Shown here: positions 1-64,000 of the stretch, one piece after another
Numbering within the stretch: the stretch's first letter is position 1
Layout: each line of letters starts with the position of its first letter
NCBI GenBank assembly: GCA_902763885.1
Contig: CACWTU010000004.1
Location: 124,001-188,000, forward strand
Source: an uncultured Bacteroidales bacterium
Lineage (GTDB): Bacteria > Bacteroidota > Bacteroidia > Bacteroidales > Bacteroidaceae
Direction of reading: 5' to 3'
Length of the DNA: 64,000 nt
Notes under the pieces: generated by a model
Database searches by the model: none
What the model saw: the letters and a program-made list of their open reading frames with translations, nothing else
Told to the model about the DNA's origin: nothing
Made by a program: the position numbers and the translations under genes

Positions 1-27
1 GTTGGCATAATATTAGATTAATAATAT

Positions 28-192
28 TCAAAACCCCGTTCCGCTTATTGAAGTTTCAGAAGAATCAAAAACTGAATATTGTTTATAAACGCCATTCTCT
101 AAAGGCCATTCATTAGAAATGAACTGTTGGCGTTCAAATCCATTCATCAAATCACCATATCGTTCTGTAAACTGCTTTCTTTTCTCTTTCAT
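28..192 (-). CDS. small hypothetical protein, 54 aa
   Basis: This is an ATG-started frame of 54 codons ending in TGA, the first gene-like stretch downstream of the SIR2-like gene at 346. The product starts MKEKRKQFTERYGDLMNGFE and continues with a charged, soluble-looking sequence with no membrane segment or Cys pair. I do not recognise the family. The amino-acid mix looks like real coding sequence, but its short length means chance cannot be excluded. The 150 bases between it and the next gene are AT-rich and show nothing else I can name. Confidence 0.4.
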   Translation of the reverse strand: MKEKRKQFTERYGDLMNGFERQQFISNEWPLENGVYKQYSVFDSSETSISGTGF

Positions 193-345
193 ATCATATC
201 AGAACTTTCTTTTGCAAATATATAAAAAACATCATTCCCCTCAAAAAAACCAAATTCAAATACTTGGATGGATTTATACGATTTGTATCAATAACCTCCC
301 TCACCTCCTTTTATTGTCAAAGCCAACTTTTCTCCTGTATAATAA

Positions 346-1629
346 CTATATGCAAAGATGCCGTCTTATTGCCTCCCCGTGTTTCTTAACAGCATCTTTA
401 AATCCACCTATACACATCATAAAAATACCATTCCTAGAATACACCGGAGCATCATGCTCTTCTACTATAAGGGGAAACTCTTTTTGCCCAATTTCAATAT
501 AAAGTCTATCCCTAACAAGTCTTGATATAAAAACAAATTCTTCAGGGTTGCAGTTATGAGCTAAATGTTGAAAGAACGACGTATATGTATCTATGTATGA
601 GGGAAACTTGTCTATAATCACCACCTTGAAATTATCCCCATGTGCAGCAATACCCAATCCAAGAATCTCATTCAGATACAAATCTCCAAAAGAATAGCCA
701 ATAATCATCAGCCGGTTGTTCTCTATCACCTTTCTTGTTAGATCTGAAAGATATACATTATTGGGAACAAATGTCATCTTCTCGTTTTTCCTTAATCCAG
801 AGACAATGTATGGCTGCAAATAATCTTCTCTTGCCTGATTTGACGGATTCTGCTGCCCTCCCATTCTATTCTTAAAAGCAGTCTTATAGTCCCTGTTTTT
901 TACCATATCACGTATACTATATTCAAACGGGTATTCCTTTGCCTCACTGAATAGAATCTGACCATGTAGATGAGCTATAGTTGATAACCTTCCTCTATTT
1001 TCAAGATATTTTGTTGCTGAAAACCTACAATAATCCTCACCATCTTTGAGTGGCAAGAAACCATCCTCATATTCACCGAGACTATTTTCTATAGTATTAT
1101 CATAATTCAGGCTGAAAATATTTGATCTCCCTGACAATGATTTCCAAAAATCCCGATACCATTGCTCTGTTGATGTATCCTCACAAAAAGATGTATCATA
1201 TTGATTAACAATACTCATTACCGTTTTTTGCAGTCCATATGCAGCCCGAATATATTCATACGTCTGAATTTCTTTTAAGAATCTATCTGGATGTATCAAA
1301 GCACCAAACTCAGGAGGTGAAGGCCACGACAAATATTCTTTATGCCAGCAACCACTATATGCAAGACACATTTCAACTACCTGCAACAAAATCTCAAAGT
1401 TTAATTGAGACGGGACAAAACGGTCCACACCAGGTCTACTTACATGTTTCAATTTCTCAACAATATAGTCATTGAGTTCACGCAACAAAGGCCTCTGGCC
1501 ACCTTTAACCTTTTGGATATTAAGTTTAAGAACTTCTTCGGTGATATTCTGCACAGAAGGAAAAGCGCCTTTGTATTCAAAATCCAAAACGGCGCCAGCA
1601 CCCACTATAATTGTTGTTGCGTCTTTCAT
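346..1629 (-). CDS. SIR2-like NAD-binding domain protein
   Basis: The 427-residue product has the hallmarks of the SIR2-like superfamily found in phage-defence NAD hydrolases. It shows an N-terminal nucleotide-binding loop IIVGAGAVLD, a central FSLNYDNTIE (the NYD-type Asn/Asp motif), an AHLHGQ segment holding a candidate catalytic His, and a late IIGYSFGD motif. Family knowledge suggests NAD+ binding or cleavage, often to kill or arrest an infected cell. It is the last gene of the unit that starts at the M42 peptidase, 28 bases after the SEC-C gene. I infer an effector role. It could instead be an independent defence gene. No membrane segment or signal peptide is visible. Confidence 0.75.
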   Translation of the reverse strand: MKDATTIIVGAGAVLDFEYKGAFPSVQNITEEVLKLNIQKVKGGQRPLLRELNDYIVEKLKHVSRPGVDRFVPSQLNFEILLQVVEMCLAYSGCWHKEYLSWPSPPEFGALIHPDRFLKEIQTYEYIRAAYGLQKTVMSIVNQYDTSFCEDTSTEQWYRDFWKSLSGRSNIFSLNYDNTIENSLGEYEDGFLPLKDGEDYCRFSATKYLENRGRLSTIAHLHGQILFSEAKEYPFEYSIRDMVKNRDYKTAFKNRMGGQQNPSNQAREDYLQPYIVSGLRKNEKMTFVPNNVYLSDLTRKVIENNRLMIIGYSFGDLYLNEILGLGIAAHGDNFKVVIIDKFPSYIDTYTSFFQHLAHNCNPEEFVFISRLVRDRLYIEIGQKEFPLIVEEHDAPVYSRNGIFMMCIGGFKDAVKKHGEAIRRHLCI

Positions 1630-1657
1630 CTCAAATAAAATAAGATGATGGAATCAA

Positions 1658-2464
1658 TTATACACCAACTAATCCCGGCCTAAACTCATAAACCACATGT
1701 TTAATACCTTCAGGATCATTCTTGCAACAATCAGAATATTTTTTCCCGGAACCACAAGGACAATTATCACTATCATGTAGGCCAGGAAACTCTTTGGGAC
1801 TTTTATGAATATGTTTTATCGTATAATGCCATGCAGCATATGGATCTTTCCATAATTCCATCAATCCATCTAACAACAGATAATTATAATGGTCTTTCTG
1901 TCCCTCCTTTCCATTGCCTAAAAATGCCACAGCGTACTTATGTTCAGGATTATAAACTAGCGAAACACCTTTCAATTCCCATTTATTAATAATATCACTG
2001 CAAAATTCTCCCAAATATACACGCCCAGGGAAATGGCCACAATGTTGACGAATAATTCTTTTTTTACCACAAATGCTACATGTACGTTCCTTAATGACAA
2101 TCTCCGTACTCATGAACATCTTATAAGGATATAAACTTTGAAGCTGTCTAACAATGACACTAATATACTTTACAGTATTCTCTACACCCTTAATATTACG
2201 CAACAAGTTGCCTATACTTATTTCGATTTGCTCAAGTAAGCACCATGCATCATAGTATTGCCTGTTTTTAAGCATTGAGAAAACCTTTCTGAAATCTCGA
2301 TGTATACCGACAATTGTTATTATTGCCCATGCATTATTGGCATTATCCTCATCCTGTTGTTGGCGGTATCTTATCCTTAGTTCATCTATATCAGCGATGG
2401 TTTTATCATAGTCGAAATCCTCATCTAACAGATGTTTAATAATTTCTGTGGCTTTTTTATTCAT
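1658..2464 (-). CDS. SEC-C motif zinc-binding protein
   Basis: The 268-residue product ends with a SEC-C zinc motif (CPCGSGKKYSDCC at about residues 238-250), a metal-binding module known from the SecA C-terminus and from many nuclease- and helicase-associated proteins. A second cysteine/histidine cluster, CSICGKK then HCGHFPGR and a further Cys, lies near residues 130-155 and probably binds another zinc. The N-terminal half is helical and charged. The start overlaps the end of the 173-residue gene by 8 bases, so the two are probably translationally coupled. No enzymatic motif is visible. An adaptor or nucleic-acid-binding role is inferred from the domain only. Confidence 0.7.
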   Translation of the reverse strand: MNKKATEIIKHLLDEDFDYDKTIADIDELRIRYRQQQDEDNANNAWAIITIVGIHRDFRKVFSMLKNRQYYDAWCLLEQIEISIGNLLRNIKGVENTVKYISVIVRQLQSLYPYKMFMSTEIVIKERTCSICGKKRIIRQHCGHFPGRVYLGEFCSDIINKWELKGVSLVYNPEHKYAVAFLGNGKEGQKDHYNYLLLDGLMELWKDPYAAWHYTIKHIHKSPKEFPGLHDSDNCPCGSGKKYSDCCKNDPEGIKHVVYEFRPGLVGV

Positions 2465-2978
2465 TCCAAAGTCTTTCTATTTCTTCAGCTATTGATTTAT
2501 AATCCGATGCGGGACCTTCATACTGAAATTCTTTCTTCTTGCCAGTGGAATCCTCTACAGCTATTGTAAAACTAATAACAGCAGGTTGTTGATATTCCGG
2601 CAAATCATCACCAGATTCAACTGTTTGTGGTTCACGTATCCTGTCATAGATATAGTTACTAAGTATTCCAAGAAACAGAGGTAATGCAATAGACTTAACT
2701 ATAAATCGCCCCAACCTCACTGTACGAGAATTTAGTTTTAGTTCTTCATACCCTTCATTACTAATACAAATCTCCACATCTTCTCCCAATTGAGATTGGA
2801 GAAAAGCGAATAAATGTAATGTCCCTCCTACAAACGCCTTTGGTTGAGTTGGTATCATTGAAGGTACAATAAGGACATTCGCCTTAATTGCACTCGTTTC
2901 CAGCTTCTCCGGCAAATCAAGCATGTCCACCCATTCCTCACGAGAACGAGTTATGCTATTAACTATTAAATTATTCAT
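2457..2978 (-). CDS. hypothetical protein with one predicted membrane segment
   Basis: The 173-residue product has a soluble N-terminal domain of about 90 residues, then a hydrophobic stretch (IVKSIALPLFLGILSNYIY, about residues 92-112), and a short C-terminal domain rich in acidic residues. The hydrophobic stretch could be a single membrane helix or a buried core helix. I do not recognise the family. The gene overlaps SNF2 upstream and SEC-C downstream by 8 bases each, so it is an integral part of the operon. A role anchoring or regulating its neighbours is possible but only inferred from position. Confidence 0.6.
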   Translation of the reverse strand: MNNLIVNSITRSREEWVDMLDLPEKLETSAIKANVLIVPSMIPTQPKAFVGGTLHLFAFLQSQLGEDVEICISNEGYEELKLNSRTVRLGRFIVKSIALPLFLGILSNYIYDRIREPQTVESGDDLPEYQQPAVISFTIAVEDSTGKKKEFQYEGPASDYKSIAEEIERLWNE

Positions 2979-5238
2979 CTATTAATTGCTTAATATCGTC
3001 AATAGTCAATCTATCAGATACATTATTAAACACATCCGCAGTTAATCTCTTTTGCTCCTGCAACTGCAATATTTTCTCTTCAACAGTATTTTTACAGATG
3101 AGACGTATCGCTAATACCGGATTCTTTTGTCCAATCCTATGTGCACGTCCAAGAGCTTGATCCTCGACAGCTGGGTTCCACCAATCATCCAATAAAATCA
3201 CTCTATCTGCTTTAGTCAAATTAAGCCCCACTCCGCCAGCTTTAAGACTAATCAAGAAAACCGGTGTAGAATCATCATTTTGGAATCTCTCAACAGGTGT
3301 TTTGCGATCATTTGTATCGCCATATAGACTTACAAACTTAATATTATTTGTATCAAGTAACGATTCCATCTCGTGCAATACACTTACGAACTGAGAAAAA
3401 ATAAGTGTTTTGCGCCCTTCTGAAATAAAATTCTTCAAGTATACCAGCGATGTATTTAATTTCGTACTCTCCACATGAGAGATACGTTTCAGTTCAATAG
3501 GTAAGATATTTGCCGACACGCAGCATTGGCGCAGACGCAATAAGCCTTCTAAGACTATACTATTAACCCTTCCGGAAACACCAGTATATAACGCGCTTAC
3601 AATTGCTTTATGGATGTAACTATATATCTGCTGCTCTTTCTCAGACAACTCAACATAAACAGTCTTTTCCATTTTCTCCGGAAGATCCTTCAACACCTCT
3701 TCTTTTGTCCTACGCAAGATAAATGGTTTCAATAGTTTTCCGCTCCATAACACATATGCTTCCGGGGAACTTGAAAGCCCTCTTTTTTGTAATTCAGAAT
3801 ACATTGATTTCATCTCTGGATTCAACATCAGGAAATGAGACCACATATCTTCAATAGTATTCTCTATTGGAGTGCCAGTTAGAATGATTTTGTGTTTGTA
3901 TTTTAGTTGCGCGATTGACTTATACTTCTTTGTTTCCCTATTTTTTATGATTTGTGCCTCATCAATTACTATTGTATCATATTGGCTTTTAGTATAATCA
4001 TCAAGATGGATACGCAGCATGTCATAACTGACAAGAATAAGTTTATCCATCAGTTGGGGAGCAAATCTATTAACTTCACTTTCCCAATTATAAATAAGTG
4101 ATACTGGAGCCACAATCAGATGCTTCATTTGAACATCCAAACAAGCCAGATGAGCTATAACCTGCAGCGTCTTTCCTAATCCCATTTCATCTGCCAAAAG
4201 ACAACCTGCTCCTTTTAAACGCATACGTTGCAGCCACAGGACGCCATCCATCTGATATGGTCTTAATTTTGCATGTACTCTTTCAGATAATAATTGCTTT
4301 ATTCTCTTATCATTGATTTCAACCTCGTTTTGAGAATACAAGGTAATAACGTTCTGTGTAGCACCAGACAAAGTAGCAAGCCCTTTTTCACTACCAGACA
4401 TAGAGTCCTTGCTGTTAAACAATACGATATTACCATCAGATTCCACATAGTTTCTACTTCTAATAAAACTATCAAGCATTTGGTTTGAAACATCTGCTTC
4501 CGATATCCCTACAGTAGAAAACCATGTTATACCACTTGAATTACTATGCGCAAATACCTGAGAATTACTCTTCTTGGATCGATTTGGAACAAATAACGTC
4601 CATCCTTTTGACAATATCTCTTTCAATCGCTCCGTATCCAATTCATTTAAAGAAAACAATCCTGTACTTTCGTCATATCCATTATTCAGCACCTTAAGCA
4701 ACTCTCTTTCTAAATCAATGTCTCGCAATAAGAGCTTTCCTTCATTATCGACAAATAGTGATTGCTTTGAACCGGGCCAAATAGAAAGGTTTGTATTCTC
4801 ATACCTAAAAGAGACCTCAATATTTTTATTCCATTGGTTTAAATTAGTAACATGTAATTCGCCACTAACAAACTTACCAACTTCATATGTTGTGGTACCT
4901 TTTGACTTAAACGGACATTTTGCCTTTTTCAAACTTCCATGCAATCCTTTTTGAGAATAAGACCATTCACAGCTATTTAAAACAGACACAATATCTCTGT
5001 TATTCAAATAGTTCTGATTACTTATTTCAAATGATGAAGATGTTGTCGTACCACTCTGATTTACTAAATCCAACAATTGGGATTGTGAGGGGTTAACTTT
5101 ATGCTTTAACTCATCTAGCGAGACTCGTCTCTGAAAAGGAGAAAGAGTTTTAGCGTTGGTCTCATTGCACACTTCAACTCTAAGAACGGTCTTGCCATCC
5201 TTATCCTTCTCATAAATACAGACAAGTCTATAATTCAT
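2971..5238 (-). CDS. SNF2-family DEAD/DEAH-type ATPase (helicase-like)
   Basis: The 755-residue product has a full SNF2 motor in its C-terminal 440 residues: Walker A in LADEMGLGKT (near 350), DEAQ box (near 426), and the late HRIGQ motif (near 701). SNF2 proteins use ATP to translocate on double-stranded DNA and recur in defence systems such as DISARM. The N-terminal 300 residues have no recognisable domain. The gene starts one base after the radical SAM stop codon and overlaps the next gene by 8 bases. That linkage of a SNF2 motor with a radical SAM peptide module is unusual. No nuclease motif is visible inside it. Confidence 0.9.
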   Translation of the reverse strand: MNYRLVCIYEKDKDGKTVLRVEVCNETNAKTLSPFQRRVSLDELKHKVNPSQSQLLDLVNQSGTTTSSSFEISNQNYLNNRDIVSVLNSCEWSYSQKGLHGSLKKAKCPFKSKGTTTYEVGKFVSGELHVTNLNQWNKNIEVSFRYENTNLSIWPGSKQSLFVDNEGKLLLRDIDLERELLKVLNNGYDESTGLFSLNELDTERLKEILSKGWTLFVPNRSKKSNSQVFAHSNSSGITWFSTVGISEADVSNQMLDSFIRSRNYVESDGNIVLFNSKDSMSGSEKGLATLSGATQNVITLYSQNEVEINDKRIKQLLSERVHAKLRPYQMDGVLWLQRMRLKGAGCLLADEMGLGKTLQVIAHLACLDVQMKHLIVAPVSLIYNWESEVNRFAPQLMDKLILVSYDMLRIHLDDYTKSQYDTIVIDEAQIIKNRETKKYKSIAQLKYKHKIILTGTPIENTIEDMWSHFLMLNPEMKSMYSELQKRGLSSSPEAYVLWSGKLLKPFILRRTKEEVLKDLPEKMEKTVYVELSEKEQQIYSYIHKAIVSALYTGVSGRVNSIVLEGLLRLRQCCVSANILPIELKRISHVESTKLNTSLVYLKNFISEGRKTLIFSQFVSVLHEMESLLDTNNIKFVSLYGDTNDRKTPVERFQNDDSTPVFLISLKAGGVGLNLTKADRVILLDDWWNPAVEDQALGRAHRIGQKNPVLAIRLICKNTVEEKILQLQEQKRLTADVFNNVSDRLTIDDIKQLIDE

Positions 5239-5239
5239 C

Positions 5240-6577
5240 TTAGAACTTATAATAGTACATAAATGAGTCTATCATCTTTCTTTCAAGACTATTTATATAA
5301 TCGTCATTACACTTAATCTGAATTATCTCTTCATCATCCTTTGATAATCGTCCCTTAATGTTACAATCATCTATCCGGCATCCACCGGAGCATATATACC
5401 TCAAGTGGCAATCTCTACAAGGAATAATATTGTCAACTGAAGTAGTCATATATAAATCATGACCTTTCTTCATAAAAAACTCGATATCATTATCCCTCAC
5501 ATTACCATAGCTGTCAACTTCAGATATTCTATTGCAAAAATAGACCTCCCCATCTGCACCAATTGAAATACCGCCAAAACCGCAATTCTTGGCAACCAAA
5601 TTTGGTGTATGCCCCTCCATAAAGTTATTGAAAGAAGCATCTTTATCTACAGCCTTTTCTATTTCAAGTATCTTATTATAAAAAATTCTGTTCTGTTCTT
5701 CCGAATAATGAGTGCCCCTACCGCTAAGTATCTTCTTACTCAATTTAAAGAAAACCGGATTCTTACAACGAGACTTAATCACCTCAACCATACTCTTATA
5801 AAGCATAGGAGAATCTCCCTGTAAATTGTCAAATGTAAAAGTCGTTGCGACCGATGTTCTTACCCCCGCATTTGCAAATGCAATCACGCTCTCAACAACC
5901 TTTTCAAAATGGCCCGCTCCACGAACTACAGCATTGGATGATTCATCAACACCATCAATGCTTATCTGTACTTCCGATACGTATGGAGCTATTTCTTCTA
6001 TCATTTTACAACTCCATAACAAGCCATTTGTTAAGATAGTAACATTCAACTTTATGTTATGAGCATATTTAACGATATCCAAAAATGACTTCTTCATTAA
6101 TGGCTCACCGCCAGAAAAAGTAACGCTCTCCCCCCCAGCCTGTTTAAAACGCGACAGGACATGTTCCCACTCACTCAACGATAGTTCATTCTTTAGACTT
6201 ACCCCGGAATTCATAAAACAATGCTTGCATCTTAGATTACATGCATTTGTTATGTAGCAGTTAAGCATCTTATAACCTTCCAGGAACTGAGGCAGAGGCT
6301 TTTGATCAATTCTAGCAAAGTCTCTTGCTGTAATAGAAGCCAGTAGCTTCTTTAGTTCTTCACGACTTGATTCTGATTCAAGAGTGTTGTACACTTCACC
6401 TACAGTCCATCCTTCTATTAATTGCTCTAGCATTGAACGTTGGATATCTGATGTCAGTACAATCCAATTAGCCGTCTCAACTGAAATAGCCAACCATCCT
6501 TCATGACAGCTACGAAATACTATTTTGCCACCAAAATAGAATCTGTCACTTCCACTCACCAAGCCATGATTCTTCAT
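5240..6577 (-). CDS. radical SAM/SPASM peptide maturase with PqqD-like N-terminus
   Basis: With the ATG at 6577 the product is 445 residues. Residues about 1-90 look like a PqqD-type RiPP recognition element (pattern EGWLAIS...LEQLIEGWTVGEVY). The radical SAM CxxxCxxC is in ITNACNLRCKHC (near residue 115). A Cys-rich SPASM segment near the C-terminus (CGFGGIS, FCNRI, CRDCHLRYICSGGC) would bind auxiliary Fe-S clusters. Such enzymes install thioether or C-C crosslinks in ribosomal peptides. A TTG-initiated extension to 6637 exists but would run through two strong hairpins, so I prefer 6577. The gene lies just downstream of a 35-residue Cys-containing peptide, its likely substrate. Confidence 0.88.
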   Translation of the reverse strand: MKNHGLVSGSDRFYFGGKIVFRSCHEGWLAISVETANWIVLTSDIQRSMLEQLIEGWTVGEVYNTLESESSREELKKLLASITARDFARIDQKPLPQFLEGYKMLNCYITNACNLRCKHCFMNSGVSLKNELSLSEWEHVLSRFKQAGGESVTFSGGEPLMKKSFLDIVKYAHNIKLNVTILTNGLLWSCKMIEEIAPYVSEVQISIDGVDESSNAVVRGAGHFEKVVESVIAFANAGVRTSVATTFTFDNLQGDSPMLYKSMVEVIKSRCKNPVFFKLSKKILSGRGTHYSEEQNRIFYNKILEIEKAVDKDASFNNFMEGHTPNLVAKNCGFGGISIGADGEVYFCNRISEVDSYGNVRDNDIEFFMKKGHDLYMTTSVDNIIPCRDCHLRYICSGGCRIDDCNIKGRLSKDDEEIIQIKCNDDYINSLERKMIDSFMYYYKF

Positions 6578-6599
6578 ACAGCATCTGTCTATAAACAAA

Positions 6600-6632
6600 T
6601 TGTGTTCCTGAGCCACCGACCCGGGAACACAA
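6600..6632 (-). promoter_or_regulatory. 9-bp stem hairpin in the peptide-rSAM spacer
   Basis: TTGTGTTCC at 6600-6608 pairs perfectly with GGAACACAA at 6624-6632 around a 15-base loop. It sits between the peptide stop and the preferred ATG of the radical SAM gene. The palindrome ACCCAATTGGGT (6632-6643) lies next to it. It may control read-through, transcript processing or translation of the maturase. There is no U-tract, so a classical terminator is unlikely. Confidence 0.5.
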
Positions 6633-6654
6633 CCCAATTGGGTAAGTTATTTAT

Positions 6655-6679
6655 ACTAATCCTTGATCAGGGGATTAGT
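6655..6679 (-). promoter_or_regulatory. 8-bp stem hairpin over the peptide stop codon
   Basis: ACTAATCC (6655-6662) pairs with GGATTAGT (6672-6679) around a 9-base loop, and the stem includes the peptide gene's stop codon. On the transcript it is followed by an AT-rich run. In many RiPP operons a hairpin after the precursor gene makes the peptide more abundant than its modifying enzyme. I infer the same here. Confidence 0.5.
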
Positions 6680-6782
6680 TTTGATTAACATCGCAACGCT
6701 TGAAGCAATACATTGCGCCAACGCGCTCTGCATCTCCAGCAGTCTTTGATTCCCAATTGAAAGAAATCTTAAGATCTTCCAT
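6675..6782 (-). CDS. candidate RiPP precursor peptide, 35 aa, CFKRC motif
   Basis: An ATG-started 35-codon frame lies between the M42 peptidase (28 bases upstream) and the radical SAM/SPASM gene. The product begins MEDLKISFNWESKTAG and ends VGAMYCFKRCDVNQN, so the N-terminal half is a plausible leader and the C-terminal half, with Cys 26 and Cys 30, a plausible core. Position, size and the PqqD-like domain of the neighbour all fit a ribosomally made, radical-SAM-modified peptide. No GG cleavage site is obvious; VGA may be a cleavage region. I do not recognise the peptide from any named family. Whether it is a toxin, a signal or a cofactor is unknown. Confidence 0.65.
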   Translation of the reverse strand: MEDLKISFNWESKTAGDAERVGAMYCFKRCDVNQN

Positions 6783-6810
6783 TGTAACAAATTGTTTTTT
6801 AGTTAGATAA

Positions 6811-7842
6811 TTAATTATTATATAGTCTCAAATACTCAATTATTAAATGCACAGCACTTTCAGCATCTGCAATTGATACCACCTCATTTGGGGTATGCAT
6901 ATATCGGCAAGGAATGCTCAGTAACCCAGCTGCAGCACCAGTTCCTGCAACCTGAATAGCCCTTGCATCTGTTCCAGTGCGTTTAGGAAGAGCCTCCATC
7001 TGATATGGTATATTTGATTTTCTTGCAACGTTTAGCAACTTATCGCTAACTGATTTGTGCATATTGGGGCCAACTGCTATTACCACACCAGCTCCTAACT
7101 TGATATCACCATCTTTAACCACCGACATAGTGGGATAATCGGTTGCATGAGTCACATCAATGGCTATGCCAACATCCGGCAATATTCGTTCTGTAACAGT
7201 CTGAGCACCCACAGAACCAAGTTCCTCTTGTGCTGAAGCCACAAAATATACATCAGCATTAGTCTGACCTAGTTTTTCTGCCACGGCTATCAGTATTGCA
7301 AGTCCAATCCTGTCATCAAGTGATTTGGAGGCAACTATCTTATCTGACAATAAAACAGGTTCTGATATAATAGTGGCCACTTGGCCAATGTGAACTTTTT
7401 GTTCAGCGTCTTTCTTATCTTTAGCCCCTATGTCAATCCACAAATCCTCTGGATTAATAGTTCGGGGTGAATCAGTCTTATCCTGTAAATGTATTGGTTT
7501 TTTACCAATTACACCTATCACGGATCCATTAATCCCTTCAATTGAGATTTTTTGACCAGGAAGTAAACTTGTATCTACGCCACCAATCTCTTTAAAATAA
7601 AGAAAGCCTCGCTCATCTATGTAATGAATCATAAGACCGACTTCATCAGCATGAGCAACCAACATCACCTTACTTCCCGAACCAGTTTTATGAGCAATGC
7701 AATTGCCTGTCACATCAGTTTTCACCTCAGTAACATATGGTGCAATAGACTGACCGAACAAGTTAATTACCCGTTCTTCGCTTCCTGAAGGCCCTACAGT
7801 CTTAAGTAAGTCCAGTAATATATCTTTAATCGTATTAGCCAA
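6811..7842 (-). CDS. M42-family metallo-aminopeptidase
   Basis: The 343-residue product matches the M42 glutamyl/tetrahedral aminopeptidase family in length and motifs: metal ligands in VAHADEVG, DDRIG and the QEELG catalytic segment, then DVTHATD and a late MHTPNEVV. These cytosolic enzymes remove N-terminal residues from peptides using two metal ions. The start is TTG; no earlier ATG fits, and the TAnnTTTG box at 7865-7872 places the transcript start just before it. It is the first gene of the unit containing the peptide and radical SAM protein, so it could trim the modified peptide. It could also be a housekeeping peptidase captured at the locus. Confidence 0.85.
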   Translation of the reverse strand: MANTIKDILLDLLKTVGPSGSEERVINLFGQSIAPYVTEVKTDVTGNCIAHKTGSGSKVMLVAHADEVGLMIHYIDERGFLYFKEIGGVDTSLLPGQKISIEGINGSVIGVIGKKPIHLQDKTDSPRTINPEDLWIDIGAKDKKDAEQKVHIGQVATIISEPVLLSDKIVASKSLDDRIGLAILIAVAEKLGQTNADVYFVASAQEELGSVGAQTVTERILPDVGIAIDVTHATDYPTMSVVKDGDIKLGAGVVIAVGPNMHKSVSDKLLNVARKSNIPYQMEALPKRTGTDARAIQVAGTGAAAGLLSIPCRYMHTPNEVVSIADAESAVHLIIEYLRLYNN

Positions 7843-7864
7843 AATCTACCACAACTATTTTATG

Positions 7865-7872
7865 CAAAGATA
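7865..7872 (-). promoter_or_regulatory. Bacteroidetes -7 promoter box for the M42-peptide-rSAM unit
   Basis: The minus strand reads TATCTTTG here, a perfect TAnnTTTG box. Initiation about 7 bases downstream would leave a leader of roughly 15 bases before the TTG start of the M42 gene. No clean TTG -33 element is at the ideal distance. It suggests that the M42-to-SIR2 run is a unit separate from the deaminase genes upstream. Confidence 0.5.
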
Positions 7873-7983
7873 GTATATCTATTTTGCCCATAAAAGACTT
7901 TACCAAATAGTTTTCAACACTTTTGATTATGATTTCATATTACACCAATAGAAGCAAAATGAAGTATTTATAAAACGATTGTA

Positions 7984-8376
7984 TCACTCTTGAGGACTCT
8001 TAACAACTTGAGGACTCTTATCAACTATGGGATTCTTAACAATATATATAACCACACTTAATCGCTTATTCTCATCTGCTTTATCATCAAATCTGCTAAT
8101 TACAGTATTATATAAAGAATTGCCCCAACTCATTTTCACATACTTAATGATAGATTCAGAATCCTCTTTTGACAGAACACCAATTATCCTCGGTTCCTCA
8201 TCCCCATCAACGTTTATCTGTACATAGACTTTTTCTTTATCCTTATCTTCACAATAACCCAAAAACAACTTATTGTTTACATTAAGTTGCGACCATACCT
8301 CCTCGGTCAAAGCATCATACCTGTTGGTCTCACAAACGTAGCATTCTTTCAAAAATTCTTTTTTCATATCACCCAT
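7984..8376 (-). CDS. small protein, possibly HIRAN-like
   Basis: The 130-residue product starts 10 bases after the adenosine deaminase-like gene, so the pair is probably co-transcribed. The stretch RIIGVLSKEDSESIIKYVKM followed by a strand-rich SRFDDKADENKRLSVVIYI recalls the C-terminal half of HIRAN domains, which sit in DNA-repair and helicase proteins. The match is by pattern only and the N-terminal HIRAN residues are not clear. The last 15 residues contain a short repeated VDKSPQ/VVKSPQ segment. Function is unknown; an accessory subunit of the deaminase is the simplest inference. Confidence 0.55.
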   Translation of the reverse strand: MGDMKKEFLKECYVCETNRYDALTEEVWSQLNVNNKLFLGYCEDKDKEKVYVQINVDGDEEPRIIGVLSKEDSESIIKYVKMSWGNSLYNTVISRFDDKADENKRLSVVIYIVKNPIVDKSPQVVKSPQE

Positions 8377-8386
8377 ATAGTTTAAT

Positions 8387-11047
8387 TTAATAGTTAAAGC
8401 GTTGTTCCATAGACATCTCTCTTACCCTATCAAGCCATTCAATAATAGCTCTAGGAGAGTTCTGATATTGTTCAGTTTGGTTACGTTCAATCGCTAGTGC
8501 CATCAATGAGAACTCTCTTTCAAGTGAAGTAGAGAATATACCTTGGTCATCAGTATTGATGGAAACTGAGATGTCATGCCTTGGATATGGAGTATTTAAA
8601 CCATAGTTAAAGAAACGAACAATTGGGTGCTGATCATACCGTTCTATTTCACCAATCTTGAAATTTGAAGAAGGATTACACTCAATCGCGATATGTCGTT
8701 GCTCTATCTTTTCTAGTAAATGCTGCTGAATCTTTTCTAAAAGTGTATTCCATTCCTCTCGATATATCTGAGGTATTGACAATGTTTCACCTATGTTTCG
8801 CTTATTAGCATATCGTGGAGAATGATAAGCATCAAATAACTGTCTTGCATTCTCATTTTTCAGAGCAGACTCCGAACCCACATTGTGATTCAAGGCCGCA
8901 TATGACCATTGTTTATCTATTGTGCTCTTTTGGGCCATAGATTCCGAATCCAATTCAGTACCCACAATAGGTGAGTTTCCTCTAAGCAACCATGAAAGAT
9001 AATAATCATCAATATCATCAGGCAACGTCTCTGCAGGTTTCTCTTTGAAAAGTGAATCAATAATAGTTTGTCCTGGCTTCCGTGCATCATTATATATCTC
9101 AGAGAAATACCGTAGGAACATGATGTCTATCCACCCGCATAGTTGAGTATACCCAATCAGACGTATACATTTATGATGAAGCCAGGCCAGATTATCCAAG
9201 ATAACCTGTTTGCTAGCACAAATGGAATAATACCGCTTAGCATAGTATTCACGCACATCTGTTCCCAACACTAATGCATGTCCGAGTCGATCGCCGTTCT
9301 TAAGATTGAGGAATATCAAAGCTTCTTCCACAGCTCTGAGTCCATCAGCTATGTCCATAAAGTCTTCACCTACATGATATGTAATCCTCAAATCATTAGG
9401 ATAATCATCTATTTCCTCATTAATCTTCACCTCATGCCCTCGTAAAAATCTAAATGCCTGAGCATATATCTCCGGGCGACAAAATATCTCAGAATTAGCC
9501 GCATCAAGCCCAACTACTTTTCCAACCAAATTGTTTCTTGCCCAATTATCCCTATTACTCCTAAAATTATATATGGCGTAAGCTTGCTGCCTTATTTCTT
9601 CCCTCAATTTATAGTGCTGATATTTATCAATATCCTTCGGCTCATCCCTTTTTTTGATGAAATGAAAAATAAAGTTGTAGTGATCCCAATATTCTGGGGC
9701 TATCTCTTTATTAATCTCATCTAGTGACTTAATGATGCCTTCTTCTGTATTCTTGGGGACTATTCTAGCTTCAATAAACCTATTAGTTTCTTTTCTTCCT
9801 AATCCTTTACCCTTTTCCAGAAAGCCTTCCAAGGCAGCTTTGTAAAGCAAATGGTTATATTGGCTTTCTATCATATAATCAGTCTTTCTCTCTTCAAAAC
9901 TGGCAAAATTTGCAAAACCGACCCTGTCATTCAACTGCATGACTTCATTTCTGAAATGATTCTTATATGAAAGGTATGCATAGAATAGTGTAGCAATATC
10001 CTTTCTTTCTCCACAGTCGTCGCTATAGATACTCCTAAATACTGAATACATAAGAGACCTCTCAGATGCAAGAACTTTATTTTCGATAGGTTCTTTTTCG
10101 TAATGGTTTACGGGAATATAGTCTATTACGTCATCATCTGTTATACCAGCCAGTTCTCTAAATTTTTCCAACATTCTGGAATGTGTGTTTGCAAAAGTGG
10201 AATCCAATTTCTCCTGAAGGCTAATCTTGTATGCTTCGATAACATCCTGTTCCTTTGGAACTACAAGTTCATTTTCATTCAATATCCTCTGTAACTCAGC
10301 TAATGTTATAGTTTGAGGCAAGCAACCACATGCACCTGCAAGATAATATCTAATTGCACAGGCTTTTCTTACAGACTCATACAAATCGTCACTGGAACCC
10401 TTATACTTAAAATATGGGTGTTCTATCTCAAAATGCTTTTGCATTATCCCAATATGGTTCATAAGGCAAATCCAACTCAGATCGAAATTGAAAGACGACC
10501 CTTTTAGATGCATATGTAGTTCTGCCATAGGTTTCTCAAAGATGTAATTGAGTTCCTTGCAATCATGTCCCACAAATGAAGCCCAGTCAAAGCTCTTCCT
10601 TTCTTTATCCAGGACTAAATCTCTTGAGGCTAAGAAAGATGTCGTTAATAAATCCTCACCCACTTGTGTCGTAAGTAAATGCCAACGAAGAAGATATTGA
10701 TACTGACATAGAGGATCTCCATCTTTTATTGAAAGACACTTGGCAGAGAAGTATAGCAGTATATTGAATACTGAAGGGATTATATTAAATTTTAAATCTA
10801 TACAGTTTTCATCTTGTTCCATCCATTTGAATTGGACAATCTGGCATAGCATTGTTAATTGATCAATAGTACTATCATTATCAACTTGAAGTAGTTTGTT
10901 GACAATCGTTGATTCCTTGATAGAAGTGTCCAAGTGAAGGATTTCTTTTGATTGTTGATGGCCGTTTATATAGCCACCAGCATCTAATATTTCGTCTCCT
11001 CCTACTTTCTCAAATAGTGCTTTTATAACTGTACTGATATTTTCCAT
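8387..11047 (-). CDS. RdrB-like adenosine deaminase-family protein, 886 aa
   Basis: All metal and catalytic signatures of the adenosine deaminase superfamily are present in order: ELHMHLKGS (HxH, about residue 177), YHVGED, RLGHAL and SINTDDQ (about 833), with ECNPSSN just before the last. The length is over twice that of ordinary Add and fits RdrB, the large deaminase of the RADAR anti-phage system. RdrB converts adenosine-type substrates to inosine. The partner ATPase RdrA is not adjacent. The neighbours are a SIR2-like gene upstream and a small HIRAN-like gene 10 bases downstream. It may belong to a RADAR variant or a different large-deaminase system. The deaminase fold is certain; the RdrB assignment is an inference from size and context. 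Confidence 0.75.
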   Translation of the reverse strand: MENISTVIKALFEKVGGDEILDAGGYINGHQQSKEILHLDTSIKESTIVNKLLQVDNDSTIDQLTMLCQIVQFKWMEQDENCIDLKFNIIPSVFNILLYFSAKCLSIKDGDPLCQYQYLLRWHLLTTQVGEDLLTTSFLASRDLVLDKERKSFDWASFVGHDCKELNYIFEKPMAELHMHLKGSSFNFDLSWICLMNHIGIMQKHFEIEHPYFKYKGSSDDLYESVRKACAIRYYLAGACGCLPQTITLAELQRILNENELVVPKEQDVIEAYKISLQEKLDSTFANTHSRMLEKFRELAGITDDDVIDYIPVNHYEKEPIENKVLASERSLMYSVFRSIYSDDCGERKDIATLFYAYLSYKNHFRNEVMQLNDRVGFANFASFEERKTDYMIESQYNHLLYKAALEGFLEKGKGLGRKETNRFIEARIVPKNTEEGIIKSLDEINKEIAPEYWDHYNFIFHFIKKRDEPKDIDKYQHYKLREEIRQQAYAIYNFRSNRDNWARNNLVGKVVGLDAANSEIFCRPEIYAQAFRFLRGHEVKINEEIDDYPNDLRITYHVGEDFMDIADGLRAVEEALIFLNLKNGDRLGHALVLGTDVREYYAKRYYSICASKQVILDNLAWLHHKCIRLIGYTQLCGWIDIMFLRYFSEIYNDARKPGQTIIDSLFKEKPAETLPDDIDDYYLSWLLRGNSPIVGTELDSESMAQKSTIDKQWSYAALNHNVGSESALKNENARQLFDAYHSPRYANKRNIGETLSIPQIYREEWNTLLEKIQQHLLEKIEQRHIAIECNPSSNFKIGEIERYDQHPIVRFFNYGLNTPYPRHDISVSINTDDQGIFSTSLEREFSLMALAIERNQTEQYQNSPRAIIEWLDRVREMSMEQRFNY

Positions 11048-11179
11048 AACTAAATTCTAGTAGAACCGATTACGTATCCTCAAATTAATTTTTCTACTTC
11101 ATCAATTACAATAATTGAATTACTTATTTTTCCACATCAGAATTATCAAGACACAAACTGCTATTTGCCTAATCTAACA

Positions 11180-12208
11180 TCACAACTCCCCCGGCAAATA
11201 AAACTGTCCGCAGTCACTAATAGGAATTGTGGAAACAGAAATATTAGTAGGCAGCACGGCCTGCATAGCCTGTCTGACAGCTGAAGTATTGATGTCCTGA
11301 ACATACACCTTCTCCAACTTAGGCATGTTTCTAAACACAAACCTATCCATTTCTCTATTAAAGTATGGGAATGAATAACCTATCACAACTACCTGTTCTG
11401 TGTCTTCAATAGTAGATTGAATCGTACTCAACCAATTCTCTTTATTACTTGATTCCTCCCATGCAAATGAGAGATGGTTATAGAATTGGAAGTCCAATTG
11501 ACTGGTATCTATATGAATATTACCATAAATGATTATCAGTTGAAGAGATACTGGTAATCTCTTCTCATTTAGAATAGAATTAATGATTGGTGAATCCACA
11601 AATGATGCTCTTCCGTTCAGTTTAATAATTCTTCCATTATCTGTTATTCCAGGCCACTTGCCTTTAGTATTCTTCTCATATACAATTAATCCATTACCTG
11701 TGCCATAAGACCGATATGCATGCTCAATTTGTGAATCATAATTCCATGATAAGATACTTATATCATGGGGAAGATTCAGTTTGGGCATCTCAAGAACATT
11801 AGCTAAAAATGTGTCATAACGATTATCCGGCTTATGCTCAATTTGTTCCCATAAGAAAAATGCACACAATACATCCTTTAGTTTTTCAAAGCCCCTTTTA
11901 TTTTGTGTCAAATATAGTTTACGAGCATACGTATCAATTGTAGCATGTTCCTGAATTCCGACAATAAGGCTGTCAATATCTTCAATCAGCCTTTTTTGAA
12001 ACTGTTCAACTTCGGCTGGCTCTGCACTAAACCAATTCCATAAATACATTAATCTATCAGGAATACTAACAGATGAGATACTTGCTCTAAAAGCATTAAA
12101 ACGTGATGGAATCTCTGAAACAACAGGTATTCCCTCCTGTATTCCACCAAATTCATCACGTTTACCGTAGCTTGCGCCTGCTCCTAGATAGTATATCGTT
12201 TTGCTCAT
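11180..12208 (-). CDS. SIR2-like protein, catalytic His replaced by Asn
   Basis: The 342-residue product has the SIR2-like layout: YYLGAGASYG at the N-terminus, ILSWNYDSQIEHAY in the middle and VVIGYSFPYFN late. The position where relatives usually have KLHGS reads IKLNGRAS, so the usual catalytic His appears to be Asn. NAD binding may remain while hydrolysis is lost or altered. It has its own promoter-like boxes and lies 132 bases upstream of the RdrB-like deaminase, in the same direction. A sensor or regulatory role beside the deaminase is possible. The alignment around LNG was done by eye. Confidence 0.72.
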   Translation of the reverse strand: MSKTIYYLGAGASYGKRDEFGGIQEGIPVVSEIPSRFNAFRASISSVSIPDRLMYLWNWFSAEPAEVEQFQKRLIEDIDSLIVGIQEHATIDTYARKLYLTQNKRGFEKLKDVLCAFFLWEQIEHKPDNRYDTFLANVLEMPKLNLPHDISILSWNYDSQIEHAYRSYGTGNGLIVYEKNTKGKWPGITDNGRIIKLNGRASFVDSPIINSILNEKRLPVSLQLIIIYGNIHIDTSQLDFQFYNHLSFAWEESSNKENWLSTIQSTIEDTEQVVVIGYSFPYFNREMDRFVFRNMPKLEKVYVQDINTSAVRQAMQAVLPTNISVSTIPISDCGQFYLPGEL

Positions 12209-12266
12209 ACTGTTTCATTTTGAATCACTTAATCCATTCTCTTCACTCTTTAATCTTACTCTTCTG

Positions 12267-12296
12267 CAAAATTATCATATTTCTCCACCCCCACAA
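12267..12296 (-). promoter_or_regulatory. Bacteroidetes promoter for the SIR2-like gene
   Basis: The minus strand has a -7 box TAATTTTG (12267-12274) and a TTG -33 element at 12294-12296, with 19 bases between them. This matches the Bacteroides sigma-ABfr promoter pattern. It lies about 60 bases upstream of the ATG at 12208. Confidence 0.55.
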
Positions 12297-12379
12297 TACC
12301 TGTTGAAAACTTCACCATCACAATAATCTTTTAACACTACCGATCCACCTCCAGTCTATTGTATCGCAGACAAACAACA

Positions 12380-12416
12380 ACACCTCCCAGCATCCCCAAA
12401 AGATGCCAAGAGGTGT
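12380..12416 (-). terminator. stem-loop terminator downstream of wbuC-like gene
   Basis: ACACCTC (12380-12386) pairs with GAGGTGT (12410-12416), and an inner GCATC pairs with GATGC. On the minus-strand transcript a T-rich tract follows. A close relative with a different inner stem lies at 30779-30816, so this is a recurring terminator type here. The rest of the 12209-12543 gap holds the promoter above and no gene I can support. Confidence 0.6.
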
Positions 12417-12543
12417 ATCTTCAATAATTCCAAAATCTGAAAAACCGGATTAGGACAAATAAACGAGAAATGACTTTATGAGATATATCTCCCAACTGTC
12501 ACCTAATGTAGTCATAGAGACTGTTACGCACGACAACAACCAA

Positions 12544-12984
12544 TCACTTCCCCGCACCGTACGCCCCATCCTTAGCCTCAAAAATAGTAGAAGCCTCATA
12601 CACCTCAATTGAGTGCCAAGCTCCCTGAGGCACCTGGATACCAAACACGCCGTCTTTGGGGCAAACCCTAAACCGGGCGGTCTCCACAAACTGAGTCTCG
12701 TCCGCCGCCGTCTCGCCATCATGCACAGACCCGCCGGTATCCATGCCAGCCATCTCCTCATAGAATACCCAGTCCAGACATCCCTCCAGGCAAACCACCG
12801 TCTCGCTAGTCTTGAGGTGCCGATGAATAGGCACACGCGTCCCCACCTCCAGAGCGTTCAGCATCCGCTGGCTCCCGTCGGCCGGTGTCGTTCTCAGATC
12901 ATAGTTCTGCCTGAGACGCTCATTCACCTGCGCTTTATCATGTAGAGCCGATAACAACCCTCTATTCAACAACTGGACCTCCAT
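12544..12984 (-). CDS. wbuC: WbuC-family cupin protein
   Basis: The 146-residue product has the WbuC cupin pattern: RMLNALEVGTRVPIHRHL (metal-binding His pair), VVCLEG, GIQVPQGAWHSIE and a terminal FEAKDGAY. WbuC proteins are found in O-antigen and capsule loci; their reaction is not settled. It is the most divergent of the copies in this window, with an insertion near residues 75-105. It follows the GPGG-repeat gene and the broken PIG-L gene, suggesting an old polysaccharide cluster. Base composition is noticeably more GC-rich than the defence genes on either side. Confidence 0.8.
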   Translation of the reverse strand: MEVQLLNRGLLSALHDKAQVNERLRQNYDLRTTPADGSQRMLNALEVGTRVPIHRHLKTSETVVCLEGCLDWVFYEEMAGMDTGGSVHDGETAADETQFVETARFRVCPKDGVFGIQVPQGAWHSIEVYEASTIFEAKDGAYGAGK

Positions 12985-13035
12985 ATTATCTTCCTGCTAT
13001 TGTGATTTAGAATTAATGACCTCAATTATGTGATC

Positions 13036-13446
13036 TTATAAAATTCCATGTGCTCGTGCAATTATGTTCGCCTGATGGTTTAAACCTCTATTCATCAATT
13101 CACGAACAAGAATATTTATTGGCGGCCAATTGCTCATATAAGGATTGTTATCTGGACCGGTATACAGTCCACCACCTGGACCAGTATACAGTCCAACACC
13201 TGGACCGGTATATAATCCACCACCTGGACCAGTATATAATCCACCACCTGGACCAGTATATAATCCCCCACCTGGACCAGTGTACAATCCACCACCTGGA
13301 CCTGTATACAATCCACCACCTGGACCTGTATACAATCCACCACCTGGACCTGTATATGCACCTCCACCTGGACCCGTGTAAAGGCCTCCGCCTGGGCCAG
13401 TATATAGTCCTCCACCTGGACCGGTATACCTATTTCTTACCCACAT
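13036..13446 (-). CDS. YTGPGGGL octapeptide-repeat protein
   Basis: The 136-residue product starts MWVRNR and then carries eleven copies of the octapeptide YTGPGGGL (one with A, one with V), a twelfth altered copy YTGPDNNP, and a unique C-terminus with PPINILVRELMNRGLNHQAN. The repeat codons vary synonymously from unit to unit, so selection has kept the protein sequence, which argues for this strand. I recall similar glycine-proline repeat proteins with a related helical C-terminus in other bacteria, but I cannot name a function. It sits between wbuC and a broken PIG-L gene. Confidence 0.7.
   Translation of the reverse strand: MWVRNRYTGPGGGLYTGPGGGLYTGPGGGAYTGPGGGLYTGPGGGLYTGPGGGLYTGPGGGLYTGPGGGLYTGPGGGLYTGPGVGLYTGPGGGLYTGPDNNPYMSNWPPINILVRELMNRGLNHQANIIARAHGIL
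13165..13428 (-). repeat. 11 x 24-bp coding tandem repeat
   Basis: Eleven consecutive 24-base units encode YTGPGGGx. The units differ mainly at third codon positions, so the array is old rather than freshly expanded. The opposite strand shows an equally repetitive PPPGPVYN frame, which is a shadow. Confidence 0.9.
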
Positions 13447-13500
13447 ATTTCAGTTTTTTGTTTTATTGTATCAGTGATAACTAATCTGTTTTTTTTGAAA

Positions 13501-14178
13501 TCACATCCGCCTCAACGCCACCTCAAACGCCTCCGCATAGAAGCACCCAGCCTGGCAGCCCCGATAAGCCGCAAAACCCTCGATAGCCTCTTCACTACGA
13601 GGATGCGGATAAGGCCTCATCACACCACGATACATACCCAATGCTTTCACCTTGGCTTCCACACCCTCTTTACCAATCTCCACCCACGTATTAGGCTGGA
13701 ATCGGTTCATGGCCGTGTTCAGCGCCCATTCAGTACAAGAAGGCACTTCCATATACCAAAATTCCTGTATAGGTTTCACCTCCGGCCTGCGCTGGAACAG
13801 ACGTATCGCCTCCTGGCAAGCCATAGAAGTCTGCAGATGGTCATTATTAGTATCCGCAGGATGATGCGTGATGATGATGTCCGGCTCACTCTCCTTGATG
13901 GCACTTTCGATAAACTGTACCAGCTGCAGATGCGGCACCGTGTTCATCTCGATGTTCGGGAACGTCCCTTCATACTCCTTGTTCACACCGATGTATTTCA
14001 ATGCCGCATGCGTATCGTCATCCAGTTCCTTGTCATCCGGACGGAACGCACGCGCCTTAGCCTCCGTGCACATGATACACACATCCACCTGGTCACCATT
14101 GTGAGCCCATTTCTATATCGATGTTCCTGCACCCAGCACCTCATCATCCGGGTGCGCCACTACGATTAAGTACTTCAT
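13501..14178 (-). pseudogene. PIG-L deacetylase interrupted by an amber codon
   Basis: From the ATG at 14178 the frame reads MKYLIVVAHPDDEVLGAGTS, the metal-binding HPDDE start of PIG-L/LmbE deacetylases, and then hits TAG at codon 22 (14113-14115). After that codon the same frame stays open for 200 residues with the family's ITHHPADTNNDH motif. One base change (TAG from TAT or TAC) explains the break. Such enzymes remove acetyl groups from N-acetyl sugars. A restart at a later codon would lack the first zinc ligands, so the product is probably dead unless the stop is suppressed. Confidence 0.85.
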
Positions 14179-14207
14179 ATTCTTTTCTTTAGTTATATAT
14201 TCTGTTT

Positions 14208-14225
14208 TCTCGCCACGTGGCGAGA
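14208..14225. promoter_or_regulatory. 18-bp perfect palindrome
   Basis: TCTCGCCACGTGGCGAGA is a perfect palindrome 30 bases upstream of the broken PIG-L start. It could be an operator or a hairpin. No partner regulator is visible. The rest of the 14179-14414 gap holds the hairpin element at 14341-14400. Confidence 0.4.
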
Positions 14226-14340
14226 TTTGTTGTCTGTTGACCTAAAAACGCCAACGGGTTATTGACGATTTCAAATTTACTATTTTTATTGACTCCGATA
14301 AATCCACCGCTTCAGGCACATTTGCGGTCAAGCCCGCAAA

Positions 14341-14400
14341 AGAGCCTTCCGCTCCCCGCACAGAGAGGCCGCCCGCCAGGGCGTGCGCCCACTCTGTCTT
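14341..14400 (-). repeat. GC-rich hairpin element, copy A
   Basis: A conserved flank (AGAGCCTTCCGCTCCCCGCA) is followed by nested stems: ACAGAG with CTCTGT, and CGCCC with GGGCG. Copy B at 30879-30941 has the same flank but different paired bases in both stems. It lies directly downstream of the helicase-associated-domain gene. It may be a structured RNA 3' end or a REP-like mobile palindrome. Confidence 0.6.
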
Positions 14401-14414
14401 TCCTGCCCGCAAGG

Positions 14415-14645
14415 TCAGGCGTACTGATTCTTCCGTTTATTATCCTCCATCAACGCCAGCAACTCCTTAAACCTCTCCACCCTATCCAGCTTCAATTCTC
14501 CAGCGGCATAGAGCTTCTTGTTATGCTTGATCCAATTGAGATACAGCCCACGCTCATCATCATGCTTAGACGGATTACGCTTATTGTTCTCTATAAACGC
14601 AACCACCTCATTGTATTTCAGCAGCCACTTCCCGTCTTGTGTCAT
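14415..14645 (-). CDS. helicase-associated (HA) domain small protein
   Basis: With the ATG at 14645 the product is 76 residues, starting MTQDGKWLLKYNEVVAF. The pattern W...Y..V..FI...R.PS, then LYLNWIKHNKKLYAAGEL and VERFKELLALM, matches the helicase-associated (HA) domain, a small helical fold thought to bind nucleic acids. An upstream ATG (14684) gives a less convincing hydrophobic extension. It follows the KAP NTPase gene by 47 bases. A broken second copy, starting MTQNERWLAKYNAIKAL, lies at 43233-43322. Confidence 0.6.
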   Translation of the reverse strand: MTQDGKWLLKYNEVVAFIENNKRNPSKHDDERGLYLNWIKHNKKLYAAGELKLDRVERFKELLALMEDNKRKNQYA

Positions 14646-14692
14646 TGCCGTCAAAAACGTTAATAGTCCTATATAGCAACACATTTAGATGC

Positions 14693-17600
14693 TTATGCAC
14701 CGTTCTCTTCGCTAGTACCTTCAGAACTCTCTTCTAAGGGGAGAATATTCAATCTCTCAATCAAAGCCTTGAACTCCTCATTTGAAGAACTTCCGTGAAG
14801 TTTGATCAATTCATTTTTTAAGTCAGAAGCCTGATCAATATAATCCTGAAGGAGTTTCTCATACCTCTTTGAATCGCCAAGTATTATTGACTGTACGGCA
14901 TCCTGACCAATAATAGGTTTCAACACTTTGTTCAAGAATACTACCTCGTGATTCCTCGTCTGCTCAAAATAATGGTGTAATTTCTGGAAGATAAAGAGGC
15001 TTATGCTATACGTATTACTTGCAAACTTGTCCATCGCTTCATTCACCTTTGTAGAAACGCTGGTAAACTTCACGCGACTCAGGAGAGTGGTTAGCACCTC
15101 TTCATCCATCGTGTTTTCCACGATAGTTCTACCACATATCCCATCAATCAAATGATTGACAATCTCAACGACATTGGTAGGATTAGCCCGCCAGAAATCA
15201 GCATCCTTTACAACTCGCCTCATCATCTTGGGCCAGTAGTTTCCTGCTATCCAGACATTTGAGCCATCCATAAACTGATTCCATGCCTTGCTACCACAAT
15301 CCTTGTAGTACTTTTCGAGCAATGCCTTTGAAAAGTCGTTCTTATCTGCCACTAGAGCATCTATCCAGGCTTCTTGTGGCAGAACAGCAGCAAAATCTAT
15401 TTTTTCTTCTTCTTGCGTTAAGTCTTTTCTGCCCCAATCGTTCAAGTACCGTATGACATCTTTTCTGTCTGCCCCAGTCCTGGTTACTATAGTTACCATT
15501 TCGTTGACAACATCTTTCGTATCAGTAACCTTTCCGTCATGGAGGTTATTCTTAATCAGATATGCAGTAAATTGGGCGTATACCGTAGTATTTACCGTCT
15601 GGCAATTCTCCCATATCTTTTTTGCTGATTCATATTTAAACGCAACCTTGGCCATAGCCTCGTAGTCTGTATCGTTTAGGCCGTTTATTTCTTTTTTAGC
15701 CAACATCAGCAATACTCTGTAATCAGGCTTTAGTTCACCATCATACTGTAGTCCATTAAGATACGTACTATCAAGATTCAATTTCATCGGTTCATCGTAC
15801 AATATCTTTAGGACCTTTATCACTGGCTCAAAGTTATTGCTCGTCACTTCTTGTCCCTCTATCATCTTTCTAGAGGCTTCCTTTAACCTACGGTAGTCGA
15901 ACCGTTTATCCCCAACAGTCAACTTCACAACATCGGAGACATCATCATTATTAGCTATCTGTTCTTGGCAAAATGTATTTAAGTCATCGTTAGCACAATA
16001 AATAGGATAGTTCTTATAATCCTCTTTAGCCGCTCTGACATACTCAACAAAGTCTGTATTTACCATTTGCCCTTCGGGCAGTTCTATCGGAAGTTCCAAT
16101 CCTTTTGCATAGTCTGAGAAGTCTTTATACACCTTATACCACTCAACCCCTTTATGTGTATTTTCACTATTGGTAAACAGTTTTAGGAAATGCTTGCCAA
16201 TAGACGCCTTATCAGTGCAATGAATCATCAAAGACTTTACTTCATCCCTAAAAGAGTTTTCCTTCCCTTTGCTATTCTTATACAATTTCGCAAGTTTTTC
16301 CCAGACGGCTTCGAGATTAGCGGCATCTTGTTCATTCAGATTTTCAGGAGCAAGTACAGCCACATCATTGATTGCATTATTCAGCAGTGCGGCATCCATA
16401 TTATCCACCACTTCCCTCAAAATACTGTAGAAGTGTACATTCCTTGTCGCATAACCAGCAAAATCACCAACTACCGAATTATTAAGAGCCTGGTTAATTA
16501 GGTTCTTAATTGGCAACTGACCAGCATCTTTAATATCCACGCCGTATGTAAGAGCGGATATTTCCGTATCTAATTCATCTGTTTGTTCATATAAACTCTC
16601 TACCCCCTTCAAATAAACCCTATTTACTATACTATTCTCTGATGATTTCAGTATCTCATCCTGATTTAGCAGGAACAAAGCCATACTTGACAGTTTTACT
16701 TTCTCACCCCACTGATTTGTCAGCGATACAAGTTTATTGATAAATGAGATGATATCTCGAATGTTGGGGGTTGGATTCTTCAGTCTGTAACTGCGGTTAA
16801 TAAGTTCTTGCTCATCTCGCTTCCCAAAGGCTCTCTCAAAAAGTTTATCGAAAACTACCTTATAATCCGTGATAATTGGCTCGGGAATTCGATATACAAC
16901 AGGAAAAGTCTTTTCAATAAAATAGTTCGTTAACTGTTCTTTATCTTGTGCATCACTAAAGGCATTCGCCAAATGCTTCCTATCAAAAGGAATAATGCAC
17001 CAGACTCTTTTATAACCACAATCTGCGAAGAATGTCTGTATGGATGACCATAGCTGCCTAACTTTCTCTCTGGGCAATCTATCCATATTATCAAAAACAA
17101 TAACCAGTTTTAGGTTTTCCTCAAGAGCATCAGACAAATCTACCATCCATTCTCTAAACTCAGAAATCGAAGGCTCCAAATCGCTTATAGTATATGTGGT
17201 TGTATCTGTCCTTCCTGATGTTTGATACATCTGCCACATCTCACTCCATGACCATCCTATCAATTTATTTTTCTCTTCCTCCGTCTCAGCTTTTGCCTTC
17301 GCCTTTTTCTTCTGGTGCATCATCCAGCAATAACCAAGTAGGGGTACAAATGCAATTACAGTTGCAAAGTATGTGTACCAACACGGCGTACTGCTCACCT
17401 TGATAGAATTCAGAAGCGGCACCAGCAAACCGGTTAGCACCAACATCAACAAAAAGAATTTGGTAGAATCGTAAATTGATGGTATCGTAACATTATGCGT
17501 AGAGGACTTTCTTGAAGTTAATAGATCCACCCTCTCTTGCCATGTGCATTCTTGTGGTTTAGGACTTACATCTAGCGCACTGCTATACATCTTAACCTGA

Positions 17601-17962
17601 GTGTCTCCAACCAGTTTCTCATCCTTGATTAACCTGTTAGTCAACAGTTGTAATAAGGATCTTCTTTGAAGATCTTCCTGATTACCCCACGCATCGTAGG
17701 TAAAGAAGTAATAGCCTTTACCCAATTTGTTCTTTAATTGGAGCAAGGTGTTTGACTTACCAGAGCCCCAAGAACCCTCAATACCAATAATACGGGGCAG
17801 AGCTTTTTCTTTCTCCTCATCATCTTTGGGAGCTGGTTTAGCATCAACTTTAAGGATATGCTGCATCAGGGCTATAGCCACTTTGTCTTGTGACTGACCA
17901 TCAAATAAATCCTCACCTAAAGGTTTATTAGAAAGAAATTCTGCCTTCTTTGCCATTGCCAT
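14693..17962 (-). CDS. KAP-family P-loop NTPase with membrane segments
   Basis: The product is about 1089 residues from the ATG at 17962; a TTG at 17983 is less likely. Walker A is GSWGSGKSN (near residue 70), and Walker B is LVIVFDNMDRLP (near 290). Two hydrophobic segments inserted between them (near 165-215) are the classic KAP NTPase layout, anchoring the ATPase to the inner membrane. KAP proteins are common in defence islands. The C-terminal 700 residues are helical and unassigned, a possible sensor. It follows the RloB-like gene by under 50 bases and is probably co-transcribed with the RloA/RloB pair. Confidence 0.85.
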   Translation of the reverse strand: MAMAKKAEFLSNKPLGEDLFDGQSQDKVAIALMQHILKVDAKPAPKDDEEKEKALPRIIGIEGSWGSGKSNTLLQLKNKLGKGYYFFTYDAWGNQEDLQRRSLLQLLTNRLIKDEKLVGDTQVKMYSSALDVSPKPQECTWQERVDLLTSRKSSTHNVTIPSIYDSTKFFLLMLVLTGLLVPLLNSIKVSSTPCWYTYFATVIAFVPLLGYCWMMHQKKKAKAKAETEEEKNKLIGWSWSEMWQMYQTSGRTDTTTYTISDLEPSISEFREWMVDLSDALEENLKLVIVFDNMDRLPREKVRQLWSSIQTFFADCGYKRVWCIIPFDRKHLANAFSDAQDKEQLTNYFIEKTFPVVYRIPEPIITDYKVVFDKLFERAFGKRDEQELINRSYRLKNPTPNIRDIISFINKLVSLTNQWGEKVKLSSMALFLLNQDEILKSSENSIVNRVYLKGVESLYEQTDELDTEISALTYGVDIKDAGQLPIKNLINQALNNSVVGDFAGYATRNVHFYSILREVVDNMDAALLNNAINDVAVLAPENLNEQDAANLEAVWEKLAKLYKNSKGKENSFRDEVKSLMIHCTDKASIGKHFLKLFTNSENTHKGVEWYKVYKDFSDYAKGLELPIELPEGQMVNTDFVEYVRAAKEDYKNYPIYCANDDLNTFCQEQIANNDDVSDVVKLTVGDKRFDYRRLKEASRKMIEGQEVTSNNFEPVIKVLKILYDEPMKLNLDSTYLNGLQYDGELKPDYRVLLMLAKKEINGLNDTDYEAMAKVAFKYESAKKIWENCQTVNTTVYAQFTAYLIKNNLHDGKVTDTKDVVNEMVTIVTRTGADRKDVIRYLNDWGRKDLTQEEEKIDFAAVLPQEAWIDALVADKNDFSKALLEKYYKDCGSKAWNQFMDGSNVWIAGNYWPKMMRRVVKDADFWRANPTNVVEIVNHLIDGICGRTIVENTMDEEVLTTLLSRVKFTSVSTKVNEAMDKFASNTYSISLFIFQKLHHYFEQTRNHEVVFLNKVLKPIIGQDAVQSIILGDSKRYEKLLQDYIDQASDLKNELIKLHGSSSNEEFKALIERLNILPLEESSEGTSEENGA

Positions 17963-18009
17963 ACTTGTTATTTGGATTAACAATCTTCATTCTAGTAGTT
18001 CTATCCCCC

Positions 18010-18624
18010 CTACTTCATTATCTCTTTTATGATATCAAACAGCTTATACATCTGAGAGTAAGACTTGTACACTTCAGGCTCCATTTCATGCAACTTGTCC
18101 AGTTCACGAGACAGTTCAATGGCCCTCTCCATATTACCCTTCTCTTTCAACTCCTTGTAGATATGAGTCTTGTTGAAGAAAACCTCCGTCTTGTCATAGT
18201 TAGGAATATGTTTCTTGAGTTCTTGAGCCACGGCATCATAGTCTGCGTATTCCTTACTAGACGGTCTGGGCATAAAATGCATCAGAAACCAGTATTCCGT
18301 ACATGGACTAGACTCCACAAAGATGATCTTGGGATTATCCCTTTTCAACGCTTGATAATGCTCCATTTTTTCGTGGTTACCTTCAATCACATCCATGTCT
18401 ATCAAGCACAATACATAATCGTAGCCGGCGTTAATCCGTTCTTTTGCCAGCCTAACAATATCATCAATGTCAGAGTGTTTGGGTATACCAGGCACAAGAC
18501 TAAACCTGTAGCGTTCAGTTGTGCGCATATCATCTACATAGCGATACTCTGTAAGTCCCTCGCCAATGATAGCTATGCTCTTCCGTACATTTCTATTCTC
18601 CGTCTTCCTGGTCATAATACTCAT
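18010..18624 (-). CDS. RloB-like TOPRIM protein (AbiL second component)
   Basis: The 204-residue product matches RloB: an N-terminal IIGEGLTEYRY holding the catalytic-type Glu, LCLIDMDVIEG as the DxD-type segment, and SSPCTEYWFLMHF. TOPRIM domains cut or handle nucleic acid. RloB-like proteins pair with an RloA-type ATPase in the AbiL defence system. Its start overlaps the end of the ATPase gene by 32 bases, which supports a two-gene system. A KAP NTPase gene follows closely. Confidence 0.82.
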   Translation of the reverse strand: MSIMTRKTENRNVRKSIAIIGEGLTEYRYVDDMRTTERYRFSLVPGIPKHSDIDDIVRLAKERINAGYDYVLCLIDMDVIEGNHEKMEHYQALKRDNPKIIFVESSPCTEYWFLMHFMPRPSSKEYADYDAVAQELKKHIPNYDKTEVFFNKTHIYKELKEKGNMERAIELSRELDKLHEMEPEVYKSYSQMYKLFDIIKEIMK

Positions 18625-19918
18625 CCATATCCATATAAATACTGTCCAGGAAAGGCAGGTTCACAAGTTTTTCCTGTCTATATGCATTGTAAACAGAAAG
18701 AGTCTTGTGAAGGCCAAGTGTTGACAACCTTATCAGTTGCGTCTCACCACAATCGTTCTTGTCTGTGAACCAAATCACATCCCTACGAATATAATCCTCA
18801 TCTAGAAGGTTAATGTCATGTGTCGAGACTATCAACTGTCCACCTCGCTTGCTATTCACCATGAACACTTTTATAAAATAAGAAAGCAACTCATAGTGAA
18901 TACTCGTCTCTATCTCGTCAATAGGAAGAATGACACCGTGAACCAACAAGTCATAAAGAATCGTAGCTAGGCCCATGTATCTCTTTGTTCCTCGAGACTC
19001 CAATTCTTCGCCAAGTTCTTTATCACCATTACTGGTATGATGCAGAAAAAACATCTGATCCGAATGCAACGTGCCCTTTTTCAGTGCTTCTTCTTTTGCC
19101 TTTTCTGGGATACCGGAGGTATTCTTGATTATCAGTTCCATCTCAGGAGTAATATTAACCTCCTCTTCATGGAGAGAAATATCAGAGATATTGAAGTCTG
19201 AAGCTTTCAAGAAGTGAAGGATGAATTTTTTTAACCGTCCATCTCTATCTCTTGATATACTGCGTTTTGTAAAACCCATCAGGCTGCTCTGCGGATACAT
19301 GATTGGAGCAATCCTTTGCGAAAAGAAATCATATACCAGATTCAATCGTGACTTCTCAACATTTGTCTTTCCAAAAGCAGCAATAACCGTACGTTTAATA
19401 AAGGTATTTCCTTCTATAGCCTCTCTGCTTTTCTTGACCAACCCAACTTTTCCACCAAAGACAATATCCGTAGCTTCTTTTTCGGCATTATAGGTACGCT
19501 TATACAACAAAGTGGGTTGAACTGATGAATATACCTGAAGGGTTTCCTCATAAATAACCTTATTATCCAATACCAGATTGAGTTTGTATTTCTCCCTGTT
19601 CAGATAGAATGTCATTTCAAACTGAGTTCGTTCCTTGTCTGATACATCATCAAGTAAAAAAGGAACGACTCCAATCTCATCACCTTTATTCAAACTGTCA
19701 TTGACCATGAACTGCGAGAAGAAATCGAGTGCCTTCAGTATGTTTGTTTTACCCGAAGCATTAGAGCCATAAATAAAACCTATTTTCAAAAGCGATACAC
19801 CGTCAGCTACCTCTTCAGTATATATATCACGAGAGGCATCATCATTCGTCGGGATAAAACTCAATATTTGCTCATCTCGCAACGAATTAAAGTTTCTGAT
19901 CTTGAATTCCGCTATCAT
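18593..19918 (-). CDS. RloA/AbiL-type AAA ATPase
   Basis: The 441-residue product begins MIAEFKIRNFNSLRDEQILS and has Walker A GSNASGKTN (near residue 53) and a late PIDEIETSIHYEL Walker B (near 335), followed by IVSTHDINLLD. This is the RecF/SMC-like ATPase type used by RloA, AbiLi and OLD proteins. No TOPRIM is fused; it is supplied by the next gene. The gene has its own promoter. The system likely senses phage and activates the RloB nuclease, known from the family and inferred here. Confidence 0.85.
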   Translation of the reverse strand: MIAEFKIRNFNSLRDEQILSFIPTNDDASRDIYTEEVADGVSLLKIGFIYGSNASGKTNILKALDFFSQFMVNDSLNKGDEIGVVPFLLDDVSDKERTQFEMTFYLNREKYKLNLVLDNKVIYEETLQVYSSVQPTLLYKRTYNAEKEATDIVFGGKVGLVKKSREAIEGNTFIKRTVIAAFGKTNVEKSRLNLVYDFFSQRIAPIMYPQSSLMGFTKRSISRDRDGRLKKFILHFLKASDFNISDISLHEEEVNITPEMELIIKNTSGIPEKAKEEALKKGTLHSDQMFFLHHTSNGDKELGEELESRGTKRYMGLATILYDLLVHGVILPIDEIETSIHYELLSYFIKVFMVNSKRGGQLIVSTHDINLLDEDYIRRDVIWFTDKNDCGETQLIRLSTLGLHKTLSVYNAYRQEKLVNLPFLDSIYMDMDEYYDQEDGE

Positions 19919-19943
19919 ATATTATCAGTATTAAATTACGATA

Positions 19944-19974
19944 CAAATATATCACAAAATTAAATTTCAAGCAA
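19944..19974 (-). promoter_or_regulatory. Bacteroidetes promoter for the RloA/RloB unit
   Basis: The -7 box TATATTTG (19944-19951) and TTG at 19972-19974 are 20 bases apart, matching the group's consensus. The leader to the ATG at 19918 is short. A wider inverted repeat, ATATGCC ... GGCATAT at about 20021-20057, lies upstream between the divergent genes and might be an operator. Confidence 0.6.
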
Positions 19975-20076
19975 TTTTATTTTAATATTTTGCAAGAAAT
20001 TCACGATTTCCACATATAAAATATGCCAAATTGTCATTTTTAGCATTATGGCATATTAATTGTCATTATTAAGAAT

Positions 20077-20123
20077 GAGTCCTCGAATTTAAAACCCTGC
20101 TCTAAAGGAGGCAGAGAGGACTC
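20077..20123 (+). promoter_or_regulatory. nested hairpin in the leader of the HNH gene
   Basis: GAGTCCTC (20077-20084) pairs with GAGGACTC (20116-20123), and CTGC pairs with GCAG inside it around a loop holding AAAGGAGG, a strong Shine-Dalgarno-like sequence. The HNH start follows 10 bases later. The structure could mask or present the ribosome site. Confidence 0.5.
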
Positions 20124-20133
20124 ATTAAGATTT

Positions 20134-20424
20134 ATGGATAGTATTGTTATACTACAAGTTTGGAACAAGGGACAAGCCGTACCAGGATACGACAGTTCTA
20201 AGTATCGCAAGGACCAGTGTGGAGCCTGGATGAGATACAGTGATTATGGTAATCGCTCGTCAATCTATGGCTGGGAAATAGACCACATCACACCGCAATC
20301 AAAAGGTGGAAGTGACGCTCTATCAAACTTGTGCCCCTTGCAGTGGGAAAACAACATGGCTAAGTCAAATGGAAGACTTAGTTGTGCAGTGACTTCAGAA
20401 GGAGACCGTAACAAGCGTCTCTGA
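20134..20424 (+). CDS. small HNH endonuclease
   Basis: The 96-residue product has a clear HNH core: GWEIDHITPQSKGGSDALSN then LCPLQWENNMAKSNG. The DH and the N/N-K residues are the metal and catalytic positions. There are no CxxC zinc knuckles. It is one of only two genes on the plus strand, divergent from the RloA gene, with a structured leader and its own terminator. It may be a free-standing nuclease or an effector with unknown partners. Length suggests a complete minimal domain rather than a fragment. Confidence 0.75.
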   Translation: MDSIVILQVWNKGQAVPGYDSSKYRKDQCGAWMRYSDYGNRSSIYGWEIDHITPQSKGGSDALSNLCPLQWENNMAKSNGRLSCAVTSEGDRNKRL

Positions 20425-20479
20425 GCTATTGTTATTCCGCGACACGAGTGGCAGTTCAACGTCACGGATTAGTATTCAG

Positions 20480-20503
20480 GTTGCAGTGTTGGCTCACTGC
20501 AAC
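20480..20503 (+). terminator. hairpin terminator of the HNH gene
   Basis: GTTGCAGTG (20480-20488) pairs perfectly with CACTGCAAC (20495-20503) around a 6-base loop, followed by a T-rich tract. It is 56 bases after the HNH stop codon. Confidence 0.6.
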
Positions 20504-20583
20504 TTGATTCATTCTTTTCACTCTTACTCCTACCTATCAAAACAAGCTATAGCATAAACTCTCACACCAAATGCAGCTCCAAT

Positions 20584-21214
20584 CTATTTCCCAGCAAAGC
20601 TCTCAATAGTCTCCCTAAGCCCATCCACAGCCCGCACCGGCATAGCCGTAATCACCAAAGCCCCCTTGATCTTAGCATTAGAAACCACATAGTTCTCAGT
20701 CAACTTCTGCATTCGTAAACTGTTCAGGGGCAAATGCAGCCACCCGCCCAACCGAGCCACAAAGAACATCAACCCCTTGGGCAGTCGCCAGATATGCGCT
20801 TTCTTGCCCAGGGCACTGCATATCACCTCTATCAGTTCGTTGGGGTGAAAGCTTAATTGCATCATAAGAAACACCATTCTCACTGCATATCACCTCTATC
20901 AGTTCGTTGGTGGATAGCGCTTCATCATCACCCATGTGATAGATGCCGCTGGGAGCATCCTTGGTCAGGAGGCCCTTGATCACCTCCTGCAGGTTGCCGA
21001 TGCTCGTAAACGAACGTCTGTTCTCAAAGGCACCCAGTGGCCAGGGAATTCCTTTGCTCACCACACCATACAGCAAGTTCAGATTACCCTTGTTGCCAGG
21101 ACCGTGAATCATACACGGACGCATTATGTACACCTTCTTTCCATCCACCACAGCATCCTCATCCGTAAAGTTATGGAACGGACGCGTCAGAGCCTCAAGC
21201 AAGTTTGAACCCAT
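20584..21214 (-). pseudogene. mosaic NAD-dependent epimerase remnant
   Basis: Two overlapping fragments encode the C-terminal part of an extended-SDR sugar epimerase/dehydratase (MRPCMIHGPGNKGN, RRSFTSIGNLQEVI, GIYHMGDDEALSTNELIEV). A 30-base segment starting CACTGCATATCACC occurs twice (about 20815 and 20880), each time encoding NELIEVICS but with a different continuation (ENGVSYDAIKLS versus ALGKKAHIW). This shifts the frame and looks like illegitimate recombination between two related epimerase genes. The Rossmann N-terminus is missing. The gene is not functional. Confidence 0.75.
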
Positions 21215-21309
21215 TCTCTATATAAAGCCGATAAAGACGCGAGAGCAAAGAAACGATAGTTCGCTTTAGGCCGATGCCGATTAGCGTACCAAGTCGAGAT
21301 ATGCCCCAA

Positions 21310-21465
21310 CTAAAGCTCCCTCTCCGCCTGCACGAGCTTCATAGCCTCATCCAGCCGCTCCTCATACGCCTGCTGCTCTGCACGGCGCTTGCTGCCTCCT
21401 GCAGGCGTGAGAAAAAGGTAACGGAAAAACTGGCCGATTCCTTTGAAAAAACCTTTTACTGTCAT
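21310..21465 (-). CDS. small hypothetical protein, 51 aa
   Basis: An ATG-started frame of 51 codons ends in TAG. The product begins MTVKGFFKGIGQFFRYLFLT, a short amphipathic or membrane-seeking stretch, followed by a charged helix (RAEQQAYEERLDEAMKLVQA). It overlaps the end of the broken wbuC by 4 bases (ATGA), so it may once have been translationally coupled. I do not recognise it. It may be a real polysaccharide-locus accessory peptide. Confidence 0.45.
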   Translation of the reverse strand: MTVKGFFKGIGQFFRYLFLTPAGGSKRRAEQQAYEERLDEAMKLVQAEREL

Positions 21466-21765
21466 ATTATTACTTTTGAATCATACATACTCGATGCCCA
21501 TACAACCCCATAGCCGCCACTCTCCTGACTCAACACCACGTCTTCTATGACAGCCCCATCATCATTGTGAGTAGTCACTCTAACCTTGCCTCGCAGGATA
21601 ACGAAAGACTCATCCTTCGTTGGGTGCCGATGGATGGGCACCACAGTCCCTGGCTCCACCGCATTCAGCATCCGATGACATTTATCCTCCAACGACTGAT
21701 GAAAGTTATAATACCTTAGCCTCTGAACTAACCTCATTCAACAGTTCCTCATCAATAATCCTCAT
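21462..21765 (-). pseudogene. frameshifted, truncated wbuC-like cupin
   Basis: From the ATG at 21765 the frame MRIIDEELLNEVSSEAKVL stops early. Another frame resumes with NFHQSLEDKCHRMLNAVEPG and VPIHRHP, the WbuC cupin core. The expected C-terminal WHT and FE.K.G motifs are absent. A small deletion explains the frameshift. This is one of several WbuC copies in the window, and the sequence is diverged enough from the others to rule out a recent duplication. Confidence 0.75.
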
Positions 21766-21984
21766 AACTTTCCTTCAATCTAAGTCCGATGCCCGATAAC
21801 GACCGATACCCCTAACACCAGTTTTAATTCCCACATCCAGGCCGATAAGTGATAGTATCGGTAGTGTTTTACAAGTTATGGATGCCTTTGTCTTTTATAG
21901 CTAAGGTGTCGATTTTACTTTGCAAAAATCTGTCGATTTGCCATTGCCCCAAAATGTCGATTCAAAATCACTCGTTACAAATGT

Positions 21985-22040
21985 CAAGTGCCCTGAGGCG
22001 CCTGGATGCCAAACAAACCTTCCCTGTAGCAGGCCCTAGT
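21985..22040 (-). pseudogene. short wbuC remnant
   Basis: The minus strand encodes FGIQAPQG, matching the FGIQVPQG segment of the intact copy at 12544, before running into a stop. Only about 30-50 bases are recognisable. The surrounding 21766-22147 stretch holds CCGATGCCCGATAACG-type short motifs and otherwise nothing I can name. Confidence 0.5.
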
Positions 22041-22147
22041 CCATGGGGCCAGTGTAGTTAATCATTAAATTCCCAACTCAGTCAGTATAACCGCAATCAT
22101 CAGCACCGTCTGTCAATGCTTCCCGCTGCGCGCCAACATGTAGTAGT

Positions 22148-25100
22148 TTAATTCACCATATCTCGCAACACAAACCCTGTTACAGAACTTTTGTTCACCA
22201 TAAAGTTAAGAATAGCTCTCACCTGTTCATGTAATTTTTGATTCTTTCTAATCTGCATCTTGTTCGCATATATGTATTCCATCATAACTTGTTCAAGATA
22301 GAAAATAGCATTGGTACCTGCTAGATTTATCTCAGGATGATAAGCAACGGCCTTAGCTATCCATTCCATACCTTCTCTTTGATAGTTATGAGCAATACTA
22401 TTTAGCGCTTTAGCCATGCATTCAATTGCGACAGCACTGCCTCTTGTATTTTCTGCAATATACTCAAAAAACCCCAAATCTTCTTTCCTCAAGCAACGCC
22501 ATTCTTTAATTCCTTCATTCCATTGTATGTTTAATAGATACGTTCGCAGTTGTTGATCATTTCCCCATCTAACAAGATCTGGTATCAGGACTCTATAAGT
22601 ATTCCATATCCTCCAGAACCTATCAGGTTTATTTAGTCTATCTGCTTCTATAATTATATGTGTTAAGAAAGAATCACCCAAGTAACGTTCTTTTACAATG
22701 GGCTTGGTGTATTCTATGCAATCTAAAATCGCATCATTATTGATCCTAAGAAACATTTTAGTAAGATTCTCTATTACAGAAAACATCTCTTGGACACCTT
22801 CATGCTCTTCTTTGAGCATATTGGGAATCTGTTTTAGATAATTAACCGTATGCGAAACCATGATATCATCAGGCGAATCCGGGATTATACCAGTTATGAC
22901 ATTTAATACAAAGATGTCATCTAGTCTTTCGTCAGCCTTAACACATTTTAGAAAGCCGTCCACTAAACGATGCATAGCCTCGGCTTCCTTTTCCCATAGT
23001 TCAAATGTGCGGACAGATAATAAAACACAATCCCTAGAACTCAGATCGTTTCCATAATCAGGTGCCAACAAGCAACTCAAAAGAAATCCAAAGTATTTAT
23101 CTTTTTCTTTGGGGAATAGTTCGATTAAACGGGGTATTATATGAATACATGCAATCGTACCATCCTTCACATCGGTTATCCCACTGAAACCTATAAACTT
23201 CTGCTCGATTATGTTTTTGCACCATTCTAGTTCCTCTTTTGTTAATTGTTCAGTATAGTATTTTATCAGACAAGGTGCGACCCATGTCGTTGTATCGGCA
23301 TCTGTAAAGAAAGGCTTTCTTCCGTTTTTCAATTCTGATTGTAAAGTTTTTGCTTCTCGCAAAGCTTTTTTGGCATTATTATCATACGTTTGAGTCGAAG
23401 GTGTTTCCCCTATCATTTTTGCCCTTGCCCAATTATACAGGCCAAGATATTTATACATCTCTTGTTGATCAACAGCTGCTTCATCACTCACCTTTCTTGC
23501 TTCTTCTCCAAGCTCAGTATCAAATTGTATTTGTATACCACCTTCTACTTCCTTTTGTTCTCTAATCTTCAGCCTTCTCCTATCCATTCTGGAAAGCTGT
23601 ATTTCAAGTAGTTCCAGATTATTCTCTTTATCCAACAGTTTCCTATGTTCATCCAATATTGCGTAGATGGTTTGTATCAATGAATTACCCTCCTCCTCAC
23701 TCAATTCCTTTTGATTACCAAAGAACTGATAGTTTAGGCATATTGTCTCTAAAGATGTTTTTCTGAATTCTTGTTTACAAGTCTCCAAACGTTCTTTGGT
23801 TACATTAGGATTAAGCGTATATCCAATCCCATAAAAGGATTCCATTTCATTTTCGCTCATGGCACGTTGATTATCTGTAGCAAAGAAAACTACGGTTCTA
23901 AACAATATTAGAGCTTCCCTCCAATACTTATTTGGATATGCTAGCACCAAACTGGCCACCACTGCAGATAAGGAAGATGAATGAGACTCAAACAATAGTC
24001 TTCTCATTATATGCTTACATTGATCATACTGTTCTTCCTTTGAAAGGTTCAAAAGATACTCCTCTAAAGCCATATGGACAGATTGGAGTGTATATGATAC
24101 CTGCGCTCCCATCCCACGATACATTCCCCATAGAGTTCCATTATGCCATTGCCAGTTCTTAACGCCATCCTCATCTTTTATATCTACTTTTACTAAAGGC
24201 TCTTGACAATCTGATTGGACATAGGTTTCAACACATTCATTTATTAGCTTTAGTATGAAATCAACAGCCGTCTTTTCATTAGACACCAGCAGAGTGAATG
24301 TTGGGGTTTGTCTAGCACCTGGCGGGAAATATCGTGCTGCTATTCTATCTTCATCAATTCCAAAGAAATACCCTTGAAGATGCAAATGATGGTACCTATC
24401 ATTTGCATCTTCTTTCTCTTTCCAGTAGAATAGACACAAATCAGCAACGACCTCTGGCAGGGCCATCTGGATGTTAAGTGCGCTGGCATTCTCGCGGAGA
24501 ACAAAAAATGGGAGATCATCACTCAGTATTTTATCTGCCATACATTTCTTAAGCATAACCGTCAGTTCGTCCTTAATCATCCATGCAGAATTGTTGATAA
24601 TATCGCACACCTGTTTCTTTACGCTATCATGATAACGAAAATCATGGTAAGTACTGCATTGATAGTATTCCAAAACCATCAAGCCGACCTCTCGAGTTGT
24701 ATCTGAACGATAGTTTGACTTCGTCCAATCCTGCAGAACAGGGAGCCATGGTGTAAGATCTAATTTCTCCTTGTTCTGATAAAGTAAATCAATTATGTAT
24801 ATCCAACCAGACCCAATTGGCACGTAATGCGGCCAATAAAAATCCTTTAACTTGACTACTTCACGAACATATTGGCTTCCTACACGAAGTGTCCAAATAA
24901 CCTTGTCTCTAAATCCATCAGAATTATCCAAAATCTTTCCTTCTACATCAGAAAGCAGCATCTTAGCTTTATCGGATGTAAGTACCGCGCATAATACTTC
25001 GTCTTTCCACAGTCTAGACATTCTGCCTTTAAATGCGTCTTGAACAAGTGGCTTTATAGAATCAATATCCTCCCGCACCTTGTCTTTCAGCCATATTCTG

Positions 25101-26626
25101 AACGTTCTTCTTACAAAACGGGTCTCTCCTAATGATGCCAGGAAACCTGTTACCGAATCTTTCTTCTGCCATGCTTGTTCCACTAAGCGGTACAAGCCCC
25201 ATTCTTCAAAAATATCATGTGTGATGAAGAGGCCATTAATTGGGTCTAATGCTATCACTTCATCATCTATCAAAGAATAGAATTCTTCACTGGTATATTT
25301 ATTGGGAGAAAGAAAAGCTTTTCCTGTTTTTAATTTCTCTTCAATAAAGGATTCAAACTCATTTTCCCTTATATATCCCCTTCGTTTATTTTTACCCTTT
25401 ATCTTCTTTTCCCATATGAGTTGAAGAAAAGACACCTCATTATACTTACTATCAATCTCGTCGTATAATTGGGTGAAAAGATTCAGAAAGAAAAGATTCC
25501 TTAGACGGTCTCTAAGGTTGTTATCTATAGGTAACTGAATTCCATAAGTGTGGGATATGATCGACAACTCCTCTTCAGTTAACAACTTGACTGATTCTGT
25601 AGGTACATTCTTTTGGTTAAGACTGAATGATAAATAGTTCAGCAAATCACTTAAAAATACATTTCTAACGGTGAAAATAACACACCATCCTTCATTTAAG
25701 AGCAATTGAATTAAAGACGGTATTATGGTATCATCAGCAATCTCTTCCAGGTGCTCTGCAGAATCAATAATAAAATACTTTCGCTCGCAATCCTTATATG
25801 CATTCTTAAAGTCTTCCATTGTGTATGGAATACCTTGATGGAAGACTTGAGCTAGGCTTTGAACATTTAAGACGGATGCTTTACGATAACATACCGGATA
25901 GTCATTGTGGAACTTTTCCTGAAACTCATGTAATATGGCGGTTTTTCCACACCCACCTTCTCCATGAATAACATACATTGAAGACAAAGGAAGGTCCTCA
26001 ATACGTTTTATTATTTGATTCCTATCGACATGAATTATTTGATTGTGAAAGGAGCAGGAAAAACCAATGCTCGCTAATGCAGTTTCCGTATGCCCACCTT
26101 CTTCTGTAATTAGGCTTTCTAACTGCCCATTTACATTAAAGAAGACATCATATATCCAATACTCTTCATATGATTCGTCAAGTATGGCTTGATTCATTTT
26201 CCATACTAACGTCAATCCAAATTCAGCGGCCGCATTTTCAATTTTTTCTTCCTTAAGTGTCTTTTGGGGCTTGGGGTCTGTTATCTTCGCCCCTTTTCTG
26301 CGTTTAGGTTCGCCAAAAGAAAGATTGCAGTAAATGTAATAATGTGTTTGTTCGGGGTTATCTTCCTTCGCTCCTTTCATAGAGCTAATGATATTATTTT
26401 CGTCTATATCATCCTTGAAGTATTTTGCTTGGAAACCTATTACCTTACCGTTAATCTCCACTACCTTTGTTTCATTACCCTTTTGGTTCATTCTCTGGAA
26501 TAAACCCACATGGATGCCAAGTTCCTTACGGAACAAGGTACGAGCCAAGTCCTCGAAAGCAGATTGCTCACAGCCTCGGTATTTGTAGGCAAAAGATTGC
26601 CAGTCTGGGAAGAGACGATTAGTCAT
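22148..26626 (-). CDS. nuclease-STAND NTPase (Avs-like), 1492 aa
   Basis: The N-terminal 150 residues look like a PD-(D/E)xK nuclease, with FEDLARTLFRKELG and the late QxK in GFQAKYF (near 69). A STAND P-loop domain follows: Walker A GEGGCGKTA (near 220) and YFIIDSAEHL (near 285). About 1000 residues of helical repeats make up the rest, a typical sensor region. This order matches the Avs family, which detects phage proteins and then cuts DNA. It starts 41 bases after the CHAT gene, so it may be the fourth gene of the sensor-kinase unit. Avs membership is inferred from architecture, not alignment. Confidence 0.8.
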   Translation of the reverse strand: MTNRLFPDWQSFAYKYRGCEQSAFEDLARTLFRKELGIHVGLFQRMNQKGNETKVVEINGKVIGFQAKYFKDDIDENNIISSMKGAKEDNPEQTHYYIYCNLSFGEPKRRKGAKITDPKPQKTLKEEKIENAAAEFGLTLVWKMNQAILDESYEEYWIYDVFFNVNGQLESLITEEGGHTETALASIGFSCSFHNQIIHVDRNQIIKRIEDLPLSSMYVIHGEGGCGKTAILHEFQEKFHNDYPVCYRKASVLNVQSLAQVFHQGIPYTMEDFKNAYKDCERKYFIIDSAEHLEEIADDTIIPSLIQLLLNEGWCVIFTVRNVFLSDLLNYLSFSLNQKNVPTESVKLLTEEELSIISHTYGIQLPIDNNLRDRLRNLFFLNLFTQLYDEIDSKYNEVSFLQLIWEKKIKGKNKRRGYIRENEFESFIEEKLKTGKAFLSPNKYTSEEFYSLIDDEVIALDPINGLFITHDIFEEWGLYRLVEQAWQKKDSVTGFLASLGETRFVRRTFRIWLKDKVREDIDSIKPLVQDAFKGRMSRLWKDEVLCAVLTSDKAKMLLSDVEGKILDNSDGFRDKVIWTLRVGSQYVREVVKLKDFYWPHYVPIGSGWIYIIDLLYQNKEKLDLTPWLPVLQDWTKSNYRSDTTREVGLMVLEYYQCSTYHDFRYHDSVKKQVCDIINNSAWMIKDELTVMLKKCMADKILSDDLPFFVLRENASALNIQMALPEVVADLCLFYWKEKEDANDRYHHLHLQGYFFGIDEDRIAARYFPPGARQTPTFTLLVSNEKTAVDFILKLINECVETYVQSDCQEPLVKVDIKDEDGVKNWQWHNGTLWGMYRGMGAQVSYTLQSVHMALEEYLLNLSKEEQYDQCKHIMRRLLFESHSSSLSAVVASLVLAYPNKYWREALILFRTVVFFATDNQRAMSENEMESFYGIGYTLNPNVTKERLETCKQEFRKTSLETICLNYQFFGNQKELSEEEGNSLIQTIYAILDEHRKLLDKENNLELLEIQLSRMDRRRLKIREQKEVEGGIQIQFDTELGEEARKVSDEAAVDQQEMYKYLGLYNWARAKMIGETPSTQTYDNNAKKALREAKTLQSELKNGRKPFFTDADTTTWVAPCLIKYYTEQLTKEELEWCKNIIEQKFIGFSGITDVKDGTIACIHIIPRLIELFPKEKDKYFGFLLSCLLAPDYGNDLSSRDCVLLSVRTFELWEKEAEAMHRLVDGFLKCVKADERLDDIFVLNVITGIIPDSPDDIMVSHTVNYLKQIPNMLKEEHEGVQEMFSVIENLTKMFLRINNDAILDCIEYTKPIVKERYLGDSFLTHIIIEADRLNKPDRFWRIWNTYRVLIPDLVRWGNDQQLRTYLLNIQWNEGIKEWRCLRKEDLGFFEYIAENTRGSAVAIECMAKALNSIAHNYQREGMEWIAKAVAYHPEINLAGTNAIFYLEQVMMEYIYANKMQIRKNQKLHEQVRAILNFMVNKSSVTGFVLRDMVN

Positions 26627-26667
26627 TATGTTTTCAAATACAAATAGTTATCTGTAATTACATTCAT

Positions 26668-27384
26668 TCAAACGATAACACTTTTGTCACCCAATACAAT
26701 CACTGTTCTTGAAATATCATAAAGAACATTGGCCATGCAATATCTAAATGTCGCTTTTGAGTGTAACAACAAAGAAACTTGCCTTCTAATCTCCATTTTA
26801 AAATAAGTAGCAAATTCTATCAAGCTACCATGCATTTTATGAGTAATCAAAACTGCATCCCTGAACGCGACATTTAATGCCCCATTTATGTAAGCAATCA
26901 TCCTATTATTAATTTTTTCCTTAAAATGGGCATCAAGTTCAAATTCGGGCCTGGAAGACGGCATTTTTCCAAATCCCACCACGGCCCTTGCGCCAGCTTC
27001 AAGCAATTTAATGCCAAGCGAATCTGATTCACAAGAAAAACAAATTATACTTTTGCCAGACAACAAATGATAATTTGTTTCATCTATAAAACTCTCATCA
27101 TTATAATAATCATCAGATTCTTTATCTATTGCGTCATCACTGCCCGTCATATCAAAGTTTTTACCACGGCTTCCAAATAAAGCATCACTTCTTCCATGCC
27201 CCATAAAAATAATGAGATCGTCTTCGCTCCAACTATCAATTAAGTGGTGGCACTTATTTTTGGATATAACGTTCGGTTTGACAACGTATACTCTAGAGTC
27301 CGCTCCTAGACGTCTATCCAAACGTCGTGCTTGTCGCTCAACACTTCTGATTGTAGGATCTTGAGGGCTAATAATTCTTATCAT
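26668..27384 (-). CDS. CHAT/caspase-like protease
   Basis: The 238-residue product has the His-Cys dyad pattern of caspase-like CHAT proteases: LIIFMGHGRSDALFG (His near 61) and SIICFSCESDSLGIKLLEAG (Cys near 117), followed by GARAVVGFG. These cut proteins and act as executioners in several bacterial defence systems. Its start codon shares one base with the stop of the response-regulator gene (TAATG), so the two are translationally coupled. The C-terminal 80 residues are helical with no named domain. It may be activated by the two-component pair upstream and may act on the STAND protein downstream. Confidence 0.75.
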   Translation of the reverse strand: MIRIISPQDPTIRSVERQARRLDRRLGADSRVYVVKPNVISKNKCHHLIDSWSEDDLIIFMGHGRSDALFGSRGKNFDMTGSDDAIDKESDDYYNDESFIDETNYHLLSGKSIICFSCESDSLGIKLLEAGARAVVGFGKMPSSRPEFELDAHFKEKINNRMIAYINGALNVAFRDAVLITHKMHGSLIEFATYFKMEIRRQVSLLLHSKATFRYCMANVLYDISRTVIVLGDKSVIV

Positions 27385-28100
27385 TAAGACCTTTTCGCTT
27401 GTTTCTCAGTTAAGTATAATATAACTTCCTCAATAATATCACGTTTAAAATCATAACGGACTTCTTCATTAGCGCGTAAAGACGTAGCAACCTCTGCAAA
27501 AGTTTTACCTTCAAGACTATGCCCATGTCCTACAGCCATCACCTTGTCAGGATACTTATTGAGGACCATCTGTATAGCGATATCAATATCTTCGCTATCT
27601 TTCAAATGTCCAACAATAGTAGATTTCAAAGATTCACGTCCAACAAAGTCTAAATAATTTGAACGAATCAGGCTTACAATGTACTTTATCACAGGCTCTT
27701 TTGTTTCCGGCTTTTCTTTATCGTATTTATTAAGTTGTTCTTCGATTTTTTCCTTTAACAATCCAGAATATAGTATTATTGGGATTTTATGACTAAAACA
27801 ATCACGAACCAGCCTTCTCATGAGTTCTGCGCCATCAATCAACTCGTCACTCAATCCCCAGTCGCAGACTATCATATCAAACTCTATTCCCCTGTCTCTA
27901 AATCTTTCCTTATAAGCGGCTTTCACTTTATCGACATCAATTCGACCTGCTGTCAACAAATCTGGTTCATTTTGACTTCCCACATTAAATTGATAGCATG
28001 TAAGATTTATGCCTTTTCTGTTAGCTAAAGTCTCAAGAGATCTAATGTCATCCTGCTGATCTTCATCGTCAATCACCAGAACAGTCTTATCCATATTCAT
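27384..28100 (-). CDS. response regulator-like protein with C-terminal extension
   Basis: The N-terminal 120 residues form a receiver-like domain: VLVIDDEDQQ (acidic pair), MIVCDWGLSDELIDGAEL (phospho-acceptor Asp near 80) and PIILYSGL. The C-terminal 110 residues have no known DNA-binding domain. They include a GHGHSLEGKTFAEVATSLRA segment, so output may be by protein contact. The gene overlaps the sensor by 4 bases (ATGA) and the protease by 1 base. A phosphorelay from sensor to regulator to protease is inferred. Confidence 0.75.
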   Translation of the reverse strand: MNMDKTVLVIDDEDQQDDIRSLETLANRKGINLTCYQFNVGSQNEPDLLTAGRIDVDKVKAAYKERFRDRGIEFDMIVCDWGLSDELIDGAELMRRLVRDCFSHKIPIILYSGLLKEKIEEQLNKYDKEKPETKEPVIKYIVSLIRSNYLDFVGRESLKSTIVGHLKDSEDIDIAIQMVLNKYPDKVMAVGHGHSLEGKTFAEVATSLRANEEVRYDFKRDIIEEVILYLTEKQAKRS

Positions 28101-30565
28101 TGTGGTATCACTATCTCAAATTTCGCGCCCTTATTCTCTAACCCTTTTCCAGCATAACTGACAGAACCTCTCCATCCTTTAACAACTGTACGCACAGTGT
28201 ACAATCCAATACCTGAACCGTCAGTGGTTGTTACTCCTAAGTCGAATATGCTATCTTCAATACTCTCAAATTTTGAATCCAAACCTTCCCCATTATCAGA
28301 AATTGTTAATCTCAACTTATTATCCTCAACTAGTGCAGCTTCAATCTGAACAGTCGTAGCACCAGCTTTTTCTGAATTGGAAATCAGGTTGTCAAATATT
28401 ACAGCAACATCTAAAACGCTTATTTTTTTCTCAAACGAGATACCATCTAAGTTCCTGACAATATCGATATTTGAATCTTGCACTATATCTTTATAAATAT
28501 CAAGATATTGACTAATGTATGCAACAACATCTATTACCTTATTCTCACTTTCTCCCTTAAAGTTAGCCCTTGTTATTAGCTTGCTAATTTTCAATGCCTT
28601 GTCAGATTGGAAGATAATCTTTCCCAAATTAGTTAATAGACCTTTCTTAGTTAATTTCCCCTGAATTATATCGTTGTATGTATTGTCTGCAATAGAATGG
28701 AGTCTTTGGGATATTATTTTAATAGTATGCACCATGCCCTTGGCATCCTCGCTCATAGAGCGGCTTGATGTCAACAAATAGGTATTCTTATCCTTCTCTA
28801 ATGCTAGTTTCTTTTCAAGTTCTTCCTTTTCTCTCTCCGCCTTATCTCTTGCCTCAATTTCTTCAAGTAACAAATGTTGCTTATAAGCAAGTTCTTGTTG
28901 CTTTCTGGTTAACTCTTCCTGGTATTGATAGAGACGGTTAAGATTCGTATGTGCTGGAGCTATTCTACCCACTAATGACACTAATCTCTCTAATTCTTTC
29001 GAATTCTCTTGCAAACGATCTTTAAACTTGTTTATTGCTTCTGGACCGGCGTTGTCGGTTAATTCTGAGAGTGCCCTTACCACCCCCTCAATATCATTTG
29101 CCGTCGCTTCCATCTGCGCATTCATTATCTCTTCTACGAATTCCTCGTTTATATGAAGATAATCAATTGCAGATTCATCAACATCAATAATCTGGCGTAT
29201 TACGGATAATATTTGCTTATCTCGCGTCAGGTCATCTAGTCTAAACTTTTCTTTCCCTTCTATATCCCCGTCCTCAGATACTTTATCCCAGGAAATACCT
29301 TCCACAACAAAGCGCTCCAATCTTCGAAATCCCTTATAGAAGAATCCATAAGGTGCGCCCTCACGTGATAATTCCATAAATGCCTCATTATTAACAACAC
29401 CGGTACGGCTTGAAATAATCTTGAAATCACCATGTTCGTCCCTTATTTCCACACGTCCTACAACCTCACGTGTGCTCAAATAACGTCTATAACCAGAAGC
29501 CTTTCTTTTTTCAATTCCAAGCCAATCGTCACCCTGATCTCCATAGGGTGGTATTCTGAATCCGTTAATAAAAAGAAATATTGAGCCAAAGTCCAAGGAA
29601 CTGAGCCCTGTTTGATACTTAAAATAACGTTTTGAATATGTATTTAAGTAATAAACAGTCATCCTGACATTCCTAAGATGAGGGTAAATGTTTCTCTCTC
29701 GTAATTCAAAGACCTCACGTCCTCTGTCTTGAAGTTTGGTTACAATGTAACTACCATCAGGGGCAATAAAAGAAGAAATACTAGTTGTCCTGAAGTTTAA
29801 ATTCTCAAATATTTTGTTTTCAACGGGGCCGTTCACTCTTTGAACTTCATTCCCCTCCCTCATATCATAATCTTTATACTCTTCAGCGATTAGATTAATT
29901 CTAAAAGAGTCTTCGCTAAAGGTACTATTAGGATCAATGAATTTTTCTAAATCTCGTCTTAATCGAATAATCTTTGCCGGTGCCCATATATCCCTCAGCA
30001 AGCAAATATCCAGAACTGTCCCACTTTCAAAGGCATCCCATCCTGTCAATGATAAAACTTCATTGTCAGACACTTCTTGTACTTCAAACTCCACATCCTG
30101 TATTTCATCATTCTGAGAATCTTCATTCTCAAACAAGCGCCAATCAATAATCATTTTAAGACATTGTTGGCCGCTCGTCTTTGTGTATATCGTAAGGGTT
30201 TTCCCTAATCTATCACAAGAAAAACGTCCAACACCTTTGTTTCCTGCCTGCCTTCTTCCATTTAATTGACTATTCTCTTTCTTCTCAGAATAAGCAATAT
30301 TCAACCACTTATTAAGCAGCCCATCATAATCCATTCCGCAACCCTTGTCGCAGACCATAATGCGACTCAGTTTACCATCTTCTTTATCTTCATCAAGGTC
30401 ATCGTTATTGACAACATTCTGGAATACTATTTCCACTATTTTGGAACCAGCGTCATATGAATTCTTCACAAGTTCCAACATAGCTACATTATCATCAGTA
30501 ATCAAATCTTTACCAATGATATTCTTTAGCAAAATGTTTGTCTTAAAATGGACTCTATTGATCAT
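28097..30565 (-). CDS. sensor with N-terminal GHKL domain and histidine-kinase core
   Basis: The 822-residue product carries two GHKL ATPase domains. The N-terminal one has ELVKNSYDAGS, VCDKGCGMD and GNKGVGRFSCDRLG, the MORC/Hsp90-like layout. A coiled coil (about 530-590) precedes a kinase core: H-box MVHTIK (near 611), N-box DNLISNSEKAGA (near 728), DNGEGLD and GSGIGLYTV (near 783). No membrane segment is seen, so it probably senses a cytosolic signal. The dual ATPase plan is unusual for a two-component sensor. It heads the unit with the receiver and the CHAT protease. Confidence 0.85.
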   Translation of the reverse strand: MINRVHFKTNILLKNIIGKDLITDDNVAMLELVKNSYDAGSKIVEIVFQNVVNNDDLDEDKEDGKLSRIMVCDKGCGMDYDGLLNKWLNIAYSEKKENSQLNGRRQAGNKGVGRFSCDRLGKTLTIYTKTSGQQCLKMIIDWRLFENEDSQNDEIQDVEFEVQEVSDNEVLSLTGWDAFESGTVLDICLLRDIWAPAKIIRLRRDLEKFIDPNSTFSEDSFRINLIAEEYKDYDMREGNEVQRVNGPVENKIFENLNFRTTSISSFIAPDGSYIVTKLQDRGREVFELRERNIYPHLRNVRMTVYYLNTYSKRYFKYQTGLSSLDFGSIFLFINGFRIPPYGDQGDDWLGIEKRKASGYRRYLSTREVVGRVEIRDEHGDFKIISSRTGVVNNEAFMELSREGAPYGFFYKGFRRLERFVVEGISWDKVSEDGDIEGKEKFRLDDLTRDKQILSVIRQIIDVDESAIDYLHINEEFVEEIMNAQMEATANDIEGVVRALSELTDNAGPEAINKFKDRLQENSKELERLVSLVGRIAPAHTNLNRLYQYQEELTRKQQELAYKQHLLLEEIEARDKAEREKEELEKKLALEKDKNTYLLTSSRSMSEDAKGMVHTIKIISQRLHSIADNTYNDIIQGKLTKKGLLTNLGKIIFQSDKALKISKLITRANFKGESENKVIDVVAYISQYLDIYKDIVQDSNIDIVRNLDGISFEKKISVLDVAVIFDNLISNSEKAGATTVQIEAALVEDNKLRLTISDNGEGLDSKFESIEDSIFDLGVTTTDGSGIGLYTVRTVVKGWRGSVSYAGKGLENKGAKFEIVIPQ

Positions 30566-30639
30566 ATCTATACGATATTTAGTTATGATGCCATGTGTAT
30601 CAAAAATCGCAGTCTATGCTATTTCTCAACACATTTCAG

Positions 30640-30647
30640 CAAATATA
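30640..30647 (-). promoter_or_regulatory. -7 promoter box of the sensor-receiver-CHAT unit
   Basis: The minus strand reads TATATTTG, a TAnnTTTG box, about 75 bases upstream of the sensor ATG. No clear TTG lies at the -33 position. Confidence 0.45.
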
Positions 30648-30649
30648 TT

Positions 30650-30750
30650 ACTTATTTCTGTATTTCCTTGATTCCGTGCCTCCGTAAATCCACACAAGGT
30701 ATGTTCCGTAAATCCGTAGTTCCGTATCTCCTGCGATCCGCGCATCTCTT
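30650..30750. repeat. degenerate short TCCGTA-type repeats
   Basis: Variants such as TTCCGTAAATCCGTAGTTCC recur here, giving a run of about seven TCCG-containing units with irregular spacing. No reading frame is supported. It may be decayed simple-sequence DNA at a recombination seam. Confidence 0.4.
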
Positions 30751-30778
30751 GTTGAAAACTTTCCCCCATTAAAACCAC

Positions 30779-30816
30779 AACACCTCCAAACGTCCCCAAA
30801 AACGCCAAGAGGTGTT
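30779..30816 (-). terminator. stem-loop terminator, relative of 12380-12416
   Basis: AACACCTC (30779-30786) pairs with GAGGTGTT (30809-30816), with a T-rich run following on the minus strand. The layout and the nearby TGTTGAAAACTT sequence resemble the 12380 copy, but the inner stem differs. It would end transcripts from the OLD-family gene and its small downstream frame. Confidence 0.55.
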
Positions 30817-30878
30817 ATGTATTATAATTCATTCATAAGCGTATCGATGCTCCAGGGTCAGCATCCCATAAGCGCTGC

Positions 30879-30941
30879 AGAGCCTTCCACTCCCCGCACA
30901 GACCAGCCGCCCGCTAAAGCGGTCGCCTCGTCGGTCTATCC
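30879..30941 (-). repeat. GC-rich hairpin element, copy B
   Basis: The same flank as copy A (AGAGCCTTCCACTCCCCGCA) is followed by stems AGACC with GGTCT and CCGCT with AGCGG. Paired bases differ from copy A while pairing is kept. It overlaps the end of the 34-residue frame at 30936-31040. Confidence 0.6.
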
Positions 30942-31040
30942 TGCCGCACTGTCATCTTTGGGTCTTCTTTGTGGCACAAACACATACGAGCAAAAAGCCC
31001 AAATACCTTTTAGGATTGATTTCAACTTTTCACTCTTCAT
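30936..31040 (-). CDS. 34-aa member of the FCSYVFVPQ small-ORF family
   Basis: An ATG-started frame, preceded by an in-frame TGA, encodes 34 residues ending in TAG. The conserved part is LKGIWAFCSYVFVPQRRPKD. A 25-residue relative at 32761-32838 has LKELWMFCRYVYVPQRSIKE, and a degraded relative lies at 43127-43199 with KGVWQFCSHVFVPQSRTKE. Three similar short sequences in one window suggest either a real small-protein family or the C-terminal stub of a common lost gene. The frame lies 40 bases downstream of the OLD-family gene. Function is unknown. Confidence 0.45.
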   Translation of the reverse strand: MKSEKLKSILKGIWAFCSYVFVPQRRPKDDSAAG

Positions 31041-31080
31041 TTTTCACTTTCTCTTATTACCTCTATCGAATAATTCCTAT

Positions 31081-32736
31081 TTAAAACGCCACGATCTCTT
31101 CCACAAACTTCCTAGCCTCAGCCAGTTCCGGGTCGTTAGACAAATTAAGGCCCATCACAATATCCACCCATGCAGTGGCATGCTTATTCGCAGCAGGCTT
31201 GTAGAACGACTCTAGTTCTCCAACCGGAACAATGAACAGCCCACTTTGTTTGCAAATATTCATTAAATTGTTCAAGTCCGTATAAGCGCCTCCTGAGAAG
31301 AAAGCCTTCCCAACTTCTTTCACTTTTGCCCAAGCAGTTGAAGCCTTAAGTTTTTTCTTAATATGCTCAATATCATCCTTGGTCAATTGTGGAGTGGTAA
31401 TACCATCAAGTATAGCTTTAATGTCTTTTTTTGCATCCTCTGTATCAAGTTGCGCTCGTTGTGATTTCACATACTCATTTATCGTCTTCCATTGACCGCT
31501 AATACTGTTATAGTCTACACCTATTTCATCGCAGATGGTCATAAATGTCGCCTCTTTATCCAAAACATCAATATCTGGAGCCACAACCACTTTTACGTTC
31601 AGTGCTCTGAGAGCGGCTATAACCACCTTCAGCCTTTCCTTTCCGTTACTATGTGTGAACAGAATATCTGGACTTACCACATTCTTGCCTTCGTACAATG
31701 AATCCAATATTGCTTGATAAAACCTGCAGTCTGTATCACTCTCACAAATAACGACCTTTGAATGGAACAACCCGCTCAAAATGTTAGAATACCTCAGAAT
31801 AGAGTCTTTCCAGAGTTTTTTCACGCCCTCATTATCAAGCACCTTAATATGATTAACAAATCCTTCCCTGTTTATTCTGACAATTTTCACATTATCCGAA
31901 TCAGCATCTAAAAGACCTTTTAAAAAGTCTTCACTATGAGTCGAAATAAACAACTGTCGGTCATTAGGCTTGTTCTTTACAAGCATCCTGCCCAGAAGCC
32001 GTGCCTGAGGTGGGTGTAAGAAAGCCTCTGGCTCATCTATCATGGTTACGGTCTTCTGAGTCGTAAAAACATCTAAAAGGATACCAGCAAAACTTCTCAT
32101 ACCATCACCCTGATTTTGCAGTATAGGAAGGTTTCTCAGTTTATCCAGATAACCTGCAGATACCCTGTCTTCTCCTGCAGCTTTTACTGGTGGTTGACCT
32201 ACATGAATCGGTATTGTGCTTCCACCTACACGGTTCACTATCAAATATTCATTGAAAGCCTCATGAAAAAGATTAGAAATCTTTTCTTCCAAATGATCGT
32301 TTAGATACAATTGCTGAACAGGCATGGTTGGATCTTGGTAAAGAGTGTCAAATGAAGGCGCATTATTTGAAGCCTGTAGCCTCATTTCGGTACTGAGACG
32401 ATTCTTATAATAGCTGGTAAACAAACGCTCCTTGTTGCTCCACCACTGTTCTATAGTGTTAAATTCGTTAAATATATTACCACCTATCCTATATTTACCA
32501 TCTTTCGTTTTATAGTCATCTATTATCTCCTTTATCTCCCCGCTATATTGCATCTCTAATGATGTAGAAACTATTCCTTTAGCCCCTTTAGAATCCATCA
32601 TCGCATCAATATCCTTCAATACCTGACTTTTACCAGCGTTGTTAGCACCAGTGAAGATGACGATATCAGAATGACCAATCTGCAACTCTGTCCCGTCATT
32701 AAACGAAAGCTTTTCTATAAATATTTGAGGTTTCAT
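31081..32736 (-). CDS. OLD-family ATPase-TOPRIM nuclease
   Basis: The 551-residue product has an SMC-like ATPase followed by a TOPRIM domain: Walker A TGANNAGKSQ (near 32), MIDEPEAFLHPPQARLLG (Walker B, near 235), QLFISTHSEDF, then VVICESDTDCRFYQA (TOPRIM Glu, near 332) and VVVAPDIDVLD (DxD, near 387). This is the OLD plan, as in the GajA half of Gabija. No UvrD-like GajB gene is next to it, so it is better called a stand-alone OLD-family nuclease. It lies between a broken aminotransferase and the hairpin region. Confidence 0.83.
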   Translation of the reverse strand: MKPQIFIEKLSFNDGTELQIGHSDIVIFTGANNAGKSQVLKDIDAMMDSKGAKGIVSTSLEMQYSGEIKEIIDDYKTKDGKYRIGGNIFNEFNTIEQWWSNKERLFTSYYKNRLSTEMRLQASNNAPSFDTLYQDPTMPVQQLYLNDHLEEKISNLFHEAFNEYLIVNRVGGSTIPIHVGQPPVKAAGEDRVSAGYLDKLRNLPILQNQGDGMRSFAGILLDVFTTQKTVTMIDEPEAFLHPPQARLLGRMLVKNKPNDRQLFISTHSEDFLKGLLDADSDNVKIVRINREGFVNHIKVLDNEGVKKLWKDSILRYSNILSGLFHSKVVICESDTDCRFYQAILDSLYEGKNVVSPDILFTHSNGKERLKVVIAALRALNVKVVVAPDIDVLDKEATFMTICDEIGVDYNSISGQWKTINEYVKSQRAQLDTEDAKKDIKAILDGITTPQLTKDDIEHIKKKLKASTAWAKVKEVGKAFFSGGAYTDLNNLMNICKQSGLFIVPVGELESFYKPAANKHATAWVDIVMGLNLSNDPELAEARKFVEEIVAF

Positions 32737-32760
32737 ACAGGTAATACCATGAACTATAAA

Positions 32761-32838
32761 TCAATCGATTTCTTTAATACTCCTCTGCGGCACATACACA
32801 TACCTACAAAACATCCAAAGTTCTTTCAGCACTTTCAT
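32761..32838 (-). CDS. 25-aa member of the FCSYVFVPQ small-ORF family
   Basis: The ATG overlaps the TGA of the truncated aminotransferase by 4 bases (ATGA), and the frame reads MKVLKELWMFCRYVYVPQRS before ending at IKEID. It resembles the 34-residue frame at 30936-31040. Coupling to the upstream stop suggests it was once translated. It is short and of unknown function. Confidence 0.4.
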   Translation of the reverse strand: MKVLKELWMFCRYVYVPQRSIKEID

Positions 32839-33349
32839 CCAACTATCGCCTCCTTAATATTCTCCACAATATACCGCACATCCTCATCCGTCACATACGG
32901 ACCCGCAGGCAGACAGAAGCCAACCTTGAACAGCTCTTCCTCGATGCCATTGGTATATATAGGAGCACCGGCATACACGGGCTGCTTGTGCATGGGCTTC
33001 CAAGTGGGGCGTGCCTCAATTTTCTTGCCCAACATAAAGACACGCAGAGCCTCCACGTTCTCATTGGGCTGACAGTCCGTCGTGGCCGAATCCACCTGAT
33101 GAATCACACCCGCAGCACCACCCACGGCAGTCTTGATGACCTCCTTGTCGGCATTCTCCTGCCCCTGAATCCGCACCTCCGGGTCGAGCGTTGCGGCACA
33201 CAGCCAGAAGTTGGCATCATAGCGAGGATCAGCAGGCTGCTTGTGGATATGCACCCCAGGAACGTCCTTCAGCAGCTCTTCATACAGCGCCTGCACGTGC
33301 TTATGATGAGCAATATGCGCATCCAGCACCTTCATCTGGCCACGGCCCC
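32835..33349 (-). pseudogene. C-terminal half of a DegT/DnrJ-type aminotransferase
   Basis: The fragment starts inside the enzyme (GRGQMKVLDAHIAHHKHVQA) and runs to a normal end (TDEDVRYIVENIKEAIVG). The N-terminal half with the PLP lysine is missing. The break falls exactly at the stop codon of the capF-like gene, so this is a deletion junction. These enzymes transfer an amino group to a keto-sugar in capsule or glycan synthesis. Not functional as it stands. Confidence 0.82.
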
Positions 33350-34558
33350 CTACTTCACCTTTTCAAAGAAAGTATCCGGCCGCCCAGGATCAAACACCTC
33401 ATTGCAATACATCACCGTAACCAAATCCTCCGTCTCAGAAAGATTAATGATGTTGTGCGTATAGCCCGGCAACATATGCACTGCCTGAATCTTATCACCA
33501 GAAACCTCCCACTCCAGCACTTTGCCATCAGGGTCATTCAGATTCCTCTGCTGAATCAGTCCGTGACCTTTCACTACAATAAACTGCTCAAACTTGGTGT
33601 TGTGCCAGTGCTGACCCTTAGTGATGCCAGGTTTCGAGATATTAATCGAAACCTGCCCAGCATTCAAAGTATGCACCAGCTCGGTGAAACTACCACGGTC
33701 ATCCACATTCATCTTCAAGGGGAACGCCACCTTCGAAGCAGGCAGATAACTCAGGTAGGTGCTATACAACTTCTTAGCGAATGATCCCGCAGGAATCTCC
33801 GGTATCATCAGCGTCCGCGGCTGCTCAACAAAGCTCTTCAGCAGCTCCACAATCTCACCAAGCGTCACTTTATGAGTAATGGGTGCAGCACAATAGCGAC
33901 CATCCTCTTTCATTACGGTTTCAACCCCATCAAACTCGCAATGATGCTCCTTGCCCAACAAAGCGCAAATCATCTCATCCACCAAGTCATCGATGTAAAG
34001 CAATTCAAGTTCTACTGATGGATCGTTTACCGTGTAAGGTAAATCATTTGCGAACGCATTACAGAAGGTTGCAACGGCCGAATTATAATTCGGTCTGCAC
34101 CATTTTCCAAACAGATTCGGGAACCGATACACCAAAACCTTTGCTCCTGTTTCTTTGCTATAGTCAAAGAACAGCTCCTCGCCCGCCTTCTTGCTCTTGC
34201 CGTATTCCGATGTCCCAAACCTGCCCGCCAGCGTCGCCTGAATCGAGCTCGACAGCATCACCGGACAACGATTTCCGTGTTTCTTAAGCGTATCCAGCAA
34301 AGTAGATGCAAACCCAAAGTTCCCTGCCATGAACTCGCTCTGCTCTTTAGGCCGATTCACGCTCGCCAGATTGAACACAAAATCGCACTCCCCGCACCAG
34401 GCATCAAGTTCCTCAGCAGTCGAATCCAGGTCATACTCAAACACCTACTCAATCTTCAACTCCGGAAATCTCCTATCCTTACCCTCTGCAATATTCTTCA
34501 ACGCCGCACAAAGGTTCTTTCCAACAAAACCTTTTGCTCCAGTAACTAGTATCTTCAT
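33350..34558 (-). pseudogene. capF: capF-like epimerase-cupin gene interrupted by an amber codon
   Basis: From the ATG at 34558 the frame reads MKILVTGAKGFVGKNLCAAL, the NAD-binding start of CapF/FnlB-type enzymes. It then meets TAG at codon 38 (34445-34447), after which 364 residues stay open: the reductase part (SASIQ-type region, YGKSKKAGEE) and a C-terminal cupin (ITKGQHWHNTKFEQFIVVKG). CapF makes a UDP-deoxy-talose precursor of L-FucNAc. A restart at GTG would lack the nucleotide-binding loop. It shares this type of lesion with the PIG-L gene at 13501. Confidence 0.8.
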
Positions 34559-34570
34559 ATTCAAAATAAT

Positions 34571-35260
34571 TTATCGCACCATACAAATCAGCAATCCCGC
34601 CAGAACAGCAATAAACAAGCTCAGCAGAGTCCCTGCCAGCACATATTCGGTTTTAGCAGTATCCTTTTCGCTATATCTAATTATTGATTTAGCAGCAATC
34701 ATCAATCCAAGTGCATCATAACGCTGCAGGCACACAAAAATCAGAATCAACCAGCGCTCAATAGTACCTATCAAAGCTCCAACGTTAAAACCGCTTGCTT
34801 GCTCCACGGGCATATTGACACTATAATGTTTAAGTGTAAGCTTGATAAAAATGTTTGCCGGTTTCCAGCAACCAATAACAGCCACTGCAGCCATCACATA
34901 AGACAAACTAATATCTCCCGGAATACACCATTCATGCCCACCGCGCCAAATCAAAGAGACTCCAGCAATAACAGCAATATGCAGAATCTGGTCAACGGAA
35001 AACCATATTACATTCTCCTCATGGTAAGATTTCCACATATCGATTGCAAAATGCGTCACACCGATAATCAATGCACACCACCAGAAACGGATGTCAAAAA
35101 CCACAAGCCACGACAGCCCAAGCACGATAGCAGCATGCAAGTAATGATAAACGCTACGCCATTTCTTCTCACTCTTTTCCTTGCATATCCTATTGGACTG
35201 CAAAACAAAATCGGCCACGAAATGAGCCAACAATAAGCAAACGAACAATTCTAAAAACAT
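34571..35260 (-). CDS. DUF3307 membrane protein
   Basis: The 229-residue product starts MFLELFVCLLLAHFVADFVL, the DUF3307 N-terminal signature, and has five or six hydrophobic segments. DUF3307 proteins are regularly found beside SatD-like proteins, as here (13 bases downstream of the SatD stop). The biochemical role is unknown. It is probably in the inner membrane and co-expressed with SatD. Confidence 0.8.
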   Translation of the reverse strand: MFLELFVCLLLAHFVADFVLQSNRICKEKSEKKWRSVYHYLHAAIVLGLSWLVVFDIRFWWCALIIGVTHFAIDMWKSYHEENVIWFSVDQILHIAVIAGVSLIWRGGHEWCIPGDISLSYVMAAVAVIGCWKPANIFIKLTLKHYSVNMPVEQASGFNVGALIGTIERWLILIFVCLQRYDALGLMIAAKSIIRYSEKDTAKTEYVLAGTLLSLFIAVLAGLLICMVR

Positions 35261-35273
35261 GATATTATTATAA

Positions 35274-35924
35274 TTAAAGAACTATCTTCTCAAAATCTTT
35301 GATAGCGGTATTAAGCAATCCCCATTGTGCACTGGTAGATCTTGTGTTGACCGATGACTGATAAATGCCCAGTCTATCACTAATCGCGCTTTCTTTATAG
35401 CCCAGCAGCTTATAAAACACCACCTCAGCCTGTTTGGCCGAATAAGAATCGACCAGATTACTCACAAGAGCAACATATGATTCCAGCATGTTACTGATTA
35501 TTTCCGGACCTTGTCCTACCTCAAGAGCGGCATATACATTACCCTTCCGGCTTATCTCATCAAGATTTCTGCCCGATAAGTAAATGGCCGGTCCATTTAT
35601 AATATCCTCGGCCTTGCTGACATATTTTATATCATCAATACCAATTGAAAACCTTATTCCATATCTCTGCAGCAAATCATCGCAATCCAAGCCCGATGCC
35701 TGCACCTTAACAAATAGTTTGATAAGAATAGCTATTCTCAGAACATACTTATACTGCGGCACATAGCATTCAATACTATCTCCTCTGACTATTCTACCCC
35801 AAAAGCCAGGATAATCCTTTTCAAAATCATCAAACAGATGTAACAATCTATTACGCAACAAAATAATATCATTTGTTGCTAAAGATGTTGAACGAACTAT
35901 ATCAGCAGATAATGTAGCGACCAT
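35274..35924 (-). CDS. SatD-family protein with C-terminal helix-turn-helix
   Basis: The 216-residue product has the SatD pattern: an N-terminal ATLSADIVRSTSL, a nucleotide-cyclase-like core (IRFSIGIDD) and a C-terminal HTH (KESAISDRLGIYQSSVNTRS). Two inverted repeats directly upstream (35956-36006) are good candidates for its own operator. With the DUF3307 gene it forms a conserved two-gene pair of unknown role. Confidence 0.75.
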   Translation of the reverse strand: MVATLSADIVRSTSLATNDIILLRNRLLHLFDDFEKDYPGFWGRIVRGDSIECYVPQYKYVLRIAILIKLFVKVQASGLDCDDLLQRYGIRFSIGIDDIKYVSKAEDIINGPAIYLSGRNLDEISRKGNVYAALEVGQGPEIISNMLESYVALVSNLVDSYSAKQAEVVFYKLLGYKESAISDRLGIYQSSVNTRSTSAQWGLLNTAIKDFEKIVL

Positions 35925-35955
35925 AATTAGAACTGCTTTAAATCCGCCGCAAATA

Positions 35956-36006
35956 TATCTATTTTTTTATAGATAATCTCGGAATATCTATATTTTTTTA
36001 GATATT
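35956..36006 (-). promoter_or_regulatory. paired inverted repeats upstream of satD-like gene
   Basis: Site 1 is TATCTA/TAGATA (35956-35975) and site 2 is AATATCTA/TAGATATT (35983-36006), each around a T-rich loop, with centres about 29 bases apart. They probably bind the HTH of the SatD-like protein or another dimeric regulator. Confidence 0.55.
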
Positions 36007-36044
36007 AGTCAAATAACGATATTATTTACGGTATAAATATAAAA

Positions 36045-37553
36045 TCAGTAATCGAATATTTCAACCTCCTTGGCAGAAATAACAGGCTTCTGTGAGTCTC
36101 GTATCTTGGTATCGCAAATACTCAATAATGGGAAACTCTCCAATAGATCATTCTTTAACCAATCATTGTTCCAAAGAATCGCGCTTTCACCTTGAACAAT
36201 CCTTGTTAAAGGCTCACTATAATCAATTTCGACGTCGGCTAAATGATATGTGATGCGTTGTAACCATAATTCATGCTCACCAGTGTTTGTCATTCTACAA
36301 AGCTTTGAATAAATGGCCTTAATTACATCCTCCTTTTCTGTATCTAATTTACTAACAAAGAAACTGATCAAAGCTGTTCCAACATTGAACACTCTGGGTG
36401 ATGTCATCATTATTTCCACAATGATAGATATGATAACCCGAATGTTATCATTCATGGATTTTTTTGTCGTATTTAATCGATTTAACAGCATGGACAGCAA
36501 TCTCACCACCATGCCGGTATTAGGATGTTCCTTTGCAAATGTAAGGATATATATCAACTCCTTCTGAATAGTGGAAAATGTAGTTTTTCCATCCACATAT
36601 ATTGGAGAAGTTGATAGATATGCACGTTTATCTGCCTTTATTGAATTCAGAACCACATCTTCTGACAAATATGTTTTTGAAGTATTAATTCTGAAGTTTA
36701 AATCTATCAAGATTTCCTGAAGAACCTTAATAATAATCTCTATTTTATCCTTGCTGTTTGCAAATATCCTATAATCATCTCTATACCTCAATATCTTATA
36801 GTCAGTGTCTTGAATTCCTTTATTTTTCAATTTATTATACAAACAAGTATCAGCATACGCCAAAACAATTTCTGCAATTAAATCAAACAAAACGCTACCC
36901 TGTGGTATCCCGTTAGTTTGATCATAATTCATCGCTCCCATGTAATGGTCTATTGTATTACCCAAATTCTTTTCAGTCCTGTGTTCTTTTGAATAATCTT
37001 TTCCATATAAACTCCATGGGATAGTATGTGTATAAATAGAACCGTAACAATCCGTTATATCTGTAATAAAAACATATTGATAGTTCAACGCTAAAGCTAT
37101 TGATTCCTGTTCAAAATCTTCCCACCATGCAGGTATATCAACTCCAGCCTGAACTTGTTTTATTGATTTCTTTACCTTAGGTAAACTAACGACATTAATA
37201 GTAGGTTGCTTACATTTGATAAAATGCGCCTGAATCTCAGTCCAATTTGCTTTTTCTGTAATTGTTCTAACAAGAAGATAATACAAATATGGATTTGCTA
37301 ACTGTAAACGCCTATATGCATAATGACCATCTTTATTAACCAACAACTGATAGTTTACCCCATCATAACTCGAAGGCATCTTTTTCGTGTCAGCCAAACA
37401 TGAACTTAAGTCCCTCTTTCCAATCTTCTGTTTTACGAAAGATAATACTTTTGAGAAATCAAAATAGCTAGGAAGACTTATTGTACAATATGAAGAAGAT
37501 TGCAATAAATACTTTCTTGCATTATTGGCATCCAATTCTATTATTGTCTGCAT
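36045..37553 (-). CDS. defence-type reverse transcriptase (DRT/UG group, class unassigned)
   Basis: The 502-residue product has RT motifs: FITDITDCYGSIYTH (metal Asp, near 166), NGIPQGSVLFDLIAEI (near 219) and ILRYRDDYRIF as the YxDD box (near 257). The N-terminal NARKYLLQSSSYCTISLP pattern is like UG/Abi-group RTs that act in phage defence. The C-terminal 180 residues are helical and may be the product-binding domain. No group II intron or retron RNA is seen. The upstream gap is only 37 bases to a wbuC-like gene, leaving no room for the upstream ncRNA of the DRT2 or DRT9 type. The class is therefore left open. Confidence 0.83.
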   Translation of the reverse strand: MQTIIELDANNARKYLLQSSSYCTISLPSYFDFSKVLSFVKQKIGKRDLSSCLADTKKMPSSYDGVNYQLLVNKDGHYAYRRLQLANPYLYYLLVRTITEKANWTEIQAHFIKCKQPTINVVSLPKVKKSIKQVQAGVDIPAWWEDFEQESIALALNYQYVFITDITDCYGSIYTHTIPWSLYGKDYSKEHRTEKNLGNTIDHYMGAMNYDQTNGIPQGSVLFDLIAEIVLAYADTCLYNKLKNKGIQDTDYKILRYRDDYRIFANSKDKIEIIIKVLQEILIDLNFRINTSKTYLSEDVVLNSIKADKRAYLSTSPIYVDGKTTFSTIQKELIYILTFAKEHPNTGMVVRLLSMLLNRLNTTKKSMNDNIRVIISIIVEIMMTSPRVFNVGTALISFFVSKLDTEKEDVIKAIYSKLCRMTNTGEHELWLQRITYHLADVEIDYSEPLTRIVQGESAILWNNDWLKNDLLESFPLLSICDTKIRDSQKPVISAKEVEIFDY

Positions 37554-37590
37554 ATATAAAAGAAAAAGAAAAAAAAACGGAATCAGATCA

Positions 37591-37983
37591 CTATTTCGTC
37601 TCCATCACCTCATCCACCTCCAGAGCCCGATAAGCCCCATCTTTAGCTTCCAAAAGGATAGTACCTGATTCCAAGCACCGCAAGCTATGCCACTGCCCAG
37701 CCTCAATATTAAGCACTACGCCGCCAGGCACCATATCAATAGTATCCGTCAGCCGCCCCTGGGAGTCATAAAGGTACTCCTCAAAGTGCCCCCTGATACA
37801 CACGCAAGTCTCCGACGTGTCATTATGTCTGTGTATAGGCATCACCGTCCCCGGCTCCAGCGCATTAAGCATACGCTGGCTCTTATCCTCCGCGCTATTC
37901 CGTAGGTCTAAGTTACATCTTAGCCGTTCCGATGCCCTCGCCCTGGCCGATAAATCATCAAGTATCTGCTCAGTAATAATCAT
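37591..37983 (-). CDS. wbuC: WbuC-family cupin protein
   Basis: The 130-residue product has the complete WbuC pattern: RMLNALEPGTVMPIHRHNDT, CVCIRGHFEE, IEAGQWHSLRCLESG and LLEAKDGAY. All candidate metal-binding His residues are present. It lies 37 bases upstream of the reverse transcriptase gene in the same direction, so the two may be co-transcribed by accident of insertion. Upstream is a CATCGGA motif, also seen near other capsule fragments here. Confidence 0.82.
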   Translation of the reverse strand: MIITEQILDDLSARARASERLRCNLDLRNSAEDKSQRMLNALEPGTVMPIHRHNDTSETCVCIRGHFEEYLYDSQGRLTDTIDMVPGGVVLNIEAGQWHSLRCLESGTILLEAKDGAYRALEVDEVMETK

Positions 37984-38086
37984 AACTCATAAATGTATAA
38001 GATCCGATGCCCATTAAGGTCCAAAACAATAGAAACCAATGTAAATCCTGCTTCAGTCTAATGAATATGGCCATATTATTCTTATC

Positions 38087-38848
38087 TCACAAGCATGGAT
38101 ACGATTCTATTACTTCCTTAGTAAATCCCAAATCATACGCGAACGAGCTCAATTGTTCGCCATTAAGAGTCCAAACTCCCATACTCTGAAATAGATCTTT
38201 CAGTTCTTTGTGGAAATCTGATGTAGTCCAGAAAGCAAAGATGAAGGGTTGAAATTGTTTTTTACTAGACCGAATCATTTTATCTCTAAATTTCATAGCT
38301 GCTCCTATAAACTCCCTTCCTTCCTTTAATGTAACCTCATGACCATCACAATAATGTTTTGCCTGTCCTATAAGATATATGTTATTAGGTAAGTATGTTT
38401 TTAGTTTTTCGTTTCCCAACATGATATCCTCTCCAATAAAATCCACTCCATCGTCTGTCGATCCTCCATTAACTATACTTTTTCCACCCATTCTTTTTAT
38501 CACATCTGCACAAAAATGCTCAAATTGTTTAGGTGATATTTGACAAAGAGCTTCATAAACAGAAGAGAAAGGGACGTGTATTCGTTTTACATAATACTTT
38601 TCACCATCTTGATCTATATCAAATGATCGAGCTATGGCATTTTCTCGGGCATAACTCTCTTTCTCAAATAAGACATTTGATATATCTTCAACATATTGCT
38701 CCACATAATCCCATATTGATTCATCCGAATGAATTAAATTATGACTTGCAATAACATCATGAGCGATAATACGTAGATCTTGAAACTCAAAATTACGTAT
38801 CTCCTGAACTATAAGATTTGCCACATACTGTGGCTTCGGATCAGCCAT
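38087..38848 (-). CDS. Mrr-like restriction endonuclease
   Basis: The 253-residue product has an Mrr_cat-type nuclease core in its second half: FEHFCADVIKRMGGKS, the catalytic Asp in DDGVDFIG (near 136), and IGQAKHY (QxK, near 161). The N-terminal 90 residues are an unassigned helical domain. It overlaps the ParB-like gene by 8 bases and is the last gene of the deaminase-unknown-ParB-Mrr operon. Mrr-type nucleases often cut modified DNA. Confidence 0.8.
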   Translation of the reverse strand: MADPKPQYVANLIVQEIRNFEFQDLRIIAHDVIASHNLIHSDESIWDYVEQYVEDISNVLFEKESYARENAIARSFDIDQDGEKYYVKRIHVPFSSVYEALCQISPKQFEHFCADVIKRMGGKSIVNGGSTDDGVDFIGEDIMLGNEKLKTYLPNNIYLIGQAKHYCDGHEVTLKEGREFIGAAMKFRDKMIRSSKKQFQPFIFAFWTTSDFHKELKDLFQSMGVWTLNGEQLSSFAYDLGFTKEVIESYPCL

Positions 38849-39953
38849 TTATAACTAATTTTTCTCTATCCTTCAACAAATCTTCAATTCTTTTCTTTAA
38901 CTCAGTCAAAATATCTATTTGCTGCTGGTTCAGTTTTTTTAACTGCTCTACAGTCATATTTTTTAATGCGTCATCTGCAGTGATAATAACTGGTGTCCAC
39001 TCTTCAGGATGATCCGAATCATACCTAGACCTAGCTGATGATAATGATCCATTCTCAGACCTAAGAACAGACAGCGCCCTCTCATCATTGATTATTAATG
39101 CCAACTCTCGGATACTCTTAGCTTCCGGAAGTTTGGGAGTAATAACATCTCCATCATCATTATATCCACCAACCATCCATGAATATATCTCTCTTAAGTG
39201 TCGTGATTCACGAAATCGTCTTTCTCCATCATCCCAGTCCAACCAATTTCTAACTTCTACTTTTTTAAATATTTCCTCAAAATAACTATACATCTTTGGT
39301 TCAGCGAATTCGCCGAATTCTTCATCTGCTTTCATTTGTTCTAGTGCCAAATAAGAACGCCACAATCTGTTCGCTTCTCTTGTAGACAATCCTAAACTTT
39401 GTGCAGCCTCTTGAGGGCTTACGTCCTTCTCTCTAAGCATATACACAGCCCTAGCTTTTTGGTATGGTCCCCATTCTTTAATGCCTGAAACATGACGTAG
39501 TCCAGGTAGTATTAAAGAAGATAATTCTGAGGCACCTTTATCTAATAATAGTACTTCTAAAGTTGAAAAATTTAATATTTGTTCATCTGTAAATGATTCT
39601 TTTCCAGTTTTGTGTAAATCCAATAGCCATTTCAATGCAGTTACACGTCTATTACCTTCAATAACAACATATTTAGTCTTTTCCGACGTATTACATTTCC
39701 ATGACCTCACTACAATTCTATCCATCTGAAGAAAGCCTAATGCTTTTATTGTATCCCTTAATTCTGATACATTAAAGCGATCACTCTTCATCTTCTCATA
39801 TGCATCACTCTGTATTCTTGGTTCATCAAACCTTGACTCCGGAATCATGTCATTGTCGCCCAATTCTGCGAAACGGGGATTATTCGGATCCAACAATAGA
39901 TCCTCTAGATTAACACTCAACGACGATAAATATTTGTAATACTCGTAATTCAT
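38841..39953 (-). CDS. ParB/Srx-like protein
   Basis: The 370-residue product has a ParB N-terminal-like domain: DLLLDPNNPRFAE (near 20), LRDTIKALGFLQMDRIVVRS and VVIEGNRRVTALKWL (GNRR at the CTP/ATP-binding position, near 99), then an HTH-like stretch (KDVSPQEAAQSLGLSTREAN). The C-terminus is a coiled coil (MTVEQLKKLNQQQIDILTEL). In defence loci such proteins act as nucleases or NTP-dependent DNA-binding switches rather than partition factors. It is coupled to the nuclease gene downstream. Confidence 0.75.
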   Translation of the reverse strand: MNYEYYKYLSSLSVNLEDLLLDPNNPRFAELGDNDMIPESRFDEPRIQSDAYEKMKSDRFNVSELRDTIKALGFLQMDRIVVRSWKCNTSEKTKYVVIEGNRRVTALKWLLDLHKTGKESFTDEQILNFSTLEVLLLDKGASELSSLILPGLRHVSGIKEWGPYQKARAVYMLREKDVSPQEAAQSLGLSTREANRLWRSYLALEQMKADEEFGEFAEPKMYSYFEEIFKKVEVRNWLDWDDGERRFRESRHLREIYSWMVGGYNDDGDVITPKLPEAKSIRELALIINDERALSVLRSENGSLSSARSRYDSDHPEEWTPVIITADDALKNMTVEQLKKLNQQQIDILTELKKRIEDLLKDREKLVING

Positions 39954-39963
39954 AACACTAACA

Positions 39964-40374
39964 TTATTTTATATCAATAATATAATCTGATAAATCAGGC
40001 AAATGTCGCAACAAATCCCTATTCTCAATCATCCCCCCATATTTAGGATAAGCTACAATATGATAATTAAAACGGTCATTTTCCTCTAAACAATCATTTA
40101 TAGTTCTGTCTAAAGAAATAAAACCTTTTGACGCATAATCGCGGAATGAGCCTAAATCTTCATCTTGACTATGATAATCCCAAACATTTTGAGATAATAA
40201 AACATCAAAATGACTATCTGATTCCTCTACCATCTCTTGAATGGTTCTGTTTATTTTACTATCAATGACATCTGGTATTTTTCCGCCATTGGATGCCGCA
40301 TGGTAAATTTTTCCTTTATACCGAAAAAACCAATCAATATCATGCGTCTCTTGATAGTCTATCCTATACTTCAT
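39964..40374 (-). CDS. hypothetical protein next to a deaminase-like gene
   Basis: The 136-residue product is acidic and soluble, with DIDWFFRYKGKIYHAASNGG near the N-terminus and YHIVAYPKYGG near the C-terminus. I do not recognise it. It overlaps the deaminase-like gene by 4 bases and is 10 bases before the ParB-like gene. Its size, acidity and coupling fit an immunity or control protein for the deaminase, but this rests on position only. Confidence 0.6.
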   Translation of the reverse strand: MKYRIDYQETHDIDWFFRYKGKIYHAASNGGKIPDVIDSKINRTIQEMVEESDSHFDVLLSQNVWDYHSQDEDLGSFRDYASKGFISLDRTINDCLEENDRFNYHIVAYPKYGGMIENRDLLRHLPDLSDYIIDIK

Positions 40375-40805
40375 AACACTTCAAAAAAAGTATCTTTACA
40401 GTTAATACAATACTTCACTTTTTTGCCTGTACGTGGCCTATATGCGCGGCTAAATTGCAATTCATCCATCCCGCATCCAGGATATTTATTTATAACTTTA
40501 TCAGCAGCATGAGGTTCTGCACATGCGCCAATTACATTATTACAACCGTCCCTTTTCGTACCAATCTCTCCCAATCTTTCTAAGCGTTTCTTAATCTTCA
40601 GTGAGTAATTGTGATATAAAGGCGATTCAGATTGTCCCCAAAATATTTTTCGTCCTTTCACATAGCAACATGCTACTATAACAGCAGGATAATCAAAAAT
40701 ATCATGTTTAACTGCAGGATGAGATATCCTTATGTTTCTGACTCTATGTCGTACTATCTGAATAGCATCTGACACCACCATGTTCAGATCACACTCTCTA
40801 GCCAT
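40371..40805 (-). CDS. deaminase-fold protein (CAE ... CxxC)
   Basis: The ATG at 40805 is preferred over a TTG two codons earlier, giving 144 residues. The signature of nucleotide/nucleic-acid deaminases is visible: NNVIGACAEPHAADKVI (CxE-type zinc ligand and catalytic Glu, near 93) and KVKYCINCKDTF (CxxC, near 136). The CAE form is like the YwqJ and related toxin deaminases. The upstream strand PAVIVACCYVKGRKIFWG fits the fold. It heads an operon with an unknown protein, a ParB-like protein and an Mrr-like nuclease. It might edit phage or host bases. Confidence 0.65.
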   Translation of the reverse strand: MARECDLNMVVSDAIQIVRHRVRNIRISHPAVKHDIFDYPAVIVACCYVKGRKIFWGQSESPLYHNYSLKIKKRLERLGEIGTKRDGCNNVIGACAEPHAADKVINKYPGCGMDELQFSRAYRPRTGKKVKYCINCKDTFFEVL

Positions 40806-40841
40806 ATTCAAACAAAAAAATAGTTCAAGACAACTCCAATG

Positions 40842-41174
40842 TCATAGCAACTTCCAAGTCTTACTAACCGAGACCATCACCCCCCGATTACACCCCAGCA
40901 AAGGAACCTGAGCACCGGAACCAACGGCCGAGTCAAAATCCGCCGCCCTAGACAAGCTAACCCGCCATCCATAATCGCCGCCAAACTTGTAAGAGCACTC
41001 CAGCATGACCGATGTCACCCGCTCCACCTCCTTGAGCGGAGCGCCGTACTGTCCCAAATGCCGGGTGGCGGTAGCAAGCGCGAAATACACAAATGGAACA
41101 ATCTGGCCCGATGCCCAATAACATCTGATATCCATGCACTTGTTTAGGCCGATATGCAACCAACAATTAACCAA
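40842..41174 (-). pseudogene. possible C-terminal fragment of a capsule-assembly outer-membrane protein
   Basis: The last 75 residues (VERVTSVMLECSYKFGGDYG, RVSLSRAADF, LLGCNRGVMVSVSKTWKL) look like the final beta-strands of a Wzi-type barrel, with the terminal aromatic pattern. The first part is unrelated sequence that includes ATATCGG/CATCGG motifs. The match is by eye and weak. It is not likely to be functional. Confidence 0.35.
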
Positions 41175-41266
41175 GGTAGTTGTATTAAATAGCGCGCGTA
41201 TTATCCTTCATTCCCACTTCTGACATTTTGACAAAAATTTGATTTTGTTAATGCTTATTTAAAATT

Positions 41267-41282
41267 TGGCACGCATTTTGCA
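41267..41282 (+). promoter_or_regulatory. near-perfect sigma-54 promoter match
   Basis: The plus strand reads TGGCACGCATTTTGCA, an exact TGGCACGN4TTGCA sigma-54 site with GG and GC 10 bases apart. Bacteroidetes do encode RpoN. It would read toward the small HNH-like gene about 190 bases downstream. Confidence 0.5.
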
Positions 41283-41469
41283 GTCCATACAGACGGAGGG
41301 AGTTGAGTGCTGACAACACCTCCCCCTCGCTGCTATGCTTGCACCATAGCGTCGAGGATTTGGCATCTTGGCGTTCATCAGCCAACCGTACAGGGAATTT
41401 AGATGTCAGAGTGCCTCTCTGGTTAATAAAGGATGCTAACATTGTATAACCTTAATTTTTGAAAGCCTA
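41283..41469 (+). other. leader region with two competing short frames
   Basis: On the plus strand a TTG-started 48-codon frame (41303-41449) encodes LSADNTSPSLLCLHHSVEDL onward. On the minus strand a 64-codon frame (41248-41442) is open over the same bases. Neither has a recognisable product. It may be a leader peptide, a regulatory RNA or simply the untranslated leader of the gene at 41470. Confidence 0.35.
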
Positions 41470-41769
41470 ATGAAAATCAAAAATATCACAGGTTCTTCGA
41501 AAGTATCTGCCAAGCCAAAGCACTTCGCCTCGTGGCTTCAGTTCTGGGAGCATTTTGCTGGCCAGACTTTAACGCGCGACAAATATTGGATATGTCCTGC
41601 TTGTGGAGAGTCTATTCTTGGTAGTAACTTCGATGGTTGCCACGTGCAAAAGGTCGATTCTACTGACCAAAAGTGGTATATCGTCCCTCTTTGCGATGCT
41701 TGCAATCATAGAACTGACGAACCTAACGTAAACGTAACATTAGTGTCTGTTGCTGACAACAATAAATAA
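41470..41769 (+). CDS. small HNH-like zinc-finger protein
   Basis: The 99-residue product has an HNH-type treble clef: WICPACGESI, then GCHVQKVD in place of the usual DH pair, then IVPLCDACNHRTD. Two CxxC pairs would hold a structural zinc. The core reads H-V-Q rather than D-H, so nuclease activity is uncertain. It is one of two plus-strand genes and lies downstream of the sigma-54-like site. Its nearest neighbours are a capsule fragment and the DUF2971 gene, both on the other strand. Confidence 0.6.
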   Translation: MKIKNITGSSKVSAKPKHFASWLQFWEHFAGQTLTRDKYWICPACGESILGSNFDGCHVQKVDSTDQKWYIVPLCDACNHRTDEPNVNVTLVSVADNNK

Positions 41770-41912
41770 TGTAGTATAGACTATATTTCTTTTTCACATC
41801 GCCACCAGTTTGTTGATGCCCAAACTAGTGGCATTGTTATATCAACACGTCATCCCTCCTTTACATACATAACCATCGGTTCTATACAGATCTTCGAATA
41901 TTGCTCATCTTA

Positions 41913-43106
41913 TTACAATTTCACCGCCTTTAGTTTTCCAAAGCTCGTTCCATCCAATTTAATCTGGTAAAATTCTATTGGATATTCCTCCTCAAAGTCC
42001 CTCGCTCTACCATCTACTAGTTTCTTGTATCTATTCACCCATTTCTTTCCTTCCAGCAGCTTCATGATAAACAGCCTTTCCTCTTCAGGGCATTTCAATC
42101 CAAAGTAAACCGCCGCCACGCATCCTGGTATAGCAACTTGCGAATAATCCGATTTACCATCATGGTCAAAATATAGGTATCTCAGTTCATTCTCATACTC
42201 CCAAGCCTTACTCTTTAAAAAGAATGCATCATTCATCGTAATCCCATCATTTATCCCCGTATTATAAACATCATCAGAATACTTCATATCTCTGAAATAC
42301 GCCAGTACCTTATTTCCGCATTTTGCATCTCTCGTTAGCGTATTGGGGAAATGATACTTGATACAAACACCTTTATGAGAATCCGCATAGTGCGCCCACA
42401 TCAGTTCGTTCAGGTATTCAGGCGCATCTCCCTCATGCTTAGGCTTATTCGTAAAATCTTCTCCTGTAGGCAGTTTGTCGTTCTTCACAAAACAAGCAAC
42501 CTTCGTTGTATATCTGTACGCTTTATGCATAAGTTTCGATACCTCATCACCATGATTATTCAGCAGTTCTAGTATTGGACAGTCAAAAGGGTCATTGAAT
42601 TGCGAAGGCGATGTTAGGTTCAGCTCTTCTTTCACCAGAGAGTGATACAGATGTTTCGTACACGGTCTATAGGCATAACACTCCAACTGGTAGGAAATAT
42701 TGTTCGACATAGCCAGTAGATAAAACACAGCCTTCTTAAACTCTTCCACTGCATCATCGTCATGCATTATTCCTAGCTTATGCCATATCAACCCCATATT
42801 GAAGTACAGAGAATACATCTCTCCAAACAGATAGTCCACCTTGGATTCAAAGTCCCGAATCTCTTTCGATATAATTTCAGCAATGCCCTCATTGAGCTGT
42901 TCCGACCTATACAAGCAAATTGTAAATACGATGAAAGCACCACCGTAAATCTGTTCACCGCGCTCTGAGCCATATATGAATGCTATTACCTCCTGCCATT
43001 CTGCGTAGTGAGACAAGAAATCCGACACGCCTTCCTCTATCAGTTCCTTCGAATCCGCGTGTTTGTATTTCTCAATATAATGCTTGATTTCTGAGATGTC
43101 AACCAT
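41913..43106 (-). CDS. DUF2971-family protein
   Basis: The 397-residue product has a C-terminal DUF2971 domain: LYHSLVKEELNLTSPSQFND, PFDCPI, LMWAHYADSHKGVCIKYHFP and YSQVAIPGCVAAVYFG. DUF2971 proteins are widespread, sometimes in defence islands, and of unknown reaction. The N-terminal 140 residues are helical with TPR-like spacing (YFNMGLIWHKLGI). It is flanked by remnants rather than by an operon partner. Confidence 0.75.
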   Translation of the reverse strand: MVDISEIKHYIEKYKHADSKELIEEGVSDFLSHYAEWQEVIAFIYGSERGEQIYGGAFIVFTICLYRSEQLNEGIAEIISKEIRDFESKVDYLFGEMYSLYFNMGLIWHKLGIMHDDDAVEEFKKAVFYLLAMSNNISYQLECYAYRPCTKHLYHSLVKEELNLTSPSQFNDPFDCPILELLNNHGDEVSKLMHKAYRYTTKVACFVKNDKLPTGEDFTNKPKHEGDAPEYLNELMWAHYADSHKGVCIKYHFPNTLTRDAKCGNKVLAYFRDMKYSDDVYNTGINDGITMNDAFFLKSKAWEYENELRYLYFDHDGKSDYSQVAIPGCVAAVYFGLKCPEEERLFIMKLLEGKKWVNRYKKLVDGRARDFEEEYPIEFYQIKLDGTSFGKLKAVKL

Positions 43107-43126
43107 AAATCTTTAACCCTTAACCA

Positions 43127-43199
43127 TCAGTACTCTTTGGTCCTACTCTGTGGCACAAACACATGCGAGCAGAACTGCCACACTCCTTTTCTGATTCTT
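43127..43199 (-). pseudogene. degraded FCSHVFVPQ small-ORF relative
   Basis: The frame encodes RIRKGVWQFCSHVFVPQSRT and then KEY before TGA, but has no ATG upstream in frame. It matches the small frames at 30936 and 32761. It sits between the DUF2971 gene and the broken HA-domain copy. Confidence 0.45.
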
Positions 43200-43232
43200 A
43201 ATCGAGTTTTGCAATTGCTTACTCTCCCGCCT

Positions 43233-43322
43233 TCATCTATAGTTTAATGGCCTCCCATGGTTCTCCGCCATTAAGGCCTTTATTGCGTTGTATTTGGCAA
43301 GCCAACGTTCATTTTGAGTCAT
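43233..43322 (-). pseudogene. truncated helicase-associated domain copy
   Basis: An ATG frame gives MTQNERWLAKYNAIKALMAE and ends after 29 residues. It matches the first third of the HA-domain protein at 14415-14645 (MTQDGKWLLKYNEVVAF). The rest of the domain is missing. This and the small-ORF remnant downstream show that the same set of accessory genes surrounds different cargo in this window. Confidence 0.55.
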
Positions 43323-43339
43323 AACGGATTTTATTATAA

Positions 43340-43759
43340 TTACAAGACCATCTTATAACAATTAGTCTCATACCGCACAAACCCCATCTCCCGATAAAGC
43401 CCATTAGCCACCACCCGCCCCGAATGAGAAGTCAGCTGCAAATGATGCACGCCAAGCCCCCTAGCCGCCTCAACAACACCCCGCATCAGCGCCTTCCCGT
43501 ATCCAAGCCCGCGGCACTTAGAACTAACAACCACCGATTCCACATCCCCAACAGTAAACTCCAGCGTATGCTTAACACAAAGCGTGGCGGTAGCCACAAT
43601 ATGCCCTTCATCCCTAATCACATACACATGGACATTCGCATCATCTAAGGCATTAGACAGCAAAAGCTCATCACAATAACTAGTGGCCGATAACTCATGC
43701 ATCAAAGCATCAAGCTCCGATAAGTCCACGGGCGTATATGAACTTAACTCTTCTACCAT
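43340..43759 (-). CDS. GNAT-family acetyltransferase
   Basis: From the ATG at 43759 the product is 139 residues (starting MVEELSSYTPVDLSELDAL). The acetyl-CoA loop is VESVVVSSKCRGLGYGKALM, followed by HHLQLTSHSGRVVANGLYRE and MGFVRYETNCYKMVL, typical of GNAT enzymes. A longer frame starting at 43858 would translate the REP-like palindrome upstream and is less likely. It may acetylate a sugar or small molecule; the substrate is unknown. It sits just before the wbuC copy at the edge of the polysaccharide locus. Confidence 0.78.
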   Translation of the reverse strand: MVEELSSYTPVDLSELDALMHELSATSYCDELLLSNALDDANVHVYVIRDEGHIVATATLCVKHTLEFTVGDVESVVVSSKCRGLGYGKALMRGVVEAARGLGVHHLQLTSHSGRVVANGLYREMGFVRYETNCYKMVL

Positions 43760-43784
43760 CTTTACATGCTTCCAAGAAAAACAG

Positions 43785-43854
43785 TACAATTGGGGGCAGA
43801 CCCCTTTTGTATCACTTTTAAAAATAGTACAATTGGGGTCTGACCCCAATTGTA
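43785..43854. repeat. pair of REP-like palindromes with GGGGTC/GACCCC core
   Basis: The second unit (43828-43854) is a perfect 13-base arm palindrome around one T, TACAATTGGGGTC against GACCCCAATTGTA. The first (43785-43811) is an imperfect version. They lie between the GNAT and wbuC genes. I recall GGGGTC-AGACCCC palindromes as a widespread bacterial intergenic repeat type. No transposase is seen here. Confidence 0.6.
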
Positions 43855-44253
43855 TCATTTTTGAGGCAGCAAGTCCTCTGTGGTGAGTGGATCATACCCC
43901 CCATTCTTAAACTCAAAAATCACGCTCCCCGATACAAGCGATCTGCAAGTATGGTACACGCCCAGAGGCACATGGCATGCCACACAGTCGGTGCCGGCCA
44001 CCAGATGGTAGCGCTCAATCTCAGCTCCGGAGTCATCAAACAAAACCTCCATCACTTCGCCGCGCAGCACAATCACGTCCTCCGACGTCTCTCTGTGCCT
44101 GTGCACCGGAATCTCCGTACCGGGCTCGATGGCGTTCAGCATTCGCATGGAACCGTCCTCTGCACTGTCGCGCAGGTCAAAGTGCATCCTAAGCCGGTCC
44201 GATGCCTTAGCCCTAGCCGTCAATTCATCCAGCAGCTCTCTAGTAATTAACAT
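43855..44253 (-). CDS. wbuC: WbuC-family cupin protein
   Basis: The 132-residue product shows RMLNAIEPGTEIPVHRHRET, VIVLRGEVMEVL, VPLGVYHTCRSLVSGSVIFE and FKNGGYDP, the full WbuC pattern. The usual WH pair is YH here. It is preceded by tandem GGTCATCGGATTT motifs (44256-44285 region) that also appear before other capsule genes in the window. It belongs with the downstream end of the polysaccharide locus. Confidence 0.82.
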   Translation of the reverse strand: MLITRELLDELTARAKASDRLRMHFDLRDSAEDGSMRMLNAIEPGTEIPVHRHRETSEDVIVLRGEVMEVLFDDSGAEIERYHLVAGTDCVACHVPLGVYHTCRSLVSGSVIFEFKNGGYDPLTTEDLLPQK

Positions 44254-44302
44254 ATCCCGTAAATCCGATGACCAAAATCCGATGACCGATAACCATTTAG
44301 TC

Positions 44303-44590
44303 TTACCGTACTCCCGAGTAAACCAAACACCCCCCAGGCAACAACCCCAAATTCTCCTCCGTCATAGGCAGCAACCCAGTAAACACCATCCCCCCAATCC
44401 GGTAAATCCTATACTGCGGATAATCCGGCAGGGTAAAGCTCTCAATTACCTCATCCTCAAACACTGACACTTTATCGCCATCAATGGTAAAATACAACTC
44501 CCCATTGCGGAACACAGAGTAGCACTTATACCCCATAACAGGACTTCTGCTAACCTTAACAGTATACTCAGTATTCTTCTTATTTCTCAT
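44303..44590 (-). CDS. small hypothetical protein, 95 aa
   Basis: The product starts MRNKKNTEYTVKVSRSPVMG and contains FTIDGDKVSVFEDEVIESFT and YPQYRIYRIGGMVFTGLLP, a strand-rich soluble fold. I do not recognise it. It follows the Nudix gene by 60 bases in the same direction and is probably co-transcribed. Confidence 0.55.
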   Translation of the reverse strand: MRNKKNTEYTVKVSRSPVMGYKCYSVFRNGELYFTIDGDKVSVFEDEVIESFTLPDYPQYRIYRIGGMVFTGLLPMTEENLGLLPGGCLVYSGVR

Positions 44591-44650
44591 AATCCCTTAT
44601 CCATTCTAAGTCCGATGTGCTGACCTCACCAAGCAAAACAACAAAATAGC

Positions 44651-45193
44651 TTAAAACCGATACCCCTCCATAAAAAACCGCAACAAAGGAGCAATCATAA
44701 GAGACTGAATCATCTCATTCCCCCGAATCAGCCCCAGCACCTCATCGCGTGACATCAGATGCACCTCCAGCTCCTCAGTAGCATCCAGATGCTGCCCGGC
44801 AATCTTCTCAACGCCCTCAGCCACAAAACAGTGCGCCATATTAGTCATGCTACTGGGGTTGGGCGATATCGTCATCAGTTCTCTCCACTCGCCGCCGCCA
44901 AATCCGGTCTCTTCCAGCAGTTCCCTACGGGCTGCCTCAAGCGGAGTCTCCCCCTCTTCCATTACCCCGCACGGTAATTCGTAATTAATTCTCCCAACCG
45001 CATGCCTGTACTGCTTTTCCATCACAAACTGGCCGTCCTTAGTGATTGCTATCACATTCACCCAGTCAGGATATTCCAATAAATAGTATTCCGGCACTAT
45101 CCTTCCATCCGGCAGTTCCAGTTTATCTCTCCTTGCCGTCAACCAAGGCCTCTTAATCAGATATTCCGAATATAAAACCTTCCACTTCTTCAT
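44651..45193 (-). CDS. Nudix hydrolase
   Basis: From the ATG at 45193 the product is 180 residues. The Nudix box is GVMEEGETPLEAARRELLEE then TGFGG (near residue 83). The N-terminal part (WKVLYSEYLIKRPWLTARRD) and LPDGRIVPEYYLLEYPDWV resemble ADP-ribose or nucleotide-sugar pyrophosphatases. A GTG start at 45256 exists but adds an unlikely N-terminus. It may trim nucleotide sugars of the polysaccharide pathway. The exact substrate is not known. Confidence 0.8.
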   Translation of the reverse strand: MKKWKVLYSEYLIKRPWLTARRDKLELPDGRIVPEYYLLEYPDWVNVIAITKDGQFVMEKQYRHAVGRINYELPCGVMEEGETPLEAARRELLEETGFGGGEWRELMTISPNPSSMTNMAHCFVAEGVEKIAGQHLDATEELEVHLMSRDEVLGLIRGNEMIQSLMIAPLLRFFMEGYRF

Positions 45194-45252
45194 AAATTCA
45201 TTAATAAACCCGATAAAATTGATATAGGCGATGGTTCCCATTTGGCACCATT

Positions 45253-46410
45253 TCACTCACCGCGGGTAGCAGCACCCACACCATCCCAGAAAAAATGCCA
45301 GAAGAACCGTAAGCTATCCACCGGGAACAGCCGCCAATGCCGCCCAAAATCGCGCATTTTGAACCACAGAGACCGAACCTTCCGCCCCACATAACTTCCC
45401 GAATAAGAAGCACCACCCTTCCTGTTCCACCCAAAATTCCCGCACTCCAACACAAACGTCAAAATACGACAACCCTTTCGCGACCACCGCCGGGATGCAG
45501 AGTAAAGTGGCATAGCCTCCAAAGGCATACCAAGCCAATCCACCGCCAATGCAGCAAAAGCCCTCCACTCGCTCAATAAGCCCATAGCATGCAAACGTCG
45601 TTCCAGCAATCCACAATCTAACGTATCTCTATAAGTCCACAACAATCTGCACAAGTCGCAAATCTGCCGCAGCCCAACTCCCTCAATAAAAAAATGGTGA
45701 AGGATATGCGTGAACAGAAAAATTACATTCTCGTCAGGCGCCGGAACCATAACATCCGTATCACCGTTGCGCCACACACGCACGCGACCGTTCCGCAACG
45801 CATCCGCCTGAACGCTATCAATAAAGCTATCCACACGTCTGGACAAACGTGTTCTCAGTGATCCATGTAACTCCACCACAAAGCCATTCATGGTCATGCC
45901 AATGTGCTTGAATGATGTGTACTCTTGTTCTACAGAATCAGCCCACGGTAGCACAACAGACTTTGCATACTCATAACGATCTGCCTCCAGTAGCAGATCC
46001 ACATCGCCCGCCGCCCGCCACAAAGGCCGTTCATAGCACTGAGCAATCCCCTGCCCTTTAACCAGTACAGCATTCACACCAGCCGCCCTCAACTTCAGCA
46101 TAAGCTCAGCCACAAACGTATTCATAGCTCTATTCCGATGCTCCAGCTGCAACACATCTCCTGCAAATGACAGCGCCACTTCCTGTGGAACCTTTACATT
46201 CTGCACATGTTCCAGCCCCGCAGCCACCAGCCCCACAACGCTCTGCTCCTGAGCCAGCCTATAAACCGCCCCCCACTCAATAGAATCAGAAAAGGTCAAT
46301 GACTCACCCTGAGCCATCAACCCCTCACCTTGAGCCACATAACCTTCCCATAGCCCAGCCCGCACCAGAGCAAAAAACGCGTCTATATTATCAGCCCTAT
46401 GTTTCTTCAC
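45253..46410 (-). CDS. uncharacterised nucleotidyltransferase (NTP_transf_5)
   Basis: The 385-residue product has the minimal nucleotidyltransferase pattern of the NTP_transf_5 family: VNAVLVKGQGIAQCYERPLW then RAAGDVDLLLE (metal Asp pair). Later ILHHFFIEGVGLRQICDLCR is also typical. Members occur in capsule and exopolysaccharide clusters; the substrate is unknown. It is 8 bases after the PAP2 protein gene. Confidence 0.78.
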   Translation of the reverse strand: MKKHRADNIDAFFALVRAGLWEGYVAQGEGLMAQGESLTFSDSIEWGAVYRLAQEQSVVGLVAAGLEHVQNVKVPQEVALSFAGDVLQLEHRNRAMNTFVAELMLKLRAAGVNAVLVKGQGIAQCYERPLWRAAGDVDLLLEADRYEYAKSVVLPWADSVEQEYTSFKHIGMTMNGFVVELHGSLRTRLSRRVDSFIDSVQADALRNGRVRVWRNGDTDVMVPAPDENVIFLFTHILHHFFIEGVGLRQICDLCRLLWTYRDTLDCGLLERRLHAMGLLSEWRAFAALAVDWLGMPLEAMPLYSASRRWSRKGCRILTFVLECGNFGWNRKGGASYSGSYVGRKVRSLWFKMRDFGRHWRLFPVDSLRFFWHFFWDGVGAATRGE

Positions 46411-46418
46411 AAATCACT

Positions 46419-48215
46419 TTAAAACCTATACGCCACATCAACAGCATTACCACTATACCCAACAGCCACATGGTTCCCTTTTCCAAACAACTTATCACTA
46501 GCCCACCATGTAAATTCAGCACAACCATATCCAAGAGCGGCCCCAGCCACAACATCATACCAGTGATGTTTGTCACTAACCACACGCTCCACTCCAACGG
46601 CCGTAGCTGCAGTATATGCTACAATAGGTATCCAAATCCCCTCATTATGGAATTCCTTGTCAATAGACCTTGCAGCAGCAAACGCTATAGTTGCGTGGCC
46701 CGATGGAAATGACTTATCATCACTGTGGTCTGGCCTCTCCTCATGAATCACAGCCTTCAGTGCAGTCTTTGCGCCAAAGCCTACGCCCACAGATAATCCG
46801 GTATTAACAATAAAACGAGACCAGTTATGAGTGCCAGCAGGTTGAGCGTATGCTTTTCTCTTGGTCTCAATATCCCGATAGAACGTATTCCGCCCTAAAT
46901 CAACAACCACGCCAAGGTCGATATTCAAGTAACCGTTAGTTCCTGTTGATGCCTCCATCCCGGTGGTACTCACATAACCCAGGCCTTCACTGGTTGTAAA
47001 CTGATAGCCTAAAGATCCAATGAGACTTAATTTATCATTCAGCCTAAAAGACTCTTCCAATCCGGCGCCCATAAGCGGTGAAGCTGAACTCACCACAAAC
47101 TGTGATATAATACCAGCCCTGATAAAAACCGATGTATTCCAACGCCTGTCAGGATCATACCCGGCAATAATAGTAGAGAAGTTGGCCAATGCTTCGACTG
47201 ATGCTACACCAATGCCTCCTTCCTTATAATTCTGTGCCGGATCTTCTACAGGTGGCACCCATTCCAACTTCTTATTTTCAATCAATCCATTATCCCACTG
47301 CACACGCCCTCGCAGCGCGAACTCCGGTGTAAACCACTTACCAAGTGAAAGATTAAACCCATAAGTCTGTCCTTTAGGGAACACCTTAGAGAAATCAAAA
47401 TTATACGGGTTCAGCAAACATATATCCATTCCCGCCTGTACAAACCAGTTATCCCAGAATCCATTAGTCAACACCCCGTGCCTACGTGATTCAGTATATC
47501 TGATATCATACTGAGTTCCAAGTCCAAATGTAAAGTAACTATTAGCATTTGTTCCCGTACCAGTTCCGCCACTCTCATTGACTCCAACAAAACCACTGCC
47601 AGTCATAACAAACGCTGCATCAGCAAAAAGGCTCCAGTGCTCATCAATCCTATAGGTATTCAACATACCAACACCAACAGTAAGAGCCCCTTTATCAACG
47701 CCAAAATTGTAATTTACACCCACACGCGGATAAACGCTCAGATTCCAGGTCCTATCCGGCCGATACACGCCAAACAGGTTATGAACGTTAAGCAGAATAT
47801 CGCCGTACATGGCAATATACCCGCCCTTGTCACGGTTCACCCCCGGCTGGTCAAAAGGCGCCAACCAGTTAGCCTTATCATTCTTAAGCAGTGGCAGTTT
47901 ATTCTCCCAGTTAAACTTGCCCCTAACCCCAATCTGATGGCTGAACCACTTGCCAAACCCCAGATCCAGGCCAAAAGAATAACCGTTAGGGAACACATCC
48001 TTAAAGTCATAACCATAAGGATTCTGCAGAGTCATGTCAATGTCAGCCTGCAGGAACCAGTTCTTCCAGAACCCTTCGGCCACCACCACATTCTCCGATG
48101 CAACCCCATCCGTAAACCTACCACCGGCCGTATCAAACACTTGGGCCGATACGCGGATAAGGCCTACAGATAATATCAACAGTATTATTGTATATTTTTT
48201 ATACTTTTGGTTCAT
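46419..48215 (-). CDS. PAP2 phosphatase fused to a duplicated beta-barrel-like region
   Basis: The 598-residue product has a signal peptide (MNQKYKKYTIILLILSVGLI). Two homologous halves follow: FWKNWFLQADIDMTLQNPYG at about 48 and FWDNWFVQAGMDICLLNPYN at about 250, rich in beta-strands. A PAP2 domain ends the protein: KAVIHEERP (near 488), SFPSGHATIAFA (near 505) and RVVSDKHHWYDVVAGAALG (near 548). PAP2 enzymes hydrolyse lipid pyrophosphates such as undecaprenyl-PP. An outer-membrane or periplasmic place is likely. It may recycle the glycan lipid carrier or modify lipid A. Confidence 0.83.
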   Translation of the reverse strand: MNQKYKKYTIILLILSVGLIRVSAQVFDTAGGRFTDGVASENVVVAEGFWKNWFLQADIDMTLQNPYGYDFKDVFPNGYSFGLDLGFGKWFSHQIGVRGKFNWENKLPLLKNDKANWLAPFDQPGVNRDKGGYIAMYGDILLNVHNLFGVYRPDRTWNLSVYPRVGVNYNFGVDKGALTVGVGMLNTYRIDEHWSLFADAAFVMTGSGFVGVNESGGTGTGTNANSYFTFGLGTQYDIRYTESRRHGVLTNGFWDNWFVQAGMDICLLNPYNFDFSKVFPKGQTYGFNLSLGKWFTPEFALRGRVQWDNGLIENKKLEWVPPVEDPAQNYKEGGIGVASVEALANFSTIIAGYDPDRRWNTSVFIRAGIISQFVVSSASPLMGAGLEESFRLNDKLSLIGSLGYQFTTSEGLGYVSTTGMEASTGTNGYLNIDLGVVVDLGRNTFYRDIETKRKAYAQPAGTHNWSRFIVNTGLSVGVGFGAKTALKAVIHEERPDHSDDKSFPSGHATIAFAAARSIDKEFHNEGIWIPIVAYTAATAVGVERVVSDKHHWYDVVAGAALGYGCAEFTWWASDKLFGKGNHVAVGYSGNAVDVAYRF

Positions 48216-48273
48216 AACTGTTTAAACTGTTTTCTTCTATAAAAACACAGTCATAATACGTTTTGTACTATTT

Positions 48274-49500
48274 TTACTTATTATACTGCTCCAGGGCACG
48301 CTCCAGTAAGAATAGAGCTCGCTGGATATCCCGCTTATTCAGAACGTAGGCCAGGCGCACCTGGTTCAACCCCATCCCCGGAGTAGAATAGAAACCAGCT
48401 GCAGGTGCCATCATGATCGTCTCGCCCACCTTATCTGCAGGGATCTTGTCATCCTTCCAGCAGAAATCGCTCAGGCACCAGGCGCAGAACTTCTCCGTAT
48501 CATCTACCGGTAACTGAGCTACGGTGTAGAACGCTCCCATAGGAACTGGGGTATAGCATCCGGGGATGCGATTCACGCCGTCTATCAAGCACTTTCTGCG
48601 CTCTACGTACTCATCATACACATCGCGGGAATATTGCTCGGTTCCTTCGATGGATGCCTCTGCTATCAACTGACCAATCAATGGCGGTGACAAGCGAGCC
48701 TGACAGAACTTCATCACAGTCTTCCTAACCTGCTCGTTCTTGGTAATCAAAGCCCCAATGCGTATTCCGCACTCCGAGTAACGTTTGGATACGGAATCTA
48801 TTAGCACCACGTTCTGCTCTATCCCCTCCAGGTGCATAGCTGAAATATAAGGAGATCCCGTATAGATGAACTCACGATACACTTCATCCGAGAACAGGTA
48901 GAGATTATACTTCTTCACCAAATCCCGTATCTGGTTCATCTCCTTCTGCGTATAGAGATATCCTGTAGGGTTGTTGGGATTGCAAATCAGGACAGCTTTA
49001 GTGCGCTCATTAATCAGTTCCTCAAACTTTTCCACCTTAGGTAGGCAGAAACCTTCATCTATTGTAGTTACAACGGTGCGTATCACTGCACCAGCAGAAA
49101 TAGCAAACGACATATAATTTGCATATGCAGGCTCCGGCACAATAATCTCATCACCAGGATTCAAGCAACTCAAAAATGCAAACAATACTGCCTCACTGCC
49201 ACCACTTGTGATAATAATCTCGTCCGCATCCAGTTTTATCTGATAACGTTCATAGTAGTTTACCAACGCCTTGCGCAGAGAGCGATATCCTTGCGATGGA
49301 CTATACTCCAGTGTCTTTCTATCTACATGTTTTAGTATATCTAATGCTTTTTGAGGAGTTGGAAGATCTGGTTGTCCTATGTTGAGCCTGTATATTTTAA
49401 CTCCTCTATCTTCGGCTGCATATGCCAAAGGTGCCAACTTTCTGATTGGAGAGGCTGGCATCTCAACTCCTCGTTGAGAAATTTGTAGTTTGTAATCCAT
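48274..49500 (-). CDS. class I PLP aminotransferase (AspC-like)
   Basis: The 408-residue product has the fold-type I pattern: LNIGQPDLPTP, EYSPSQGYRSLRKALVNYYE, CNPNNPTGYLYT (near 175), FSDEVYREF and the PLP lysine in DSVSKRYSECGIRIGALI (near 240). These enzymes exchange amino groups of aspartate or other amino acids. It is likely a metabolic gene carried at the end of the polysaccharide locus rather than a sugar aminotransferase. Confidence 0.85.
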   Translation of the reverse strand: MDYKLQISQRGVEMPASPIRKLAPLAYAAEDRGVKIYRLNIGQPDLPTPQKALDILKHVDRKTLEYSPSQGYRSLRKALVNYYERYQIKLDADEIIITSGGSEAVLFAFLSCLNPGDEIIVPEPAYANYMSFAISAGAVIRTVVTTIDEGFCLPKVEKFEELINERTKAVLICNPNNPTGYLYTQKEMNQIRDLVKKYNLYLFSDEVYREFIYTGSPYISAMHLEGIEQNVVLIDSVSKRYSECGIRIGALITKNEQVRKTVMKFCQARLSPPLIGQLIAEASIEGTEQYSRDVYDEYVERRKCLIDGVNRIPGCYTPVPMGAFYTVAQLPVDDTEKFCAWCLSDFCWKDDKIPADKVGETIMMAPAAGFYSTPGMGLNQVRLAYVLNKRDIQRALFLLERALEQYNK

Positions 49501-49573
49501 TAAAATACATTATATCTTATGTCCTCTGGAGGCATTATCAAGCTGGATAGCCCCATTTTTTTATCATCAGTAT

Positions 49574-50320
49574 TCACGACCTGCTAAACTTTTCTTTTAT
49601 TACATTCCAAATGAATAAAGGATTTCCTATAACATATCTCCGCCACATACGCTTGGGTTCCTTAATTAAACGATAAAGCCATTCTAATGAATTATCTTGC
49701 CACCATATTGGAGCTCGTTGTGCTGTGCCAGCATAAAAATCAAAAACAGCGCCAATAGTACCCACATGACAATGAATATCAAGCTCTTCCCAATGTGAAT
49801 ATGCCCATTTTTCTTGTTTAGGAGCCGTCATTCCTATCCATAACAAATCAGGATTGGCGTCATTTATTGCTTTGATTATAGCTTCGTTATCTTCTTGTGA
49901 GAATTCAGACTTATAAGGAGGTGAGTATGTTATAACATCTAAGTATGGATAATCAAGAAACGCTTTTTCTTTAATCATAGATAGTACTTTCTCAGAACTA
50001 CCCATAAACATCACCTTGTGCCTGACATCAATTTGTTCACTTCTTTCTTCAAGCCTTTGCATTTCAAAAGAGAAAAGATCCCACCCGCTTATTCTCTCCT
50101 TTGGTTTACTCATAGCTTGAATCCACTTGCAAGCTTTAATAATACTTGCCCCGTCGGGAATTAAAAAATCTCCATTACGTAATGCTTCAGAGAATACCTG
50201 GTCCTTTTGGGCCACATTAAATGAATGTGCATTTACCGTATTAATTAAGTATTTCCCCTGAGGTATTTCTTGTAATAATAGTTTTGACTCTATTATCTCT
50301 AATTCTGATAATTTCAACAT
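49574..50320 (-). CDS. WecG/TagA/CpsF-family glycosyltransferase
   Basis: The 248-residue product shows the family signatures TVNAHSFNVAQKD, FLIPDGASIIKACK, MGSSEKVLSMI, LLWIGMTAPKQEKWAY and VGTIGAVFDFYAGTAQRAPI. Members add ManNAc-type sugars to an undecaprenyl-linked intermediate at the inner membrane, usually the second sugar of the repeat unit. It lies at the end of the main polysaccharide operon, a frequent position for this step. Confidence 0.88.
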   Translation of the reverse strand: MLKLSELEIIESKLLLQEIPQGKYLINTVNAHSFNVAQKDQVFSEALRNGDFLIPDGASIIKACKWIQAMSKPKERISGWDLFSFEMQRLEERSEQIDVRHKVMFMGSSEKVLSMIKEKAFLDYPYLDVITYSPPYKSEFSQEDNEAIIKAINDANPDLLWIGMTAPKQEKWAYSHWEELDIHCHVGTIGAVFDFYAGTAQRAPIWWQDNSLEWLYRLIKEPKRMWRRYVIGNPLFIWNVIKEKFSRS

Positions 50321-50334
50321 AACATAAAATATTC

Positions 50335-52035
50335 TTACATATTCGAATCTGCATCTACATATACTATCGCTGCATCATAGATTTTATTTGTATTGCTTAA
50401 TGGCAAATAAACAGATTCAGGAATTGTTGACTGAGTAACAATTATTCTCTTAACCGGCATATTATTATCTCCAATTTTAATCGTTGCTTTCTTTATACAT
50501 GTAGCTGGAACTCTAGTTTCAATTCTAGTCTCTTTTTTAATCCATCCACTATCTATGGTTTTTTCAAACAACAACATTTGAACAAATCTTTTATCACCAT
50601 ATTGAGAAATAGCGATGATAAGCCTTTGATCATCTTTATTCATTACTGCATTATCATCCAACAACAATTCAGACACCATTTTGCCGCGCCATAAAAGAGT
50701 GATCTTTTTTTGTTTACAATTAACGACAAAGCCCTTGTTCCCCTCAATCTCAATCAAATTGCCGCCATCACCAACACACTTAAAATCAATCAATAACTGT
50801 AAGTTACCCAAATGAAGTTCTTCAGCTTTTATAATATTCTCATATTGACGATTACGAATAAAATACTTCCCCTCATCAATCAAACTAACGTTCAATGCTT
50901 TCACTTTATTTTTTGGACTTAATGTCTGAACATTAGAGAACGGTTCATTAAACAATAACCTATCAGGAGCTATTAAAACTTTTATATCACTGAAGATATC
51001 TGGATAATAATACGAGACTGTTTTATCAACTATTACGGGAGAATGATATACTGCACCATATTTCTCATTGTAATTCATTACAGAACAATTCGAGAAAGAA
51101 TTGTATAAACCCTTTATCATAAAGCCACAAGATTTTACCTCTGGATCATATTGATACGGATCTCTACTATATCCATCTGTATTTGACATACAATTTGAGA
51201 GTAAATTGTACATCCCCTCAACAACATACCCTTTTCCGTAATTATCCTGAGTCTCACAATTCAAAACTTGATTTCTAGACCCTTTTAAAACTATTGCTCC
51301 GTATTCTTTAGCATTAGACTTTCCGTTAAATATGCTTTTAATGTTGTTAATCTTATTTGAGCCGCCATTAATGACAAGTCCATTTTTGCTATTATTAGCG
51401 ATATAACAATTATACATAAAACTGTCCGAACATGAAAGGATAACACCATTGCCATTATATGAAAATGTTGAATTGCAAACATTAACATTAAAGCCATATT
51501 CTCTTATAAACAATCCTGTTTCGAATTTGTACACACAAACATTTTCGATAGTTATCCATTTATAGGCCTGAGACTTATCCCAATTTGATGTGTTAGAAAA
51601 AAGATAATGTTGATTTTCGCCATATCCGCCTGAAGCCTCAAAATAAATACCCCTATTCTCGTTTTCACCCAATACCGTCAAGTCAGAAATACTCAGTGCA
51701 GCAGCTATATCTTTAACAATAAGACAATGGTCCTTATGTCCTTTGATTTGCTTAATAACAGTTGCGCCATTGCCGTTTCCAACTATTGAAACCTTAGGCC
51801 CTATTTTTAATGTTGAAACCAAATAAGTTCCTGAGCCTAAACGTACAGTGCCTCCTCCAATTTTTACAAGTTCATCTATTGCAGTTTGTATCGCTTTGGT
51901 ATCATCGTGTTCACCGTTACCCTTCGCTCCAAAGGATTCTGGATATAGCACACCTCTTTCCGATTGTAATTGAGCATAAATGGGTAATCCATACACTAAA
52001 AGACATATGATGATATAAAGTATTTTGGGCTTCAT
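50335..52035 (-). CDS. secreted parallel beta-helix (pectate-lyase-like) protein
   Basis: The 566-residue product has a signal peptide (MKPKILYIIICLLVYGLPIY) and the N-terminal Pectate_lyase_3 pattern VLYPESFGAKGNGEHDDTKA then IQTAIDELVKIGGGTVRLGS. Helical-repeat strands follow (GLVINGGSNKINNIKSIFNG, NQVLNCETQDNYGKGYVVEG). The C-terminal 200 residues look like a separate strand-rich domain. Its role may be glycan cleavage, trimming or export-linked modification. The catalytic residues cannot be assigned by eye. Confidence 0.75.
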   Translation of the reverse strand: MKPKILYIIICLLVYGLPIYAQLQSERGVLYPESFGAKGNGEHDDTKAIQTAIDELVKIGGGTVRLGSGTYLVSTLKIGPKVSIVGNGNGATVIKQIKGHKDHCLIVKDIAAALSISDLTVLGENENRGIYFEASGGYGENQHYLFSNTSNWDKSQAYKWITIENVCVYKFETGLFIREYGFNVNVCNSTFSYNGNGVILSCSDSFMYNCYIANNSKNGLVINGGSNKINNIKSIFNGKSNAKEYGAIVLKGSRNQVLNCETQDNYGKGYVVEGMYNLLSNCMSNTDGYSRDPYQYDPEVKSCGFMIKGLYNSFSNCSVMNYNEKYGAVYHSPVIVDKTVSYYYPDIFSDIKVLIAPDRLLFNEPFSNVQTLSPKNKVKALNVSLIDEGKYFIRNRQYENIIKAEELHLGNLQLLIDFKCVGDGGNLIEIEGNKGFVVNCKQKKITLLWRGKMVSELLLDDNAVMNKDDQRLIIAISQYGDKRFVQMLLFEKTIDSGWIKKETRIETRVPATCIKKATIKIGDNNMPVKRIIVTQSTIPESVYLPLSNTNKIYDAAIVYVDADSNM

Positions 52036-52219
52036 TTGCTTTATTTAAAATCTAATTTATCCGCATACTTTTATATTTTTGAATGCTATCTCACATAACC
52101 TATTTCCTGTTTTTATGATAACTCCGTAAAATGAGTATTATTACATTAGTTTAATATTTGTTTTTACTAGTGTTGCTTCGTTTAACGCATCACTAGTATC
52201 CATTTTTAATAAAACTTTG

Positions 52220-53239
52220 TCATTTACGGTTCTTACGGTTCTTCCAATACTCAAAATAATCAGCACCTTCACCTTCTAACCATTCAACTGTTTCTTTGAC
52301 ATTAGCTTCGATATCTTTAGAAAAACCGCCAAAAACAGATACTGTCACATTGCTTGGTGCATAGAAATCCTCTATCATATTACGATAGCGCATGGAATAT
52401 AATGGGAATTTGATACCTATCAGACGCAACAAATCACCAATCAACGAAGCTGTTCCAAAAAAGATCTTAGGCATACGTTTGATATTCTTGCCGGTTATTT
52501 CTTTTGATAATGCATTCAACCACACATAACTATCAATTGGCATATCTCCAAGATAGTATGTTTTCTTATCACACAAATCGTCTGGAGCATTAATAATGGC
52601 ATCTAATTGACAAACTAAGTTTTTTACGTAAGCATAAGTCCTAATAACCGGTTTCCTGCTAGGATGCACATACAAGCCCTTGGCAATATACTTCCATAGT
52701 TCGTTTGGATAGCGCATATGCCAAGGTCCCCATACATTACATGGTCTAAAAATTGTCCATTTGCACTTCATACCAGCCTTACGAATATATTCCTCATCTA
52801 TTTTCTTACTTATACCATACACCGTATGCGGCGCATAACTATCATCAGTCAATCCAAAGGGTACCACACTATCTTTATATACATATTGGGTTGAAGCGAA
52901 CAAAGCGTGTTTCACATAATCATGCTTCATGATTTCATTTACCACATTCTCTGTACCTTCAGTATTTTCAATATAATCTTCCAATTTATCACTCAAAGTA
53001 TCTGTTCTAGCGGCAAGATGAATTACAATAGTTGGCTTATACTTTTCAAAGGCTGCTGCCAATGCCTGCTTATCCATGATATTACCCTCATACCAATAAT
53101 GATGCTGATTGGCCTTAGTAGCATCTGCCTTGTCGAAGTTCACAAAGCGATACCCCTTTTCTTCAAATAACTCTATAAGATTAGTGCCTATGAAACCTGA
53201 AGCACCAGTAATTAATAAAAAATCATCTTTTGTTATCAT
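52220..53239 (-). CDS. NAD-dependent sugar epimerase/dehydratase
   Basis: The 339-residue product begins with the nucleotide-binding loop LLITGASGFIGTNLIELFEE, has VIHLAARTDT, the catalytic YGISKKID (YxxxK, near 140) and RPCNVWGPWHMRYPNEL. It belongs to the extended SDR family acting on nucleotide sugars. It lies 6 bases after the GT4 gene. Substrate cannot be read from sequence. Confidence 0.88.
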   Translation of the reverse strand: MITKDDFLLITGASGFIGTNLIELFEEKGYRFVNFDKADATKANQHHYWYEGNIMDKQALAAAFEKYKPTIVIHLAARTDTLSDKLEDYIENTEGTENVVNEIMKHDYVKHALFASTQYVYKDSVVPFGLTDDSYAPHTVYGISKKIDEEYIRKAGMKCKWTIFRPCNVWGPWHMRYPNELWKYIAKGLYVHPSRKPVIRTYAYVKNLVCQLDAIINAPDDLCDKKTYYLGDMPIDSYVWLNALSKEITGKNIKRMPKIFFGTASLIGDLLRLIGIKFPLYSMRYRNMIEDFYAPSNVTVSVFGGFSKDIEANVKETVEWLEGEGADYFEYWKNRKNRK

Positions 53240-53245
53240 GTCATT

Positions 53246-54319
53246 TTACGCTTTACAGAGTGATAGGAGATAATTCTCCCATTGTTTCTCTATCTTGTCA
53301 CTATCCAATAGTTCTTCAATCTCCAAAGCCTTCTTTCCCATCTTATCTGCTTCAGCGGGATGTTCTATCATATACTTGATACCTTCATAGACAGCATTGG
53401 CATCTCCTCTATTGACTATCAAGCCATTTTCTTTGTTCTTAATCAAGAAGGCAGCACCTCCGGGACTACAATCCGTCGCCACGCAGGGCAATCCAATTGC
53501 CATGGCATCCATCAAGGCATTTGATATTCCTTCAAAGTCAGACGTTGAAACCCACACCATTGCATCTTTGATATCTTCTTGCGGTTTCTTGCTTACTCCC
53601 ATCAACAAGGCTTTTCCTTCAAGTCCAAGCTGTTTAATCTGTGTCCTAAGTCTCTCTTCGTCGTTGGTTCCAGGCCACTGACTGCCATATATCTGTAACT
53701 GATAATCGGGATAATCCTTTATCAATTTGGCAAAAGCGTCTATCAATACATCCTGCCTCTTTTGAAAAATGTCTATGCGTCCATGTGCTGCGATGACATG
53801 CTTTCTCTTGTCATAGCTTTCACATCTAATATCTGTCTTTGACACAATAGGATTGGGGATAATGGCTACAGGCACTTTTATATTATTATAATAACCGCGA
53901 GCCTTTGGTAACTGGAATACAGCGCCATCTGCCATTCCAAACAATGGCTTGAACAGTTTTAGTTTCCAATAACCGGGTTTATATGGATCATTGCGCTCAC
54001 AAACTATCGAATTTGTTCTCAGCCCTTTACAAGCAAGAATGTTATATACGTTGGCGTCCAGTTGGAACGACACGCTCACATCGGGATTAAACTCCTTAAT
54101 GAGTTTCCTAATCTTAAATACCGTTCCCCAAAACCCTTTGTGTTCATCTGTGAAGTCTATCCATTTAATACCCTCAGATAACTTTATATCTTTTTGTAGA
54201 GTATTATATGTGCACACAATAACTTCATTACCTCTCTTCTTCATAGCTTCAGCCACCCACATAAACATTGTTGGGGCTCCACTATAATCAAGGAAACGGA
54301 TTAACATAAATATTTTCAT
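53246..54319 (-). CDS. glycosyltransferase family 4
   Basis: The 357-residue product has GT-B features: an N-terminal SGAPTMFMWVAEAMKKRGNE, the linker HVIAAHGRIDIFQKRQDVLI, LLMGVSKKPQED and the donor-binding TSDFEGISNALMDAMAIGLP with VATDCSPGG (near 280). It probably adds one sugar of the repeat unit on the cytosolic face. It overlaps the ATP-grasp gene by 4 bases, showing tight operon structure. Confidence 0.88.
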   Translation of the reverse strand: MKIFMLIRFLDYSGAPTMFMWVAEAMKKRGNEVIVCTYNTLQKDIKLSEGIKWIDFTDEHKGFWGTVFKIRKLIKEFNPDVSVSFQLDANVYNILACKGLRTNSIVCERNDPYKPGYWKLKLFKPLFGMADGAVFQLPKARGYYNNIKVPVAIIPNPIVSKTDIRCESYDKRKHVIAAHGRIDIFQKRQDVLIDAFAKLIKDYPDYQLQIYGSQWPGTNDEERLRTQIKQLGLEGKALLMGVSKKPQEDIKDAMVWVSTSDFEGISNALMDAMAIGLPCVATDCSPGGAAFLIKNKENGLIVNRGDANAVYEGIKYMIEHPAEADKMGKKALEIEELLDSDKIEKQWENYLLSLCKA

Positions 54320-55188
54320 ATATCAATAGGAAGTTTAAGAAATTCACCTAATTTATAATCCCATTCTTCAGGTTCAAAGACTACTAGGCCACTAAAATGA
54401 TAAAAAGTCATTTCACCAAAAAGAACTCTATCACCTAAATCATATAAATCTACTCTAACATGGGGAATACCTTGTGACAGTTTTTCTGCAAGTCTCTTCA
54501 TTAACTCAAAATTCTTTGGTTTTGGTGGCAGTACTTTTGCATGATCGTGTCCCTGCCGGAAGGGAAGATGATTATAATTATCATCAAAAAAATCAAACTT
54601 GACTTCCTCATTCGGGTTTTGCCGTTCTGTTGCTACGAACAACCCTTTTACGTAACCGTCAAAGCAGAAGAATTTATAGTCTGATAAATCATTGGTTTCA
54701 GGATTAGGCTCTATATACTTTTCAGCAATCACGCGCTTAGGCACATCCTTATATGGCCATTCTCTCCAAACTTTATAGAGATCCGTATCTATACTTTCAT
54801 TTAATTTCTCTATAGCTTTCCTCTTATCAAACGAAGATTTGTCTTTGCATATTACAACACCTGTATTACCACCGCCATGGGTAGTTTTCAAGACAAACTG
54901 AGCTGGTAGTTTATCCCACTCTATTTTCTCTGGCTTGTCCCACACTCCGAGCGTGGGTATCACATACTCTTCGCCAATGATGTCTGCCACAAATTTCTTT
55001 ACGGCATATTTATCCACCATAGTTGTGTACTCCGGCTTTCTGTCATACAACTTCAACCACTGCAATTTCTCACTATACGTCTGGGGATTATTCCAGTTGG
55101 GAAATCTCTTAAATTCTTGATAAAATTTTAGAGACAAATACTGCTTGTCAGGTAACAGCCTGGCAATCTTCACCAATAAACTATTCAT
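54316..55188 (-). CDS. TupA-like ATP-grasp protein
   Basis: The 290-residue product shows FPNWNNPQTYSEKLQWLKLY, DKYAVKKFVADIIGEEYVIP, FVLKTTHGGGNTGVVICKDK and VPHVRVDLYD then FGEMTFYHFSG, the TupA/ATP-grasp pattern found in teichuronopeptide and capsule clusters. ATP-grasp enzymes join acids and amines, so this one may add an amino acid or similar group to the glycan. Annotation pipelines sometimes call it a glycosyltransferase. Confidence 0.82.
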   Translation of the reverse strand: MNSLLVKIARLLPDKQYLSLKFYQEFKRFPNWNNPQTYSEKLQWLKLYDRKPEYTTMVDKYAVKKFVADIIGEEYVIPTLGVWDKPEKIEWDKLPAQFVLKTTHGGGNTGVVICKDKSSFDKRKAIEKLNESIDTDLYKVWREWPYKDVPKRVIAEKYIEPNPETNDLSDYKFFCFDGYVKGLFVATERQNPNEEVKFDFFDDNYNHLPFRQGHDHAKVLPPKPKNFELMKRLAEKLSQGIPHVRVDLYDLGDRVLFGEMTFYHFSGLVVFEPEEWDYKLGEFLKLPIDI

Positions 55189-55202
55189 GTTGAGTTATAT
55201 AT

Positions 55203-56462
55203 CTATTTACTTCGATCTAAAAGTTTCACAATCCACCAAAGCTTTTTTCTTTTTCCTATCGCATGCATTAACATTTGACTTAATGCAACACAATAATCCT
55301 TCACAGAAACACTTCCTTCGTATTTGTAATCGTATACTGGAATTTCATGACCCAAAAGCTTCTTTATTTTTGAATATGCTTTACCGCCTCCACCTTTCTT
55401 GTATGATTTTACATAAACTTGCGAGCGGAGCAAAGTTTCAATCGGTATTTCATCAAGAGTAATAACACCATCATTTTTGCATTTGCTCAACAACTTATCC
55501 CAATATGAGGAACGTGATATAATGGAGTTGGTACCAATTGTATCGTCAGAATAAGGTTTGATATGTATATCACCAAAACTAACATCCGCCAACTCCCCTA
55601 ACTGGTCAATACACATTAGACACCGGGGATTAGTAAAGAATGAATGTGATCCAAACCAATAACTTTTATATGGAATTTTCTTCATCACACCACCTTGCTT
55701 GTTCTCAAACTTCATATACCCCATACAACCATCATCGCGAAATGCAAAACGTCCAATATCGGATGAGTTTATTTTGTAACGCCTGAGGTAATAATCCATA
55801 GAGAGCTTGGTTTTGTTAATAGAGCAATATATTGAAAAGTAACCCTTGATTGTCTCTTTAATTATTTTATTCTTCTCTGCTAACTGCCTCCAACCTTGAA
55901 CATGGCATGGCAGACCTACGACTATAAGGTTCTTGTATTGGCCATTCGTCACTTCCTTTGCCACTTTATCATGAGACAAAACTACATATTTAGAACTCCG
56001 ACTTTCCCAAAGACTTTCTTTCGTTGTGGCAATGAACGGCTCTGGTTCAAGCGGATTATCTTTCTTGAATCTCACCACAATAGCACCATCAATCTCGCCT
56101 TTCTCTAAAAGCCAAGTCAAAAACTGTGTCACCATGCCTCCAGTGGCACAATGCATCCTTATTTCATTATCTGTACTGTAACCTACGTATACGTGTTTAT
56201 AAAAACCCGCATAATCATCTCGTCGAGTTTGAGGTTCTTTCGAGAAAAATCGTTCGGATAGCTCGTTTAACTCAACACCTTTGCCCGGGCAAACATCATA
56301 GCATAATCCGCATGCAACACATGCTTTATGATCTATGACAGGGACATTTCTTTCCTTTCCTTCACAAAAGCTAATACAACCTTTATGACAAGAACCCGCA
56401 CAGACACCGCAGCTAGTACAAAGTTCGTCTCTAACAACTTTATCTACTGTTTTCCTCAACAT
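55203..56462 (-). CDS. F420-hydrogenase-beta-like Fe-S protein
   Basis: The 419-residue product has two [4Fe-4S] motifs at the N-terminus (CTSCGVCAGSC, about 17-27, and CVACGLCYDVCPGKG) and the FrhB C-terminal domain (VGLPCHVQGWRQLAEKNKII, FTNPRCLMCIDQLGELADVS). In polysaccharide loci these proteins are usually next to pyruvyl transferases, as here (8 bases after that gene). Their role there is unknown; a redox step on the sugar is possible. Confidence 0.85.
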   Translation of the reverse strand: MLRKTVDKVVRDELCTSCGVCAGSCHKGCISFCEGKERNVPVIDHKACVACGLCYDVCPGKGVELNELSERFFSKEPQTRRDDYAGFYKHVYVGYSTDNEIRMHCATGGMVTQFLTWLLEKGEIDGAIVVRFKKDNPLEPEPFIATTKESLWESRSSKYVVLSHDKVAKEVTNGQYKNLIVVGLPCHVQGWRQLAEKNKIIKETIKGYFSIYCSINKTKLSMDYYLRRYKINSSDIGRFAFRDDGCMGYMKFENKQGGVMKKIPYKSYWFGSHSFFTNPRCLMCIDQLGELADVSFGDIHIKPYSDDTIGTNSIISRSSYWDKLLSKCKNDGVITLDEIPIETLLRSQVYVKSYKKGGGGKAYSKIKKLLGHEIPVYDYKYEGSVSVKDYCVALSQMLMHAIGKRKKLWWIVKLLDRSK

Positions 56463-56470
56463 TACAATAC

Positions 56471-57553
56471 TTAGGCATATTTTTCAGCAATCATCTTACA
56501 ATATTCATATTGATGAAGGCTGTCCTTTTTCATTTCCTCAATAATGGATTTATTGTATCTATTATAAAGCGCTTCTCTGCTTTGATTCCAAATCTTTTTT
56601 TTAAGTTCGTCAAATGTGACATTGTCCGGCAAAATTGCCCAATCTCCTCCTATAGAACGCAAAAAAGACTTTGTTTTACCAGGACCACGATAGCTGATAA
56701 AAGGCATTCCTGTAGTTAATCCTGTCAAACCTACATGGAGCATCGAAGTCATAAAACAGTCCATAGAGGCTAAAACGCCCAACAACTGCTCCAGATTCTC
56801 ATATTTATCAATAAAAATATTTTTTGACTCTCGTTCTGGCAAATACTGGTATTCCATACCAATTTTATCCAAATGAGTGGTGGTAAAATGGAATTCCATA
56901 TCATCGTGCGTTTCCGCGTATTCCAATATATCACTAAGGAGTTTTTTGTCTAAATGACGACCTTTCTTGAAATTAAACCCAACGCGATACTTATTAGTTG
57001 GGGGCAGCATTTGGGGTGGGAAATATTTGGGAGCTTGGAAAAGCATGTCTGCATAATAAGTCACATCCTTTCCTAGTGTTTTCATCATATCCACATCACC
57101 CTCTAAACGGACTGTTCCACCTATAAAAGACTCAGAAGAAAGAAAACCTGCCCTGTTTCTCCCTAGACTTTTCAGCGCATCATGCACCTTTCCATCCCCT
57201 CCAAAAGAAATTGCGCAAAATTTCACATTAGGGTACTTTTTCTCTGCTTGCAATAAATGGCCAAAATCTCTTTCATAAAGGCGAGGGGTCCTGCTAAGGA
57301 TTCTTTTATACCATGTGTTTGGCGTCAACAATGCACCTCCTGCTATAATTACAAGATTCACGTCTCTACATAAATCATCCACTGTAGGGCATGAATCCAA
57401 TCCATACAATTTTGCCAAATCCTCATCTAGTTGAAACAATTTCACCTTATATCCCAACTGTTGTAAGAACCTTGCAAAAGCTATTGCCTGCATGTCATCA
57501 CCATAATTTGCGTAACGCAATGGCGACCAAATTGCTATTGTATTATTCATCAT
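56471..57553 (-). CDS. polysaccharide pyruvyl transferase
   Basis: The 360-residue product has the family's start IAIWSPLRYANYGDDMQAIA then FARFLQQLGYKV, NLVIIAGGALLTPNTWYKRI, and a late MTSMLHVGLTGLTTGMPFIS. These enzymes use phosphoenolpyruvate to put a ketal pyruvate on a sugar, giving negative charge. The next gene encodes the F420-hydrogenase-beta-like partner. It indicates that the glycan is probably pyruvylated. Confidence 0.85.
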   Translation of the reverse strand: MMNNTIAIWSPLRYANYGDDMQAIAFARFLQQLGYKVKLFQLDEDLAKLYGLDSCPTVDDLCRDVNLVIIAGGALLTPNTWYKRILSRTPRLYERDFGHLLQAEKKYPNVKFCAISFGGDGKVHDALKSLGRNRAGFLSSESFIGGTVRLEGDVDMMKTLGKDVTYYADMLFQAPKYFPPQMLPPTNKYRVGFNFKKGRHLDKKLLSDILEYAETHDDMEFHFTTTHLDKIGMEYQYLPERESKNIFIDKYENLEQLLGVLASMDCFMTSMLHVGLTGLTTGMPFISYRGPGKTKSFLRSIGGDWAILPDNVTFDELKKKIWNQSREALYNRYNKSIIEEMKKDSLHQYEYCKMIAEKYA

Positions 57554-57583
57554 TTTTTATTTTTGAATCATAAGATAGTGTTT

Positions 57584-58510
57584 TTAATGAAGTTTATAGT
57601 GAACAAATAGTTTGATATATACTCGTACACAAAAAAATAAAATATTGCTTAAGAACGTCTTTTTATTATCAAACATCGCAAATGCGAGTTCTCTAGTCAG
57701 CAACTGTTTACGACCGTAATTATAGGCTTCTTGATGGTGATATTGTTTTATTAGCCCCAACTTCTCGTTCCAAAAATATTTCTGAGCGCATTCATATAAC
57801 AGAGGAGAGAAGAAACGATCCCTTTGTCTAGTTGCAGATATGCAATCCCGATACCCTGTTGTTACCTTATCAAAATAATAAAACTTGTATCCCTTTTTAG
57901 TTAAATCTATCCATTTAGGCGCATCCTCTACAATACCATACTCTTCCTGGTAAGGATTTTCTTTCAACATTTTCGTCTTCATAAAACTAGAAGAGGGAGG
58001 AATATGATTTTTTTTCAGTACAACCATAAACTGCTCATGAGCGTCTTTCTCAAAAAAAAGTTTCTCTTCCTCAGAAACAAAATGCCTGCTACTGGGATTC
58101 TTTGCATCCTCGAAATACAAAATGTCAGAGAATACCACTTTTGCTTCCGGATGGTTAGTCACAAAATCAATATTATCATCCAAGCAATTAGGGAAAAGCA
58201 AATCATCACCATCTATAAACTTTATCCATTCTCCCTTGGCAGCAAAGAGTGCTCGGTTGTAGTTACCCGCAGTTCCAGTATTCTGCTCAGGAACAATTAC
58301 CTCTGTTCTAACAAATCTATCCTTATTTTGTGCAATCCACTCTTCACAGATTGATACCGTATTGTCGGAAGATTTATCATCAGAAACAATCAGTTCAATA
58401 TTCTGGTAGGTCTGAGCTTTTATGCTCTCCAGAAGATCCAGAATAAACTCAGATGAATTATAGGCTATTACTCCTACAGAAATAAGAGGATTATACTTTT
58501 CTTGAGCCAT
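57584..58510 (-). CDS. glycosyltransferase family 2
   Basis: The 308-residue product has ISVGVIAYNSSEFILDLLES, IELIVSDDKSSDNTV (the first Asp motif), NRALFAAKGEWIKFIDGDDL (the DxD) and a C-terminal helix-rich segment. It is a GT-A enzyme on the cytosolic side. It starts 2 bases after the stop codon of the aminotransferase gene. Confidence 0.9.
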   Translation of the reverse strand: MAQEKYNPLISVGVIAYNSSEFILDLLESIKAQTYQNIELIVSDDKSSDNTVSICEEWIAQNKDRFVRTEVIVPEQNTGTAGNYNRALFAAKGEWIKFIDGDDLLFPNCLDDNIDFVTNHPEAKVVFSDILYFEDAKNPSSRHFVSEEEKLFFEKDAHEQFMVVLKKNHIPPSSSFMKTKMLKENPYQEEYGIVEDAPKWIDLTKKGYKFYYFDKVTTGYRDCISATRQRDRFFSPLLYECAQKYFWNEKLGLIKQYHHQEAYNYGRKQLLTRELAFAMFDNKKTFLSNILFFCVRVYIKLFVHYKLH

Positions 58511-58512
58511 AC

Positions 58513-59622
58513 TTAAAAGGCGTTAATTAATTTAACTACTTCAGCCACTTCTTCCATCTTTATTGCCGGTCCTATCGGAAGACTTAACTCCTCGTTAGCA
58601 ATCTTTTCAGTAATAGGCAGGCTTATTCCGTTCCATTCTTTATAACATTCCTGTTTATGCGGAGCAATGGGATAGTGAATAACAGTGCCCACGCCATTCT
58701 GCTCTAAATAATCATGCAACGCATCACGTTTGCCATCAGCAACTAGTATAGGGAACAAGTGATAGGCATTCTGATCATCATTGAGTCTTTCGGGCAATGA
58801 AACAAGTGGATTCTTAATATTGTCGTAATAATAGTTTGCAACCATCTTACGGTGAGCATTATCCTCAATCAAATATTTCAATTTTACATCCAGCACCGCA
58901 GCTTGAATTTCATCCAAACGACTGTTACGACCGGTGTATTTAAAAACATACTTCTTCTGTGAACCATAATTTGCCAATGCACGAACAGATGCAGCCAATT
59001 CAGGATCATTGGTGGTAACAGCTCCACCGTCACCTAATGCGCCAAGGTTTTTACCAGGGTAGAAACTATGGCCTGCAGCATCACCTATAGAACCTGTCAC
59101 ACGACCATCTGTATGCTTGCAGCCATGAGCTTGGGCATTATCCTCGACAAGCTTCAAATTGTATTTTTTGCACAAAGCACCAATCTTCTCAGTATAGGCA
59201 TTACGGCCATATAGGTGCACAATAGCTATAGCTTTTGTTTTAGGGGTGATTGCTGCCTCAATAAGATCATCATCAATCTCCAATGTATTGAGTTTAGGTT
59301 CCACAAGAATAGGCTTTAACCCATTCTCGGTTATTGCAAGGATGGTGGCGATATAGGTATTTGCCGGAACAATAATCTCATCCCCCGGCTGCATTACCCC
59401 CATCTCAATGTATGCGCGGAATATCCATATAAGAGCGTCCAGGCCATTGGCGCAACCTATGCAATACTTAGAACCGATAAACTTGGCATAGTTTGCCTCA
59501 AACGTCTCGTTTTCCTTACCCTGAAGGTACCAACCATTGTTTACTACTCGTGTTACAACTTCGTTAATCTCCGCCCCATGAAGAGCTGTTACGTCATGAA
59601 GTGAAAGAAATGGAATATTCAT
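58513..59622 (-). CDS. DegT/DnrJ/EryC1-family sugar aminotransferase
   Basis: The 369-residue product is full length, with [40 protein letters not shown], and the PLP lysine in [20 protein letters not shown] (near 185). It transfers an amino group to a 3- or 4-keto sugar, so an amino-deoxy sugar is likely in the repeat unit. It contrasts with the truncated relative at 32835-33349. Confidence 0.9.
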
Positions 59623-59627
59623 ATTTG

Positions 59628-61124
59628 TTATTTCTTTTTTAATATTTTTCTACTAATTAAATTTTTCAAACCCATATATTGGTCAAGTTTCTTAAATGCG
59701 ACTATAGATACTAATAATAATGATACAATATTTACTAGTGTCAGTATAACTAACTCCCCTTCAAACAATGTATTCAAAATAATCAATATCGTAAAATATA
59801 TACAACCGTATAAAAGATAAATAAGTACATCTTTTGAATATATTATATCATATCGATATTTCATATAGAAATACAACAATATAATAGCAAGCAAGCGATT
59901 AATAATCATTGCAATACCGAAGCCAGGAAGTCCCCAAACATGGTAGCAAACAATATTCAGTGCAAGATATTTTATCAAAGACCAAATTGAAAGCCCAAAG
60001 TACACCTTGGTATCTCGCTTTGGAACGAACAAACAACCCATTGCCCAATCGGCACACTGAAGGAAAGATCCAATTGCCCCCCACATTATCATCTTTGTAA
60101 TAGGATAAAAATCAGAAGAGTATAGTATCCAGACTATTGTTTTTGAGAATATAATTAATAATGTCAATATAGGCAATAAAATCATTATAGATATTCGTAT
60201 TTGGTTGTTGACGGTTTCCTCACAAGATTTATTATCATCTATTACTGCACTAAGACGCGGGACAAAGTCTGATGACATTGCCGAGAAAATCATTCCCACA
60301 TATCCATTAAGTATAGCGAAACCGGCGGAAAATAAACCTACTAATTCTACCCCACCATTTTCAGACATGAATATTCTTATATAGTATGATGATATAATCG
60401 GGAACACTTCTGCTGCCGCAATTGCTACACCTATTTTTAATATATCTGCACTTATTTTTTTAAACTCATCAGTATCAACTTTTATCTCTTTTATAAGTAT
60501 TTTTTTTTGGTAGTAATATGAAACAGTTGCAGTTGAAATGCTGAGTAGAATCAGTACAGGCACAATTGCATTAACCCCCCATATGAAATATAAAGGTATT
60601 GTAATAAATAGAGACAAAAAGTTCCCTATTACATTAGCTTTTGCATACATCTTTATCTGCCGACACCCTTTTATTATCATCTGGTTTCCAGATGTTAACT
60701 GGGTAAAAAGGAGAGATATTGAAAGACAACAAAAACTAATCATGAAATCTTCATTGCCAAAGGCCCATACACTTAATTGTTTAGATAAGATAATACATAT
60801 TAATGTCGCAAACAAACCAGTACACCAGATTAGTCTTTTTACGACAAAAATCACTTTTCCTAAAGTGTCATAATCTTCTTCTTTATATGCTACCGCAATG
60901 TTTTTCATTGCGCTGATCGTTAGGCCACAATTTGTAAACCCCGTAATCGTAGACGATGTCGATGTTAAAAGACCTACAATACCCATTCCTGCAGGACCAA
61001 GTAACGATGATACTACCTTATTACGGATAGCGCTTATCAATATATTGAATAGCTGTACGCTTCCCAATATACTCGTAGCCTTAAAAATACTTCTATACTC
61101 CGAGGTCTTATTAGATGATTCCAT
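59628..61124 (-). CDS. wzx: Wzx-type polysaccharide flippase
   Basis: From the ATG at 61124 the product is 498 residues with about 12-14 hydrophobic segments and the MATE/Wzx pattern ([55 protein letters not shown]). It flips the undecaprenyl-linked repeat unit across the inner membrane. A GTG start three codons earlier is also possible. The gene overlaps the GT61 gene by 14 bases, which suggests translational coupling. Confidence 0.85.
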
Positions 61125-62340
61125 GGTATTCACATGCTTGTTTTACTTTATCCAATGGCAGATAATAAGAACAATGAGTTAAGTTTGACGCACTCTTATC
61201 ATCTATACCAGTAAGATAAATTACGTCTATACCAAAATGTTGTATGGATAAACTAATATAGTTCTCAAACTGCCTTTGAAAATTAGAGAACTTAATTACC
61301 TTTGTACCTGGTCGGCAGAATATAAGATTAGTAAAAGCACTCCCTCCTGGACCTGCGATATATTCAGCTGACATAAACATCTCAACTTTTTCCTTTAACG
61401 ACAATTTATGAGGTTCGACGAAAACAAAACCTAATTTTTCAAAGTAATTTTCCACGTCTGATCCATTAATTAGACCTTTGCCAAGTCCACCACGTCTTGC
61501 TAAAAAAATTCTTTTATAAGAAGGATTCAACTTTACATCAATTTGCAAAGGTTCCACAATCTCTTTCTTCACATAATTTGCTGTCGCAACAGGAATGGTT
61601 GAATCACCTATAGACACACTTGTTTCACGATCTGTAAAAGTTGTGGGACGCTCAATATAGTAAAGAATCTCAGCTTCAATAGTTTCATTACTCGACATTT
61701 GATATATATTGACATCATACTTCTTAAGTATATCAAGAACTATTTCTTTTAGTTGGCCATCTGTATATTCTGGTATTACTACTGTAACTTTTCTATTGCT
61801 ATCTTTAATAGCGTTACTTAATACACTTATTTTGGGTATGTACTCAACAAGCGCATGTGCCCAAATGTTATCATAAACACCAATCATAGAAAAAACAACA
61901 TCTATTATTTTGACGTGTTTAGGCTTCTTTATGCTAAGTATACCATTGTGCTCACATAATCCGTAAGAATCTTGAACTGTGTTTCTATCTATTGTTATAT
62001 TGTGATTGTAATTATACTTAAAATACTTCGGCCAGATTACGTTTCCAGACTTAGTTAAAACAACATCTGATTTATAAAAAATGCTTGCTTTTTCAAATTT
62101 CCACAATGATATCTCTGGATAATCAATTTCAAAAGAGCCATTTATAAAACCAAGCACATGAGGCATTACAAATGTTTCTTTTGTTTGGGGTTTGAATACG
62201 ACTATTTTTTTTCCTTCATTTTCTGGTTTCTGAATTTTTGCTTCTAAAATGCGTCCCAATGCTCTATTAAATTTATAAAACGCGGAATTAATATATTTAT
62301 TCAAAATCAATATCAACTTACTTAATTTTATCAATATCAT
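61111..62340 (-). CDS. glycosyltransferase family 61 protein
   Basis: The 409-residue product has the GT61 pattern: VVFSMIGVYDNIWAHALVEY and IPKISVL, YKRIFLARRGGLGKGLINGS, FVFVEPHKLSLKEKVEMFMS and AEYIAGPGGSAFTNLIFCRP. GT61 members transfer pentoses or other sugars in capsules and plant glycans. It overlaps the flippase gene. The sugar is unknown. Confidence 0.82.
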   Translation of the reverse strand: MILIKLSKLILILNKYINSAFYKFNRALGRILEAKIQKPENEGKKIVVFKPQTKETFVMPHVLGFINGSFEIDYPEISLWKFEKASIFYKSDVVLTKSGNVIWPKYFKYNYNHNITIDRNTVQDSYGLCEHNGILSIKKPKHVKIIDVVFSMIGVYDNIWAHALVEYIPKISVLSNAIKDSNRKVTVVIPEYTDGQLKEIVLDILKKYDVNIYQMSSNETIEAEILYYIERPTTFTDRETSVSIGDSTIPVATANYVKKEIVEPLQIDVKLNPSYKRIFLARRGGLGKGLINGSDVENYFEKLGFVFVEPHKLSLKEKVEMFMSAEYIAGPGGSAFTNLIFCRPGTKVIKFSNFQRQFENYISLSIQHFGIDVIYLTGIDDKSASNLTHCSYYLPLDKVKQACEYHGII

Positions 62341-62508
62341 ATTTTCAATATTTTATATTATTTACTAGTAGCCAAATTTTTTTATTAAGCCATGCTAATA
62401 TTGCATCGAAATTGGATTCAAATTATGAGCACGCAGAATTAAAATAAGAAATTGAATATCAACAGCTTACAAACAAAGCGTAATTATCGCATCATTAGTA
62501 ATCTACAT

Positions 62509-63507
62509 TCAAAGATTTAGCGCTCCTCGAATTGCATCGTTAACTTCTATGCCATTTTTCTTCGCTTGATGTAGTTTGATTACTTTATCTTCTCCAGGCA
62601 TAAGTATCGTTTGGCCATCAACCTTTTTTGACGAATGTATTTTATCAATATATAAATCAACCTGATGATAAAAGTCTTCACCATAAATATGAATAGGATC
62701 AATCGCGAAAAATGTATGACCAACTTTCATGCAATTTCTTGACCCGTAAAAACGACCAACCCTATTCAAATAATTTGATCCTGCACACAATCCTGAAATC
62801 ATATCTATCATAACCGATAATCCATATCCCTTTGGACCAGCCATAGGTAAAATAAGCCCTTTGACTGCTTCTAACGGATTAGTAGTTGGAGTCCCATTTT
62901 CACTTAAAGCCCAACCGTTCGGTATTTCTTGACCTTTTTCTAAGGCTTCGTTTATTTTTGATTTAGCCACAATACTTGTCGCCATATCAAAAACAATTGG
63001 AAGTTCTTTACATGATGGTATTGAATAGGCGAATGGATTAGTACCCAACATCTTTTCACACCCACCTAAAGGAGCCATTTGTGCTGGAGAATTACAAAAA
63101 GCAATACCTATCAAACCATTTTCTGCCAGTTTATTAACATAAGTAAATGCAGCACTAAATGTATTTGCATTGTTAGCAAACACAACATGTACACCATTTT
63201 CTTTCGCTTTCTCCATGGCAATATTTATGCACCTATCAGCAGAAACCATTCCGACTAAATTATTGGAGTTGACAAGTGTAAATGATGGAGTTTGCTTCTC
63301 TATAATAATTTGATCTGCTATATTATATGCTCTTTCTCTTATTTTTTCTAAATGAGAATCTATCATTCTTAGACCATGGGATGATATTCCACATACTTCA
63401 GCTTGAGTGAGTGAAGTCGCAATACATGTTGCAGCATATGAACTACAGCCTTCATTTTGGAATAATTGGCTAATACTATTAATAGCGCTTTCGTATGAAA
63501 CCTTCAT
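62509..63507 (-). CDS. Ldh-family (malate/lactate-type) oxidoreductase
   Basis: The 332-residue product has the type-2 malate/L-lactate dehydrogenase pattern: CGISSHGLRMIDSHLEKI, TFSAAFTYVNKLAENGLIGI, GGCEKMLGTNPFAYSIPSCK, FDMATSIVAKSKINEALEKG and LPMAGPKGYGLSVMIDMISG. These NAD(P)-enzymes reduce 2-keto acids. In this locus it may make a hydroxy-acid (for example a lactyl-type) decoration or precursor, which is inference. It overlaps the next gene by 4 bases. The 168-base gap after it is AT-rich and holds no gene. Confidence 0.82.
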   Translation of the reverse strand: MKVSYESAINSISQLFQNEGCSSYAATCIATSLTQAEVCGISSHGLRMIDSHLEKIRERAYNIADQIIIEKQTPSFTLVNSNNLVGMVSADRCINIAMEKAKENGVHVVFANNANTFSAAFTYVNKLAENGLIGIAFCNSPAQMAPLGGCEKMLGTNPFAYSIPSCKELPIVFDMATSIVAKSKINEALEKGQEIPNGWALSENGTPTTNPLEAVKGLILPMAGPKGYGLSVMIDMISGLCAGSNYLNRVGRFYGSRNCMKVGHTFFAIDPIHIYGEDFYHQVDLYIDKIHSSKKVDGQTILMPGEDKVIKLHQAKKNGIEVNDAIRGALNL

Positions 63508-64000
63508 TTCTTCACATTTATTAATTGTATTAATTGTGTTATCATTTTATTAGCACAAAATGATAATATACTTATAAAAATCAAAACTAGAATTGTGCAT
63601 GCCCAATAAGGTATGTATCGATCAATATACGATAGCATACCATATGAAAAAAGAAATATGTGAATTAGATAAAACTCAAGAGAGGATAAACCTACAACAT
63701 TGAGATATCTAATAATATATTGAGGTAAAATATTCAGAAATATAGGTAAGTATGTTATTATTCCTATTGTGACCAGCCCATACGAGACGCGCTGAAAATC
63801 CTTAGGCAGAAACATTATCAATGGAATGGATAATATAAAAGAAAGAATTATTATTTTTTTCTTATTAAACAAGTCCTGATAATATGCAAAAATTGCACCA
63901 GTAACAAAAATTGGAACTCGCGCAAAATAAAGAGCAAGTTGATTAAGCCTTTCTATATTGACTAACCTTAACAAGAATAGCCCTCCAAATGCGATAAACA
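63504..64000 (-). CDS. acyltransferase family 3 protein, N-terminus beyond the window
   Basis: The frame stays open to the window edge, so the gene is cut. The visible C-terminal 165 residues have hydrophobic helices and the family motif ARVPIFVTGAIFAYYQDLF, then LNVVGLSSLEFYLIHIFLFS. Acyltransferase-3 membrane enzymes add acetyl or other acyl groups to surface sugars. It is the most upstream polysaccharide gene visible. The TTG at 63974 is only an internal codon. Confidence 0.75.
   Translation of the reverse strand, partial: FIAFGGLFLLRLVNIERLNQLALYFARVPIFVTGAIFAYYQDLFNKKKIIILSFILSIPLIMFLPKDFQRVSYGLVTIGIITYLPIFLNILPQYIIRYLNVVGLSSLEFYLIHIFLFSYGMLSYIDRYIPYWACTILVLIFISILSFCANKMITQLIQLINVKK

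What the first reader, a model, noticed from the sequence alone, without database searches (positions are those of the whole stretch)
346..7872. Candidate RiPP-linked defence system: M42 peptidase, small peptide, radical SAM, SNF2, membrane protein, SEC-C, SIR2
Seven minus-strand genes run from a -7 box to a SIR2-like gene with overlaps or short gaps. The first three form a complete peptide-modification kit (protease, 35-residue Cys peptide, PqqD-like radical SAM/SPASM enzyme). The last four are defence-type proteins, including a SNF2 motor and an NAD-linked SIR2 protein. I know of no described system with this combination. A modified peptide might be the signal, inhibitor or trigger for the SNF2/SIR2 part.
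Basis: partly seen in the sequence, partly recalled or inferred. Interest (0 to 1): 0.9.

Follow-up and report, generated by a model that had tools for sequence, protein, structure and literature searches.

The report
Phage-mimicked modified-peptide defence cassette
Bacteria carry a conserved gene set that appears to make and chemically modify a tiny peptide beside a DNA-motor protein and a nucleotide-altering defence enzyme, and several unrelated phages carry copies of that same tiny peptide, which suggests that it is a control point in the fight between phages and bacteria.

Summary
The seven minus-strand genes exist as described, but the functional unit differs. A four-gene core (M42 peptidase, ~35-aa peptide, radical SAM/SPASM enzyme, SNF2 ATPase) recurs contiguously in the window and five relatives, including Phocaeicola vulgatus ATCC 8482 (one locus ends inside SNF2). 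Peptide-rSAM-SNF2 recurs in two Desulfobacterota loci. The peptide carries R-x4-YCFKxC near its C-terminus; a hairpin follows it in 8 of 8 cassettes. In 5 of 5 testable Bacteroidota-type loci a RdrB (RADAR)-like deaminase lies within 2.2 kb; two also have RdrA and a Pycsar-type cyclase. The small membrane protein plus SEC-C is an independent module, and SIR2 was in no relative that could be tested.

Unexpectedly, nine viral contigs (eight viruses, one crAss-like by gene content) encode the same peptide, leader included, with no maturase found. I propose that the matured peptide gates the SNF2/deaminase machinery and that phages carry the precursor as counter-defence. Composition and conservation are shown; anti-phage activity, peptide chemistry and role are inferred. 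The papers searched hold no description.

The parts
7865..7872 (-). possible -7 promoter box (TATCTTTG) before M42
   Evidence: sequence; (such matches are common: 9 in 8.2 kb of this strand)
6811..7842 (-). M42 family metallopeptidase, 343 aa; core gene (presumed leader trimming or peptide turnover)
   Evidence: Pfam 2e-88; motifs HADE, EELG, DVTHA, YMHTP present (their role is recalled); homologue just before the peptide in 5 of 5 other Bacteroidota cassettes; none found at the 2 Desulfobacterota cassettes
6675..6782 (-). precursor-like peptide, 35 aa, ending RVGAMYCFKRCDVNQN
   Evidence: homologues in 7 other bacterial cassettes and 9 viral contigs; leave-window-out profile E 2.7e-21; 120 synonymous vs 39 nonsynonymous codon differences in the last 14 codons, all pairs of 7 cassettes
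6600..6632 (-). hairpin (TTGTGTTCC...GGAACACAA) between peptide and rSAM, terminator/attenuator-like
   Evidence: a strong stem at this place in 8 of 8 cassettes, z -1.9 to -4.75; window z -1.91 is the weakest; not called by the simple terminator scan on this strand
5240..6577 (-). radical SAM/SPASM enzyme, 445 aa from the ATG; presumed peptide maturase
   Evidence: CNLRCKHC and CxxCx5CxxxC; Pfam Radical_SAM 5e-22, SPASM below gathering; nearest solved structures SkfB 6efn (E 5e-33) and 5wgg (profile 29-428, E 1e-21)
2971..5238 (-). SNF2 ATPase, 755 aa: helicase core from ~aa 310 and an unclassified ~300-aa N-terminal part
   Evidence: Pfam; GLGKT, DEAQ, QALGRAHRIGQ; follows the rSAM in 8 of 8 cassettes, one of them cut by a contig end
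8387..11047 (-). RdrB-like adenosine deaminase, 886 aa; partner module
   Evidence: PADLOC RdrB 2e-31; NCBIfam RdrB 166.8 bits, cut-off 800; HMH, HVGED, NTDD; PDB adenosine deaminases 8fnv/8fnw 2e-26, which I recall as RADAR RdrB; near the core in 5 of 5 testable Bacteroidota-type loci
7984..8376 (-). small HIRAN-like protein, 130 aa, beside the deaminase
   Evidence: homologous to L008 ORF110 (8.8e-7) and L130 ORF130 (5e-16), not found at L131 or L132; L008 ORF110 matches HIRAN at 1.7e-4, below the gathering score; the window copy has no Pfam match
2457..2978 (-). small protein with one hydrophobic stretch; accessory, not part of the conserved unit
   Evidence: no homologue in the other cassette loci; homologues precede SEC-C on three plasmids
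1658..2464 (-). SEC-C protein; independent two-gene module with the small membrane protein
   Evidence: relatives in 210 plasmid records, three opened
346..1629 (-). SIR2-like protein (LNYD, HLHG present); probably a separate or added effector
   Evidence: no match in the other cassette loci

Best explanation
The unit is M42-peptide-rSAM-SNF2 plus a deaminase module (here RdrB-like 8387-11047 and a HIRAN-like ORF 7984-8376). Shown: gene order, conservation, motifs present, a hairpin after the peptide (structure predicted; that it lets peptide mRNA exceed enzyme mRNA is inferred), and peptide copies in phages. Inferred: the rSAM binds the leader and cross-links the C-terminal R-x4-Y-C-F-K-x-C region; M42 trims or degrades the peptide; the mature peptide, made in excess, is an inhibitory ligand that holds the SNF2 motor, and through it the nucleotide-deaminating effector, in check. 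Phage attack on DNA, replication or peptide supply would release the block, and ATP-to-ITP conversion, as known for RdrB, would stop phage growth. Phages that carry the precursor let the host's own maturase make more of the inhibitor, or tie up the maturase, and so blunt the defence, as phage antitoxin mimics do for toxin-antitoxin systems.
For: Core conserved: the peptide is followed by rSAM and SNF2 in 8 of 8 bacterial loci that encode it (SNF2 cut by the contig end in L129); M42 in 6 of 6 Bacteroidota-type loci. With the peptide profile at E<=1e-4, matches came in 5 of 250, 1 of 295, 1 of 147, 2 of 45 and 0 of 46 genomes and each was a cassette copy (sets share some genomes; one search showed three weaker matches elsewhere at E 0.016-0.36 in five genomes). 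Deaminase within 2.2 kb in 5 of 5 testable Bacteroidota-type loci, against 3 of 294 other genomes of the window's order with one at E<=1e-60. Nine viral contigs carry the peptide; a leader-only profile from cassettes, blind to YCFK onward, has phage peptides (six contigs, five viruses) as its six best among about 5750 viral segments; no rSAM in the nine records while two positive controls rang. RdrB makes ITP, and overexpression without phage is toxic (PMC9994260, passages). Antitoxin mimicry has precedent (PMC3475682, listing).
Against: No experiment. The peptide's role (inhibitor, toxin, trigger) is not fixed by genomics. The deaminase was not found near the Desulfamplus cassette (the other Desulfobacterota contig ends just after SNF2) and occurs without the cassette in three other genomes, so it may be an island neighbour. 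Viral records may be fragments, so a maturase could lie elsewhere. No credible peptide in 50,697 isolated phage records with two queries (none; twelve records at E 4-9 only). In the leader-only test L094 and L096 scored only about 0.5, with an unrelated segment above them at 0.22, and L093 was not recovered. L107 ends NNY, so the last Asn is not universal. The hairpin is not wholly confined to cassettes: of 8 phage peptides L098 has z -2.76, and L096 has a short stem with a T run. SNF2's N-terminal part is poorly conserved and its predicted structure is of low confidence. The Desulfamplus rSAM looks frameshifted. Treponema saccharophilum has rSAM-SNF2 without this peptide.
Confidence: 0.4

Rival explanations
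1. The modified peptide is itself the effector (an intracellular toxin) and SNF2 is the sensor or regulator. Phage copies are decoys that saturate the maturase or receptor.
For: A 2020 eLife paper predicted a radical SAM enzyme that likely modifies a peptide effector in another conflict system (PMC7159879, passages). The rSAM resembles SkfB, maturase of a killing factor. The hairpin favours high peptide dosage (inference).
Against: No immunity or export gene among the conserved genes; a deaminase effector is already near 5 of 5 testable Bacteroidota-type loci; phages would be carrying a precursor that the host could turn into toxin.
Confidence: 0.25
2. The unit is an ordinary RiPP (signal or antimicrobial) cluster that happens to sit in defence islands; SNF2 is a loose neighbour and the phage peptides are lysogen-fitness genes.
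For: Sister rSAMs in rumen Bacteroidales and Treponemataceae contigs (L011, L012, L014) lie beside other Cys peptides (GC[FY]xxCC) with no SNF2 match in the locus; L013 has the peptide too but ends soon after the rSAM. The window is a crowded defence island.
Against: SNF2 starts within 4 bases of the rSAM end or overlaps it in the window and the 5 other Bacteroidota loci, and is next to it in 2 Desulfobacterota and in Treponema; no transporter among the conserved genes; the crAss-like contig carries its peptide among replication genes.
Confidence: 0.17
3. The system senses the phage's own peptide: the maturase converts it and the product triggers SNF2 and the deaminase.
For: Phage peptides keep the leader, so a host maturase could act on them.
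Against: The cassette encodes the same peptide itself, and phages would have to keep a self-betraying gene.
Confidence: 0.1
4. The reader's seven-gene system including the membrane protein, SEC-C and SIR2.
For: Overlapping or close genes on one strand in the window.
Against: None of the three had a match in the other cassettes that could be tested; the membrane protein and SEC-C travel as their own pair in 3 of 3 plasmid regions opened.
Confidence: 0.05

Closest known systems
RADAR (RdrA/RdrB)
   Same: RdrB-like deaminase with HxH, HVGE and DD motifs; two relatives (L131, L132) also carry an RdrA-like ATPase
   Different: no RdrA match among 18 window proteins scanned; the deaminase scores far below the NCBIfam RdrB cut-off (166.8 vs 800 bits); linked to peptide, rSAM, M42 and SNF2
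Sactipeptide/ranthipeptide RiPP clusters (SkfB; StsB; the 5wgg enzyme, which I recall as CteB)
   Same: rSAM with SPASM and an N-terminal part matched by the 5wgg chain (profile 29-428); adjacent short Cys peptide
   Different: no exporter or immunity gene among the conserved genes; peptide matches no NCBIfam model; in operon order with SNF2 in a defence island; peptide also in phages
rSAM plus peptide-effector variant of vWA-MoxR (FtsH) ternary conflict systems (PMC7159879, passages)
   Same: predicted rSAM-modified peptide inside a conflict system
   Different: no vWA, MoxR or FtsH match among the 20 window proteins scanned; SNF2, M42 and deaminase instead
SNF2-bearing defence systems: Zorya ZorD, DISARM DrmD, DpdE
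   Same: SNF2 ATPase core; DpdE model 2e-103 and ZorD 2e-84 over the helicase part
   Different: match is to the helicase domains only and far below NCBIfam cut-offs; I saw no match to their partner proteins among the ten genes at 346-12208
Phage antitoxin mimics (pseudo-ToxI against ToxIN; DarTG antitoxin mimic; both from listings)
   Same: phage carries a copy of a component of the host system
   Different: here the copy is a peptide that would need the host's maturase; its effect is untested

Membership tests
RADAR | RdrB deaminase with catalytic zinc motifs | tested here: met
   PADLOC RdrB 2e-31, motifs, PDB 2e-26; but below the NCBIfam cut-off
RADAR | RdrA ATPase beside RdrB | tested here: not met
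   no RdrA match among 18 window proteins given to PADLOC; RdrA present in relatives L131 and L132
RADAR | phage-induced ATP to ITP conversion | not testable with these tools
   needs infection experiments
rSAM-modified RiPP | short precursor with conserved leader and core beside the maturase | tested here: met
   8 of 8 cassettes; alignment A2
rSAM-modified RiPP | CxxxCxxC and SPASM cysteines | tested here: met
   SPASM Pfam match below gathering
rSAM-modified RiPP | peptide is actually modified | not testable with these tools
   mass spectrometry needed
Known sactipeptide subfamily (StsB, NF045574) | curated model cut-off | tested here: not met
   124.6 bits against 625
Viperin (pVip) | curated viperin model cut-off | tested here: not met
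   NF038283 83.5 bits against 180
Zorya, DISARM, Dpd | curated full-length SNF2 model | tested here: not met
   ZorD 186 vs 1500, DrmD 84 vs 950 and 47 vs 610, DpdE 63 vs 500 bits
vWA-MoxR (FtsH) ternary conflict system | vWA and MoxR/FtsH components | tested here: not met
   no such Pfam match among the 20 window proteins scanned; the rest of the window was not scanned
Phage antitoxin-mimic type counter-defence | phage copy relieves restriction | not testable with these tools
   homology shown, effect unknown

The most novel reading that the evidence does not exclude
A defence system is gated by a ribosomally made, radical-SAM-modified peptide, and unrelated phages (by gene content a crAss-like phage, a large gut-type phage and several other tailed phages) carry the bare precursor so that the host's own maturase turns it into an off-signal: a RiPP-based counter-defence.
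Probability: 0.33. Interest if true: 0.95.

Novelty: categorically new. Interest (0 to 1): 0.82.

Why it matters
If true, a RiPP would be an intracellular control element of bacterial immunity rather than an exported antimicrobial, and phages would counter it with a ~35-residue precursor gene that depends on the host's modifying enzyme. It would link RiPP chemistry, SNF2 motors and nucleotide-deaminase immunity and be testable in a named strain, P. vulgatus ATCC 8482. Even if the role guess is wrong, a tiny peptide shared by bacterial cassettes in two phyla and by eight viruses calls for an explanation.

Tried and rejected
Rejected: the seven-gene unit (see rivals). Rejected: Zorya, DISARM, Dpd or viperin membership (cut-offs). 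Rejected as chance: YCFK matches without a leader (L090, L092, L097, L099-L102; L136-L142 and L144; L143 is the L107 contig again). Led nowhere: rSAM or peptide in isolated phages and peptide in plasmids (weak matches only, E 4-9); the membrane protein and the rSAM in viral contigs; rSAM over 395 genomes of the phylum (own genome only); peptide in four further genomes and in 46 of one class (no positive control in them); structure predictions (SNF2 mean pLDDT 60.5 with most of residues 1-300 under 50; HIRAN-like ORF 40.4), from which I draw nothing; peptide in PHROGs and NCBIfam (single-member PHROG matches at 0.02 or worse, NCBIfam none); SIR2 in plasmids (none). The -7 box as proof of operon start was dropped.


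Full report
1. The observation. The seven minus-strand ORFs are present at the stated places. Pfam supports M42, radical SAM, SNF2 plus Helicase_C, SEC-C and SIR2_2; the membrane protein and the peptide have no supported match. Motifs typical of active members are present: CNLRCKHC and CxxCx5CxxxC in the rSAM, GLGKT/DEAQ/QALGRAHRIGQ in SNF2, HADE/EELG/DVTHA/YMHTP in M42, LNYD/HLHG in SIR2 (their meaning is recalled). The rSAM most likely starts at the ATG at 6577, not the TTG at 6637. The nearest solved structures to the rSAM profile are SkfB, the sporulation-killing-factor maturase (6efn, E 5e-33), and chain 5wgg, matched over profile positions 29-428. That such enzymes bind the leader through an N-terminal RRE domain is recalled.

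2. The conserved unit. Its locus reads M42 - peptide (79% over 29 aa) - rSAM (53%) - SNF2 (39%) - deaminase (46%) - small ORF. Two loci, of Desulfamplus (L009) and a Syntrophobacteraceae MAG (L031), both Desulfobacterota by recall, have peptide - rSAM - SNF2 and no M42 match. A peptide profile then found the peptide in 5 of 250 genomes of the P. vulgatus family (P. vulgatus and four new). All four new loci carry M42 - peptide - rSAM - SNF2 contiguously (in L129 the contig ends inside SNF2). In the other sets it was in 1 of 295 genomes of the window's order (its own), 1 of 147 of the Desulfamplus class (itself), 2 of 45 of one genus (both already counted) and 0 of 46 of a further class (no positive control in that set). 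So at E<=1e-4 the peptide was seen in bacteria only with the cassette: 8 of 8. A search of five genomes at E<=1 showed three weaker matches elsewhere, at E 0.016-0.36, which I take as chance. The rSAM was found in 2 of 393 genomes of the order (the second, G274, has a solitary relative without SNF2) and in 1 of 395 of the phylum (its own). The unit is rare.

3. The partner. A RdrB-like deaminase lies near the core in 5 of 5 Bacteroidota-type loci that can be tested: the window (upstream, 8387-11047, same strand), L008 (15 bases after SNF2), L130 (convergent), L131 (after SNF2, with a PycC-type cyclase and an RdrA-like ATPase) and L132 (upstream by 2.2 kb, with the same cyclase and RdrA). L129 is cut off and cannot be tested. 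Such a deaminase was found at E<=1e-60 in 3 of 294 other genomes of the order, and those three show no other window gene in the 13-18 kb fetched. So the module is separable but strongly associated; clustering within defence islands is a partial alternative. A small ORF beside the deaminase (window 7984-8376, L130, L008; no match at L131 or L132) is homologous among the three, and the P. vulgatus copy resembles HIRAN (1.7e-4, just below the gathering score). That HIRAN domains accompany SNF2 enzymes such as HLTF and bind DNA 3' ends is recalled.

4. What does not belong. The small membrane protein, SEC-C and SIR2 of the window had no match in the other cassette loci (the downstream side of L129 and L031 is cut off). 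SEC-C relatives are in 210 plasmid records; in the three regions I opened a homologue of the small membrane protein precedes SEC-C (blastp 4e-22, 5e-17, 6e-10). They are a two-gene module that has joined this operon. The wider window is a defence island, with Avs4, AbiL-like, OLD-like and KAP proteins.

5. The peptide is a gene. A profile made without the window's copy finds it at E 2.7e-21, with the next best of 2401 window segments at 0.04. Over the last 14 codons of seven cassette peptides, pairwise codon differences are 120 synonymous against 39 nonsynonymous (pairs are not independent; the Syntrophobacteraceae copy was not in this set). A strong hairpin follows the peptide stop in 8 of 8 cassettes although its sequence differs (z -1.9 to -4.75), as expected if the peptide is to outnumber its enzyme. 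Of eight phage peptides in the same test, seven had z between -1.6 and +1.3 and one (L098) -2.76; L096 also has a short stem with a T run. So the feature is typical of, not wholly confined to, cassettes. A simple terminator scan of the window did not call this hairpin on the minus strand.

6. The peptide in phages. Pattern and profile scans of viral contigs (one search added none) gave nine contigs with the full peptide; L088 and L095 are over 99% identical where they overlap, so I count eight viruses. Alignment A2 (4 bacterial and 7 viral rows; L107 came later) has invariant R20, Y25, C26, F27, K28, C30 and N35; L107 keeps all but the last, ending NNY. To test homology apart from the motif used for picking, I built a profile from the eight cassette leaders only and scored viral segments truncated before YCFK. 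The six best of about 5750 segments were phage peptides from six contigs, five viruses (E 9e-6 to 2e-3). L094 and L096 followed at about 0.5, with one unrelated segment above them (0.22) and one just below (0.55), and L093 was not recovered. Of the seven motif-only matches known by then, four had enough leader to be scored and none was recovered; three were too short. AM or M before YCFK was part of the pattern or query that first found L098 and L107, so those two are slightly favoured. By leader score the crAss-like L098 and the large phage L093 are nearest a Bacteroidota cassette (L130), and L088 and L094 nearest Desulfamplus; this fits phages tracking host cassettes but is only a ranking. 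Gene content marks contigs as phages where tested: DNA polymerase and primase around the L098/L103 peptide, exonuclease V and primase around L107, holin beside L089, capsid and scaffold beside L096; for the others I rely on IMG/VR and on reading the ORFs. 'crAss-like' is my reading of the L103 genes; no classification was run. A Shine-Dalgarno-like AGGAG stands before the peptide in L088/L095 and L091 and a GGGAG in L089; L093 and L098 show none. No rSAM was found in any of the nine records while both positive controls rang, but the records may be fragments. No credible copy was found in 50,697 isolated phage records (two queries) or 72,556 plasmid records (one query); the few matches had E 4-9.

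7. Mechanism. Shown: composition, conservation, motifs, predicted hairpin, phage copies. Inferred: anti-phage function, cross-linking chemistry, peptide role. I favour the peptide as an inhibitory ligand because it is presumably made in excess from the same operon, because a potentially self-poisoning effector sits nearby (RdrB alone converts ATP to ITP, and its overexpression without phage is toxic; PMC9994260, passages), and because phages that carry the bare precursor would gain from extra inhibitor, as with pseudo-ToxI (PMC3475682, listing and start of abstract) and the DarTG antitoxin mimic (PMC11481870, listing). The toxin reading, with phage copies as maturase decoys, is the main rival; a 2020 paper predicted an rSAM-modified peptide effector in another conflict system (PMC7159879, passages). 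Peptide as trigger is least likely.

8. Novelty. Word searches for rSAM or RiPP with SNF2, defence, crAss-like phages, RADAR or M42 listed no paper that I could recognise, from title, start of abstract or the passages opened, as describing this unit or phage-borne RiPP precursors as counter-defence; only the held open-licence library was searched. The peptide matches no NCBIfam model and only single weak PHROGs. I rate it categorically new as a combination and proposed mechanism; each enzyme on its own is of a known kind, and the idea of an rSAM-modified peptide in a conflict system is already in print as a prediction.

Noticed in passing
window 11180-12208: A second gene that reads SIR2-like upstream of the deaminase, with no Pfam or PADLOC match; it has SWNYD and KLNG, so the usual catalytic His seems to be Asn.
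   Followed up: no
window 14693-32736: Dense defence island: KAP NTPase, AbiL-like pair (18010-19918), Avs4 (22148-26626, E 9e-292), GHKL-ATPase protein with a weak type II REase-model match, OLD-like ATPase/TOPRIM.
   Followed up: partly
L011-L014: Sister rSAMs in rumen Bacteroidales and Treponemataceae lie beside a different short peptide family (GC[FY]xxCC); apparently another RiPP family. L013 seems to have two copies of the peptide.
   Followed up: partly
L005 / L015 (Treponema saccharophilum): FRG-domain gene, rSAM and SNF2 in a row without the YCFKxC peptide; a possible variant with another substrate.
   Followed up: partly
L131 549-6163 and L132 631-6290: RdrA/RdrB-like operons with a Pycsar-type cyclase gene in front, a RADAR variant new to me.
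   Followed up: partly
L009 8600-9163: Desulfamplus has what looks like a second, broken copy of the peptide just upstream, and its rSAM N-terminus looks frameshifted (decay or assembly error).
   Followed up: no
L133-L135: Small one-TM protein plus SEC-C as a two-gene module on plasmids, in one case after an AAA ATPase gene and in one after an FRG-domain gene.
   Followed up: partly
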